64,000 nt of DNA from Escallonia rubra (Eukaryota; Streptophyta; Magnoliopsida; Escalloniales; Escalloniaceae), in assembly GCA_033065855.1 (NCBI GenBank), contig JAVXUO010000847.1, positions 1 through 64,000 on the forward strand. The letters run 5' to 3'. The notes under the pieces are model-generated. The model had not been told where the DNA came from, did not search any database, and saw nothing but the letters and a program-made list of their open reading frames with translations. This document shows positions 1-64,000 of the stretch, one piece after another; within the stretch, counting starts at the first letter, position 1, and each line of letters starts with the position of its first letter. Made by a program: the position numbers and the translations under genes.

Positions 1-44
1 ATCTTGTCCCCATCTCCGTCCGTTACACAATGTGGCGGATGGAG
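1..44 (+). repeat. Left terminal inverted repeat of the MULE (possibly truncated by the window)
   Basis: It pairs with 7973-8016 in inverted orientation, about 75% identical by eye. It contains an imperfect palindrome of the type GTCCGYTACA...TGTGGCGGA at about 17-40. A second palindrome of the same type, GTTCGCTACA...GTAGACGG, follows at about 73-97. Confidence 0.7.
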
Positions 45-441
45 TGGCAGTTTTTCCTTATCCAATATAACATCGTTCGCTACATAATATAGTAGACGGT
101 GTATATATACACACCAAACCCCTAATTTTGAAAGTCATCTCCCTTCTTTCTTCTTCCCTATCTTCCCAGCGACGTTGGCAAGTAGATATGTGCATAATCT
201 TCCCAAGAAGTCCTTATATCATTCAATTAATCACGTAAGTTCACAAACCAACGTTTTATTTGTGTATAATCTAGAGTTTGTGAGTATTGCGCATGATTTT
301 GATTATGTATTGTATATGTGTAGGGGTGTGTGTGTGTGTGTGTGTAGATAATGTATTATGCATGTGCGACTATTGGCAATTTGCCAATGTTTGATATAAA
401 CTTCCAAACTTGATGTTTTTGCATAATTTCAGTCGCAAAAA

Positions 442-2390
442 ATGGCCTTTAACCCCGGACCAGAAAATCCCTCCGTGTTATATGACCAAGCAAATCATAT
501 TAGTACATCTATCTGGAATGGACAAGTAAGATACTTATTTTTTGTTTATTTTGTAACTCTCACGAACATTGTATACATTTTGCTTTGCTTAAATATTCTT
601 TGTTAATTCGTAAGAAAGAGCAACACTTATCACAGTAGAAGTAACTGAACAATTCGGAGAGTGGCGATTGAACAAAACCCAGAAAAAATTACCGTATGGA
701 ATGAGTTTTGGGATTTTACTTATGGGAATATCTTTCAGCAACTTGATCAGAACTTAATAGGTGCCCTTGTTGAACGGTGGAGAAGTGAAACGAATATGTT
801 TAACTTCCCTTTTGAAGCAATAACCTTAGAAGATGTAGGGTACATCTTAGGGTTACCGGTGACGGGACGACCAGTTATTCCTGCTAGGGCTTCCACAACA
901 AATAAGAGAGTTTCTATGGACTTCTTTGGTTCGATACCTGAGAATGAATTTGGCAATAGTGGGATAAAGTTGAAGTGGTTGGTAAAAACCTTCAGGCTTT
1001 TGCCAGAAAACTACATAGATGAGATGCTTGTGCTACACACAAAGGCTTTCTTGCTATAGGTGATGGAGGCAATTTTATTCCCAACGACGACAAAGAACAC
1101 AGTTCAATACAAATATTTAGCTTTGTTGGGTAACTTGCAAGAGGTTGGGGAGTATGCTTGGGGTGCAATAACACTTGCATACTTGTATCGAGCATTGCAC
1201 AAGGCAACGAGGCCTGACTGCAAAGCTATATGTGCATGTCTCTCATTGTTGCAGGTATATCATATAACTCCTTTTAATTACATTTTTTATTAGTCAGTGT
1301 ACAATTAATTTGGACAACACAACTCTAATTTGTCTTTGTTCTCAGGTGTGGTCTTATAAACAGTTTAGTCTCGGCGCACCCAACCATAGGGAGGGAACCA
1401 ATAATGTGTGGCCTCGGTTATGCGGTTGGGAGTACAGTCAGAGGGAAAGCCACTACCCGAACAGAAATGATCCCCATCATAACATTGTGTTCTATCGGGG
1501 GGAGTTCGACTCACTATCTCCAGGTCAAATATTTTGGGCGTTGTACAAACATTTGGAGGGACGGGTGTCATAGTCGTTCGCATTCACACTCTCTGGGTAG
1601 CAACACACTCCACTGATCTATTTCGAGATCGCGGAGTGCTAACTACCGGATAACGCCATGCACCATTTTGAGTGCCTACAAGGGTTGCCAGCTGATGCCC
1701 TAGACATGAAGGTTAACAGGAACCTACCAAGTGTCCAAAGGTTTGGGTAGGTGAATGCGCTCGAATTTTGCGCTGCCGAACTTGAACTGTGGGATTCTTG
1801 GCAAGACACGCTGGCAGCCATTGTGTCGGCCTATGGTCAACATCGAGCAGTATCTGGGGTGGTACTACCTCATCACCCGAAGAGAATAGCCCTAATAAAG
1901 TGGACAAGAGGCCAGAAATACCGTCTTAGGGGTCAGATTGATGAGCTTAGGGCATTTGAGCTCGTAAGTTTCCTAATGGCTTTCAATTGAATTTGATCTC
2001 GTAAGTTTCGCATTCAATCTCATTCTTGTTTAAAGTTACTTATTATCTAATTAGATGTAGGTTGATGCCTCGCTCGCCTTCTTCAAGAAACTGAGTGAGC
2101 AGAAAGTATCTGTTGGATACCATGGGAGCAGATCTTTGCTCCCATTCTGTGATATTGGCGCATGGCTGCGGGGATTTTGTGAGCCGCTATACAGGACAAT
2201 CTTCGGACCTGAGCCCGGGAATGGATTATCCCAGGTGGCAGCCTCCCCATGTGAGCGAGGGATACGGTGATCCCTCGGGGCAGCTGGGATGTGTGATGCT
2301 TGGGGGCCACCATCGGGTATGGGAATGGCTCATTGGGATGAGTAGAGTCAGCCCTCGTTTGCTTTGCTTGGGGACTCGGAGGTTACATTA
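442..2390 (+). pseudogene. Plant mobile domain (PMD, MAIN-like / 'PP7 long form' type) gene, degenerate
   Basis: A first exon candidate is 442-525 (starts MAFNPGPENPS, ends SIWNGQ before GTAAG). The best-preserved part is 661-1059, with FNFPFEAITLEDVGYILGLP followed by VTGRPVI, the signature segment of the PMD where the family motif reads roughly 'PFGEMTPTLEDVALLLGLPVDGRPV'. Further exon-like blocks are 1060-1255 (LYRALHKATRPDCKA), 1346-1573 (VWSYKQFSLGAPNHR; FYRGEFDSLSPGQIFWALY), 1751-1960 (WDSWQDTLAAIVSAYGQHR, then a basic coiled stretch) and 2063-2280. In-frame stops separate several blocks, so I treat it as a pseudogene. PMD proteins of the MAIN/MAIL1 group act in transcriptional silencing in Arabidopsis; transposon-borne copies have no settled role. 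Exon borders beyond the first are approximate. Confidence 0.68.
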
Positions 2391-2765
2391 GCTACTCAGA
2401 CTCAAGTCACATAAGAGTTCAACTTTGTGAACTTCAACCTCTCTAAGTCACTGTCACTCGTCCCGGGGGCAGGACCTTCCACTTCTGGCCTTGGGATACC
2501 TGAGGAGCCTCAAGGAGGACAATATCCCTCGGTCAATCACCTGTCAATCCCTCTTATCTCAAAGGGAATATGTTGAAGCCTTTGAAGCCAGCAAAACATC
2601 CCCTAGTCCACCAACGATACTTTAGCGAGCCCCCACAACTACGCTAGGAAAGTGGTGTGGACTGCAGTGTCGTCTCGTGGGACGGAATGTTCACCCTCAG
2701 GTCGGGTCGTTGGTTGGAAGATACGGTGATGACTGCCTATGTAGGAGGTCAAAGTTTCTACTTGG

Positions 2766-2940
2766 CTGTCCGCTACACTATGTAGCGGACGGTCTAAGGG
2801 GCCAAATTTTTTCTAAATGTTGGAGGTCAATGTTTCTGCTAGGCCGTCCACTAGACTATGTAGTGGACGGTTAACACGGACAAAAATTTCTAAGTGTTGG
2901 AGTACAATGTTTCTGCTAGACTATGTAACGAACGGTCTAA
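2766..2940 (+). repeat. Three direct repeats (~80 bp period) each centred on a GTAGCGGAC-type palindrome
   Basis: Three diverged units follow one another. Each holds a short palindrome (CCGCTACACTATGTAGCGG; then CCACTAGACTATGTAGTGG; then a half-site, GACTATGTAACGAACGG) followed by GTCTAA(A/G)GGGCCAA and TCTAAGTNTTGGAG. The same palindrome type sits in both ends of the surrounding element (17-40, 73-97, ~7980-8000). The repeats lie between the two convergent genes. Binding sites for the element's transposase, or remnants of a nested related end, are the likely explanations; neither is proven. Confidence 0.65.
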
Positions 2941-3937
2941 AGGGCCAATTGTTTTCTAAGTATTGGAGCCCTATGAAGTGTTGGATGCTAATGTTTTTTA
3001 TTGGCCAATGGTACGGTAAAATGTAAAGAAACACAATTCATGAATAACCCAATGGTACGGTAAAATTTGAGTATCAATAAACATCTAGGACTATAATTCA
3101 AATACAACGTCCACATACTTGATGGCTCATAAAAGATTATTACAAAGTCCGTGAACTAAAGGTCCACTTCAGCTTCTTTTTCGTTTGCAATGCAAAACGC
3201 CTGGACTTATCCCCAGTGCCTTGTAATGGTTCTGCTTGTCATGGTTGGTTATTTTGCTTCACAATGCACACCTTCTAAGCTTTTTAGGTTGGGTTGCTTG
3301 TTCAATAGAGCTCTTCATCCGTGTAGATCTCTTGCGACCTTTTCACTGCGATATAATTGGATCCAAAGGCTGAATATCATTTTCTTCTTCCTCCACCGGC
3401 TCATCATCTTCTGATCCCTGCGTAGACTCAGTGTCAACCGTAAGACTGATTGAAGCTACTTCAAACTGGTCAACAATGGGTTCTTGCTGCTCCGTTATAT
3501 CGCGGAGATGTTTATATCCGGCCATTGTAGTAGCACCTTTTACGGCCAAAGGTGTGAACATTGTCACCAGTTAATTATACTACAATGTCTCTGATTCTTC
3601 AAAATCAGTATAAGGATGCTCCGGAAAGGCAATGATATCGTGCAACCTTAGTCCACCACGCCAAGACGTATTTATCGGGGATTGCCTTGATTTTCTTTTG
3701 AGTGAAAAATCGCAGAATATGTCAACACAGCATGCCATGGAACTCAAACTTCTTGCAAACACATGTCACCGAATCCATCTCTATGTTATGGCTCACCATA
3801 TATAGTCTACGCACCTTCTCAGGAGCGAAGTCGTTCATCAACGAATAAACCTTGTATTCCATGTAGACTTTCCTGCCACGTTGTTTATACTATATCGTCC
3901 CGGCTTTTGCAGCTCTACTGGGTATTGCATGAACATC

Positions 3938-3942
3938 TCCTT
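3938..3942 (+). repeat. Target-site duplication TCCTT, left
   Basis: Five bases identical to 6000-6004, directly abutting the TG of the solo LTR. Confidence 0.88.
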
Positions 3943-5999
3943 TGTTAGACCCCTCATATTTAAATGCTTATTAGAGAGAGAGAGAGAGAAGAAAATAAAA
4001 TAAAATTAGAGAGTATGGGGACGTAATGGGTATTTTGGAATTTTAATTGTTTTAGGAATATAAGTATATACCTTTTAAGACTTCTGATAACATACAGACT
4101 ATTTTCTTAAGCCTCCAGAGAATCCCTAGGAAGAGACCTTTGGTGTAATTGGATTAGAGAAGATCCAAGGCTTGGAGTTGATTTGTGCAATTAGAGGTAA
4201 TGATTTACTATTCTTTTGAATTCCAAATCAGCGTTGGACCGATCCATCCTATTATATTAAGATTTAATCTTTCAAATCTGCATAATTATTGGAATCAGTT
4301 TGTTTTAATTTTGAGGGTTTCGTGATCTCTGTAAATTGTTACCATCACTGCTCTTCGGATACAGACATTCTGACATTGCGTCCAAATTGGTTGCAGCAAA
4401 AAGGCTTTGCGTTATTCTTGTGATTTGTGTTAGCCGTAGAAGTTGGTAACTTAATCTAAATTCCATTGACCTGAAAATGGTTCAGCCCATTCTGTTGGTT
4501 CGAAAGCATTAGTATGAACCTTGTCATTAAAGACTATTGACCTTACTTGTTTTCTTTTTATTCTAGTTCCAATCATTGGCTTCTAAATTTGTCATCATCT
4601 TGTCATTACTACCATGATTCTTTTGTCTTCATACCAGTTGGAGTTATGGCAAGTATTCTATTAAGGAAAAAATTTGGTTGCTACTCCTGTTGGAGGAATC
4701 TTCCTCCTACTTCTTATATAGCGACAATCAATTGTCTCTAAATGTTTCTAGTGGCTTTTATTTAGTGACGCTAAAAAAATGATGCTAATAATTGTTGCTG
4801 AAAGTGTTAGAAGAAAGGTCGCTTAAAACATTTAGCGACTATTAATTGTCACTATACATGGGGTTGAAGGAAGATTCCTACAACCCGGGAATGAGCCAAA
4901 GTTTGTTCTTCTATTAATAATACTTTGAATGTTTGGCAATAGTTTTGTCATGTGCCTCTCGTGACATTATCAGTGTTGTTTTGACCCTTTACAGAACCGT
5001 GCTTCTTGGTTTCAGATTCATGGTGATTTGTTTTTCCTTCTCGCCTTTAAATTTTGTATTTTCGCGAGTTATTTTTTTAAAACTCCACTTTTGTTGATTT
5101 TATTATTTCACCTCAAGCCAATCACAAGCTAATTTATTGATTTGACAGTAATCACGCTATTTGAATGTTGTACCCTACTTTGGTGTGTGCCACCTGATAA
5201 GGTTTAACTTTTGAGCCACTCTTTAGCGTGCGTCATAGGCCGCTAGCTATGTGTGGCTCATGTGTAATCATCATTTATAGGCAACTCATTGGTGTCGGGC
5301 CTATTTATTGGCATCTAATTAATTATGTATTTCAGTGAGCCATGTCACGTGTATGTGATTCTTCTGTTTCTAACTTACCCACGTAGATTGGAGTGTGGGC
5401 TAGCTCAGTGAGATGAGCTAGAGATTGCAATTTTATTTTCTGAACCTTGTCCCACGTGTCAGTGATGGCATGTGTGAACTTATTCTGAATGACTCTCTTG
5501 TGTTTGTCTCTGTACAAAACTATCTTTTGACATTTTGAAATTCTTTTGCGTATCTGTTCCGTTAAAAAATTATGTATGTCCGCAATTTCGTTTTCTCATA
5601 CATTTTGTATCCTTTTTGGTTGGTCCGTTGAGCGACCTTACTGGGCATTTGGCTCACTCCCTTATTGTTTTCCTTTCAGGTGATCAACAGAGGCTAGGGG
5701 ACTAGATAACAGGGCTAGCTGTGTGACCGAGAGTTAGCAGTTTATTTTCAGAGTTAGTAAGACTATTTTAGAAAGTTATAATAAGAGGGAAAAATTGTGA
5801 TTCTGATTTCACTTTGGAACTCCAGGTAGGACTACTTGAGATTACGTAACTATTTTAAGTCAGTGTGGCAGTTACTCATGTTTCTTGGAGATTAATTCTT
5901 AGATGCTTTGAATACATTGTTTGGGAGACTTTTGGATATTTGAGGTTTTTCTTTCATTGTTTATTTGACATTAACGCTCCGAAAATTTGGGGTGTTACA
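3943..5999. mobile_element. Solo LTR (2,057 bp) inserted in the FAR1 gene
   Basis: The segment begins TGTTAGACCCCTCA and ends TTTGGGGTGTTACA, i.e. TG...CA. It is flanked by a perfect 5-bp direct repeat TCCTT (3938-3942 and 6000-6004). The FAR1 reading direction continues on both sides, which fixes the insertion point. No gag, pol, PBS or polypurine tract is seen inside, so this is a single LTR left after recombination rather than a full element. Its length and end sequence are typical of plant Ty3/gypsy LTRs of the Tekay/Del kind, but the lineage is an inference. It includes a GA microsatellite near 3974-3988 and a nested MITE at 4689-4883. Confidence 0.88.
4689..4883. mobile_element. Small MITE nested inside the solo LTR
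   Basis: About 195 bp with ~58-bp inverted arms: the left arm starts GTTGGAGGAATCTTCCTCC, and the right arm on the minus strand starts GTTGTAGGAATCTTCC. Both continue to a shared TAGCGACAAT/TAGTGACAAT block and a CTAAATGTTT block. The centre repeats the motif GCGAC/GTCGC. No clear target duplication was found. It is the innermost layer of a three-level nest (MULE, LTR, MITE). Confidence 0.7.
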
Positions 6000-6004
6000 T
6001 CCTT
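6000..6004 (+). repeat. Target-site duplication TCCTT, right
   Basis: Five bases identical to 3938-3942, directly following the terminal CA of the solo LTR. Confidence 0.88.
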
Positions 6005-7972
6005 CGTATAGACTTTTGTACCATTTACCTCCAGCGGGGTCTCAAGCAACATTCTTCTTTGTTTGTACGTACTTGTAAAGTCCGCAGCTCTTTCTTTCAC
6101 GAATATATGTGCAACCGTTTTTTGGGCACTTATGATGAAACTCTTCAAATTCGTAGATGTACCTACATAGCTATCGAAAAGGGCATTCATAGATTCACTT
6201 ATGCACATCGTTTTCATGTCCGCAGAAAAATACATTCTCGTGTAAACACCAACCCATTGCTCTTTGAGCTCATACAAGTGTTGGAGCCACTTGTGGTCTT
6301 GTAATGTGTAATTCTTAACAAGCTTTTCCACCTCTATTCAAATTCCTCAATCGTTAACTACTTGTTAACGCACCTGTCAAAATCTTGTTCAAAGTTTGGA
6401 TACTTTGCATAGACGTGATGCAGATGTTCAGGGTATTTGTTGCTTATATGCCAAGTGCACAAGTTGTGTCGAGTGTCTAGGAAGACGATAGCAATAGCCT
6501 TCTTCATTGCCAAATCTTGATCGGTGATAATAACTTTAGGTGCTTTGTTGTTCACGGCTTCCAGCCACGTCTTAAACAACCATACAAAAAAACTCTCGCT
6601 CTCGTCCCTTAACAATATGAACCTAAACAGGATGGAGTGATAATGATGATTAACGCCTGTGAAAGGAGCGAACGGCATCGAGTACTTGTTGGTACGATAG
6701 GTGGTGTCGAAAGTCAAAACATCCCCAAAATGCTGATAAGCAAGTCTTGAACGACTGTCGACCCAAAAATTGTGGTAACTCGGTGCTCGTCGTCAAGTTA
6801 TACTCATAAGTAAACTGCGGGTCCTCCATCTGCATCCGCTTCAATAGGCTCATTGTGGATTGAGCACCATTGATGTCATACACGGATCGGCTTTAGGTTC
6901 GGACCGTGTTACGAACGTCTGTCGTGTTGAAGTTCAGATTCTGAATTTCTCCAGCCTGTTCAGCAAGAACATTAACAATGTCGGTAGGACCTATCCACGC
7001 ATTACTCATTTTGTGAATCAGGCTCCTTGTGACATTACTCATCTTCTTGTGTTGATGCATCTGACTCACCTTCAAAGGGGTTACTAACGGGTGATTGTGT
7101 GTCAATTCCAAGCTAGTAATAAGCCAATGATCTTGCTTGGGTTTATGGCTTACGAACATCTTGACCTTGCAATTCGTGCGCACAAAAAAGTCCCGTCTTC
7201 GCGACGCATATCCTATTTCGTCATCACTATCATCATTACCGACGTATTTCTCATTTTGTAATGGGTGTCTCTGCTCCTAGACACTCATATAACTGTGAAC
7301 ATATATTTTTTTTGTTATGTTGCTTGTTCTAGTTGTCTAGATTCTAATGCCAAAACCAACCCTCAAGGAATACGCTAAAAAACATTTCCAATGTTCAAAA
7401 CGTTCGCCCCTAGATACGGGTCACTAGCATCTACTGGGGTGTTCGAGTTTGACATGAAATCTGACATTGTGAAACAAGACCTATGTAGAAATAAATTATG
7501 TTTAAGTATAACAGTTGTAACATTTTTTAGGCATGGAAATTAATTACAAAAATATAATTTCTTGAACATAACAAATAAAAATTACTTTGATGAATAGACT
7601 AATTTAGCATGCCAAATACAACAAACACAATCTCAAAAAAATTATGTTTAACTATCAAATTGTAACATTTTTTAGGCATGAAAATTAATTACAAAAATAT
7701 AATTTCTTGAACATAACAAATTAAAATTACTTTGATGAATAGACTGATTAAGCATGCCAAATACAACAAACATAATCTCAAAAAAAATTATATAAACATC
7801 CAAAAAAAACTTCAACATTCTACCTATAAGCTTTTGAGATCACAAACTTACCTCGCTTGAGTGAAGCTTGAAACATGGTTGCTTGAAGCTTGGAACTTGA
7901 AGGGAGCATAAAATGGAGAGCTGAAAATGGAAGAAGAGCTGAGAATTAGGGCATTTTTTGGTATATCTGCAA

Positions 7973-8016
7973 CTTTGTCCTCCACACTGGGTAGCGGACA
8001 AAAATGGGGATAAGAT
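7973..8016 (-). repeat. Right terminal inverted repeat of the MULE
   Basis: Read on the minus strand it starts ATCTTATCCCCAT and then GTCCGCTACCCAGTGTGG, matching the window start. Only one palindrome unit is present here against two on the left, so the right arm looks shortened by about 50 bp. Confidence 0.7.
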
Positions 8017-8671
8017 GTGACATGTTTCCAGCCAAAAATCCAGACTCTTCAATGAATAACTATCAAAAACAAAAGGAGGTAGGCTAAGGAAAAAAAAAGT
8101 GTGTTATCATGCACGGTTTTATATAATCCTAATAAAACTTAACCTCTTTAGGTGCTGTTACTATAAAACTTATCCTGTAAAAATTATAGTCTTAATAGAA
8201 AATCAAACCTTTAAGACTGTTACTATCTCTTAATTCCTTTCAGTCGGCACAACAGGCACCTTTCGCCTAGCGTCAGTTCAATCCATTTTCAATTACCAGA
8301 CAGCCTGCTTCAAAATCAAGCAGAATAATGCAACCAGTCACTTATTTTTGGATGTCATAACCTTCGGCAATCGGGTAGAGAATTCAAAAACAGAGAAGAG
8401 ATGCTTAATGTGTTGCATCTGCGACGGAGGTAAGCATGCCATCCAGTATTTAATCCCATTAGTGATCAAACCTGGATGACCAGCCTAAGAACTTAAAGTG
8501 GTGGAGCATTTGATGTTCTGAGATTGCTCGAGGTAACTTTAGAGGAATATTATGTTATTCTAAGCTTTACCCTGGGCTTGTGGCCTTATGCACCAAGTTT
8601 AACAAATTAATGTTACTATAATTACCACTTCTTTGCAAAAATAAGTTACAAGAGGGAATTGGAAACTTTTC
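8017..8671. other. Intergenic stretch, nothing recognised
   Basis: AT-rich DNA between the right end of the MULE and the next element; no open frame, RNA gene or repeat that I can support. Confidence 0.5.
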
Positions 8672-9746
8672 GGTCTGTTTGACAAATCTGTAGTTTTTAG
8701 TTTTGGTTTTCTAAAAAATAAAAACCAAAACTAGTTGTGGTTTTTATTTTGGACAAAAATTCATTGGTGTTTGATAGAAGACATTATTTTCAGTTTTCAG
8801 TATTTTTTTCTTCTTCTTTCCTTTTTTCTCTTTCTTTTTTTGATTCCTAGTCCCCATCTCAACACACAGATCACCACCAACCACTGCCCATTGCCACCAA
8901 CCCTCCGCCATGCTCGCCACCAACCACCATCCACTGCCACCACCCGCCATAACCACCCAACACCATCACTGAACCACATGACGTCACCACCACCCAAACC
9001 CATTGACGAACTGAACTCCACGATGTCACCGTGACCGATCCACCACGATGCGCAGATCTACCGCGTTTCATTGCAGATCTGGAAAACTTGGAGAGCAATC
9101 TAGCAAATCTAGCAAACTTTGGTTGGTATTTTGGGTGGCGGTGATGTTGGGGTGGCGACGATATTGACGTGGGTGGAGCAGATCTGTGATGGTACTGCTA
9201 CGACGGGTGGGCAGATCTTTGGTGTGGTGGTGATGGTTGGGTAGGTGAGTCGCGTCCGTGGTGGCGTTGGGTGGAGCAGATTTGTAACGATGGAGCATAT
9301 CTGCAACAGTGGGATAGAATAGTCGGTGCAGTAGCAGCAGCGGGGCAGTGATGTGAGTGGCGACGGTGGTGGGGTGGCGGCCTTAGTCTCTTTCATGGTG
9401 GTGGTGGTGGTGTCTTTAGGTGGGGTGGGTGGGGTTGAGGGGCAGAGGGAGGGCGATGGTGGCCATGGTGGCGACGCACCTGGTCTGGTGTTGGTGGTGG
9501 TTCTTCTGTGTGGTGTTTTTCTCTTAAATTTTACTCAATTTTTGCTTCTAATGAAATTCGAAGGTTGGATCTAAAAAAAAAAACTCAAAACTCAAAAATG
9601 GAGTTTTCAATAACAACTCCATTTTAAAAACTGGTTTACAAAACTGAAGGGGGGGGGGATGAAAACTGTGTGCCACGCAATTTTTCTTTCTCCAATTTAT
9701 AAAACTGGAGAAAAAACTGGAAACTTAAATGTTGTCGAACGCTACC
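8672..9746. mobile_element. Non-autonomous TIR element with a GGTGG/CCACC-rich core (hAT-like ends)
   Basis: The left end reads GGTCTGTTTGACAA; the right end on the minus strand reads GGTAGCGTTCGACAAC. Both follow the GGT..GTTYGACAA pattern common in plant hAT-type MITEs. Subterminal DNA is rich in runs such as TTTTGGTTTTT and AAAACTGG. The centre (8870-9500) is strongly strand-asymmetric CCACC/GGTGG sequence with repeated GCAGATCTG-like words, and it gives long spurious open frames on both strands. No 8-bp target duplication is evident, so the family call is tentative. Confidence 0.5.
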
Positions 9747-10070
9747 TTAGTTGTTGCTTTGCTACTTCACTCAAAATTTTAAATGCAACCAAACTTCTTG
9801 GCTTTACCGTGATCTTTCCATTTAAAATAAAAAATGAAAAGAAAGAAATTAGATTCTCAGGCTTATGAAAAATATCTTTCGTGATGCCGATTTGTTATAA
9901 TGAGAATTACTAACGTCAGAGTATGCTATTATGTTGTCTTTCTGTAAGGTCAGAGTACGTAGACATTTAGCGATGATCTTAAAGTAACAAAATTTGTAAG
10001 AGAAGTACTATATGTTATCAACTTCCTTAAAACAAATAAAATGGCTTTACCATCTATTTCAACAAATCTG

Positions 10071-11686
10071 CTGCTTATGGAGGATTTTGTGAATAGAGGA
10101 CTATTATTAGGTTCTTAAATTACATGATTAATCGTAATTTTTTTGTTTTATATAAGTGCATAATTCTGTTTGATATTGAGAACCATAGTGCTTTCTATTA
10201 TTATGTATATACTTTTAATTCTATTTTTTTTTTTTTTTTTTTTAGAACCAAAATTTGAAACTGGGATATTCTGCTTATGGAGGATCCTGAGAATGGAGGA
10301 CTATTCTTAGGTTCTTAAGTTACATGATTAATCATACTTTTTGTTACATATCAATACATAATTTTGGTTGATATTGAGCATCATAATTATTTCTATTAGG
10401 GTTAATTACACCTTTTCCAGGTTCTAATTACAGTAGAACCAAAATTTCAAAATGCATAGTGACCAAAAACTTTAAAAATGTATCAGCCATATCCATCCGT
10501 TATCCTAAAAAATTGTACTTTTTGGCTGATGTCATTCATACGTATTTTTTAAATATCAATACTATCATTATACCATATATCTACATAACATTGTATAAAG
10601 ATTATAAACCCTGATTTAAAAAATTAGGGTTTCAACCCTAATTCCCAAAATTAGGGTTTCAAACCTATTTCTTTCTCTTTCCAAATTAAGGTTTTAACCC
10701 TATTTTTTAAATTAGGATATTTTCGAACCCTTATTTTTTTCACTCTTTCTTATTTTAAATACTTTTTTCTTTACTTTCTCTATTTTTAAATCTTTAAATT
10801 TTCACTTTCCATCTTATTTTAAATCCTTTTTTCACCTTTTCTCCTTCACACAGCCCCCCGACAAATCCCCATCTCCTATTTCCCGTCCAATCAGCGACCG
10901 ATCAACCGCGATGGAGTCGGTGCCACCACCAACCCCGACAGATCCCTATCTCCTCTTTCCAGTCCAACCGGTAACCAATCAACCAACAGCGCCCGCGATG
11001 GAGTCGGCGCTGCCACCACCATCCCTGACGGATTCAAATCGGTGACTGTCCGCGATGGTGGTCAAGGGTGGTCGATGATGGTGGGTTTGGTTTTGGGTAG
11101 TTGTCTATTTAAGGTTAGGGTGGTCAAATGGTGGTGGTTGTGGTGGAATTTGTGTCATTGGTGGAAGCGGTGGTGGATTTCGGGTTGGTGGCTGTAGATT
11201 GGTCATGGCAATGGTGCAGGTGGACCGCGGCGTGGTGCAGGGTGGTTGGGTCACGGTGGTGGTGCTGGGTGCTTGGGTCACGACTGTGGTGCCCGGTGGT
11301 TAGGTCACGGCGGTGAGGCATGGTGGGTGTAAGCAGTGGTTTGGGAAGAGAGAGGAGAAAAAAAACTGAAGAGAGAGAAATTTATGGGGGTAAAAAATGG
11401 TTTGGGAACTGGGAAGACAGAGGAGGAAAAAAATAAAATATGAGAGAAATTACATTTTGAAAGTAAATAACCTTCAAATTCAAGGGTAATGAAGTCATTT
11501 TGTCAAAACCGTTAAGTATTTTTGTATTCTGTTTGGTCAACGGACATAAGTGTAATTATTACAAACTATTGTCCTTGACTGTAATTACCCCCTAATCTCA
11601 GGGACATAGGTGTAATTAGCCATTTCTATTATTATGTACACACTTTTCCATTTCTTTGTAGAACCAAAATTTGCTAGTGGGATAAT
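10071..11686 (+). repeat. Tandem duplication, 200-bp unit, second copy split by a MITE
   Basis: Unit A is 10071-10270 and starts CTGCTTATGGAGGATTTTG. Unit B starts at 10271 with CTGCTTATGGAGGATCCTG, runs to 10398, and resumes at 11632-11686. Shared landmarks are GGAGGACTATT, TTACATGATTAATC, TTTCTATTATTATGTA and AGAACCAAAATTTG. A poly-T run (10224-10243) is present only in unit A. Unit A holds the uninterrupted target site of the element in unit B. Confidence 0.85.
10399..11621. mobile_element. Non-autonomous TIR element (MULE-like) with 10-bp target duplication
   Basis: The element is flanked by a perfect ATTTCTATTA repeat at 10389-10398 and 11622-11631. Its ends are inverted: left GGGTTAATTACACCTTTTCC, right on the minus strand GGCTAATTACACCTATGTCC. 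The 9-10 bp duplication length points to a Mutator-type mechanism. The interior has palindromic AAATTAGGGTTTCAACCC units (10617-10720) and a GGTGG-rich core (10900-11320) whose long open frames look spurious. No transposase is encoded. Confidence 0.85.
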
Positions 11687-14600
11687 CCATATATATCCTA
11701 AATTTCCGGCCTAGAAATATCGTGCAAAATTCTTGGTGTTTTGTCATCAGATGAGACCAAAAGAAGCAAAGATCGATCCAGTGATAACGATACTCTCACC
11801 ATGCCTATATGCTTTTCTTTGGCTGCCTTTTCCTCTTCGAGCTTTTCTTATCTGGGGTCGATTTTTTCTTGCATTTTGTTAGAGCTAGACTGAAGGTACA
11901 AATGGAAGAGGACACTATCCATCTTCCACCATTTAGGTAAGTTTCATGTCCTAATCGATTTATGTATTTATTACATGATGCGAGTACTGCGTTAAACAAT
12001 TTCGAAGACTAGGGCGAGATGTTTTATTGTGGTTAGTAGTAACAATAATTCCTTAAATCGTACTCATATTTGGGTCGAGCTTAATTTATCCATGCACGAA
12101 TACGGGTAAGACTTTTATTTAATGTTTCCACACTATTTTGAAAGTAATTTATGGCTAAATTTTCAATTGTTGCAAATAGCACACTAGAAGGTGATGGACT
12201 AATATAGTTGGCACGCCCTGATGATAAAAGTCTCTTTCGACTTTTTACCGCATTATGATTTTCTCTATCCATGGCATCTTAGACTTTTATGTACTTGAAG
12301 CTGAACTTTATTCATGTATCTTAACCAAAAAAGAGTATGGCGAGGGTTTACTTGAAATGTCTCGCTATACTCTTTTTGCTACAAATAAACCCTCGCCATA
12401 TTACACGAGTTACTATGATGCGTTAACTTCAAATGATAAGAATGCAATGCCCTCCAATTAATGATAAAGCCTGCTGATGATAATGTACAATTAAATTGAG
12501 GTTTGTCTGTTGCAATCAATCAATTGCCAAGTTTAATTGATAATGATAAGTACCTTTTCAAAATAGCAAATGTGTAGCATAACCGTTGAATGTATGAAGA
12601 TTTATCAAATTCACGTGATTTCACTTGGGTCACCCTTGGTTAATAGGGGTATTTTATTTTAAAGACATATTCAGTTTTTTTACTCTTTTATGTAATAGTT
12701 GAACATATATAATCCGTTGTCTAATCTTAATATTTATTTGGGACATATGATTGAATACCCTAAAACTTATAGAGGATTTAAAACTTAGCAACATTTGCTC
12801 TTTGAGATCACTTACATTAAGTTTTAAAGAAATCTTATTTCTCCATAAGCTTTATTGTAACTTTAGTCTTTTGCACCGATCTTCTTAAAACCTAAAATGT
12901 TACGCAAAATATGAGCAAAATATTCAAAACCAATTAAATTGGATCTCTAAGAAAAATTATAATTGATTGAAGAATATTATGTGGCAAGCTGAGAATAAGT
13001 TTGTAGAATAAAAGAGACGGAAAGGTAAATTAATTACAAGAATCATTTATCCTTCATAGACAACTACAAAAAGGGGGAAGCCTGGGTGGCCCCAGGGTGG
13101 TAATGTATTACCGAAATGTCGGTGCTAGATGTGAGAGTGTGAGGGTGGTAATATATGCAATTATGCGAGTGATCAACCATGCTAATTACCATAGTGATAA
13201 TTATTATGGTAGAATTGGAGTTTTGGTAGCGAGATTTGTAATAGTTGTGACAACAAGTGGTTGTAGTGGTATTGGCATGTAGTATGCTGATGCTTGTGGT
13301 GATAGTCGTAATAAAACGGTGGTAGTGCAAAAGGTGATGGTTGTTGTTAGAGTTGTTGTAGTGGTAGCACTAAGGCATTTTGAGGTAACATTAACATACA
13401 TTATAGTACTAATTGATAAGTTATGATCTAAATATGGATTGAACAAGTACCGAACCTAAAAAAGCTGACGATAGAAACATGAAAGTGCACTGATGGGAAT
13501 AAGTTGTGGTTATGGCGACGGTAACGCATTTTTAGTGATAATGATAGCGCTAAGGTATTTGGAGGTAGTGTTAGTGAAGTATTGTGGACGGGTTACGCAG
13601 AGAATCTTAAGGGGACAAGCGATGAATTTAAATAAAAACATAATGATTTTAGGTTAATTATGCCAGCAACTTGAATGTACATAAACTCTAACCAGGACTA
13701 GGAGCAGTAAAAAAATTTTATCTAGAATGACTTTTATGTTTGAATTTTGATTTTGGTACCACATCTTGATTCCTTAAAGTTTCGTTAATTACGCAAGACG
13801 ATGTTTTCGTTGTTAACCAATTTGTAGTCCCGGGCAACTCTAATCTAGACATTTCCAATGGTATTTTCATTAAGTCATGTTACCAAAACTTTAATAAGTT
13901 ATGTATAGATAGAAACACTTTCAATGCTATTTTTCATTTTCATTATACAGGGGACAAAAAACACACACGAAGAGTTTCTCACAAAGAAAGAAGGTGGGTG
14001 AATTTGATATTTATGCTTGTAGGAAAGTTAGAGGTTCATATACATCACCAGTAAATAAGTTATAACACTCTTTACTAGATTAAACTCACAAAAAACCGGA
14101 AGTGAGGGTACAAATAACTGAACCCTTTTTTTTATTTATTTATCGTATTGGTTCCGGATATGTCATTGTTATATGCTAGCGATCATATCTAAGATGCTCC
14201 AAATATTAAGCTAAAAAGTTGAAATTCAGTTGAACAGTAGTACGAGATTGTCGTCATATGTTGTCACGAAACGTCAATGAAAAGGCATCATAAGTCTATA
14301 TGACTTTTTCTTTTGTAGTACAACGTTCACATCTCTTTTATGAGCAAAAATTGATTATACTAAGCCATGCATTCAACCTTTATTGCTAAAGTACGCTACT
14401 GTAATGCTACTTTTCCAAAAGTCCTATTCAGAGACAATCTTCTACGTAGTATATTTCTTGCAATTTAAAGAACAACAGTTATAAACAATCTATAAAAACA
14501 CATTTAAAAAAATATTTCAAGAAAGTTAGGAAAATTAACAGTTATAAAGTATCTATAGAAATTAATTTTAAACAATATTTGAGAAATTAGAAAATGTCTC

Positions 14601-15000
14601 ATGCGTTGCACAAGTCCTTAGCTAGTTATTTTTAACACTACTTGCAACCGGATAGGAAGCTATAAACTGTTTTATTTTTTATTTTATTTTGCCTGAATGA
14701 TTGCAGTTTCTTACTGGAAGCTCCAGGAAACGTAATAGAATTGCTTACGAAATATTGAAGTAGATATGAAAACAAATGCAGTAGCAATGGAAAGTTTCGT
14801 GAACTTGAGCAAGAAATGGCGCTGGCGCTCTTCTACTAAAGAGAATTATACAAATCAACTTAATGGGGGTATCTTCTCAATAGCAAGTGTTAAGGGAACC
14901 ATACAAGAATAAGAGATTATACACCTTTGAGCCCCTCCCCTTCTAAGCATCTGTACATACAATTGGGGATGGAGGGTTCTGTAGTAGTATACAAAGAACT
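11687..15000. other. Intergenic DNA, no gene recognised
   Basis: AT-rich sequence without a supportable coding region. It contains a 73-bp compound hairpin (12329-12401), a GGTGGTAAT-like low-complexity patch (13090-13380), and a sequence at about 14605-14636 ending in CTAGT after a weak GCGTTGCAC hairpin, which resembles a decayed Helitron 3' end but is too weak to call. Confidence 0.45.
12329..12401. repeat. Compound hairpin sharing TATGGCGAGGGTTTA
   Basis: AGAGTATGGCGAGGGTTTA is followed by two separate inverted matches: CTCGCTATACTCTTTTT pairs with the first half and TAAACCCTCGCCATA with the second. Such alternating arms are seen in the subterminal repeats of CACTA-type elements, but no terminal CACTA is visible here. 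Confidence 0.55.
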
Positions 15001-15209
15001 CAAGTCAAGCTAGCTAGCTAATGAAGTTAAATGTAAGTTAATCAGAAGTGACTATACCAGCCTGTATATCTGCTGGTGACTAGTCAGAAATCCCCAAAAG
15101 TTTGAGGAAAAATCACCGCCGTGGCTACCTGCATTACTCAACTAAGCCACCAGCAGTATATGCAAAACTTGCTGGTATTGTTCCAACCATGAGAAGTTTT
15201 GTAAGTTTC

Positions 15210-18200
15210 TTATCTTTTGCCATTGATGGGGTTGGATTCAAAGAACTTGGCAACAGCCTGATAGAGATTCTCCTCCTCAAAGGGCTTTGATACATACCCA
15301 TCCATCCCACAAGACAGACACTTGTCGTAAGTGGCATGGATCACATCAGCTGTCATCGCTAATACTGGCAAATGCCACTCCGACTTTTTTTCACCCGTTC
15401 CACCTGTGCATTCTGCAGTCACCAGCTCATTTGCCTTGCTCTCCATAACCCGGATATGACGAGTTGCTTCAAAACTGAACCAAGGAAAAATAAGTTTGAA
15501 ATTAGTTTTATTTGAATCACGGCAAATCTGTAGGACAACAGGTTGCTTGGACATCCCACAAGAACGATGCAATGGGGGTTATAAAATCAAAACAAACAAT
15601 GCACGAAAATTGACATTGTAACACATAATCAGTAGGACATGAAATCTTATCATGATCTAACATCTATTAAGAGGAGCAGTCTCATCCACTCCCCATAGAC
15701 TTTGTATTTGTGCCAATCCTGCACACGACAGAGAAACTGTGAAGTTCCCTTGAATACCTTTCAACCACTACCATGTTATGATCTCATGGACATATTATTG
15801 ATACTAAGGTAAGAATAACTTAATGTGAACTCAAGGTGATAACTTCTGAAAGCAGATTTCTCGATGTTTCCCTTTATATCTGAGTTATCTTTTTCTCCAA
15901 ATTTTTCTTGAGTTCAAGCGACATTTGAAATGGGGGATTCAGAACAAATTCTTGCAAAAAAAAAGAAAGAAGAAGAAGAAAGAGATCAAACCAACACCTG
16001 GAACGAACATTCAAGATAGAATACCCTGAACTGCACTTGGTCAAGGGTGAGAGAGAAAGTTCTTATAAAATGAAAGGACATTTCATTGTTAAGAGGGTAT
16101 TTCAGACAGCACTTAAAGCTAAATACTAACGTTCACTATCGGTTATAGTGAAAGCACCGAGGCAAAAGAGTAACTCATTTAATGATGTGGTTGATGTCAT
16201 GTTCTTTCCTAGGTACCATGGTTCCGAAGAGAATATAAAGAACTATTTGATTAATAAGACTACTGCGGAATGACACAAAGAACAGAAGGTCATTGTTTCT
16301 TCAATAGCAATAACAGATAAAACTTGACATTATAAATTTGACGTGCAGTTCTTGAGTAATTGAATGATGATTTTCTAAAGGAGAAATAAAGATTTATTGC
16401 ATGTCATGTCAACCAGAATATAAAAAAAGAAGGGTTAGTACATACCCATCCATTTCTGGCATTTGAATATCCATGAAGCAAGCATCAAAATTGTGTGGTA
16501 ATTGAAGCAATGTAAGAGCTGCTTTGCCACTATCAGCACACTCTACATCAGCCCCAAACTTCTTGAGTGCACCAGCAGCAACCGCACGGTTCACCCTATT
16601 GTCATCAACCACCAATATCCTCTTGCCATGGAGGAGGCTACGAAGGAAAGCAGAACTATTCAGCATGTCCTTCCCTTGTTGCGCTTTCTTCCCCATTCCC
16701 AACACCTGCTGAAGGCAGGCTGCCACCCTGCTTGCTCTCAAAGGTTTCATGATCACAGTATCTGCGAAACCTGCCGCTTTAGCTCTGTCAAACTCAACAC
16801 TGGTTATATTGGTTGCAAGAAGAACCGTGGTAGGTAACTTTATTTTGCAACCATTCTGTTTCCAGTCAAACAACCGTAGATTCAATCCACAATTGTCACC
16901 AAATATCCACGAGTCCTTCTCCACAAGAATCAGATCTGGCTGCCATTCGTTTCTGCGAGAGTGAGTACTAGTTCATAATTACACATAAAATGAAGAGTGA
17001 TAGTTCAAGTCAGGAAGTGAGATGATATAACTTCTGCGTTCTAAATTTCTCAGTTTGATTTGACAGGGGTTTGCAGAGATTATAGTCTTTAATTTCGTTT
17101 GATTATGGGGACTAAATGGCATACTACAACTCCCTGCATACTAAAACGGCTATAGTCTTCGATTTTTAGGCAATGGTACTCAAAGCATTTATTTAAGTAA
17201 CTCCGAGAGATTGATGTTCTCTGTTGATCCTTTGGCAGGCTCAAGAAACATCAGTTCTTGCGGTGGTGATATAATCTTCGTGGCCATATGCCGGTTGCAT
17301 TAGTTGGCCATTTATCTCATATTACTTTCTTCTGAAAAGATCAGCCATCTATATGAGGTGCCCCAGAACTAAGTCTGAGCTGTTCTCGGTTTACATAAAA
17401 TATAGAAAAAGGATGCCAAGCAGAAAAGAAACTTCAAAAAACAGAAAAGAAAATCACACAGACCAATACAAAAAGAAAGCAAAGGCTACTCTATTTATGC
17501 GTACCCATTCGATGCACAAACGACATATAAAGAACGTAAATTGCAACTAAGAATCATACTTTTTTGAGGATATGCATGTTTTTCAGGAACAATTAATGCT
17601 ATACATAAGCCATTTCAATAGTACAAAAAAAAAAAAAAAAAGCCATTTCAATGCAGTCTTCCTCATCAGTCCATCAAATATCACAAACAGGGGCATGAAA
17701 CCATGTGTTTTCAATAATTACATAAAAGTAATGTTTGACCTAAACATCACATCCACAAGGAAAATGTCACAGAACTACATGACACGAAAAACTTCATACT
17801 TCTCATAAATCAGATGGATTTCCAACTTGTGAAATTCTAAGATATTTTCTTGGGGGATGGAGGATGAGTGAGGAAGGAGAGCAATGATACTTACTTAGGC
17901 CTCACAGAACCATTTTTTCCAGAAGTAGTGACTGCCATCTTGATGCTACTTACAATTTCGACCAGCATGCCAAGTCTCTTGAGATGGTATCTGGTTATAG
18001 CGGCCCTAACTGGTTTCTCGTCAACAACGGTTGCTTTCAATCCTTCCAATGCCATTGTAAGATTACCGGAAAAGGATTTATTTAGATCAACGCCAACATT
18101 TTTCTCACACCTTCTAAGGGCAGCAGTAAAAGAAAATGTGCTTCCAATATTAGGGCGGCTAATGAAGTTTATCTGACCACCCATCAGTTCAACCAGACAC

Positions 18201-21200
18201 TTGCTGATGCTCAATCCAATACCCGTTCCTCCATAATTTCTAGAGGTTGAACTGTCTGCCTGCATGAATGGCGTGAAAACCCGCTTCTGGGCAGATATGG
18301 GGATCCCAATACCTGTATCCTCAACACATACCATCAAAGTAACATTCTGACCATCATCAGGACCAGTCAGTTGACTAGAAGCATTGTACTGGAATTCCTC
18401 GTCAGCAATTAAATGCTTAAAAGTGTCCCAACTATTTCGATCATCAGCTGCTTCACAGCCACTTAAAGTTTTAAAGTGACAACTACCAGATAGAGGTGCA
18501 CCTTCAGATCCACCATTCAAGAAGGTCTCCGATTTTGCATTCAGTAGAGCTTTTGCATGTTCAGCAACATGTACTTGAACAAATATATGTCCTCGCTCCG
18601 TGAACTGTCAAGAGGTAGATATTATTAGCATGGTTACTCAGAAGAACTAGATGAATAAGTTAGCTAAAAAGGTTCAATTGCAATAGTTATTCAATATACT
18701 CTTCAAGAATGTCAACAGAGTAGCAAGGCATGCATACATCACAAACCTTGACAGAGTTTCCCACAAGATTTGTAATGACCTGCCGGAATCTTCCTGGATC
18801 CCCCATAACAATGTCTGGAACTTTATTTGATACAAAGACAGCCAACTTCACTCCCCCAACAAATGATGAAGCGTCGCGAACAAAACATAATTATGCAAAC
18901 ACCAACCCCACCAGTCATTGATTTGAAACGGCAGAATGCAGAATGGACAAGGAAAGAAAAGAAAGATAAGGACTAAGTCAGTTCAAGAAGGAGACTACAG
19001 AATGCATGGATGTTGCATAAAAAGTTTCACACATATTAATAGCAGGCGGCAATTCTGGCCAAAAATGCTGCTAATGCATAGCAGTGTTTTCTGACCTTCT
19101 AAGATCAGACAGCTTATACGGGCGACAATGCTAGGATTATGAAGTGTCGATTCTATCAATATTAACAAGAACTTACCTCAATTCCTTTGTGCCTGGACTT
19201 CTCAGAAAATAGAGAGAGGACATCATCTAGTATCGAGCGAAGATCAAATGGAACTGCCTCCAGCTCTAACTTGCCAGCTTCAATTTTCGCCCTGTCAAGC
19301 ACTTCATTTATTAAGGTTATCAAAGCCTTTCCACAGGCCTGAGCAGTTTGAGCATAGTCCCTTTGGGTTGAACTCATATCTGTATCAAGAAGCAAAGCAA
19401 GCATCCCTGCAATCACATATGTAGATACATGAAATGGCTGATTACAAATTGTCTTGATATAAACCAGAGATATTACGAAAGTACCCAGGACATACCAAGG
19501 ATGCCATTCATGGGAGTTCTGATTTCATGTGAAACGGTAGCTAGAAACTGTGATAAGGCACAAATAGAAACTTAGATGAAAGAAGAGCTATAATTCGATA
19601 TAAGCAGTCGAAGGGATTCTGAAGAAGTTAGAAAACAAAACCTGAGATTTAGCAACATCAGCAGCTTCTGCTCGGACTTTAAGTTGTTGCATCTCGTGGA
19701 AATCATCCTCCACTTTGACTATATGTATTGCTGCACCATAAATCATATAACCCACTAATAGACCAATCACAAAGAATAAGAACGTAGTGGTGATCGCTGT
19801 CCATGGAGTAGGTGCCTTCTGAAGATACCTGCTTAAACGCCAAAACATTAAGAGATATGCTCACTTTTGCTCTTCAGTAATAGTCAAGTTGTCGTCACTC
19901 TTAACCTAATAACAGAAGGCAAAGATGCACTAACCTACAGATCATTTGGTGTTTCCGGAAAGGATCCCCAAAGTCCAGTGCGCTCACACGCTTAAGGGAC
20001 ATGTCACCATCTTGATATTGACGTCCATACATGATTAATGGATCAGAAGAGTTTGTAATGTCAAGTACATTCACCACAATTGCCTGGTTGCCAGCAAGTT
20101 GCCCAAGTAGATTCTCAACAAGAGACTCAACATCAAAGGCTCCACCAAGGTATCTAATTTCAGGAAGACCAAATGCAGCAGATTTATATCAAGAGGTCGA
20201 CAAAAAGTGAAATTGACAGTATTAATAAGCCTATTCTAGTACTTAATTTTTTATTAACTTTGTTTTGAATCACCTTTTTGGCATATTTAGTAAACTTAAG
20301 ATAGATAGCAACTCCTAGAAAGTATTATGAGGAACATAACCCTATCATAGGCAATTTTCTAAGTTATCAACATGCAAGCATGAGTTTACCAAGCAATGTC
20401 CCAACCATCTGCATGAAAGCACTGCCACAAGCCATCTTTGTTGAAACAAAGTGCAATCACAAAATGATTGGGGTGTTGGAAGACATGCTTTATCACCGAA
20501 ATTGGCTAGCATCAGGACAAGGAACAGAGATACCTTCGCACAAGATATAGTTACAATTGAAAAAAAGGTCATAGTAATGATTTTTCCTTCACTGGCCTAT
20601 GATGCGGAAAACTAGGACGAGCACATACAGTAGACAGAAAAACCTGGAAAGGTTGAAAAAGGGGAGCTACTACGTGAGCTCAAAATTGGTATACAACGTG
20701 AGACTCATAACTAGAAAAAAAGGCCGGTCCCCACACACGAGGCTTCCGCATTGAGGGGTCTGGTGAGGCTTAATGAACACAGCTTTACCCCCTACTATAG
20801 CGGAGAGATTAACCGTATAGTATAGCAACAAAACTGAGGTGGACGAAAAAGCTGGTATTGGAAGTGTTGTTTTCCTTTGTGCTTTTCCAAATAATCTGCA
20901 TCATAGAATGAGGAAGAAAAACAACGGTTGAATTTCCCACCAAACATGACTACATGAGCTAATAGCTTTGGCAGATCGCAACTCTCCAAACGATGATATG
21001 ACAAAGAAAATTGAATTATGCATGAAGAAGGAAAAGATAATAAATCTTTCCCTTCCTTCATGCATGTAAGTTGATTATACAGGGTATGAACCGACTGTGC
21101 CTCCATGCATTGTTTCTGCAACGGAAAGATATCGGTACCAACAGCATTTTTCAATGATCTTTCGAACCATCCATAAAAAATTTACCTTTTGTTAAAGAAG

Positions 21201-22948
21201 GAGAAGATCATGCATCATTAGCAGCCACTTTAGGCATATTTCCGCAAAAAAAAAAAAGAGAAATGCTTAGTTCACGCATCTTTGCCAATAGAATGTTGCC
21301 GACCATCAACCAGGAACCCAAAAATAAAAATCTTCTTCTTTTTAAGAGAATGATGAAGTACTGTCATTCTAGAAGCAAGATCAAAATAATTCCAGGTACA
21401 TTGGGTTAGATTAGTAAAGCTTCCTCAAAAAGGCTAACCGATATGAGAGTACATTCTTGCCTTTTTCCTAGCATTATTTGGCAGAACTGAGCAAACAACG
21501 TCAAGTGTAATAAGTAAATACTGCTAACTGATTAGCAATCATTGCCAGTTGATTTTGCAACAACAGTATAATAGAAATTGCTATAAGGGCTAACAGAAAG
21601 ACAATCTACAGTTTTTTTAGTAGCAGGAAATAGAGGAAAGATTGCAGATGTGTAGAAAGTACAAAGTGTCCAACGTTAAGCATCACAAACAGTATTTGGC
21701 AATGATGAAGGAAACAATTCTAGGAAGAAGAGCGTAGTAGTATTCTGTCGCATTTCATCGAGTTCCTTTACAAAGCACGGCAAAATAAATTCTTCAAGCA
21801 GAATCAATACAATACGTTAAATTGGTCCTACACTTGGAACAAAATTTCCGTTCTAAACTAATTGTTTAATTCACCTGATAAGAAGTAACAAAAATAATAG
21901 ATACCAAATTTATTGAGATAACCAACCAAATGACAAAGTCTTGAGATTGGCCGCAACAGGGATAAACTCGATATCTTCTAAGTGGGACTTACCCGGCAGT
22001 TGCGTCAATACGTTCCTTTACAGAGGGATTTGGTGGGAGTTTCAGTTTGTACACAGGAAATGTCAGCACAACCCCAAGATGGTGAGAACCTAGCAACTTG
22101 AAGGGGCTTGTAAGAACAGCTTTACCAGTAGCCCTGGCCCTCAAAATGTTTTCATGGTCCTCCTGCTTGCAGCAAAGTAACATATAAAGGTCAAAATAAT
22201 AACTCACTAGCTGTAAAACACAGAGATTGAAATATAAGCTAGAAAATGAAGGAAATTACCTCCCCTGACATCATATCAAGTGATTCAATATAGGAAACAG
22301 TTTCTTGAGAGAAAATTACGGGCGCATATTCATCCCTGAGAGGTGAAGGCTCCCTCTTCATTGTCTTTATAGTCCAGCCATGTTGCCTCTCAAATTCATC
22401 CCTCTCAGAATGTACAACCCTTTGAGCATATGCCACCCCACTCAACAGTGGCCTCTCAAATGCAGTTCTTGCCGTGTATTCAGCAAATGTTTCCTACAAT
22501 TACCACACATAAATAAAATAGCAAGATAAAAGAACAAATTCCAACACCTAAAAAGTGGGACAAAAATTTCGATTACATAAAAAATGAAAATCAGATGTAA
22601 ACATATAGAAGCACAAACCTGGTCAATTGCTGACGGGTTCTTGTAATAGTGAAAAGTGGAGACGAGGACGGCGAGTGCGTGGACATGGTTAACACTAACA
22701 CTGAATTGATCTTGTAACATCCTTGCCCTTTGATCACACATGCTCACAAGAACTTCTTTCCTCCTTTGCTTATTTTCAGCATCCATTCTATTGTATATTA
22801 TTCTACTAACAAATGCCACAAGAAGGATCCACATCACCAGAATCTTGGGGAGCCAAGCCCTGTTGATAAATGTGTACTTTCTTTTTGTCCCCAATTGCTC
22901 ATTCAACTTCACAGCCACCATGTGGTGGCTTTGCATCTTTACACCCAT
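15210..22948 (-). CDS. HK4: Cytokinin receptor histidine kinase, CRE1/AHK4/WOL type
   Basis: Hybrid sensor kinase that binds cytokinin through its CHASE domain and starts the His-Asp phosphorelay to HPt proteins and response regulators, in ER and plasma membrane. Exons (minus): 22948-22619, 22493-22260, 22162-21993, 20153-19935, 19828-19642, 19547-19496, 19406-19177, 18845-18747, 18604-17895, 16952-16446, 15474-15210. All splice sites are GT-AG, phases agree, and the total is 3,003 nt = 1,000 codons plus stop. Order: TM1 ~33-53; CHASE ([20 protein letters not shown] onward) to ~315; TM2 ~328-351; H-box [13 protein letters not shown] with phospho-accepting His387; ATPase boxes DTGIGIP and GGTGIGLS; receiver-like region; C-terminal receiver with DDNRVNR, phospho-accepting Asp905 ([12 protein letters not shown]) and the SKPFEEENL lysine. 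I start at the first in-frame ATG (MGVKMQSHH); upstream the frame meets a stop without another ATG. Close match to Arabidopsis AHK4, not AHK2/3. Confidence 0.96.
20154..21992 (-). other. Intron 3 of HK4, unusually long, with a SINE-like insertion
   Basis: At 1,839 bp this is the longest intron of the gene. Its minus-strand segment ~20830-20705 reads GGGGGTAAAGCTGTGTTCAT, then CCAGACCCCTCAATGCGGAAG and GTGGGGACCGGCCTTTTT. This resembles the 3' half of Au/TS-type plant SINEs (GGGTAAGGCTGCGTAC... GGACCCCGC... GCGGGAGC... GGGCTGCCCTTTTT). It lies in the same orientation as the gene. Confidence 0.55.
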
Positions 22949-24087
22949 TAAACCAGAAGTTCCTCTGCTTCTTCTCCTCCTTCCTCTCTCTCCCACTTCA
23001 TCTCAAAGCTAAAGGAAAACGTGGATAAAATTCATAACTTCCCTTCAAAGGAGTGGCAGTCTTTAAGAGAATCAGTTCTTATGAATTACAGAAAAAAGGG
23101 TGTACCTTGCAGCATTGTTTTGTGCGACTTAAATTATAGTCACACCACAACACCCATCAAGTAACATGAACAAAAAAAATAATTCCCTCTCTCTCTAGGT
23201 CTAGAGAGGGAGAGAGAGAGAGAGAAAGCCCCCAAAAAGGGAAACTTAATTCCCTCGTGGAACAAGCATGGCTTCCTGCAAACATCAAAAGATGGACAAA
23301 TCCCAAATTCCAAAGGAACTCTTTCTCTTTCCTCACTCTCCCCCTCTCTCTCCCTCCACGTATGTATTTACTTATAAAAAATCTTGAACTGGGTTTTAGG
23401 ATTTGAATGGAATAAAAAAGGCAAAGCTCTAATCATGTCCACTGTGTGTGTGTGTGTGTGTGTGCAAGCGTGAAGTTTTGGTAGAAGAGTGCAGACAAAG
23501 AAGAGCACGTTCACTGTTCTCTCTGCTTAACAGACAAGTATAAAATATAAAGATTTGACCAGCAAAGCACAATACACACACACACATACACATAACCCAT
23601 AAAAACACATACACACACAGACACACACAAGCACCACCAAGATGGAGTTACCAGAAACCCACCAACCTGTATTTGGGTACAATGAACTGTACCTTGAATT
23701 TCAACTCTTGGGGTACAACAAATCACTTTCTAAATCACAAGAAAATAAAAAATATGGAGAGATATCTTGCTCACCTTACTTTTTAAAGCAACTGAATCGA
23801 ATTTTGAGGATTTTTGCAGATACGGTTTTGTCCCCCAAAAAACCATAAACTATACACACTCCCCCTTCTCTCTCTAAACAATGTTGTTCTTTCGTTAACT
23901 TTTGCCCCCTTGTTTGTTTTCTCTCTTCTTTCTCTCTCTATGTTCATGGCATTTTTCTACCATTAACAGAGCTTGGTTTCTGGTTAGATGAATACATGGA
24001 GATGGGTTTTGTGTAATTCTCTTGGAAAATGGGTGCAATTTAATGTGGTGGGTTGAGTTTATTTTCTCAGAAGAATTCTGTATGTGG

Positions 24088-24149
<62 letters not shown>

Positions 24150-24150
24150 T
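22949..24150 (-). promoter_or_regulatory. 5' region of HK4 with microsatellites
   Basis: No gene lies here. On the minus strand a possible 5'UTR intron has a donor AAG|GTACAC at ~23104 and an acceptor CCTTTAG at ~23009; a 5'UTR intron is plausible but unproven. Pyrimidine-rich CT tracts (23183-23226, 23320-23360), a (TG)n run (23443-23464), CA-rich runs (23574-23635) and a GA tract followed by 31 G (24093-24148) lie upstream. No TATA box could be fixed. Confidence 0.4.
24093..24148 (+). repeat. (GA)n microsatellite followed by a run of 31 G
   Basis: GA dinucleotides run directly into an uninterrupted G homopolymer at 24118-24148. Such long G runs are rare in plant nuclear DNA and are error-prone in sequencing. 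Confidence 0.9.
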
Positions 24151-24734
24151 TGTCTGAACTGGGCAACTAGCCCAGGAATTTATTTTCCTGTGAAAATCTT
24201 ATGGTATTTTATATTGAGGTTATAAAAAATCGCTTTCACATATCTTGGCGATAATGACTTCGCGACAAGGTGCAGATCTCATTCCCAATTAATTTACATG
24301 CCACCCCAACTTTTTTGTGTGCCTAAAGACCATAGTACCCTTTTAGATAGTCTCTTTATTGGTTTTTTTTTTAAAATAGGCTAAAGCGATAACTTCTTAA
24401 AACCCTATGCGGCATTTTTTTCCCAGTTCATACAAGTTCTTCGACATATTCCTCATCGTGTTTCACTGTAACCGGAGACCTGGCCACATTCACAAAGCAC
24501 ATGTAATCGGGAACCGCAACCCTAGTCCCTCATTTAGAGCTAGGCTCGGATGGCTTGACTTGACTTGTTAATTTGCCTACCACAACTCGACTACTAGCCA
24601 ACTTGGCTCAACTTATCATTTCAAGTTCTTTTCCCTTGTTTTCTAAGACATGAATATCGTATTTACTTATGACTATGCATTGCCAAAATTCAAATTTTGT
24701 GTTTGTGTTGAGGGCCGATTCCTATTTAAATCTA

Positions 24735-25167
24735 GAGAAAATCTTATTTCTCCACCTGTCATCCGGTTGTCCGCTTGTGGTCGCAAACAGGGGAGATGAT
24801 TTTTTTTAAAAAGAACTTTCGCTTAACTGCCCTAAGAGGAGAGTTTAGCATCTTTTTTTCCAAAAATGCCCCCATATTAGTTCAGTGCTCTCTCTCTCTC
24901 TTCAACAGCTCATCTCCTCCTCTACCATCATATCCTTACCACTACCTACACCACCACTTCTACCACCAACAAAAACCACAAGCATCGGCATTGCCACCAC
25001 CGAGGTACACTCCAGATCTGAGCCACAATCGCGACCATTAGGTGGTTTTGGCTCAGATCTAGAGTAAATCTTGGTGATTTTTTGTAAGTAATTTGAGATG
25101 AACGTGGGGTTTTGGCTGGTGGTGAGTGGTTGTTGCCCCGACAGTCATGGGTGTGGGCGGTGGTTCT

Positions 25168-25208
<41 letters not shown>

Positions 25209-25990
25209 ATTTATGGAAGTTGCAATAGGGATGGTGGGTGGATGCAGTGGGGGTGGTTGGTTTGTGACAAATTCGATGCCCTCTGATGGATAACCTATGA
25301 TGGAATCGACAGGTAAGGTGGCTGAGGGGTCGGATAGTCGACGGTGGTGCTTTGATGAGATCTAAGACCGTGGTGGCTGAGTCGTTGCTGCTGGTGGTGG
25401 TTGAGTTGTGACGCTCAGTGGTGATTGATGATGTGCCGACAACCACCATGTCGTAGTCATCAGTTCACAGATTCACTGTTTACATTGAGGGTGTTGATAG
25501 TGACCACCATGACGGCCGACGGTAATGGTGATATCACGATTCATACCAATTTAAGTTTATTAATACCAATTTCGCTCTTTCATTTTGATTTCTCTTGAAA
25601 CGATCAGGTTAACAGTTGCAAGTCACAAAACCCAATTACATTGATCTAGATCAGGTTAAGAGTTGTAATCTTTTCCACAATGTATGGTGTCTGGGCTTTG
25701 ATGTTGGATGGAAATTATGATTTGATATCAGCTTGGTCGCAATGATGGCTGTTGGTGGTGCCTTCAGTTTTGCTATGGGAGATCGATGATGGGGAGAGTA
25801 CAACAGAACAAAATCAACAGAACAAACAGAAGAAGAAAAGAAAGGAGATGATGGGCAAAACTGTCCAAGAAACTAAACGCTCCTCGTTGGTGCAGTTAGC
25901 CGAAAATTGCTTTTAAAAAAAACAATCTTAGTTGTTCGCGCGGTGACGTGGACGGCCGGATGATGGTTGGAGAAACAAAGACTTCTCCAC
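24735..25990. mobile_element. Non-autonomous element with ~115-bp terminal inverted repeats
   Basis: The left arm (~24735-24850) and right arm (~25872-25990, inverted) align across GAGAAAATCTTATTTCTCCA / GAGAAGTCTTTGTTTCTCCA, TCATCCGG, GTCC, then GATT(T)n AAAA, TTTCG-CTAACTGC and GAGGAG-GTTTAG. The core again is CCACC/GGTGG-rich with AGATCTG words (25013, 25044), and it includes a (CT)n tract 25172-25205 on +. Open frames in the core are compositional. No certain target duplication; a weak TAAATC match occurs just outside both ends. Long arms favour a MULE-type non-autonomous element. Confidence 0.7.
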
Positions 25991-27199
25991 TGGTGAATGT
26001 AAATCGGCCCCCTATATATTTATGTATGTACATAAATATACTTTTTCAAAGACAACAATTTAAGGGAGGGAATGAAAGAGGTTTGGGATTTTCTGGACAA
26101 GTCTATTGTTTATTTCAAATTTTTGTAGTAAAAAGTCAAAAACTAAGGGCTAATCTTTGAATAGGAAAAAGAGTGGATCTGCAGGGTCTTGGCTCTCTTC
26201 TTTGACAAATGGGACTTCACCTTTTTGGTACTCCGAGCGAGGTCATCTGCCTCCTTGCTTGGGGAGCAGAATTTCATTCCCAAGGGGGTTCTTTTTTCTT
26301 TCCTTTTGCGTTTCGTATTTCTCATTAAATAAATTAAGGGGAATTTGAATTCCTTCAACTAATACCAATTGGTAGGAGAAAGACATATATAGATTGGCGC
26401 TAATGATTAGTCGTCAGACTGACTAAGGTTTCGGAGAATACTTAGTAGTAGAATTGTGTCTTCAACAATGGAATTTGATAAGTGAGATTTCGAGTGTGCA
26501 GAGCCGGAGCTAAGCATGTTTGCCCGCTGGGCCGAGTGTTCGCCCACGGGGGGCTGGTGCTCAGCTGGTTAAAGTAAAGGACTGAACATGAAGTAGTCCA
26601 TGGGGAGTACACACGGGGGTCTGTAGGCTCAATGAACACTGTTTCAAATTCATAAGTCACATAAAACAAGAGAGAAAAATATGAGATTAAGGGAAATAAT
26701 TTTTGAGTGATATTTTAGAATCCAAAAAAATGGGAAAAAAGAGAAAACAAAAAAAAAAAGTTACAAATATAGGGTGTCTAGCATAGGTGACTCCAAGTTT
26801 GACCTAAATCTTGTAAGTGAGAAAAAGGCATACTATCAAATTTCCAAACACTACTTTTTTCATCTAGTACCATCACCCCAATTTTAATATTTAAACAGAC
26901 AATTTCACGGGTATTTTGGGTATCTCTAGAGCTCGTGAAAACTACTGACTATTGCATCTTACCTACCTTCATTGTGTTTATAAATCTAACTTAATTGCTA
27001 TGGGTGGGTGAATAAGTAATAACGCGAGAATATTATAAATGATTAACAGAATTTAAAAAAAAAAGAGTTTGTATTCTAATTGGCTCTTTGCATATAGGCC
27101 AAGCCCAACTTGCGTATATTTAAAATTAGCTAGTTAGACATTAGAGTTTTCAACTTCGTTTTCTCTTGCCTAGAAGTTATGAGGCTATATTGAGATCCC
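25991..27199. other. Intergenic, nothing recognised
   Basis: AT-rich sequence. A stretch at 26540-26640 (CAGCTGGTTAAAGT ... GGGGGTCTGTAGGC) has a slight SINE-like look, without identifiable A and B boxes. Confidence 0.4.
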
Positions 27200-28070
27200 T
27201 AGGCTGCGTTTGGCACGCCGATTATTAAGTCGAGGATAGGACAATGACGAATAAATCAAGATATCGTATCCTATTGGATAAGAGCGGATAAGTTAAAAAT
27301 CATACCCCACGTTTGGACCAAAATGCGATTAACGGACCGAATCAGTTATCTTGCCGCCTTCACCACTGACAACACCACCATTCAGAACTACCACCACACC
27401 ACTAGCATTATAAATGTATCACCGTTCCAACCAAACACCAATTGTAAACTCATCACCACATCAGAACGCCCATCTCTACCATGGCAACCAACATCCAAAC
27501 GCCAATTCCAAACCCACCACCACTGTAACCACCATTCCAACGCCAACTGCAAAGCCAATTTAAATACCATTTTAATTACCTTTTGTTCTGGAAAAATGAT
27601 ATTGATTCGGCAAGTCATTTCAATCAATACACCGGAATCTGCTTCTGTAGTAACGTGAGTAAGACTTCCATCCAAGATGCTTGCATCTATCAACAATTTG
27701 CGATTGCTGGTGGTGGATGAGCGAGGAAGAAAGACAGAGACCACCAATGGATCTCGATCGCTACCTTTGACGAAGAAGGTCGGCGACATCGGCGATGGGA
27801 GCTGTGGCTGTGGGTGCTGTGACGACGGTGCACTCCGCTTTTCCTTTCTGCTTTCCTCGTCTCCTTGGCCTGTCATTCTTTTCTCCAAAAGGTGCTAGAT
27901 AAAAATAAAACCATCCCCTTCCCTCCTTCCCTTGGTATAGAATTATCCCACCGAAGTGAGATAAGACAAGTCTGACGAATATCTTATCAAGCCCTTGTGG
28001 GCCAAATGCCGGATATGATTTTCATTTATCCTATATGTATTTCTTATGGCATATGCCAAACACAGCCCTA
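27200..28070. mobile_element. hAT-like non-autonomous element
   Basis: The left end is TAGGCTGCGTTTGGCACGCC and the right end on the minus strand is TAGGGCTGTGTTTGGCATATGCC, the familiar TAGGG-TG-GTTTGGC terminus of plant hAT-type MITEs. Subterminal GGATAAG/CTTATC words occur at both ends (27235-27293; 27940-28030). The interior has CCACC-rich DNA (27350-27550) and a region with a long minus-strand open frame (27388-27888) that I regard as compositional. The 8-bp target duplication is not clear. Confidence 0.65.
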
Positions 28071-28700
28071 GGACGTAGATTTAAGCACCCAATACTGAGG
28101 GGCTTAGTATGTTGTTACTCAACTCAAATTCACTAACTTACATTCAGTACACTACATACACACTCGTTGTGATCGAGGAACAAAGGCATGATCATACTAA
28201 TGTAATCAGCAATAGGGCCAAAGGCACCTTACACTTTAGATTAGATAAGCAGGGCATTTTTGCGTGCTTTGGTAAGGACTGGTAAGTGTGCATTAATCTA
28301 TAAGATATCAGGCAAACTACTAATAGTACTCTATTTTTGGCTAAGAACAGTTTGAGTCTATGTACACTTTCAAACCTTTACTTGTATGGTTGAGCTCAAA
28401 CCCGACAAGTGTTTAAAAATTTAGGGCTTTTAACTCTATCCATATGTTTTTAATTTAAAATAAAGTCACTTATGTAAATATCACATGCACAAATTTAAGA
28501 TCGATGTGTCGTGTGGCAGGTGATTAACATATTTTCTTCACATAACATAGTCCCCGTATCCAGAACTCTATAGTTCATAGATGCATAGCCCTGTTGGGTT
28601 CTACAAAACCATGTTTACCTTAAGACTTGATAATTGGATTTCTTTGGCAGGATTATCATAAATTGAACTATTGACCTTCATAATATTCTTTCATATGCTT

Positions 28701-28899
28701 TGATAGAAAAGGTGAAGGGAAAGATAATTATATTAGAGAGCATTATGAAACTGAGTACAATGATGCCTTTATATAGGCACAAGAGAAATCATACCAGAAA
28801 CAGGAAAGAGAATCCTATAAGTTAGGAGAACTCTAGAATGTTCTAGACATAGGAGAATATGAAAAAGATAATTGTCATATTAATATATATAATCTAACA
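28701..28899 (-). repeat. 3' LTR of the TRIM
   Basis: Direct repeat of 29750-29950. On the minus strand it starts TGTTAGATTATAT and ends TTTTCTATCA. Confidence 0.9.
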
Positions 28900-29749
28900 T
28901 CCCCCCTCAAACTCAAGTTGGTAGAAAAGAACAAGCTTGAGTTTGGAGGTTAAGTCCAAAGTAGCATCTTGATACCAACTGCGTTAAGTGAGATCCAAGT
29001 TGAGATGAATTCCATGTGTAGAGTCCAACAACTAAGAACAAGGCAAGAGTCCCAAAATGAGGTCCGCAGACTAAGAACAGAGTAGGAGTCCCGGGGTGAG
29101 GTCCGACGACCATAAAGGTCTCAGCTGAGGTTCGACGACTAAGAACAGAGCAGGAGTCCTAGGGTGAGGTCCAACAACCATAAAGGTCTCGGGGTGAGGT
29201 CAGGTGACTTAGAACAAGACATGAGTCCGAGAACGAGGTCCGCAAACTAAGAATAGAGCAGGAGTCCCGGGGAGAGGTCCGGCGACTAAGAACAAGGCAG
29301 GAGTCAGAAAAGACAAGAGTAGGATCCATTGCAGGAACCGAAGGAGAGGCATGGTGGCATGGTTGGCAGCATTGTGATTGGTGGAAGGAACATAATCTTA
29401 TGGGGGGTGTAAGATTATGATTTGGGCTAAATAAAATTTACAGAGGTAACTGAAGAAGTAAACAATTTTTGTGTGTGTGTGTGTGTCTGTGTTTTTTAGC
29501 GAAGGAGATAAGCTAGAGTTGATGAACAGTAAGAGTGGGCGGTGGCTAGGGTTTCATCATAAGCGAAGATCAATGTATAGAAGTGACAAGAAAGAAAGAC
29601 CAAAGTTTTGAACTCAAGAAGTAAAGAAGAGCACGAAAAGAAACAAAAGCACATGAACTGGCCGGGCGAATGGCAGAAGGCCGTCCGCCAGAGTTTGCGA
29701 AAATAGTTGAAAGACTCTCAAACCGGCGGATCGTGTGGCTCTGATACCA

Positions 29750-29950
29750 TGATAGAAAAGGTGATGGGAAATATAATTATATTAGAGAGCATTATAAAAC
29801 TGAGTAGAATGAAACATTTATTTAAGTAAGAGAAAACTATCCTACCAGAAACAGAAAAGAAAATCCTATATAAGTTATGAGAACTATAGAATTTTCTAGA
29901 CAGTTCAATAGCGATAAGGTAATTTTTATATTAATATATATCATCTAATA
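29750..29950 (-). repeat. 5' LTR of the TRIM
   Basis: Direct repeat of 28701-28899, directly abutting the tRNA-Met primer-binding site at 29739-29749. Confidence 0.9.
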
Positions 29951-31034
29951 TGCTTGTCTCATAAAAGCATCTCAGACATGAATTCTCGTGTCACTAACGT
30001 TGTTAATTCATTGAAACATTTAAGTAAAGGTTTCTCTAATGACAATCTTGTGAAAAAGATGATTATGTCTTTGTCGAGAGCTTTGAATGTTGAGATCATA
30101 ACCGTTCTAGAATCAAAAGACATCTATACCTTCCCACTTTGATGACATATGAGATGAAACTCGAATCTTCCAGCAAATATGTCCAATAAACAAAGGAAAA
30201 GTTCATTGGATTTCAAGCTTCATTAAAGATGGATGAATCCTCAATTAAAGTGATGAGGAGCACTGTAACTAAGAAATGCCTTGTATTTATAAAAAGGTAT
30301 ACATGTAGTTCAAGAGCTAAGTGATTTAAAATAGAACATGCTAAGTTAATTGCCTTAAAGGACGTTTAACCAAGAACCTTAATGTAAAACCTATGAAAGA
30401 TGGTTTGGTTGGCTCGGATGAAATCACTCATTCAAACATGACTTGACAACATGTTGGACATAAGAAAAGCAAAATGAGGATTCAAAGAATGAGGTTGATG
30501 AATAGAAGAAGTGTCTTGCCTAAGGCAATTTGGATGTCTTAATTGGTATTAAAAATGTCTTATTGAACAAATTAGATTTGCGAGATGCGGCCAAGGGTGA
30601 TGGGGATATGGTGGCTGCGACATGTTTTGGGTGAGAGAAACATGATGAAAAGCGTAAGAAAAATTAATGAAAAAGGAAAAAGCAAAGGAGGATTAAAGAG
30701 TTATGTGCACCTCATGCAATCACCAAATCCATAATTATCTTACCATACACGCACATACCCTTATATTTTTGTTGATGGCAAAAGGAGAAAAAAATAGTGT
30801 TTTTTCTACACGCTAAATGCTTGTAGATTGGAGGGAGAATATTGGACCAAAAATTAAGGATCATGTATTATTAGACGAGGGAGGTAGCTATGAGTATGAT
30901 TGGTACTTGAGCTTGAATGTTATATCGCGTGAAATTGAAAATGATTTCACGACCCATACGAGGTTATTGTGTTAAATCTAGTAATGACGTTAATATGGTA
31001 CATGAGATCTTTACTTTGTAACAACTCTATGTTT

Positions 31035-31880
31035 GATGTTTGCTTTAATAATTAACATCATGTATCACTTGCATTACCCAAGGACAGAGCTTTCCTGAAG
31101 AACCAAACATTTGGAAACGTAGTTGTTTGGGTACACTGAAGTCGTGTTTGGTTACATCGTTTGGTATACCGAAAGATTTTTCTGAAGTTTCATGACTTTG
31201 CAAAAAAGGCATAACGCCTTGTTTGTTCGTATCTTTTGGTGCAACGAACCGGAACAGTTTAAGTTTCAAGCATTAATTGCTCTTGAACTTTGAAATGTCT
31301 ATATTTCTCTCCCACCTTCAAAGCTTGACTTTGGGAATTATTCAGATGTGACTCCATTTTTGATTTTGGGAAGACTTATTACTTGAATTTGACAAAGCTC
31401 AAGATATTTACTCAATCTCACTTGTACAGATTTGTCAAATGACTTTGAGTGAGTATCTATAGCGAGCTTCCTATATTGAGCTTTCAACGATGATTTTGAC
31501 TGTCATTGGCTCATTATTCTCTCGTTCATTAGAGCTTAACTTATAACAATTCCCATTCATCCGGGATTTTTTTCTCTCTTCATTATTATAAAAAAGTAAT
31601 TGTAACAAGGTTTGGGTTTTCAAGCTTTAAGAGCTTTATGACTCAAGGCTCGCCATTTTGTGTCGAGATATGTTCGAGGTTTGTAAGTGGTTAGATATTT
31701 ACCACTAAGGAAAACCACTCCAGTGAATTCCAGAATTCTTCAAAGGGATTTTCTTGAAGCGGTGAATGTAGGCTTAAGGCTAATTTAAACAGAACCATAT
31801 TATCAAATATCTTTGAACTCTATCCTTTTATACTATTGTGATTGTGATGTATTTGCCTCAGATTTCATAGTTACAGTTGC
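31035..31880 (+). repeat. Decayed LTR of the gag-only element family
   Basis: It shares order and wording with the LTR at 55454: AAGGTTTGGGTTTTCAAG ... CAAGGCT ... GTGTCGAGATAT ... AAGGGATTTTCTTGAAGCGGTGAATGTAGGCTTAAGG, the same LTR segment found at 56340-56560 and inverted at 49690-49900. Ends and target duplication cannot be fixed. Confidence 0.5.
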
Positions 31881-31959
31881 ATATTTTGTTATTTGATCGA
31901 CTAGTTTTTATTTTTGTTTTAAAGATTTAAATATCTAACTAGCTTTATCTTATAATTTT

Positions 31960-32478
31960 TTGAAAACATTGAAATTCATTTTCAAGTACGGTTTTCATGT
32001 GCCACCACCCATCATTACAAGCACCCATCGACAACTACCTTCCACCGCTGACACCACCCACCTTTCCACTGCCACCACCAACCCTTCCACGAACACCGCT
32101 CACCATTGCTTCCATCCACCACCACTTGTCACCGCCACCGCCTCCCATCTTCTAACTGCCATCACCTACCATCGCTGCCACCCACCATCACTGCCACCAC
32201 CCACCCTTCGGCCGCCGCCCACTTTTGCCACCGCATTTCCTTACACCGCTACCACCAATATCGCGGCAATTACCCAACCACCACCTCATCCCATTTTCCC
32301 TACCACAAACAACCACCACCCACCGCCACCACATCCCTTGTCCGCCAACACCTACCACCAAGTATTCCCATTTCCTACATCACCTACCACCACGACAACA
32401 TCATTTTGAAAATTCTTGCCATACAAATAGTGCCTTAAGAACAACAACGGTCAAAGTGACCTAAAAAAAAAAAAAAAA
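31960..32478 (+). repeat. CCACC-rich low-complexity block next to a lone hAT-like end
   Basis: Bases 31998-32390 are nearly all CCA/CAC/ACC trinucleotide variants, giving proline/threonine/histidine-rich open frames that should not be read as genes. Right of it, ~32478-32514, the minus strand reads TAAGGCCATGTATGGCAACG, a terminus typical of plant hAT-type elements. I found no matching left end, so the element is probably truncated. Confidence 0.5.
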
Positions 32479-32514
32479 CAGAAGTCAGAAAATACGTTGC
32501 CATACATGGCCTTA

Positions 32515-33660
32515 GTTTGGCACAATGAGCTTCCAAAAACATATCAACCTATTGTTAAGCAAAATGTGATGAAAAGGGTTTATGTGGTGCTCATAAATAG
32601 AGACCTAACTTCACTACCATTTGATTTGATATGTGGTGCTCATAAATATAGACCTAACTTCACTACCATTTGATACGAATACGATCAATATTTTTAGTGA
32701 CATTTATTTAGTACATTTAAAACGTGCTGTTTAAAGTTGTCACCGAAAGTGTTAACAAAAATTTTGCTAATCATATTTTATAATTATTAATTACCGTTAT
32801 ATAAAATATTTTAATGACCTTTTTTTACAACCAGGCTAGCGGCTCAAAAGTGGCCATATAAAACAGCAGCTGATGTTGGCTCGTTGAAACCTACGTATCT
32901 TTTGATGGAATAAGCAGAAGATTGCATGGGGACCATATTGGTTACAGAAGCTCTGAGGTTTGGTTTGTCCTCTTGTAATGCCCAAAAGGGTACCAGTACT
33001 ACTTCCCTCTGTGTCTACTATCTGCCGCTAAAAGTGAATGTGTACTTGTTTTGTCGGCCATGTGAAGCTGACCCCGTCCGTCACTTTCCTCTCACACAAA
33101 GCCTGTGTTTTGCTTGCTGTTCATTTAATGATCATCATATCCTGCTATCCCCACTCACGTGGCCAGATACGCTTTTGCTTTGTGGTCCAAACCGTTTGAT
33201 TTCCTCAGCCGTCGGATTCCAAATCCGCCATTGCATCCGAGGGCTGCCCCATTTCCTATGCGGCTATGCCTACTATCACTATGGGGCTTACCTCTATCTA
33301 CTACTTTGACCTATTTGCTGCCAAAGGTCTGGATAGTGGTGAAAACATCCTCATGTGGACCACGGAAGAAGAGGCTGAGGCCTTCTTACTCTTACGCCAA
33401 TGCTCTACTTATTCTGTCCCTAATCAAGTGTCATCTACTTATTACTTTGTCCCTTAATTAATTAGGTGTAATTTGGACGATTAGTGGCCTAGAGTTCAAA
33501 CATTTTTTCTCTTTTCCTGTCGAGTGAGATGATATCTATTGACCGGACGTGACTCACCGTGTGTATACACGACCATTCAAGAGTCACTGCAAGCGTGGCT
33601 CTTTTCACCCTTCACATCATCAAGTGATGACTGACTATTGAAACTGAAACTTGATATCTT
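32515..33660. other. Intergenic, no gene recognised
   Basis: A direct repeat of ~45 bp (GTGGTGCTCATAAATA(G/T)AGACC...) lies at 32584-32675. Open frames between 32926 and 33461 resemble nothing I know and overlap each other; I do not call them. Confidence 0.4.
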
Positions 33661-34307
33661 AGGATTACAACTCATCTATCCCCTTCAAGATGGTTAAGAT
33701 AGAATTTATGTTATAACTCTAGTAGACTAATCACTAGAATTGAGGATAGGATGATTAGGATCATAGTACGCTAAATTATTTTGCGTTAAATTTCATGGAG
33801 AGACACACTTGTCTTCCTCTCTCACAGCCTTGACGTTGTCTGCTGCCGCGGCGAGTTTTGTGTGTGTGAGTCTGTGTGTACAAATTTGTGCGTGCGCACG
33901 CGCGCATGTTGTTGTGTGTGTACGCGTGTTTCTGTGAACTATATCTTTTACTGTAACTTAATCCTAAACTCAATAAGTTTAGTAATATCATTTCAAAAGT
34001 TTATTACCAAACAAATAGAAATATAAAGTAGAAAAAGACATTGTTCCGAGAGCCGTATCCTTCGCATATAAATAGGCAGGAGTCGGTATACCTTAGTAGT
34101 TACAAAAAGACTTAAAGCTAGTATATGTTGTAAAAAGATACTCATTTTCTTTTCTCTAATCCTTAATTTTTCTTTTTCTCGCTACAAATTAAAAGCAGAA
34201 TAACAACGCTAGCTAGCAGAATTATAAGTGAGTAGCGAAACAAGTTGCACAAAAGTGACAAAATGTGCAATGTTTTGCTCTACCAAAGTTGGAGTAAACT
34301 TTCCCCA

Positions 34308-34432
34308 ATTTCTTTATTTAGTGACCAAAATTGTCGAACATAGCAGGACATTTAGCAACAAGATGCTTACAAAATTGTGCAAATGCCTCTAACAATTATA
34401 GCCACTAAGTTTTGTGACAAAAAAGAAATTGG
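34308..34432. mobile_element. Small MITE in unit 1
   Basis: Inverted ends are CCCCAATTTCTTTATTTAGTG and, on the minus strand, CTCCAATTTCTTTTTTGTCAC, with a further shared TTAGTGRC block. It is about 125 bp. It lies in the part deleted from unit 2, so its age relative to the duplication is unknown. Confidence 0.55.
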
Positions 34433-35429
34433 AGTTAATTAGTTGTCTTAAATGACTTTTGACTTGCTATAATAACGTACTAGGAATTGGAGTTTCTCAG
34501 ACCTTTTCAAGCTTAGTGAAACTTCACTTCAAGCTAGTGCAAAGATTTTCATCCTCCTCCTTGATTTGGTACTCCTAATAGTAACCATTATCATCTTTTA
34601 CCAATACCTCAAAAAAAAAAAGAAAAAAAAAGTACTGTATTTGCCATTTTTGCTTCCAACGTCCCGCGTTTTTTTGTGCTGTTTTTACTACACTTTGTTT
34701 CCTAGTTTATGAATATATATATATATATATATTTTATGATAGTATTTATTTAGCAAAAAAGAAATAAAGATCTTTTATATTCCCATATGATAAGCCCACC
34801 ATCGTATGTGACTTCACTTGATGCCTCGTAGAAAATTCTTGTGTCCAAAGTCAAATATCCAATCTTATCAACCTAATCTTAATCAAATCTTGTTTGGAAA
34901 TCTAATCTAATATAATCTTCTCCATATCCCATGTTTCACGTCGGCCAACTATTAGAGTATCTTCGGACGACAAGTGCCATGTTGATGTTATCTCAAGATT
35001 AGCATATAGCTTGGCCACATGAAGTGACCAAAAACTGAGCATTCTTCTAGTTATATTCTCGATATCTACTCTTTATTCTGCCCATCACCTAAACATGTCC
35101 TTGATTACGTGGCACCTCATCAATCCACATAAACCTAAAGTGAGTCATTTTCTTGCTTCGTCAATAGAACCAGATGATGGACCAAGGAAAACAGTACGAG
35201 GTTAGGTCACAAAAACTCAAGTTATATGCACGCCAATTTTCCTTCTGTGTTCTCTCTTTCCCTCGGTGGTTCTTAAAGTGACTACTTCCATTGGACTTGT
35301 AAGCGGAGCATGCAATCAAGGGCGAACCAAAACCCTTTGGATGGCAAGATAGAGTTTTTTTTTTGGGTCAAACGGAAATTTCATTAACTAAAAACTAAAT
35401 GTACAACCTAAAAGAGTACAAACAACCGT

Positions 35430-36074
35430 TTAGCTCTGAAAAACAAGTAACAAAAGTACAACTAAAAGGGCACAAGCAGAAGCTTGACCCTGGAATTTAA
35501 ACCGGCCAACATGGCCTTGACAAAAAGCAGAAACGATAAGTATTACCATCGTTGAATTTACAAAATTCAGATCAAATGGTAACACGGTGGAGGAGATGTA
35601 GCGAGACATCAATTCCAGGGGCCGCATAAATTGACAGTTTAAATTACCGTCGCGGTTATCGTCGGATCCAAAGGAGATGAAGCGAGTTCCCAGGGCCGGA
35701 TCAGATTGATATGCAGCTCGAAGGGATGCGACATCATCATCCTCTACTAGATCCACCTTCTGCAAGCCACAACCCCGCCATATCGGACTGGCGTCATAGA
35801 TTTCAACCCAAACCAAACGGATCGGAGGTCCGGTGATCACGACGGATCTGAAATAACCTTTCAGATCTGAGGGTAGCGAGTGGGAGGGGGTAAATTTGTG
35901 GCTGGAGAACTTCCAATCTGTGGGTGGTGGTGGAGATCGAGGAGTGGAGGATGGTGGTGGCGAATGGCGGCAAAGGTCGAGTGCCGAGGTAGGGGAAGCA
36001 AAAGACACGAAAAAGAGAAACAAGAGAGGAAGGAGTACTGGAGAGGGGGCCTCCCCTTCCATCCTCACAGCCAT
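35430..36074 (-). CDS. Predicted secreted protein, possibly GPI-anchored, unknown family
   Basis: An open single-exon frame of 214 codons starts at the ATG of MAVRMEGEAPSP (an upstream in-frame triplet at 36083 is not ATG). The N-terminus has a good signal peptide (VLLPLLFLFFVSFASPTSA), followed by a proline/serine-rich stretch (RHSPPPSSTPRSPPPPTDW). A central domain with charged and aromatic residues follows (RLVWVEIYDASPIWRGCG; VDLVEDDDVASLRAAYQ; FISFGSDDNRDGNLNC). The C-terminus is a hydrophobic tail (ASACALLVVLLLLVFQS), compatible with a GPI-anchor signal or membrane anchor. The C-terminal third reads differently from the paralogue, which is cut there by a deletion. I do not recognise the family. 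It sits inside a tandem duplication whose other copy is broken. Confidence 0.6.
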   Translation of the reverse strand: MAVRMEGEAPSPVLLPLLFLFFVSFASPTSALDLCRHSPPPSSTPRSPPPPTDWKFSSHKFTPSHSLPSDLKGYFRSVVITGPPIRLVWVEIYDASPIWRGCGLQKVDLVEDDDVASLRAAYQSDPALGTRFISFGSDDNRDGNLNCQFMRPLELMSRYISSTVLPFDLNFVNSTMVILIVSAFCQGHVGRFKFQGQASACALLVVLLLLVFQS

Positions 36075-36963
36075 GGAAGGCAAAGGAGGAAGGGGCGGCG
36101 GTGGCTAGTCTTTCTGGAAAAAAGAGATGAAAGGGTTTTTTTGCTGGACGGCTTTTGTTGTGTAGTTGAGTATCTGATTAAGTTAGTTTTGTTGATGCTC
36201 TGGCAAAATAGAGTTTTACTATCGTCAAGATGTCTTACTTTTTCATTTTATATCTTTAATGTCAAGGAAGTGGTTTGCTATATACGTGGAGGTGACACAA
36301 GGAATGCGGTACGAATCAGAAGTCAGATATGCTAGTTACGAAACAGTGTAAGGGTGGAATAAAGACAGAGACCAAGACTTCTCAGAAAGAACCTGAAGAG
36401 TGGTAGTGCTGCGAGAGAGAATACATCGACAATCAGGAGTCCCATACACAATCAACGTTGAGAGTCAATTTCCGAAGTCCATGGTCTTTCTCTCTCTAGA
36501 ATCCATTACCTCTGAAGTTCTAGAGTAGATAATGAAATGAGCAGATGAATTTTGTCTTGCTAAAAATAAATTTTCAAGTCAACTATACGTACGAGTTTGA
36601 AAAGCCATGTCAATAAGCGACACGTGCTCTCCTAAAATGACACCTCATGAAGGGGGCCATAAATGACGGTGCTCCACTATCTATTAGATCGTATGCTTAC
36701 TCGGTTCGTCCCGTATAACTTTGCTCTCTGTCTCTTGAAAGACTGACTCACACAACGCCAATGTGGTCAACAAATTCCCTTAATTTAGCAACTAGTCAAA
36801 AGCTCTTATTAAGTCCCGCATGGATTGCCGAGAAACAAAGAGAACTTGATAGCAATCGAGAAGGCCCAATGCCCAACTGTCAAACAGGCTAGGTAAGATT
36901 CCCTCTGGAGACATGTTCCCATCTTGTAGTGACCCGGGGGTCATGGTACCTAGAATCAGGATC

Positions 36964-37126
36964 CTCTGCTATACAACAGATGTGCTGTACCAAAAAAATG
37001 CCACAATAAATATTTTTTAAGCGACAAAAAATTATCATTATAGATTTCAGTAACAACAAACAAAACACTTTCAGTGACAATCTTTTGTTGTTAAATGTTA
37101 TACAACACCTCTGTTGTATAGTAGAG
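36964..37126. mobile_element. 163-bp MITE in unit 1
   Basis: Inverted ends are CTCTGCTATACAACAGATGTG and, on the minus strand, CTCTACTATACAACAGAGGTG. GATC flanks both ends (36960-36963; 37127-37130), perhaps a 4-bp target duplication. It is missing from unit 2 because the 0.71-kb deletion covers it. Confidence 0.7.
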
Positions 37127-37131
37127 GATCT

Positions 37132-37770
37132 TGATCTTGTTCCTTAAGGTTGTCGATGCTCTCCACTCAGTTGCCTCAAAATCGTCACACGCGATCCAAC
37201 AACTCTCGTCGACTCAGTCGCTCTTGTGATCAACGTTCGACGCCCTCACACCATTGCGTCGATTATGCTGAAGATGTTTACGTTAATGTAACATCTACTA
37301 CTCCAGAGTCAGACAATAGATCTCAACGAGACAAATACCCCAACGTCGACTCTAAAGAACGGTGACCTTTGTCATCGTATTAACTACAAGCTATTCAAGA
37401 CACACCATGCCGACCTCACAAGAGAAATTCATGAACTGAAGGATGTCGTGAAAACTCTGCAACAAACCCTTGACATAACGGTGGCTCCTCCTTCCACCAA
37501 TCATTCCCACCTAGACCCGAGCAACCTTCATCTTCGACTCACCTCTAGGTCGAGCTATAGTCGCAAGTATAGATCGGAAGTTGACTCGACTTACCAACCT
37601 AAGGAGAAAAGCAGAGAGCATACTGAACCGAGGGGATCGTGCTACCGTCGCGATCTGTCTGTCAAGGATAGAACAAACTCCTCTCCTGAGAAGATTGCCA
37701 AGCCCGACAACCCCCGAAGACCACTTTATCGGCAAACGACGCCTGAGTATCGTTCCCAAGAATGAATCTC
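37132..37770 (+). pseudogene. Fragment of a retrotransposon gag-like region
   Basis: Frames on + give LSTQLPQNRHTRSNNSRRLS, then LTREIHELKDVVKTLQQTLD and an arginine/serine-rich stretch (RSEVDSTYQPKEKSREHTEP). The helical ELKDVVKTLQQ segment followed by basic sequence resembles the upstream part of plant Ty3/gypsy gag. Frames shift several times and no pol follows. The first half is absent from unit 2. Confidence 0.4.
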
Positions 37771-37815
37771 CTGGAAGGTTGTCTCCAAACCCCGTCCTCA
37801 GGAATGATCTCCCTT

Positions 37816-39816
37816 AGGATTACAACTTATCTATCCCCTTCAAGATGGTTAAGATAGAATTTATGTTATAACTCTAGTAGACTAATCACTAGAATTGAGG
37901 ATAGGATCATAGTACGCTAAATTATTTTGCGTTAAATTTCATGGAGAGACACACTTGTCTTCCTCTCTCACAGCCTTTTTCACTCCTACCTTGACGTTGT
38001 CTGCCGCGGTGGCGAGTTCTGTGTGTGTGCGTGTGTACAAATTTCTGCGTGCGCGCGCGCGCATGTTGTTGTGTGTGTACGCGTGTTTCTGTGAACTATA
38101 TCTTTTACTGTAATTTAGTCCTAAACTCAAAAAGTTTAGTAGTATCATTTCAAAAGTTTATTACCAAACAAATAGAAATATAAAGTAGAAAAACAATGAA
38201 AAAGACATTGTTCCAAACAAAGAGAGCCGTATCCTTCGCATATAAATAGGCAGGACATCGTTGAATTTACAAAATTCAGATCAAATGGTAACACGGTGGA
38301 GGAGATGCAGCGAGACATCAATTCCATGGGCCGCATAAATTGACAGTTTAAATTACCGTCACGGTTATCGCCGGATCCAAAGGAGATGAAGCGAGTTCCC
38401 AGGGCCGGATCAGATTGATATGCAGCTCGAAGGGACGCGACATCATCATCCTCTACTAGATCCACCTTCTGCAAGCCACAACCCCGCCATATCGGACCGG
38501 CGTCGTAGATTTCAACCTAAACCAAACGGATCGGAGGTCCGGTGATCACGACGGATCTGAAAGAACCTTTCAGATCTGAGGGTAGCGAGTAGGAGGTGGT
38601 AAATTTGTGGCTGGAGAACTTCCAATCTGTGGCTGGTGGTGGAGATCGGGGAGTGGAGGAGGGTGGTGGCGAATGGCGGCAAAGGTGGAGTGCCGAGGTA
38701 GGGGAAGCAAAAGACACGAAAAAGAAAAACAAGAGAGGAAGGAGTACCGGAGAGGGGGCCTCCCCTTCCATCCTCACAGCCATGGAAGGCGAAGGAGGAA
38801 GGGGCGACGGTGGCTAGTCTTTCTGGAAAGAAGAGATGAAAGGGTTTTTTTGCCGGAAGGCTTTTGTTGTGTAGTTGAGTATCTGATTAAGTTAGTTTTG
38901 TTGATGCTCTGGCAAGATAGAGTTTTACTATCGTCAAGATGTCTTACTTTTTCATTTTATATCTTTAATGTCAAGGAAGTGGTTTGCTATATACGTGGAG
39001 GTGACAGAAGGAATGCGGTACGAATCAGAAGTCAGTTATGCTAGTTACGAAACAGAGTAAGGGTGGAATAAAGACAGAGACCAAGACTTATCAGAAAGAA
39101 CCTGAAGAGTGGCAGTGCTGCGAGAGAGAATACATCGACAATCAGGAGTCCCATACACAATCAACGTTGAGAGTCAATTTCCGAAGTCCATGGTCTTTCT
39201 CTCTCTAGAATCCATTACCTCTGAAGTTCTAGAGTAGATAGTGAAATGAGCAGATGGATTTTGTTTTGCTAAAAATAAATTTTCAAGTCAACTATATGTA
39301 CGAGTTTGAAAAGCCATGTCAATAAGCGACACATGCTCTTCTAAAATGACACCTCACGAAGGGGGCCATAAATGACAATGCTCCACTATCTATTAGATCG
39401 TATGCTTACTCGGTTCGTCCCGTATAGCTTTGCTTTCTGTCTCTTGAAAGACTGACTCACACAACGCCAATGTGGTCAACAAATTCCCTTAATTTAGCAA
39501 CTAGTCAAAAGCTCTTATTAAGTCCCGCATGGACTGCCGAGAAACAAAAAGAACTTGATAGCAATCGAGAAGGCCCAATGCCCAACTGTCAAACATGCTA
39601 GGTAAGATTCTCTATGGAGACCTGTTCCTATCTTGTAGTGACCTGGGGGTCATGGTACCTAGAGTCAGGATAGCACAAACTCCTCTCCTGAGAAGGTTGC
39701 CAAGCCCGACAACCCCCGAAGACCACTTTATCGGCAAACGACGTCTGAGTATCGTTCCTAAGAACGAATCTCCTGAAAGGTTGTCTCCAAACCCCATCCT
39801 CAGGAATGATCTCCCT
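37816..39816. repeat. Tandem duplication, unit 2 (2.0 kb, two internal deletions)
   Basis: It is collinear and highly similar to unit 1 but lacks two parts. The first corresponds to 34082-35546 (about 1.46 kb; junction ...GGCAGGA|CATCGTTG at ~38256). The second corresponds to ~36963-37669 (about 0.71 kb; junction at CAGGAT|AG, ~39671, where unit 1 has AGGAT on both sides). Both deletions together explain the length difference. Confidence 0.88.
38256..38783 (-). pseudogene. Broken paralogue of the 35430-36074 gene
   Basis: It starts MAVRMEGEAPSP and follows the unit 1 protein closely, but the tryptophan codon after PIRLV is TAG (at 38519-38517). Beyond it the homologous frame resumes (VEIYDAGPIWRGCG ... 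ELMSRCISSTVLPFDLNFVNSTM), then the 1.46-kb deletion junction removes the C-terminal part. It has mostly single-base differences from unit 1. Confidence 0.82.
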
Positions 39817-39869
39817 GAGGGAAGAGTCTGAATATCTGTTATCCGAGGCAATAGACACTACAAGGAATA

Positions 39870-40245
39870 AGGCTTTTGGCGACGGGGAAATCCGTCGCTA
39901 AAAGCCTTAATTCCGTCCCTAAAAGTCCTTCGAATAAAAGCCCGTAACTAAAAGTTTGGTGACGGAATTTGAAAATCTGTCGTCTAATTTTAAACTTTCA
40001 GCGACGGATTTGTTTATAAATTAGCGAGGGAAATTCCGTCGCTAATTGTATTTTACGTATGTTAATTTATTTTCTTTTTTGTGAAAATAATTTAATCGGT
40101 AAATATTTAGCGACGGAACATAATTTTTAGCGACAGAATATTCTGTCGCTAAATGAGATTTTTAACTAAGGAATATTCCGTCGCTAAAATTTTAGAATTA
40201 AGTACACTTTTAGCGACATAATTAATCCATCGCTAAAAGTCAAAA
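39870..40245. repeat. CACTA subterminal repeats
   Basis: About ten copies, in both orientations, of a core TTAGCGACGGAAT / ATTCCGTCGCTAAA. Examples: TTGGCGACGGGG (39877), TCAGCGACGGATTTG (39998), AATTCCGTCGCTAATT (40031), TTTAGCGACGGAACA (40106), TTCTGTCGCTAAATG (40140), ATTCCGTCGCTAAAAT (40174). These are the usual binding sites for the TNPA-type protein. Confidence 0.85.
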
Positions 40246-40499
40246 TTTTAAAAAAATATATTTTTTTTATATTTCTAATGCCCAAACCTGTAATAAAAAA
40301 ATCAATCATCAACAACATTGCACAATCCCCAAGACACAAAAAACTATATATAAATTAACTTTAAAAAAATGTTTATTATAATAAAAAATAAAATGTACAG
40401 GCCAGGAACCGGATACAGCCGGTTAGGGGAAGGGAGAAGAGTACAAGCTGGGCGGGGGGGACAAGCTGGGAGGGCATGAAAAGGAGCTCATCAGGGGTT

Positions 40500-42110
40500 G
40501 CCGAGTCCCGGATCTGGATCTTGCTGATCCGGGGCCGGCTCGGCATGTCCAGCAACAGTGCCCTACTTATCTTGCTCCCTGATCATCCTCAACACCGCTG
40601 TAGCAATGCGCTGGATCTCCTCCTCGTCCAATAAGCGCGGAGGAGCCGGTGTCTGTGGAGGGGCAGCGGGGGTTGGGGATGCTCTTATCACGGCACGAGC
40701 AGTCGTGCTAGGCAGGCCGCGTATGCGGCCTTTTGGCCGATGGACGACCTCCGGCGTATACAGACATCACTTTAACGCCCCAGTACTTGCACCTGTACAA
40801 GTGGACGCTGATGGCTGTCCGGACTGCTGCTTGGACCCCCTTAAGCTGTTCATACGAGGCCTGCAAAAACAATGATTTAAAGATATGTTAGGGCATTAAT
40901 TCACGCAACAAACATTGAGGATAGAAAGAAAAAAAATTAACAACTTAAACAAATTGACTTACATTGATCCGCCGAGCAATATCTGAAACATAGTCGCCGG
41001 CCCGGTACGCCTCATCCTTGTCCTTTTTCCGCACGTGCGTTTGATTATATGTTAGAGCTACGATCTCATCCTCCTCCAGAGCCGGGTGCTCGACCGTAAT
41101 CATGTGTCGAATGACGTCGTGTGCCACCCCCCCCCCCCCCCGGTGTGCGTCGGATCTTTGTTCTGTCTGTTCTCGTCCCCGTTTTTACTCTTGGCGTCCC
41201 AGCCTGGATCCACAACCCACCGATCTATCATCTGTCCCCATACAGTCGGAGATATCCAATGTGGGGGATATCTCTTCATCTCCGTCATCAGGGCACCCTC
41301 GGACAACATCTTCTTCGCCCGGTCCCAGGCGTCGTGGAGCCATCGACGGTCTTGCCGATGTAAGCAAAAAAGGCCTGCCGCCCCAGCGCCTACTGATCAG
41401 GTGAGTTAAACGTGAACCCCTCCTACAAGGCATCTAATAACACAAATTAATTTAAATACTAAATTCTAATTAAACAAATACTATCGCAGAAAAAATACGT
41501 CACCGTACCAGCCACTCCTCCCATAGGACTCCCTCGTATCGGTATTCCAGTCCTTTCAGTACAGGCGTGGCTCGAAGAATCGGCCCTTCACAAGAACGCC
41601 GATCTTCGTCCTCGCCTGATTGTCCAGGATCATGTCAAAGAAGTAAATAGATAAATTAATACAGTTCAAATATAAATTAACACCCAAAAAATTCGTATAA
41701 TAAGGCCTGATGTGATTTTTTTTACTTACTGACCCTCATAGGTGACCGTAACTCTCTGTTTATGTTGGGGGTCGATACGTACCCCGCGTGTCGGGCCACG
41801 GCCTCGTCGAGATCCTCCAAAACACCGACATTAATACAGTTCAAACATAATTTAAATATAAGGCTACCAAAAATTGACTAGACACTGTTATCTACTATAC
41901 CTGAGGTAGAACCACAGAAGAAGGAGAATCAACCCGTGTGTGGGAGGAATCGGTGTTGGGCTGGGGCGACGGCTGGAGCTGGGGCCCCGTCTGCTGTACG
42001 CGAGCACTCTGTGCCTCGTCATCAGTGGGTAATGACGAGGCGGGGCCCACCGGGGAGGAGGCAGCTCGGCATCCACCCCGGCCACGAATAGCCCGTATTT
42101 TATCCATATC
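40500..42110 (-). pseudogene. PTTA/En-Spm (TNPA-like) transposase gene of the CACTA element
   Basis: Exon-like blocks on the minus strand: 42106-41901 (MDKIRAIRGRGG, then a Q/P/S-rich linker), ~41830-41735 (EDLDEAVARHAGYVSTPN), ~41650-41510, and 41320-41145 with ALMTEMKRYPPHWISPTVWG, DAKSKNGDENRQNK and THTGG, the conserved core of the plant PTTA/En-Spm family. Then 41100-40945 has VEHPALEEDEIVALTYNQTH, and 40870-40560 has a proline-rich C-terminus. A 15-C run (41127-41141) follows the THTGG motif and probably shifts the frame. Other stops make the gene look non-functional, though introns cannot be fully excluded. Confidence 0.65.
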
Positions 42111-42309
42111 TGACTTCGTATAGATAAATTGCAAAGACATTAACACATTAAAAACATATATTTGGTAGAAATCATCATCAGCATTATATATATGAATTGA
42201 GTATAAACACACAATATGAACCAAGTTCTAAAATGTTACTACATTTTTTCCGTGATGTTACAACATTACAAGTCAATCATTTTCAGTTTGGGAATCATCA
42301 TCTTCTTCA

Positions 42310-45300
42310 TCACTGGACTCGTCGTCCTCTAAAATCTTCTAGTTCATCATCTTCATCAGTAGACTCAGTCACACCATCTTCAACACTTTCCACGTCTTTC
42401 GCGTCATCATCTACGACTTCTTCTCCTACATGAAGTGTTGTTGGAAGAGGAAGATCGGCATCCTCGTTGTTCACCTCAACAGGTAACAAGACAGGTGGTT
42501 GGTCGGCTTGAAAGGTGTCTAGCTCACTATCATATGTCATGGGCAATTTCATGGACTTGATAACTGTGTACCAACGAGATTTGGGATTGGCGACGTCCTC
42601 CGCGTAAAAGACTTGTGCAGCTTGACTAGCAAACACAAAGGGCTCGTCTGATGCAAGTCTTGACTTGACATTGACATCTACAATCCCTTGAGAGCTAACA
42701 CGGATTCCTCTACTACATGTGACATCGAACCATGTACACTTGAACACTTCCAGGCAGTTTTCGGAACCCAAATATGCTAGCTCAACACTCTCATCTAGCT
42801 TTCCATAAAAATCCATGTAATTCTCAGCATAACAGTCGCTGTTGACCAAGACTCCATTGTTTTGGGTTTTTTTTGTTCGGTCATCATCTTTTACGTTAAA
42901 CCTAAACTCGTTGATGATATAGCCTCCATGACAGGATGCTTGTTTGTTAGGGCCTTGAGCTAGTAATTTCAAGCAGGAGGCCACCGGTCTATCCATTGAC
43001 TGAACCTATTGTAGATGACGGTAAAAATTAAGGATAAATCAGTATACTAATTGGCCACATAACTGTATATAACACATAATATAATTTCGTTAAAGACTTA
43101 CACTCTTTCTGAACCATTGTACAAATTGTGATTTCCGATGAGATTCAAGTCCAGCGGGATCAGTGATTAAAGATTCCGCATCGAACTCACTGCAAACCAA
43201 TATAGTTGACTCGCTTATCACACATTTTTAATTATGTACAGTAATTTTTTGAACTAAATCACATTAACTAACTCAACGAATGCTGAAACGTCATCACAAC
43301 CTAGAAGGGCATATATTGTTGCAGCACTGTACTCTTAATCCGTTAGCCATCGAGTATACGTTCGGTCGGCCGGACTACCTGACTGCTTGAATATTGACAA
43401 TAGCCCTTCCAAAATTGTGCTTGATCCGGGGTCATTTCGGCCTAGTTGATTTAACCTTGTATCAACATCAGGCCCGAAATATTGAGTACAAAAGTTTACA
43501 AGCTCTTCCATTACGTAAGCCTCCACAATTGAGCCATCAACCCGAGCCTTATTGTGAACTTTTTTCTTTAAATGGAACATGAACCTATAAGTTTAGCGAA
43601 TATAGTTAGGTGGAATATCAATGATAGCATGTGTTGCATTAAGTGTAAACAAACAACTGTAACAATTTAAAGATTACCTCTCGAAAGGGATACATCAACC
43701 GATATTGCATAGGTCCACCCATCTTAGCTTCATATGCCAAGTGAACATGCAAATGCTCCATTGAATCAAAGAACGAAGGTGGGAAAATTTTCTCCAGCTT
43801 ACAAATCATCACCACAATGTTCTTCTCAAGCACCTCCATGTTACTTACCCGGATCGTAGAAAAACATATATCTCGAAAGAAATGAGATAATTCAGTCAAG
43901 GTCTCGCAAACAACCCTTGGCAACAGTCCCCGGATGGCAATAGGAATGAATCTCTCCATGAATACGTGGCAGTCGTGACTCTTCATCCCTTGAAACTTGC
44001 ATTCTGATACATTGCAACAACGAGATATGTTGGACGCAAACCCATCCGGAAGCTTTAAATTCTTAACCCACTGACATACCTTCTCTACTTGTTTCTTGTC
44101 TAGACAGTAAGCTTCTTTCGAAAGTATCGTCCTCCCGCTGAATGTCCGAGGATGTAATTCACGGCGTACACCCAACTGTTGTAAATCCCTTCTCGCTTTA
44201 AGGTGATCTTTCGATTTCCCCTTGACATTCATCACTGTGTTGAACACATTATCAAAAATGTTCTTCTCAATATGCATCACATCCATGTTGTTTCGGATAA
44301 TGAGTGTCCTCCAGTAGGCTAACTCCCAGAAAATACAATGTTTCCTCCAGTTGTGCTCTTTCCCGTACCCTGGAATCTTTTGATCTGGCACACCCTTGTT
44401 GTGTGGTATGTCAGTATCAAGTGCCTCCAGGTGTGAGAGTACTTCTTCACCAGATGGGTAGTCCAGTGTGACAACCTCATGCTCAATTGTCCCGTCGAAT
44501 TTATCCTTCTGCCTACGGAACTGATGGTCCGGTGGCAAAAGCTTTCGATGACACCCAAACCACGAGGGCTTTCCGCCGTGCTTTAACGTATGAACGGGGT
44601 TCACGCCCATACAAGCAGGGTATGCTAGCTTCCCATGTGTGCTCCAGCCACACATCATTCCCAATGCGGGGAAATCATGTATAGTCCACATCAAAGCAGC
44701 CCTTATCTGAAAATTTTGTTTAAGGGATGCATCATATGTTTCGACTCCATGATTCCATAACTGTTTTAACTCATCAATCAACGGCCTTAAATACACATCT
44801 ATGTCCTTGTCGGGACTCTTCGGCCTCGGAATAAGCAACGACAAAAACATGTACGGCTTCTTCATGAACATGCCTGGTGGAAGATTGTACGAGACAATAA
44901 TAACAGGCCATGTGGAGTAAGGCATGCTAGACTGACCAAAATGGTTGAACCCATCGGTTGCCAGACCAAGTCTAACATTCTGAACTTCCTGAGCAAAGAC
45001 TGGATGCCTGCGGTCAAGCTCCTTCCACGCCTCTCCATCACCTGGGTGTGTCAGCACATCGACATCGTTGCTACGAGTCTCACGGTGAGCCCTCATATGT
45101 TCAACCATATTAGAAGAGTAGTACATTCTCTGAAGCCTTGGTGTGATCGAAAAATATCGTAATATCTTCCATGCAATATTTTTCTTCTTCCATTTGTCCG
45201 GTTTGTACCTCAAATGATCACATACTGGACACCATGATAAGTCTTTATTCTCTTTCCAGAACAATACACAATCGTTATTACACGCATCTATCCGCTCATA

Positions 45301-45923
45301 GCTCAACCCAAGTTTCCTCATCATCTTTTTGCGTCATAGTACGATGGGGGTAGCTTTTCACTTTCGGGCAATATTTCTTTGATTAAGGTAACAAACTCGT
45401 TAAATCCTTTCTCACTCAGCCCATGGTCTGATTTTAACTGTAATAACCTACTAACCACAGACAGTCGTGTGTGTTTCGGAGCTCCATCCCATAGTGGCTC
45501 TTCCGCAGCTCTCAACAATTCATAAAACTGATGAGCCCCCTCGTTCGGCTGTTGGGGATTGTCGTCACCGTGGTCGTCACCCCAGTCCACATTAGCATGC
45601 CCAGCATCCATAATCATATCTCGGTAATCATACCATGCCTCCTCCCTAACTTCAGCTTGACTAGCCGGGTGGGATGACAATACTATCGTTTCTCCGTGCT
45701 GCGTCCACCTTGTGTATCCACCCATAAAATCGTACCGACGAAGATGCCATTTTACTTTAAATCTTTTTCTCCAATGCAATAACTCACATCTACCACACGG
45801 ACACCTTATCTTATCAAAGTCAACATGTGTAGGATGGGCGTAAGCGAAGTCGAGAAATTCGTCAATGCGATCCTCAAAATCGTTAGCATTCTTCATTTTC
45901 ATCCAACTTCGATCGACCGACAT
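42310..45923 (-). CDS. TNP2-type CACTA transposase (Transpos_assoc - TNP2 - DUF4218 - DUF4216)
   Basis: Blocks in order: 45923-45321, transposase-associated N-terminal domain (MSVDRSWMKMKNANDFEDRI; FDKIRCPCGRCELLHW; YDFMGGYTRWTQHGE); 45324-43639, TNP2 core (CPVCDHLRYKPDKWKKK; LGLATDGFNHFGQSS; AYPACMGVNPVHTLKHGGK; NNMDVMHIEKNIFDNVFNT), running into DUF4218 (FIPIAIRGLLPRVV; HLHVHLAYEAKMGGPMQYR); 43580-43335 (GSIVEAYVMEELVNFC); 42996-42310, DUF4216 (VNSDCYAENYMDFYGKLDES; FKCTWFDVTCSRGIRV; FVFASQAAQVFYAEDV) and an acidic tail. The first two frames overlap by four bases in different frames, implying a small intron or a frameshift near 45322; gaps between later blocks fit introns. The core is open for 561 codons, so this copy is relatively young. 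Confidence 0.85.
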
Positions 45924-46070
45924 GACGACTGAGATAACGTACTGTATACCACCTTAAATTATGACTAATCATTAGGCATGGCCGATGTAAATATGAATGC
46001 ATGAATGTGACAACATGTCTATATCTATCCCCTCCATTCTCTAATAGGTAGTGGTCATATCCCATTCAGA

Positions 46071-46336
46071 AAAGCACATGTTTATAAAACAGTGAAGAAC
46101 TCATGCTTAGTCATATGTATGTGGAAAATTCGGCAGCACCTCACCGCATTTCTCCAAGTACACGACATTGATTAGGTGTTATAACATTCATCTAACCTTG
46201 CCTTGCAAGGTTTGACAGATGTTAGAACACCAGATCTGTATGCACCCGAAAAAACACATGAGAACGTGTACCAAATAACCACGACATAGAACACATAGCA
46301 TGAGTTGAAACACTGTTTTATAAACACGTAGCTTTT
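46071..46336. repeat. ~265-bp long hairpin (foldback)
   Basis: Outer arms GAAAAGCACATGTTTATAAAACAGTG (split here as GAAAAGCACATG and TTTATAAAACAGTG) at 46071-46097 pair with CACTGTTTTATAAAC...GCTTTTC at 46310-46336. Inner arms pair AACTCATGCT (46102) with AGCATGAGTT (~46298). A tight central stem pairs GGTGTTATAACAT ... AACCTTGC with GCAAGGTT ... ATGTTAGAACACC (46175-46231). It sits just upstream of the CACTA transposase. Confidence 0.8.
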
Positions 46337-46361
46337 CCAAATTGTCCAAACTGGACATTCA

Positions 46362-46562
46362 AAGGCTCATTACAAAGCATTACTTTGTAATGAGTACCTT
46401 TGAAAGAGAACTAAGGGTTTTTATACATGCATGCGTTCAGAAATTGAATACATATGCAAGAATCTTTCCGAAATATCAAAATTGCAGAAAGATTGTTGCA
46501 TATGTTACCAATTCCACTTTAAATAGAATTCGTTGGCAACGAGTTGAACCATCTCGTTGCCA
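46362..46562. repeat. Three consecutive short hairpins
   Basis: CTCATTACAAAG/CTTTGTAATGAG at ~46366-46395; TATGCAAGAATCTTTC/GAAAGATTGTTGCATA at ~46451-46503; TTGGCAACGAG/CTCGTTGCCAA at ~46532-46562. Stems are 11-16 bp and nearly perfect. Confidence 0.8.
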
Positions 46563-46717
46563 ATAGACTTCACAAAAAAAAAACAACGAATATAAAGAAT
46601 GCAGTGTTTATAAACAACAAGTAATTGAACCATCTCTGGGTAATATGGAGTAATTATGGGATGACCAAGGTCTAATTAGGGCTAACTGGGTTATTTGGGT
46701 TAATTACGATTGTCAGG

Positions 46718-46741
46718 GTTTAGGGTTTAGCATTTAGGGTT
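46718..46741 (+). repeat. Short telomere-like (GGGTTTA) cluster
   Basis: GGGTTTAGGGTTTAG then TTTAGGGTTTAA: about three units only, of the sort found near plant promoters and in interstitial DNA. Not a telomere. Confidence 0.7.
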
Positions 46742-46763
46742 TAATTAATCTAATTAGGATTTA

Positions 46764-49700
46764 TTAAGATATGTTAGGGCTAATTAGTGCTAATGAGGAG
46801 TACCTTGGGCTAATTATAGCTAGTCGGTGACTCGGGCATTGGGGGAATAACAGTTGTTTGAACAATTGATGCAGGAATAGGTGCTGAGTCTCTAACTGGA
46901 CTTGTAGCAACAGAAAAATAAACTTCAGCTGGGAGGCGAGTTTCAGTAATGGGAGAAACAGGTGGTGAAATATTTCCTGGCCGATTAAAATGACGGTCAT
47001 TGGAATCCTCACTAGAATCTTCTTCACCTTGGATGTCCCATGATCCGCTACTTTGCTATATAAATCAGAACAAGGTGTGAGCTATTGATAATAATGCAAA
47101 ACAAAAAGCATTTGAAATCCACAAACCTACTGAGGAGAAGATGCCAATTGATGAGTGGCAGCAACAGGAGGACCCTCACCACTAATAGCCTCTGTATCAA
47201 TTGGTTCATCAACATGTTTATCAGAAGAAACATTGTCATCTGAAGGGCTGCCTTCCTTACTGGTACTTTCCTGAGTTAAATCGATGGTGATACCACCCAA
47301 ATCTTAATAAGAGGGGTAAGAAATATAATAGGGCAATGGATACAAAAATCAATAATTTTTTTTTTACCTTTAGGGACATTGTCCTTGCTCTAAAGCGAGT
47401 CTTGCGTGCTATACTTTTCTTTTGAGTGGCTTTGGGTTTGGTCTTACATGTGCCAACCTGAGTAGCTAAGGAATCCTCGTGTTGATCAGCCGTCGCGATA
47501 AAAGTCTTCTTGTCTTTTTCGGGTACTCCACTCGGAGCAGTAGAGACTTCTACCTCAGTAGCTAACCTTTTGGCCAGTCTAACGCTTTGATCAGCTGGAT
47601 GAAGCAAATTAATGATCAAAGACCTTCGAAAGACTATCATTGGCATATATACAATGGCTGAAAAGTTCTTACTTGGGCTTAGAACGTTCAAGGATGTTGG
47701 AAAATTGATAAGAGCTGAAGTAGTCTGGGCAAGATGAATGATGTTCAAGGGCACGACCGATATCGGCTCATTTGATTGAGGATTAAAAGAAGGTCATCAG
47801 AAACTTGCTCCGGTCGTTTTTTGCCCTCTGGAATTTCTTTCTTCTTGTGAATAAGAGATACATCATCTTCTTCGTCGTCCTTTTCCATTTCTTCAGTCGC
47901 TTCTATCTCTTCTTCTGCTGATACGTCTTCGGAAGAAACATCTGATTCTCCGACGATATCAGACTCTTCTGGAGAAGATTCAATAACATGTTCTTTCCCT
48001 TTCTTACCCCGCACTTGTCTAGAAGTTTCTTCAGAAGGAGATTGACTTCTCTTTTGAGGCGTGGTAGGATTGCTGCTTTCTCCTATACCAATAGAACCAA
48101 AATATAATAAGCAAATTGATACCAGTAATAAAAAATGGTATTAAAACTAGGGTAAAATACCTGGTCGACGTGGGCTGTCTGGAGCAAGATGAACCATGCA
48201 ATCGACATGCTTAATGCCATCGTACAATTTGGAAACACAATCTTGGTACCACGAGTCAAAAGGGAGATCCGATCCAGTAGTAAGAATGACAAAATTGGAC
48301 ATGGTGAAACTGTCCATCGATCGGTCTACAATTCTATTTATCACTCTGATATGGATTTGAGTTATTCTCTTCATTCTTTCTTTTGCCTCCAAAAAGCCAT
48401 TATCGATAAAGAAATGGGTTGAAAATTCCCTGAACCAATCCAAATTGTTGACCAAACTGGGAGGGGGTGTATCATTCATAACTACAAACTTCCGATGGCG
48501 AGCTCGCGATTTGACCGCGCACATGAAGAAAGCTGGCCCATACCCTCCGAAAAAAATCTTGAAACTCCATGGACATCCCTTCGTCTATGTGGGTAGGAAG
48601 GGTTCGAAACCAAGCGGGTCTGAATTCTCTAGAAAGGAACAGATGTGAACCTTTGAGATGGGTGAAATCAAAGAAGAAACGGAAACAATATATGAAGGAA
48701 TGAAGCTTTATTTCGCCCAGAGAAAGGCGATGTCCATAGGTTAATAAAGAAGTATTAGGCTGAATAGGAATAAAAGGAGAAAACTCTGGAAAATAAGCTT
48801 GCAACAACAATTGGACCAACCAGAAATGATCGCCGCTCCAATGTATTTTCTTACCTACCATGGTAGACATTACTCTGTACAAACCACCCAACAACAAAGG
48901 CGCAAGCACATATTACCTACCGTGAGCTAAGCTAATAGCCAAATTCATATATTCTTTGATTAAAGAAAGGCTCGATACATAGAAGACATAACGAGATAGC
49001 CACATCCAAAGAAAAATAGCTAGCTCCTTCAAATCGGGCGAAGTATCAGTGTGTTTAGAACTTAATTTGATGAAATATTTCTCAAAAGTTTCAGAATACT
49101 TTGAGGAAGAAAGATCAAGAACCAAACCAATAGGATTATGGTTGGTTAAAGCATTGGCACGATTACTAATCTGCAAAAGGCTTGTTAAGGCACATATGTC
49201 AAAAATGGTAGGGGCCATCATCTTAGTCCTTAACATAAAGACATTAGTAATAATAGACCAAAAACAAAAAGACGAGGATAGGAGCCATCGGTCTACCTTA
49301 GGAGGATTTTTTGACATATGAATTAATTCATAGATACCTTGCCGCCTCCATTGATCGGCAAAAGAACTCGACAAACGATCAACCCACAAACCCCAATCGG
49401 CATGAATAAGGGTTGGCCAATATCTAATCAGCAAGCTAGATTCGTGCCAGCCTTTCCAATTCAAATAAGGTGAGCTAAGTAACATTTTCTCTGAATCATC
49501 AATTGGATACCTGAAACCAATAAAACAACCCTAAAGGGGGGTGAATAGGGTTTTTGAAATATAATGGGGAATTTAAACTAAGCACAATCATAAATCTCAA
49601 ACAAACCAAGTAATACTTCAATGAAGATGCTAACTAAACAATCTCAAACAATTAAAGAGCAATACGAAAAGAGATTGAGTTAGAGATACTTGATAAGGAG

Positions 49701-50436
49701 ATTTAAATGGTTCGGCTTGATATACCCTCAAGCCTACATCCACCTCTTCAAGGAAGTCCCTTGCAAGAGCACTAGAATCCACTAGCAACAATCTTCTTCC
49801 GGGTCAAGATCAAAACCCTTACAACACTTGGTGATATCCCCACACCAAGCACAAGCCTTGAATCCACAAAGCTCACCCAAGACTTGACAACAAGCCTCGA
49901 TCACAATCCTTTTACAAAGATCAAATGTGTACAAACCAAGACTAGTTACATAATAGGAAAGATCAATTATAATCGATAGTAACTTAGTCGATGCATTCTT
50001 TGTTGCTCTTCGACATTCGACTTGATGAAGCTTCTATAGCATGCCCACTATAACTTTAAGCTTCTTTGGCTTTAATCCATCTATCCAACTTCTCAAATGT
50101 GTCTTCATGAGTGTGCATGTATAAACCTACTAAGAATACACTCAAAGCACACATTAGAACATAATCAATGTGTAGTTATCATCAAAACAAGATGTAAGCC
50201 TAGGTTATCCAACCATATGGCTAACATACCCTTTTAAAGGTTGAGGTCTAACCCTAAAAGAATGACCCAAAATATTTGGGGCTGATAGGTTTTCGACGTT
50301 TCTTGTATGGAATCAGAATGCGAGTATCGATTATTTCAACATAGGTCCTAAGAGTGCCAACGCCCTATCGAGGGTTAGGAGGACAGTCGACTCCATCACC
50401 ATAATCTCCTATTGGGCTAATTCTCTTTTTCACCAT
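46764..50436 (-). pseudogene. Second PMD gene (long transposon-type plant mobile domain), broken
   Basis: Minus strand. A possible first exon starts at 50436 (MVKKRISPIGDYGDG; VEIIDTRILIPYKKRRKP). The PMD proper runs 49505-48472: WKGWHESSLLIRYWPTL, GIYELIHMSKNPPKVDRWLL, CFWSIITNVFMLRTKMMAPT, FDICALTSLLQI, HFWLVQLLLQAYFPEFSPF. Then 48524-48147 (TPPPSLVNNLDWFREFS), an acidic region 48014-47745, and basic tails to 46764. Defects: a TAA at 48915-48913 where a lysine codon fits, a frameshift near 48525, stops in the first exon, and a solo LTR at 49512-50226 inside the coding part. The family name in databases is 'aminotransferase-like, plant mobile domain'; no aminotransferase activity is implied. 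The gene does not lie between recognised TIRs. Confidence 0.72.
49512..50226 (-). mobile_element. Solo LTR (715 bp) in the second PMD gene
   Basis: On + it begins TGAAACC and ends GGCTAACA; on - it begins TGTTAGCCATATGG. TACC flanks it on both sides (49508-49511; 50227-50230). The PMD coding sequence continues on both sides. The sequence is the inverted relative of the LTR at 55454-56640 (TTGGATAACCTAGGC; AAGCTTCTTTGGCTTTAATC in inverse; CAAGTATCTCTAACTCAAT), so it belongs to the gag-only copia-like family. A GGGGGGTGAATAGGG stretch near its end is common in this LTR type. Confidence 0.82.
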
Positions 50437-50439
50437 GAT

Positions 50440-52795
50440 TCTTGAAGGGTATAGAGAAAGGGTAAGCAAAGATTTTAGGGTTTGCTACGATAATATGAAG
50501 TTATATTGGTTTGCTGCGAACAAGAAATATGAGGTTATGCTACCAAAACGGCTTAAAAACGAGCGAGCAATAGAGTTTAATTGTGACTCAACCACATTGA
50601 AACGGTTAAAAAGTTGAAAAGTTGGAAGTTGAGACAGAACATTAATTAACTCGCACAACTGTACATGTCGTACGAGTTAAGGAGCCAATGTTGGCGGTAT
50701 AAGCATTTTTTATGACAGTTAATGCATAGACACGTGGCATGACGAGGATCGTGAAAACTGCTTTGAGTGGGAAGTAAAAAGAGGCACGTTTGTTACAATT
50801 AATGATGAAATGTCAGTTACCGATAGTGGAATAAAAAGATAAATGAATTGGAGAAAGCACACGGGAAGCAAAAATTCGAATGAGTCGTGCAAGATGGAGA
50901 AAACCGATAACAGGTGCAACAAAATTGGCAATAATGGCCAACATGGAAACAGGTTAGAAGATCGGTAGTGACGGTTGATAAAAAGTTCCTGGAATGAATA
51001 GCTGTAAGCATTGTTAAGAAGATAATGAAAAAGATCAATTAAAATGATTGCATGTAGAGCACAGAGGTAAGCATAAACGATCAATCATGGAGTCTAAGAA
51101 ATTATTCTTAATGAAGATAAGGATAAGAAGTTACAGGAGGAAGACGGTTATGAACGAGCAAGTATAAAAGAAGAGCAAAACACGAGGAAATGGGTCGTCA
51201 ATTTCACAAACAAAACTAGACTTAGGAAAAGTAGTCTGTAATGTTCTGGCCAATTTATTTTATCCAATCTTTTAAATGATCTGTCTTGTATCAATAGAAA
51301 ATCTTGTACGCTGCCATACTTGTGTTCGTTGTACTGAAAGGATTGTCTTCATCATTTCAGTGGGCGTATTAGTTTTAGATCTATTTAGTATTTTATCTTC
51401 AGTTAGTTTTCATTTTTAGCAAAGTCCTCAGGCCCGAGAGGCAAAAAAAATCCACACTGTTTATCGGTTGTGTCATAGGCGCACGATCTATAGTGAGTTT
51501 GCCCAGTAACGCAAACAAGTACATTTGTCTCTTGCGTTTTAAGATACATAGAAGCGAAATCCTTTTTGTCAAATTCTCTTTGGATCCTCTTTTGTAGACT
51601 GACTTCAAGTGCTAGACTTTCCACATTTCTATCTGGGTGTTTCTCCTGTCCAAGTGTTATGACTTGTTCATTTGAAGTACTTGGCAGGTCAGGCTAATGT
51701 TGTTGACTACTCCGGTACAAATTACTCCTCTCTGCAACTTAAAGACTTTCATTCTTCTTAGTAAATCGTTGATCCCCATAACTGTCTTATTACTGTTAAG
51801 GTTATTAGCTTGAGAAATCTACACGTTCCATCCGACTCCCCATTCCGATGTATTGTCTAATCTCCAAACATTATCAAGATTAAAACTTTTTATGTGGGAC
51901 GGGTACTCGTTTGCAATGACTCCAAATCCCAAGAAATTGGTAATTGCCGCAGAGCGGCATATTGACCCATGTCCTGGTGTGCCATCATTATATCACCTTG
52001 AAACCTACGAGCTGGACTCTTACAACCAGGTTGGTTTCCCCCGAATTTGAAGGAGTTGACTTTATAAGATAACTGTTTGCACTGGAATGTCTATCCTTCA
52101 GAGGCAGCCTAAACTTGAGGTTCTTGAACTGCGAAATCGCTGCTTCAAAGGACCATGCTAGGAAACAAGTGAAAGGGGTTTTGCCAACTCAAATTCTTAA
52201 AACTTTAGTATATAAATCTCGAGCAATAGAATACCTGTAGTATTCACTTTCCCACGCTCCAAAAGAGCAAATGCTTCGTTTCATATACTTTGGAATACGC
52301 GTCCGTCTCTGAAAAAACAAATGCTTCGTTTCTCTCTGTAACCCCTTCTCTCCTCCTCTCTACATTTACTCATTTTACTCTCCTAGCTTCTTTCCTTAAC
52401 TTATTAACTTATGTGATTCTGAACATCTAACGGACATACATCAAGCCTTAACTACTTTATCCTTCCAATTTTAGCACTTTACCAACACACAATTCGAAGA
52501 CATGAAGACTTTTTGACTTTGTCCCCTGGTTTCACAATCACCACCTTTTTTTTATAAAAAAATATCACTTTTACCATCCTCATTGTCCTTGCATTGACTG
52601 ATATTCAACAACATGCCAGCTACTTTCGAAGGTGACGACCCACCAAGGCTCCGTGGGCTTGAAAGGAGCAGCATCATCATACCAATAGATAAGAAAATAT
52701 TACAAGCGAACAGAGAAACTACCAGAGTATGCTCATGGGGAGAATAGTGGCTGCATAGGTATTCACTGAAGGTGAAGTACAAAGGTATGTTGCTA
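50440..52795. other. No gene recognised; possible LTR at ~50689-51360
   Basis: Bases 50689-51360 start TGTTGGCGG and end CATTTCA, and carry a TATAAAAG box at ~51163, as in an LTR promoter, but no target duplication, PBS or partner copy was found. The rest, including open frames at 50435-50617 and 51853-52050, matches nothing I know. Confidence 0.3.
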
Positions 52796-52849
52796 AATAT
52801 TGGTCACTGCTCGGCCCTGTCATCATTCACAAGATCAATAGCCTCTTCC

Positions 52850-53959
52850 TTTTCCATTTTACCACACATACCCAAGCTCTACTTTTGTTGGAAAATGGCC
52901 TTTGGAACATTAAAGGATGTTTATTGGCCTTAAAACCATGGCTTCCTCATACTATATTTTCTCATGTTACGTTTTCAATGGTGGATCTCTGGGTTTGGGT
53001 TGTCAATTTACCAAGTGATTACTACCACAAGGATTTAGCCATAAAGATTAGAACGGTTTTAGGTCTGCTGCTTGACGTGGACAGGTCTGAAAGGCGATGT
53101 AAGCATAAAGACTACTTCCGGCTTAAAGTCCACCTATCCCTGGATGAACCTCTGTTCCCTGGTATTTTCATACCCTTAATGTTTCAGATGCAATCTCATA
53201 TGTTAAACTGTGATGTTAAATGGTTAGCATGTAACTATGAAAGGGTTTGTCATGCATGCGATCATTGTGGGTGTATCGGGCCTGACCGAGATGTCTACAC
53301 AAATTCCTTGTCCGTAGTATCAAAATCTCTCCGGCGTCGTTCAGCTATTCTTATTGGGCCGGATATTTTACCTACGTTCGTGGCGGCGGGTGTTCCCATG
53401 TTCGAGCAATCCTTGAGAACCTATCCAAATGTGGATATTAATCGGAACTCACGGATTCTTATTTTGGATACTAGTCATGGTTCATATCTTTTTCATACAA
53501 ATCAAGAGTTTTCGGGTATATCTTATAATTCTAGTATGTATTCTATTGAGATTGGCACTCATTATTCTTCAGTAGAGAACTCTTCCAGTGAGGGTACTAC
53601 AATATCAAGCCCATTTTTTTAGAGAATCTACTGAAATTGTGTATCTGGGTAAGGAATCGGGAAACGATCTCACCATGCAAGATGTTCCTATAGCAGTAAG
53701 TAAGAAGTCTACCTCTAGCCATAAAAAGAATGAGAGAATTCTGGACAAACCAGTCACTTTCAAATCAAAGATGGGATTATCCCCTGACAACCCTATTTTG
53801 GTCTCCACGACTCCACGTGGTCAAGTTGTTCCTTATACTCTAAATGTCTCAGCTGGACATTCTTCCCACTTGGATGTTCCTACATCATTTCATGCCATCA
53901 CATCCCCTCCTAGGGGCCTAGACCCACAGACTTTTAAGGAATGGCTTTCCACCGCGTAG
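52850..53959 (+). pseudogene. LINE ORF1 remnant (DUF4283 plus degenerate zinc knuckle)
   Basis: Frame 52885-53622 has ENGLWNIKGCLLALKPWLPH and DLWVWVVNLPSDYYHKDLA, the DUF4283 pattern of plant L1-type ORF1 proteins. It is followed by YERVCHACDHCGCIGPDRDVY, where the CCHC knuckle has lost its histidine and last cysteine. A frameshift at the T-run ~53611-53618 moves the frame to 53588-53959 (KESGNDLTMQDVPIAVSKKS, GLDPQTFKEWL). Further proline-rich ORF1 tail may extend to 54270. The downstream ORF2 is missing up to 57717. Confidence 0.72.
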
Positions 53960-55453
53960 GCCACAACCTATCTTTAGTTCACAGGCTAGCCCTAACACAC
54001 TTATTCACGTTCCAACCCAATAGCCAGGCCCGGTTCTCGTGTAGATGTGAACCCATCAAAAATACCTTCCATCCTAGTCCCAGGGCTTTTTGAGTTAGAA
54101 CCCATCCTTTATTTTGGGCAGCCACTGAAAGGCTCTCATACACAAGCCTTAAAGGTCAATCCACCAAAAAATCTGGTCCAATCTCCTTCCTCTGAACATA
54201 CAACTTTTCCCATGCCTATCTCTTGGATGAAAGGCTGGCCTCTCCTCACCTGGGCCTCATTACTTTTATTAGTAATCTAATGGCCAGTCATGAAGGAATG
54301 GGGGAAACCAGTCCACCCACCATAAGCCCAACCCAACTCACCATCTTTCTTCTCATAATGTGAGTCACTTGGTCTCAAATGCAATATTATAATTACTCGG
54401 GTGAAGATTGAACAAGACTTGAATAACAAAGAGATTGACATACTTGCAAAGGAATTCAATGAGTTTCTCAAAATTAAGGAAGTTGGAAACTCACACAAGA
54501 GTAAGAATGATTCAAGTATAGAGAGTACCTGATCATGAGAGAATAAGAAGAAGAAAGGGTCAAGAAAGAAGCACTCCATAAAGACATCAATTGAATCCAT
54601 CATTTGTAGTTATAATGACTCAAGTGGAGATGAAGATGGCATTTCGATGATAGAGATGCAAATCTATGCTTCGTCGCCCAAACAGATAATGAAGTAAATT
54701 CTTCATATAGTGATAGAGATATCAATTACTCTAATGATGATATTTGTGATGCTTATGCTCTTTTATATGAAGAATCCATGAAATTAGAGCAGAAAATTTG
54801 TGCTTTAAAAAACAAGTGCATTCGATTTCAAAAGAACTAGATGACTTAAAAAAGTGAAAATAATGAGTTACATGCCAAGAATAAATGCATATCTAGCCAT
54901 TTATATGTGGAGCATGCGAATAATGATTTGGTTGAATTGATTGTGAACATTCTTAGAACAAAACAAATCTCTTGTGATACGTTAATTTTAGAAAAAAATT
55001 TGAGATTTGTGATTTGAAAAAATGCCTTGAAAATTTTGTTGATGTTAAAAATAACTTGGATGTCATGCTTGGACACTAAAGAGTTGGCCTAAACAAAGGC
55101 GGTGTTGGCTTAGATCCCTTCACCTTGCCTCCTAAAGTTTTTAAACAACAACTAACGATTGACACACGCATACCATTGTCTTCTTGTTGATGACAAAGGG
55201 GGAGAAATAATCTTGATTTTATATGCTACGCGATTGTGTGTTTTTTAGAGAACATTAGAGGAAGAGCATATCTTGTTTTAGCGAGGGGGAGCTAGCTATG
55301 AGCTTAATTGCTACATGAGATAAATTGACATATCTTGAGTATACTAGAAATGATTGAATGTTCTAAGTGAGATTGTTGTACTTAATTGACTCTCATATGA
55401 TACATCATACCTTATACATAATAAATGTTTGTCATCATCAAAAAGGGGGAGAC

Positions 55454-56640
55454 TGTTAGCCTTATGATTGGATAACCTAGGCTACATTTGAAAAGTTGGA
55501 TAGATGGATTAAAGCCAAAGAAGCTTAAAGCTATAGTGGACATGCTATAGAAGCTCCATCAAGTCCAATGTCAAAGAGTAAGAAAAAATGCATAGGTTAA
55601 GTTACTATTGATTATGATTGATCTTTACTATTATGCAACTAGTCTTGGTTTAATGCTTGGATTGATGACTGTAACATGAAAAGACCTTAGGAGACCTTGT
55701 GCATTGTATATGAGTTGATTCACACAAGTGTGGTTCTCGAAAATGAGTGAACTTTGGAACTTTATCAGATTTTTCTCAAAAATGTTTTTGGAGCTAATCT
55801 TTATATATTTTGATAAAACGTTTTGTTAGCTTTCCAACACAAAAAAGAGCACCTCAATCCGATTTTTCTAGGAAAAGTTATGCCCAAAATAAGAGAGAGG
55901 GTTCTGTGAGGCAGCTAATAGGTAGTAGGGTAATACAATTGACTGCATTGCAATACAATCAATTGTATTAGTCAAAATTCAGTACAACGGGCTATTTTCG
56001 AGTAGAAGAACCAACGGCTAGTTTAGAGGGACCCAGTCGACTGCAATAACAGTTTTGCATATTTAATGCCTCTAACGGGTATATTTCATATCTTCTCTAT
56101 ATAAATGATTTGGGGCTCCATCATACACCATGGAAAGCACATTCTAGGCCTCCATTCACTAGAGAAACATAAAGGCTCATAGATTAAATGTTTCTCTCTT
56201 CATCTTCACGATTTTACATCATTAAAGAGAGCATATTTGTGAGCAATTCTTTGATTGAGAGTGAGCATTCTTTCAAGTCATCAATTCTCTCATCTCTCTA
56301 TTGTACTATAGCTTCATTTGTACTCATTTCCTTTCAAGAAGGTTTCTTTACACAATTGATCTTTGTAAAAGGATTGTGATCAAGGCTTGGGTTTGTCAAG
56401 CCTTGGCTGAGCTTTGTGGATTCAAGGCTTGCGCTTTGTGTCAAGATATCACCTAGTGTTGCAAGGGTTTTGATCTTGATTCGGAAGAAGATTGTTACTA
56501 GTGGATTCTGCAAGGGACTTCATTGAATAGGTGGATGTAGGTTTGAGGGTAGTTCAAGCCGAACCATTCAAATCTCCTCGTCAAGTATCTCTAACTCAAT
56601 CTGTTTACTTATTTCTCTATAATTACTTGAGGTGGATGTA
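55454..56640 (+). repeat. LTR of the gag-only element
   Basis: It starts TGTTAGCCTTATGATTGG directly after the polypurine tract. It contains CCAAAGAAGCTTAAAGC, an expanded middle with TTCTCTATATAAATG (TATA-like, ~56093), and the segment AGGCTTGCGCTTTGTGTCAAG shared with the solo LTR at 49512-50226. Its 3' end is disturbed by a ~125-bp tandem duplication (56540-56800: GGTGGATGTAGGCTTGAGGG repeated), and no PBS follows. Confidence 0.75.
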
Positions 56641-56789
56641 GGCTTGAGGGTAGATGCAAGGGACTTCATTGAAGAGGTGGATGTAGGCTTGAGGGTAGTT
56701 CAAGCCGAACCATTCAAATCTCCTCGTCAAGTATCTCTAACTCAATCTGTTTACTTATTTCTCTATAATTGCTTGAGGTGGATGTAGGC

Positions 56790-57540
56790 TTGAGGGTAGA
56801 TGGCCCTTATGTTCCCACCAAGTTGATTATGAATAAGCTTGTGCCAAAAGAGAAATCCAAATTTAGTGACTATGATATAAATACACTTTGTATGAATTTT
56901 AGAGCTCTAAACACAAATGAACTCAATCGAGTTATTATATGGGATTCGGCTAAGAGTATGTGGGATACATTTCAAGTCACTCATGAAGGGACCTCTCTTT
57001 TAAAAGATTCAAAGATGAACTTATGGCACAGAGAATATGAAAATTTTTAAATGTTTTCCGATGAATCCATTAAGGAAATGAATTTTCATTTCTCTAAAAA
57101 TTGTTAATACTTTGAAACAATTAGAAAATATTTATCTAACAGTGACCTTGTGGGAAAGGTAATTAGGTCATTACCTGGAGATGGGATGCAAAAAACACCG
57201 AACTTCTAGATTCCAAGGATCTCAATACCTTCCCGTTGGACGAATTAATTTGCTCCTTGATGACCCCTGAAATGCAACTCAAATCATCCAGGCAAAAAGG
57301 TCCAAAGAAGAAGAAGAAATGCATTGCTCTTAAAGTTTCATCAATGATGGATCAATCTTCAAGTGAAGATGAAGAAAACTTGAATAACAAAGAGATGGAC
57401 ATACTTGCAAAGGAATTTAATGAGTTTCTCAAAATTAAGAAAGTTGGAAACTCACACAAGAGTAAAAATGATTCAAGTATAGAGATTACCTCACGAGAGA
57501 ATAAGAAGAAGAAGGGTCAAGAAAGAAGCACTCCATAAAG
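56790..57540 (+). pseudogene. Copia-type gag (UBN2) of the gag-only element, broken
   Basis: NELNRVIIWDSAKSMWDTFQ, VTHEGTSLLKDSKMN and REYENF fit the UBN2/gag core. Then a stop, ESIKEMNFHFSK, NSDLVGKVIRSLPGDG with frame changes, and a lysine/serine-rich tail 57236-57535 (KKKKKCIALKVSSMMDQSSS; EMDILAKEFNEFLKIKK). The usual CCHC knuckle is not present in the surviving part. Confidence 0.7.
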
Positions 57541-57716
57541 ACATCAATCGAAACCATCATTTGTAGTGATAATGACTCAAGTGGAGATGAAGGTAGTCCT
57601 TTCATTGATAGAGATGCAAATCTATGCTTCATGACTCAAAAAGATGATGAGGTAAATTCTTCATATAGTATAGTGATAGCAATTGCTTCAATGATGATAT
57701 GTGTGACGCTTATGTT

Positions 57717-58750
57717 CTTTGGACCATCTAGACTCCGATCGGATGCCATCCTTTCGCCTTTCCGGGAATGGCTCATTGCATGGCTCATAGGCACCTCATC
57801 TAAAAGCAAATATCTAAACCAAACTAGATCCATCATAGTAACAATTTGGTGCATTTGGCTTCATAGGAACCGTTACATTTTTCAACACGAGCCCTTCAAT
57901 CCTCGTAGTGTTATATAGGAAATACTTGATCTCACCATTCATATAAAAATCCTTACCTACAATAAACCAAACTCAATGCCCCCATCAGGCCTTGCAGTTG
58001 AGAAGAACTCTCCTGTCTTAGTACACTTGAGAATAACTCTCCTGTCTTAGTACACGGGAACCCATAATCATGCATGTGTCGCACAAGCCAACCGATCACC
58101 CTTTGTATGGCAATCTGCTTAGACAAAAACCTACAGAATGCTGGTGTGGGGCTTACCTGCTTAAACCATCAGCAACAAAGATGTGGATCCGTTGCCTTTA
58201 CAATTTTAGTTACTGATTGGATGACAGCTCAAGCAAAAGCCCTTCTAACAATTTTAATTTGGGCAAAAAAGAAGAAATTACTACATTTAAACCTCGTTAC
58301 TTACTCAAAGTTTCTAATTTCTCAAATGACAAATGCTGAAGACATCACGGACACAGTGACGCCACTTATGTATGATATATGTTATATTACTACCGATATG
58401 CACTACTTTAGTATTGGCAGGGCCGGAGGTCCGCATATGAAGGAGTCCAGATCATTAGCAGCTTTTGTCTGTCATGCCCTCATCGATGTCTATCCAGATT
58501 GGGTTAATGAATTTTGCTGCGAAGAGATCTAAACTCTCCTATTTTGTGTAATATATCTATTTCTGTTTAATAGTCTAGGTCTGGCTTGTTTTGATTTCAC
58601 TGTTTCCTTTTATGTGGTCTCACATTTCTACCATGACGAGGACTCACATATCTTCTATGTAAAGCCGACATGGCTTGCTCTGAAAAATCACTGTACCTTT
58701 TAAAATTTCAATGCAATTCTCGTATTCTACCAAAAAAAAAAAAAAAAGAT
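57717..58750 (+). pseudogene. LINE 3' end: ORF2 RNase H-like remnant and poly(A) tail
   Basis: 57717-57918 reads FFGPSRLRSDAILSPFREWL ... IVTIWCIWLHRNRYIFQHEP, the zf-RVT to RNase H spacer of plant LINE ORF2. 58200-58530 reads TDWMTAQAKALLTILIWAKK, YSKFLISQMTNAED and ARSLAAFVCHAL-like sequence, the RVT_3 RNase H fold, in a different frame. A 17-A run at 58731-58747 is the tail. Together with ORF1 at 52850-53959 this marks one LINE in + orientation with its middle missing. Confidence 0.75.
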
Positions 58751-59027
58751 ACCGGATGTATTTAAAGAAAGAAGATATAATCCTATTAACGTACATCAGA
58801 TCAGCATTGTACCGAACTTTGAAGATTCAAATGCCTCGTGAATATTATGCAACACAGAAGCAACATAAGCCAAAAGGATGTGGGGAGGGAGAAAAAAAGA
58901 AACTAAAAATCAAGCTCGCACCACTTTGTATTGTGTCTTGCTGTACATAGATGATACTGGATTTATACGGTGTGATGAAAGGAAAGTAGAAACTACAACA
59001 AAGAAAAAGGAAGTGGAAGAGGGAAAC

Positions 59028-59744
59028 TCAAAGTTTCAAATTAAGGTCAGGCAAAGATGAAGCTGTACCAGGTCGTGGAGCCATTGCTACCAAATCGACA
59101 TTACCACCAACTCCCTCACCAATTTGACGAAAACTACCAGGCCAAAACAGCTCTGCTTCTTCATCCTCCATAAATATTGGCAACCCGCAAAAGCCTTGGT
59201 TGAACCTAGCTCCAGCTCTCGTCACATGGAAAGGACTCTCTGACGGGACAACTCCTTGGTGCACTGATGCATGAGCTTCAATGCCTAGCGACCGAAATGC
59301 AGATCCGTGGAGAGGCAAAGATGCCAAGCTAGCATACCTATTTGACAGCATACCCATCCGCATTGCTCGCTTTGCCAGTGTCCTCTCCCTCTTGTGTGCA
59401 TTCTGATGCCCTCCCAGAGCCTGTGAACTGTAAAACTTGCGCCGGCAATAGTTGCAAGAAAAAACCCTTTGTATTGCTCTTAATGGGTTGTGAGGAGCCA
59501 TTTCACTGCTGGACTCATGCATGACCTTCAACTCATCATCATTGGAATTAAAACCGAGGGTAAGGTCGAGGGTAACAGGTGCCGGATTAGGGTTGAGCTT
59601 CATGGGATTCGAGAGACTGCATGAAGTGTAATTGCTATCATGGGAGACATCATGGGAGAACTCTTGGTTGGATATGTCAGAGGCTACATGGCTGCTGACT
59701 TCAGACTCTTCTTCAGATTCAAAGGTAATATCTGTAGGCTTCAT
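59028..59744 (-). CDS. C2H2 zinc-finger EAR-motif transcriptional repressor, ZFP1/3/4/7 type
   Basis: Intact intronless frame of 238 codons. A single plant-type C2H2 finger, [20 protein letters not shown], has zinc ligands Cys97, Cys100, His113 and His117 and the QALGGH helix that contacts DNA. Two EAR-like repression motifs flank it: LDLTLGF at 59-65 and DLNLKL at the very C-terminus. The layout (acidic N-terminus with [11 protein letters not shown], finger, [15 protein letters not shown]-terminal DLNL) is that of the Arabidopsis ZFP1/3/4/6/7 subgroup, nuclear regulators linked to ABA and trichome/hormone responses. I start at ATG 59744 because the triplet at 59789 is GTG. The closest member cannot be settled by eye. 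Confidence 0.92.
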
Positions 59745-60463
59745 GCTCTGTTGAAGAGAGCAGCGAAGGCGTGGATTTATTCTTTTCACGTGATGAATCA
59801 GAGGAGTTCTATATCAAACTGTTATAGGGGTAAAATTATCTCCACCTGCAAGCATGACAAAAAGATTATTTGGTGCAGTTTAGAGGGAGTAGTTGCACAG
59901 AGAAAGAGAGAGGACACCATGAATTGTAATATTACTAATGAAATAACGGTCTGTCAGATGACTCTTGACAAGACAGGCAAGAAGGCCCTTTATAACAGTT
60001 CAGAGTAATATTTGCATATGCACTTCAACAAACTGATTCTTACCTATTATAGATTTCAAGAATGATGTGTACATGCTTAATGCTTGTCTAGACTGCTGTT
60101 CTGTGGCTATTATTTGACGAGTGGATACAAATTTTGCAATTCATGTGTCTTGACATGCCATGCCAGCTAACCATACCTGCATATATGCATGAAAACATGA
60201 TCATTGGGTAGAAATAATATTTGACATCCATATACTAATGCTGAATGCATGTAGACGTTTCAACTCAGGCTACTATTTGAAAAACCAGGTAGCATGTCAA
60301 GGTACGAACTCATGTTTATGACCCCCGTCCACAAATGCAATATTCTTAGGCTCCAGAAGGCAATCAATCAGCCTGTAACCAAGCTAATGGGGTCATAAGG
60401 TGGCCAACAATATTAGCACAATCAGCCGTACAAATTATTAACCTCTATGCAGGAGGGAAACTA
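59745..60463 (-). promoter_or_regulatory. Upstream region of the ZFP gene
   Basis: No coding sequence. Holds the 5'UTR and presumably the promoter of the minus-strand ZFP gene; I could not fix a TATA box or transcription start. Confidence 0.4.
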
Positions 60464-61555
60464 GGGGCCTGTATGTATAGCATTTTTGTTTTCCGTCTTC
60501 ATTTTGTGTTCTTGTTTTCATTAGTTTCGTATCCAATTACTGAAATATGGTTGCGTACTTCTATAATTTTCGCCTATGTTACATGGACTCTTCATAATGC
60601 GTGAAGTACCCGTGTCGACACTCAACACTTGGACATGTATATGGAATATGTGCTCGACATATCTTATAGGATATGCCACTAAGAACACTATCTTATAGTG
60701 TTTCTTTTAGTTCGTTATTGTTTCGAGAAGATAAAACAATTTGCGCCATACAAAACACCAAGCTAACTAAGGAGCAACTAACAGCCGATGACGTGGTGTC
60801 AAGTACACTACGGGTTAACCCATTAGATGCTCGTATACAGTTTGGTTCTGGAGCGTCATATTCTTTTGTATCCCTTACTTTGGCATAGTAATTGAGGGTT
60901 AAAACCCATCCTTTGGGAACTGATCTCGAGATAGGCACTCCGTTGGGAGAGTCTTTGACTGTTTCTACAGTTCTCTGACTCTACTGTCCATGTTGGGGAT
61001 AGAGATCTTCTCTTGGATCACATCCCAAAGGAGAGCAGCAGATGGGTCGAGGGAAAATTAAAAGAGATGCGGTGGTATCTTGAACAGCTTTGCAGGCGAC
61101 GCGATGTCGTTCTCTCCGGTCACGGACTGCCTCTTGGGGGCTTGATTTGGAGACGGCAGTTACTGGCGTCTCGGTCGTCGCTGCACTGGGTTTTTGCACA
61201 GTCACAGCTTCTGTGTAAATATTGGCAGCTTGAGGAATGTGGTGAGAGAGTTGATTTATTCGTTGGAAATGAAAATGAAGGGGAGAAACAGAAGAGAGGG
61301 TGAGAGAGGAGAGCTCCCCTGATGTGACCATGAGAGAAGTGGAAGAAAAAGGGTGAATATGAGTGAATGTTTTCTCTTACACCGGAGTGAAGTGTGTCGA
61401 GAAAGCTGAAAGAACCATTGAGGTGTTTTCAGTTTTTCTGGCACTGTTTGAGCATGTGTATCAAAAACGAATACAGAAAATGGTCAAAGTACACAGAAAA
61501 AAGCATCTTTTCTGCATTACTTTGAAAAGAAAAAAAAAACAAACATACAGGCCCT
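60464..61555. mobile_element. hAT-like non-autonomous element
   Basis: The left end is (TA)GGGGCCTGTATGTATAGC and the right end on the minus strand is (TTTA)GGGCCTGTATGTTTG, with subterminal TTTTTGTTTTC / TTTTTTTTTTC stretches. This is the GGGGCCTGTTTGG class of hAT-type MITE termini. No transposase; internal open frames (60673-61331) overlap on both strands and are not credible genes. The 8-bp target duplication is not clear. It sits ~700 bp upstream of the ZFP gene. Confidence 0.62.
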
Positions 61556-62518
61556 AAATTTCTGTCAAATATGCAAGTGAACATGGGAAATTGTGAGTTG
61601 AACCATGTTGCTTTTCAAATTCTGTTCTTTATAGATATCAAGTTTTAAGTAATAACTCAGTCCTACGTAGCTTTTCAAGCAAACAACATAGAAAAGAAGG
61701 AAAGAGCAGAAGCATGAGTGCCGTCAGTCAACCATTAGCGATTGCAAAAAGTGGCAGCACACATGTTCAAACCTAAAACCTGAAGATCATCAGCCACAAG
61801 CTATTAACACCATACCAGGAAATGGCCCATTTAACTAGTATTTATGTACAAGCACTGAAATGGAGATGGTTAATACAAGCCCAAGTGCTGATTGATGCTG
61901 TTCATAAACAAACTCATACATAGCACGATAAAAGAATTCAACGGCGGCTTCTTTTTTGGTTTGGTTTTGGTGGGGTGGAGGGACGGGGAAGGGGGATGCC
62001 AAAGGCTAGCATATAAAAATATATATACGCATATGAACATGCATGTGTACATACATAAAAGCAAGTGTGTGTTTGGCAGTTCAGCTCCATCTTTTATGTC
62101 CTCCCAGTGAGTTGTTATTAATTAAGTTCTTATGGTTTTTGGACTATGATTGTGCAACTATTACTGCTTCAATAGTAGCATCAAACTTGATTTTAGATTT
62201 ATGGAACTTGAGACCAGTTTGTGGTGTCACGACATGTTACGAAGTACAGGTGGTAAAGGTGGTTAGGTAGTTTAAAAATGCAAAACAATGAAAGAGAGAA
62301 GGTCAAAATTTTGCGAAGAATAAAACAGAAATGGATAAAGAACTCTTCAGTATGGGGAAAAAGTCGGAAACAAGAGCTTTGGTGGCCTTTCATTTGAAGG
62401 TATAACTTTGCTAGACATGCTATATAGCCCAAAAGGGGATGTTTCTTTCAAAATTTAATTAGGATGGTGAAGACGCGCCCTTTGAGGCTATTTTTGGCAA
62501 CTGATCATATGTGTGCTT

Positions 62519-62576
<58 letters not shown>

Positions 62577-63870
62577 CAGTCTTTGTCCCAACCAAGTTAG
62601 TGCTCACCGATCCTTTTAGAAATTCATCCCACCAATTGCTTTGCCTGCAAGGGACCAGTTTCTTAACATATTGGAACTTGGAAAACTGTATCCAAATAAA
62701 ACACACATTTTCACTCTTTTAAAATGGGGTACCAAAGATACTACTTGCTTTCATCTCCTTTCGAAAGGCATCTTTTCATCTTTCAAGAGTATAAAAGAAA
62801 AAGCAACAAAAGGCCAACTAAACATACCGAAATATGCGATGTAGATATCTCAAGAAAAAATTTGCAGTAAGAATGTAAGACCTTGATGAATGCAACTCAA
62901 AAGATACGTTACAGTTACAGTCCTACCTCAACATTAGCAAATAATAGACACTAGAGAAAAATATGTGAGTTTAACTAAAAAGACGGTAGATGGTCGTATA
63001 TTTTTTCCTTTTCTACTCAAAGATAGAATACATAAAAGACTAACTTCACATTCTTGTATATAAATAGTTCTTTTGGACTCTGCAGAGGCTCAAATTACTC
63101 TCACAGAAATTGATAAAAAGTAGCATATGCCAAAATATATGCCATGCGTAGGTGGTTTTCATTCTCTTAGGATATGTCAAGCTTGTCGGTCCTACAACAG
63201 AGCTTTTGGCTTTTGTCAGTAGAGCGGGCTGGAGTAGGTTGCTTGTAGTGACGGTAGAGAATTTAAAGGGTGGGGTTGATAATGACTGATGGTGGCCATA
63301 CTCGTGAAGGGAGAGTGCACAGTCCAGTTAGTTCTACGGGCAAAACTTTAGGGAGCGAGGATTGAGGGCTTGCAATGGTAAAGGGATAGACGAAGGGAGT
63401 GATTGGGGACAGTAGTGGTGATCCACTCTGGGGGAATGTGTCATCCAAATACAATGACATAGGCCAACAAAAGTTAGGGAACACAGACACAAACACAGAG
63501 GGAGAGAGGACACAGATTCGGTATGTATTGGCTACACCTAATTATTTACTCAGTGGCATCAGTTCTAGTGAAATTACAGAAATCCAGAGCAGTAATCAAT
63601 TACAAATCATAACTTAGTTGTAAAAAAAAAAAAAAAAAATATCTACATAATTGGACAACATGAGCATAAATGAATTCCATTGCTAACATTTACAGAATAT
63701 CATAAATGCATTCGGTTGGAAAATACCGATGCTGACGCAAAATACAATATCAGATTCCCCAAGTTGTTTGGTTGCAGTTAATGACTTCAATTTCAAAAAC
63801 TTTTCGAATCCATTCCCATTGGTCCCCACTCCCGAGAACCTATCTACAGCAAAGTATTCCGTTAATACGT
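61556..63870. other. Intergenic, no gene recognised
   Basis: Contains a compound (TG)n(AG)n microsatellite (62517-62572) and an A-run at 63620-63637 that could be the tail of a retroposon, but no body with Pol III boxes was recognised upstream of it. Confidence 0.4.
62517..62572 (+). repeat. (TG)n(AG)n compound microsatellite
   Basis: About 12 TG/GT units followed directly by about 15 GA units. Confidence 0.9.
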
Positions 63871-63879
63871 ATCCATAGG

Positions 63880-63889
63880 TCTATATAAC
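63880..63889 (+). promoter_or_regulatory. Candidate TATA box of the gene at 63937
   Basis: TCTATATAAC lies about 50 bp upstream of the ATG, leaving room for a very short 5'UTR (CAACTTACACATACAACC context). Confidence 0.45.
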
Positions 63890-63936
63890 CCCGTCTTGTC
63901 TCTGCAGAGAATCAACTTACACATACAACCACAAAG

Positions 63937-64000
63937 ATGGAAAATGAGAGCAGCTTTGTTTATGGCCGCTGCAAAAAGAATTATGCTGCTGCAAAAGGCT
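63937..64000 (+). CDS. Start of a probable mini zinc finger / ZF-HD protein (partial)
   Basis: The ATG at 63937 opens a frame of 21 codons to the window edge: MENESSFVYGRCKKNYAAAK. The YG-x-C-x-K-N-x-A-A-A-x-G spacing matches the beginning of the ZF-HD dimerisation domain found in MIF and ZHD proteins (VxYGECxKNHAA...GG). The tyrosine in place of the usual histidine (NYA for NHA) is unusual, since that histidine is a presumed zinc ligand. The rest lies outside the window, so this is tentative. Confidence 0.45.
   Translation, partial: MENESSFVYGRCKKNYAAAKG

Follow-up and report, generated by a model that had tools for sequence, protein, structure and literature searches.

The first 8 kb of the Escallonia rubra window (the whole stretch of DNA analysed, 64,000 nucleotides) contain a degenerate, dead member of a TIR-type Mutator-like family, and elsewhere in the genome this PMD-ULP1/transposase family is young, with near-identical copies and open frames. 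There is very little doubt about the structure of the elements, in which a FAR1-MULE-SWIM transposase gene and a convergent PMD-ULP1 gene have a non-coding tandem-repeat array at their meeting point and long TIRs around them; PMD-ULP1 joins a plant mobile domain to a SUMO-protease-like cysteine protease. As an overall explanation we somewhat favour a TIR-type FAR1/SWIM (Jittery-like) MULE whose PMD-ULP1 protein is a predicted VANC-like anti-silencing factor.

The original prediction placed a plant mobile domain (PMD) gene and a FAR1/MULE transposase gene facing each other in the window, and both genes and their convergent orientation were borne out, with the PMD gene on the + strand at 442–2743 and the transposase on the − strand at 7512–3205. 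The features of this copy are as follows.

1–100, + strand: left (PMD-side) TIR, inner part, the outer part lying beyond the contig start (match to 7973–8016; continuation in a second copy and siblings)
442–525, + strand: PMD exon 1 (MAFNPGPENPSVLYDQANHISTSIWNGQ), from its ATG context, tblastn with the young PMD-ULP1 protein and a sibling match
649–1260, + strand: PMD exon 2, N-terminal half of the PMD domain (Pfam PMD E 5.6e-19 and 2.4e-15; open frames)
1316–1984, + strand: PMD exon 3 region, C-terminal half of the PMD domain, broken (Pfam PMD E 4.9e-05, below the cut-off; tblastn 56% over 229 aa)
2061–2743, + strand: exon 4 remnant, linker ahead of the ULP1 domain (alignment to young exon 4)
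2739–2975, no strand: tandem array of 78-base period (TRF score 220), a direct-repeat family common to both ends
2767–2790, 2845–2868 and 2910–2933, no strand: imperfect palindromes GTCCGCTACAnTnTGTAGCGGAC inside the array
3205–3942, − strand: transposase C-terminal part (tblastn 54% over 275 aa to the young transposase, match 3205–3963)
3938–3942, no strand: left copy of a 5-base target duplication, TCCTT, flanking the insertion
3943–5999, − strand: solo-LTR-like insertion TGTTAGACCCC...GGGGTGTTACA within the transposase gene (genome matches; absent from siblings)
6000–6004, no strand: right copy of the target duplication TCCTT, flanking the insertion
6005–7512, − strand: transposase N-terminal part, frameshifted (Pfam FAR1 E 5.4e-07, MULE PF10551 E 1.5e-30; tblastn)
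about 7082–7207 and about 6439–6720, − strand: FAR1 domain and MULE domain, respectively (Pfam)
7917–8033, − strand: right (transposase-side) TIR, inner part (at least 40 matches, with 40 of 186 candidates scored; alignment)

The PMD gene contains stops and frame changes, including an in-frame stop at 1057–1059 in exon 2 and a frame change near 640–660. The exon 4 remnant covers only residues 1–253 of young exon 4, in which the C48 match starts at residue 243, and this alignment detects no ULP1 catalytic core in the window copy. The segment at 3943–5999 has at least 72 genome matches, many of them stopping at its termini (40 of 5,785 candidates scored), and comparison of 22 loci showed sibling sequence running uninterrupted across the junction at 15 of them; it was therefore rejected as original element sequence. 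With stops in its PMD gene, no protease core and a transposase split by a solo LTR, the window copy is dead, and its reading as an intact copy was not upheld.

The element had been predicted to be bounded by inverted ends at 1–44 and 7973–8016. The match itself is real: 1–44 and the reverse complement of 7973–8016 are identical at 33 of 44 positions in an ungapped comparison, making this the best partner of 1–44, self aside, on both strands of all 64 kb, and since the next-best partners reach 28/44 and lie in the internal array, the pairing is not due to chance. However, these are not the termini. Window position 1 is the start of contig C1411, and in a copy on contig C1410 (96.6% identity over a 9.9-kb alignment including the right flank) and most aligned siblings the repeat extends further outward through TTTGGCTGACAACATGTCAC, so 1–44 is not the element end. 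Positions 1 and 8016 were accordingly rejected as termini, both lying inside longer terminal repeats. Beyond the window, the left end can be followed outward in the C1410 copy, where about the outermost 100 bases have been replaced; on the right, similarity of the window copy to the family fades soon after position ~8033. The window copy is truncated at both ends and has no readable target duplication. Positions 1–150 have at least 44 genome matches (40 candidates scored), and all such counts are lower bounds, since scoring in the genome searches was limited to the best candidates.

Two complete elements elsewhere in the genome carry both genes between matching terminal repeats. In the old element L023 both genes are broken and the TIRs are 218 bases long with 88% identity. 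The 9.5-kb young element (L030+L032) has open genes and TIRs of about 270 bases, its right end being 94% identical to the left end of copy L031; it encodes PMD-ULP1, a B3-domain protein (Pfam B3 E 3.1e-09) and a 783-aa transposase with FAR1 (E 1.2e-12), MULE (PF10551, E 3.8e-33) and SWIM (E 5.4e-05) domains. The complete termini are GGAGCTGATCC or GGGAGCTGATCC and adjoin a microsatellite; because microsatellites flank both elements on both sides, the length of an 8–11 bp target duplication is unreadable. The long TIRs of these two elements and the MULE domain in the window and young copies identify the family as Mutator-like, and the N-terminal FAR1 together with SWIM, found in the young element and in a second subfamily (L053), is a Jittery-like feature.

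The young PMD-ULP1 gene encodes an uninterrupted 927-aa protein when its five exons are joined at GT-AG borders set by eye, and has Pfam matches to PMD (E 4.5e-47) and, in two exons, to Peptidase_C48 (E 0.00035 and 2.1e-06). The ULP1 part has His, Asp, Gln and Cys residues that align with those of the SENP2 active site, which we take to be the catalytic residues. Searches with the ULP1 regions of the two subfamilies gave no homologues at E ≤ 0.001 among 751 and 840 candidates, and an AlphaFold model of a PMD protein (P0002, 32-row alignment) was too poor for use (mean pLDDT 46).

Further copies with both genes exist, as the prediction of one transposing unit anticipated. A PMD search gave at least 44 matches of one score with open frames, and 16 of 18 sampled PMD loci have a convergent transposase at the predicted place, with 99.2–100% aa identity; of the other two, one slice is all N and one (L035) has no transposase. 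All 145 DUF1985-profile and all 150 MULE matches were used to count pairs within 10 kb, of which 37 of 38 are convergent where about 0.77 pairs are expected by chance. For ULP1 and PMD the same survey covered 18 of the 150 listed ULP1 matches and 11 PMD matches, chosen for shared contigs, so that its value of 11 overlapping is by design a minimum. In a separate survey of 112 PMD (second-half matches excluded), 150 ULP1 and 150 MULE matches, nine ULP1-MULE pairs lie no more than 10 kb apart and eight of them are convergent. Two pairs of nearby matches are divergent, on C1569 in the former survey and on C2883 in the latter.

Could the inverted ends belong to two unrelated insertions lying side by side? 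The window copy is truncated, sits at a contig edge and has a nested LTR, and adjoining or nested copies do occur at L010, L022 and L024. However, seven siblings and the two complete elements share an identical gene order, and left- and right-end matches pair in order 6–12 kb apart on C1588, C2031, C2567, C1410 and C1411 (a pair on C1584 is 19.5 kb apart). Two insertions are thus highly improbable and, given also the 16 paired PMD loci, were rejected at the family level. The two genes lie on opposite strands in the window, the seven siblings and both subfamilies. What does not hold is a strict unit: at six of 19 old loci (L016–L020 and L027) there is a transposase, but the remainder of the sequence retrieved shows no detectable PMD or ULP1, and the short element L025 has a PMD and no transposase. 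The PMD-less loci together with the transposase-less L035 show that the genes are separable; the expectation that they travel in one element stands for the family.

Both genes are under purifying selection. Because NG86 returned a dS of -1 for L030 against L053, taken as saturation, the estimates come from comparisons between L030 and old copies. Comparison of the young copy with four of eight old loci (L022, L023, L024 and L026) gave dN/dS of 0.28–0.37 for the transposase and 0.33–0.44 for PMD, with bootstrap limits below 1; across all eight old loci the values are 0.25–0.58 for the PMD exon and 0.28–0.42 for the transposase.

These values bear on whether the transposase spreads PMD-ULP1 as captured cargo, in the manner of a Pack-MULE, with no benefit to the element. 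MULEs often capture genes, and grapevine MULEs have repeatedly gained or lost ULP1 according to the available text of PMC2528002; moreover, the B3 gene was found in the young subfamily only, and some transposase loci have no detectable PMD, as above. We nevertheless consider a passenger role quite unlikely, given the PMD dN/dS values, the 44 open-frame PMD matches, and the L053 subfamily, in which the gene, its orientation and its position are kept although the transposases (L053 Pfam FAR1 E 6.3e-14, SWIM E 3.3e-07) are only 50% identical.

An anti-silencing role for PMD-ULP1 is plausible, better grounded now, and our best guess at a mechanism, although we put it at somewhat less than even odds. 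The transposase would move the whole unit, and PMD-ULP1 would act on behalf of the element, countering silencing in a VANC-like, sequence-specific way by recognising the element's own non-coding repeats, with the ULP1 part stripping SUMO from silencing proteins. The putative targets would be the TIR/array palindromes in one subfamily and a 167-base array in the other. Arrays are also present in the young element and siblings, and the young element has 31 occurrences of the palindrome GTCCGCTACAnTnTGTAGCGGAC, always in the TIRs, the array or the gene gap and never in genes; it has no occurrence in window positions 9001–64000. L053 has its own 167-base array and lacks the palindrome; of the 9-mers repeated in this array, three recur at its left end and none at its right, with 11 and 8 inside genes, so motif sharing between TIRs and array is confined to one subfamily.

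The PMDs of L053 and L055 match DUF1985 with E 1.1e-07 and 7.7e-08 over profile positions 25/26–138 of 141, at 32.3 and 32.8 bits, just under the Pfam curated cut-off of 35.1; the young 468-family PMD gives only E 0.055. VANCs contain DUF1985 and act on tandem-repeat motifs of non-coding DNA (PMC5735166, PMC10398659, as far as excerpted). This likeness, VANC having an anti-silencing role (PMC5735166, in part), speaks against a third reading, in which PMD-ULP1 aids transposition itself, either as a mudrB-like accessory or by deSUMOylation of the transposase or host repair factors, and not by counter-silencing. The protease active-site residues are retained, palindromes are present both in the TIRs and in the array, and in MuDR-type elements mudrB sits beside mudrA as a second gene (PMC4486113, in the portion available); even so, we regard an accessory function as somewhat unlikely and retain the anti-silencing reading.

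The host PMD proteins MAIN and MAIL1 silence transposons. A broader and rather doubtful proposal is that PMD and DUF1985 belong to a single protein family, that PMD-ULP1 of FAR1-type MULEs is a sequence-specific anti-silencing factor reading the element's own non-coding repeat arrays, and that MAIN and MAIL1 are either domesticated relatives of such factors or their targets; silencing by the host and counter-silencing by transposons would then use two sides of one domain. Were PMD and DUF1985 indeed a single family, research on Arabidopsis VANC and research on MAIN/MAIL1 would merge into a single subject. The young multi-copy family, which combines open PMD-ULP1 with a matching transposase and with arrays that are candidate binding sites, offers a concrete system for the counter-silencing idea. 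For annotation, a plant gene model with PMD, DUF1985 or ULP1 may belong to a transposon.

Several features of the family have precedents, compared here with the accessible portions of the cited papers. Antisense PMD on plant MULEs is already known: in MUDR, MDR, MUDRAVI2 and others the PMD lies opposite a SWIM-bearing transposase as it does here, although no N-terminal FAR1 is listed for these groups, and the FAR1-bearing Jittery plant sub-group is given with one ORF, no listed PMD and no ULP in the text (PMC6446971). VANDAL/VANC and Kaonashi (KIU) elements of Arabidopsis have a DUF1985-type gene, joined by ULP1 in KIU, beside a MULE transposase (PMC5735166, PMC10398659, PMC13317346), to be compared with the below-cut-off DUF1985 matches described above; they share non-coding tandem arrays with the Escallonia family. 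The Escallonia family differs in its long TIRs, FAR1-type transposase and PMD well over the cut-off, and in that a Pfam scan of exons from the young element, L053 and L055 gave no match to DUF287, which VANC carries (same sources). VANDAL/VANC-KIU elements are described as non-TIR (PMC13317346), yet TIRs of 46–174 bp are given for the VANDAL group (PMC6446971), so this character is not strictly defining. ULP is antisense to mudrA in KI-MULEs, as in the Escallonia family, and in melon and grapevine ULP1 lies downstream of a Jittery-like transposase, again as here, but 'plant mobile' appears nowhere in the text available (PMC2528002). MuTAnT (PMC4486113) and SaTars (PMC5907723) share TIRs flanked by (TA)n; PMD-ULP1 is not mentioned in what was available of either, and the MuTAnT terminus mask GGGGTTTGCTAGAACA differs from GGGAGCTGATCC, which places the family outside MuTAnT. 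No paper treating DUF1985 and the plant mobile domain together was found in the open-licence library searched, and none of the 14 papers listed by a second search mentions the plant mobile domain; within that library the pairing of FAR1 with PMD-ULP1 and the link to DUF1985 appear to be new.

An anti-silencing role for MULE-borne PMD has itself been proposed (PMC5418596, PMC8616336, in part). The PMD-C captured by MULEs in grasses and Amborella is similar in this respect but is fused to the transposase (PMC5418596, as excerpted), whereas the two genes are on opposite strands in the Escallonia family. The same Escallonia genome also contains a MuDR-type element with a same-strand PMD (L033, L034), and this PMD falls with host MAIL2, apart from the FAR1-family PMD.

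The PMD gene and the FAR1/MULE transposase of the original prediction are both present and face each other; the copy in the window, which is dead and truncated, belongs to a real, coherent transposon family. Escallonia rubra is a campanulid asterid; its assembly comprises 566 Mb in 3,222 contigs, and the window spans the initial 64 kb of C1411. The features of this copy are:

1 to ~8033: degenerate element with PMD gene, tandem array and FAR1/MULE transposase
442-2743, + strand: PMD gene
2739-2975, no strand: tandem array of palindromes between the two genes
7512-3205, - strand: FAR1/MULE transposase

The PMD frame is interrupted by frame changes and by stops, one of them at 1057-1059, and its closest relatives are two E. 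rubra proteins, P0002 among them. In related copies the PMD gene continues into a ULP1 protease; the PMD copies of the window and of contig C1410 align as far as the linker before ULP1, with no alignment to the protease itself. The transposase is split by an LTR-like insertion at 3943-5999 (TGTTAGACCCC...GGGGTGTTACA, with TCCTT on both sides), which has at least 72 genome matches (best 40 of 5,785 candidates scored), many stopping at its termini; 16 sibling matches in 15 of 22 loci cross the junction without the insert. An inverted repeat at 4663-4910 (100-base arms at 73%) inside this solo LTR is a possible MITE.

The ends had been placed at 1-44 and 7973-8016, and these do match in inverted orientation (33/44 bases identical), but they are the inner parts of terminal repeats, because the shared repeat extends outward in C1410, in most aligned loci and in L023. 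C1410 is probably an allele or segmental duplicate of the window copy, since its 96.6% identity over a 9.9-kb alignment extends into the right flank; its left repeat continues outward. When the 20 loci L009-L028 (transposase ends), the C1410 left end and the window are aligned, the common repeat reaches ~200-300 bases beyond that of the window in most loci, to GGATCAGCT, past which lies mostly (TA)n or similar microsatellite. Both ends are visible in L023, where GGAGCTGATCC adjoins (TA)n at the PMD end and (TA)n(TG)n at the transposase end, and a terminal repeat of 218 bases at 88% encloses both genes. Target duplication is unreadable at the window copy because family similarity fades beyond ~8033 and the C1410 counterpart is missing ~100 terminal bases.

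Other copies with both genes are found among old and young loci. The old sample comprises 19 non-allelic loci around right-end matches (L010-L028), with L011, L012, L015 and L028 uninformative. A PMD gene or part of one is convergent with the transposase in seven (L010, L014, L021, L022, L023, L024 and L026), and in an eighth, L013, a ULP1 exon has this orientation. The short element L025 has TIRs around a PMD and lacks a transposase. Transposase-only copies may exist, as six loci (L016-L020 and L027) have no detected PMD or ULP1 in the remainder of the fetched stretch. Neighbouring or nested copies occur at L010, L011, L022 and L024, and none of the 19 has an intact gene, the longest frame over the searched domains being 351 aa (L020).

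A genome search with the PMD gave at least 216 matches (best 112 of 5,238 candidates scored), at least 44 of them with an identical score of 168.7 bits, 43 with a 468-aa open frame. A close member of this group (168.9 bits), on C1503, is a complete element of ~9.5 kb (L030+L032) bordered as (TA)n | GGGAGCTGATCC ... GGATCAGCTCCC | (TA)n; a 272-base match at 94% links its right end with the left end of another copy, L031. Its PMD-ULP1 gene has five exons with GT-AG borders and is stop-free (927 aa), an array of palindromes lies between the genes, and the transposase on the - strand is a 783-aa FAR1-MULE-SWIM open frame. The young subfamily has a third, small gene, not found in the window, the siblings or L053:

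L030+L032 concatenated, ~8335-8800, - strand: gene of two exons with one B3 domain (DNA-binding)

L031 is 99.5% identical to L030+L032 over 2,991 bases, 97.8% over 1,968 and 93.8% over 2,047 (array included). A short element at L030 ~2763-2905 with related termini (GAGCTGATCC...) adjoins the (TA)n that also borders the young element, as a MITE derivative within such a microsatellite-targeted array might. For the first 18 loci of the 168.7-bit group, one of which (C85) was known beforehand to hold a transposase, we read 801 bases at the predicted transposase distance; 16 have it (99.2-100% aa), every one convergent, and in 7 of these 16 the slice is identical to the reference element throughout. 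L035 lacks a transposase at the predicted place and the L043 slice is all N.

L053 (C1738), of a second subfamily, has the layout of the young element and open frames, with 50% identity in the transposase and 43-50% in the PMD exons; a tandem array of its own, in units of ~167 bases, separates the two genes. L055 (C1209) is a second PMD of this kind. Among the matches listed, 7 of 8 PMD/MULE pairs and 8 of 9 ULP1/MULE pairs within 10 kb are convergent, as are 37 of 38 DUF1985-profile/MULE pairs, with ~0.77 pairs expected by chance (the 145 DUF1985 matches are profile matches and include element PMDs, L053 and L055 among them). That the two genes form one unit, probably moved by the transposase, holds for the family, as L023, L030+L032 and 16 of the 18 young loci show; L035, L025 and the six loci without detected PMD speak against a strict unit. 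The structure of a real, coherent two-gene family (three-gene in the young subfamily) is well supported. Against four old loci (L022, L023, L024 and L026), the transposase has a dN/dS of 0.28-0.37, PMD exons 2-3 have 0.33-0.44 and the ULP1 part has 0.44-0.48, with all bootstrap limits <1. As these old loci contain stops, we take the figures as maxima for the lineage that is still alive.

In L053 and L055 the PMD aligns with DUF1985 (E 1.1e-07 and 7.7e-08; positions 25/26-138 of 141), just under the Pfam curated cut-off, with weak matches for the young 468-aa family (0.055), L033 (0.0068), P0005 (0.011) and P0003 (0.046) and none for the host-type L054 in this profile comparison; from these matches we read PMD and DUF1985 as probably sharing ancestry. 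VANC proteins are described as containing DUF1985 and DUF287 (PMC5735166), some VANC genes with ULP1 (PMC13317346), and as binding motifs of non-coding tandem repeats (PMC10398659). With as many as 3 mismatches allowed, the young element has 31 occurrences of the palindrome CCGCTACANTNTGTAGCGG (18 in the array, 5 in the gap between B3 gene and transposase, 4 in each TIR and none in genes); in seven old siblings, too, most occurrences fall between the genes and close to the ends. The palindrome is absent from window 9001-64000, from each of 20 base shuffles and from L053, whose own array is nearly missing from its ends.

A second PMD-bearing MULE family, with a MuDR-type transposase and PMD on the same strand, is represented by L033 (C2557; PF03108) and L034 (C240; transposase broken by a stop). 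Their PMDs cluster with seven host MAIL2-type proteins (95/95). The ten FAR1-type PMDs cluster together (62/89), and 92% of bootstrap trees have a branch with all ten on one side; of the 18 inner branches 10 are open, P0003 has no settled place and the host L054 is on a very long branch.

In the table of one survey (PMC6446971), most groups of plant MULEs have a PMD, frequently in antisense, and VANDAL is entered as 'PMD and/or DUF'; the plant sub-group of Jittery, which bears FAR1, is entered with one ORF and without PMD, whereas the FAR1-type element here has a PMD-ULP1 gene. Jittery-like MULEs with ULP1 are described from melon and grapevine (PMC2528002), and PMD and transposase genes are reported as phasiRNA sources in tea (PMC10673657). 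The proposed action of the PMD against silencing is not new, as the idea is in print (PMC5418596, PMC8616336), and for the element-borne PMD-ULP1 gene it is a reasoned guess. Within the open-licence literature searched, three things appear new: a PMD-ULP1 gene carried by a FAR1-type TIR element, the link to DUF1985, and the young family.

Elsewhere in the window, the - strand carries probable host histidine kinase exons, cytokinin-receptor-like, at 16412-18607 (Receiver_CRE1, HATPase_c), CACTA-type genes at 42313-45953 (tnp2 transposase with DUF4216, DUF4218 and Transpos_assoc) and an open PMD stretch at 48916-49530 (E 7.8e-09), whose sole match among eight queries is a C922 host-type PMD (25% identity). 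C922:1278226-1296817 holds four adjacent uninterrupted PMD genes, probably host genes, with whole-profile matches at 373-384 bits.
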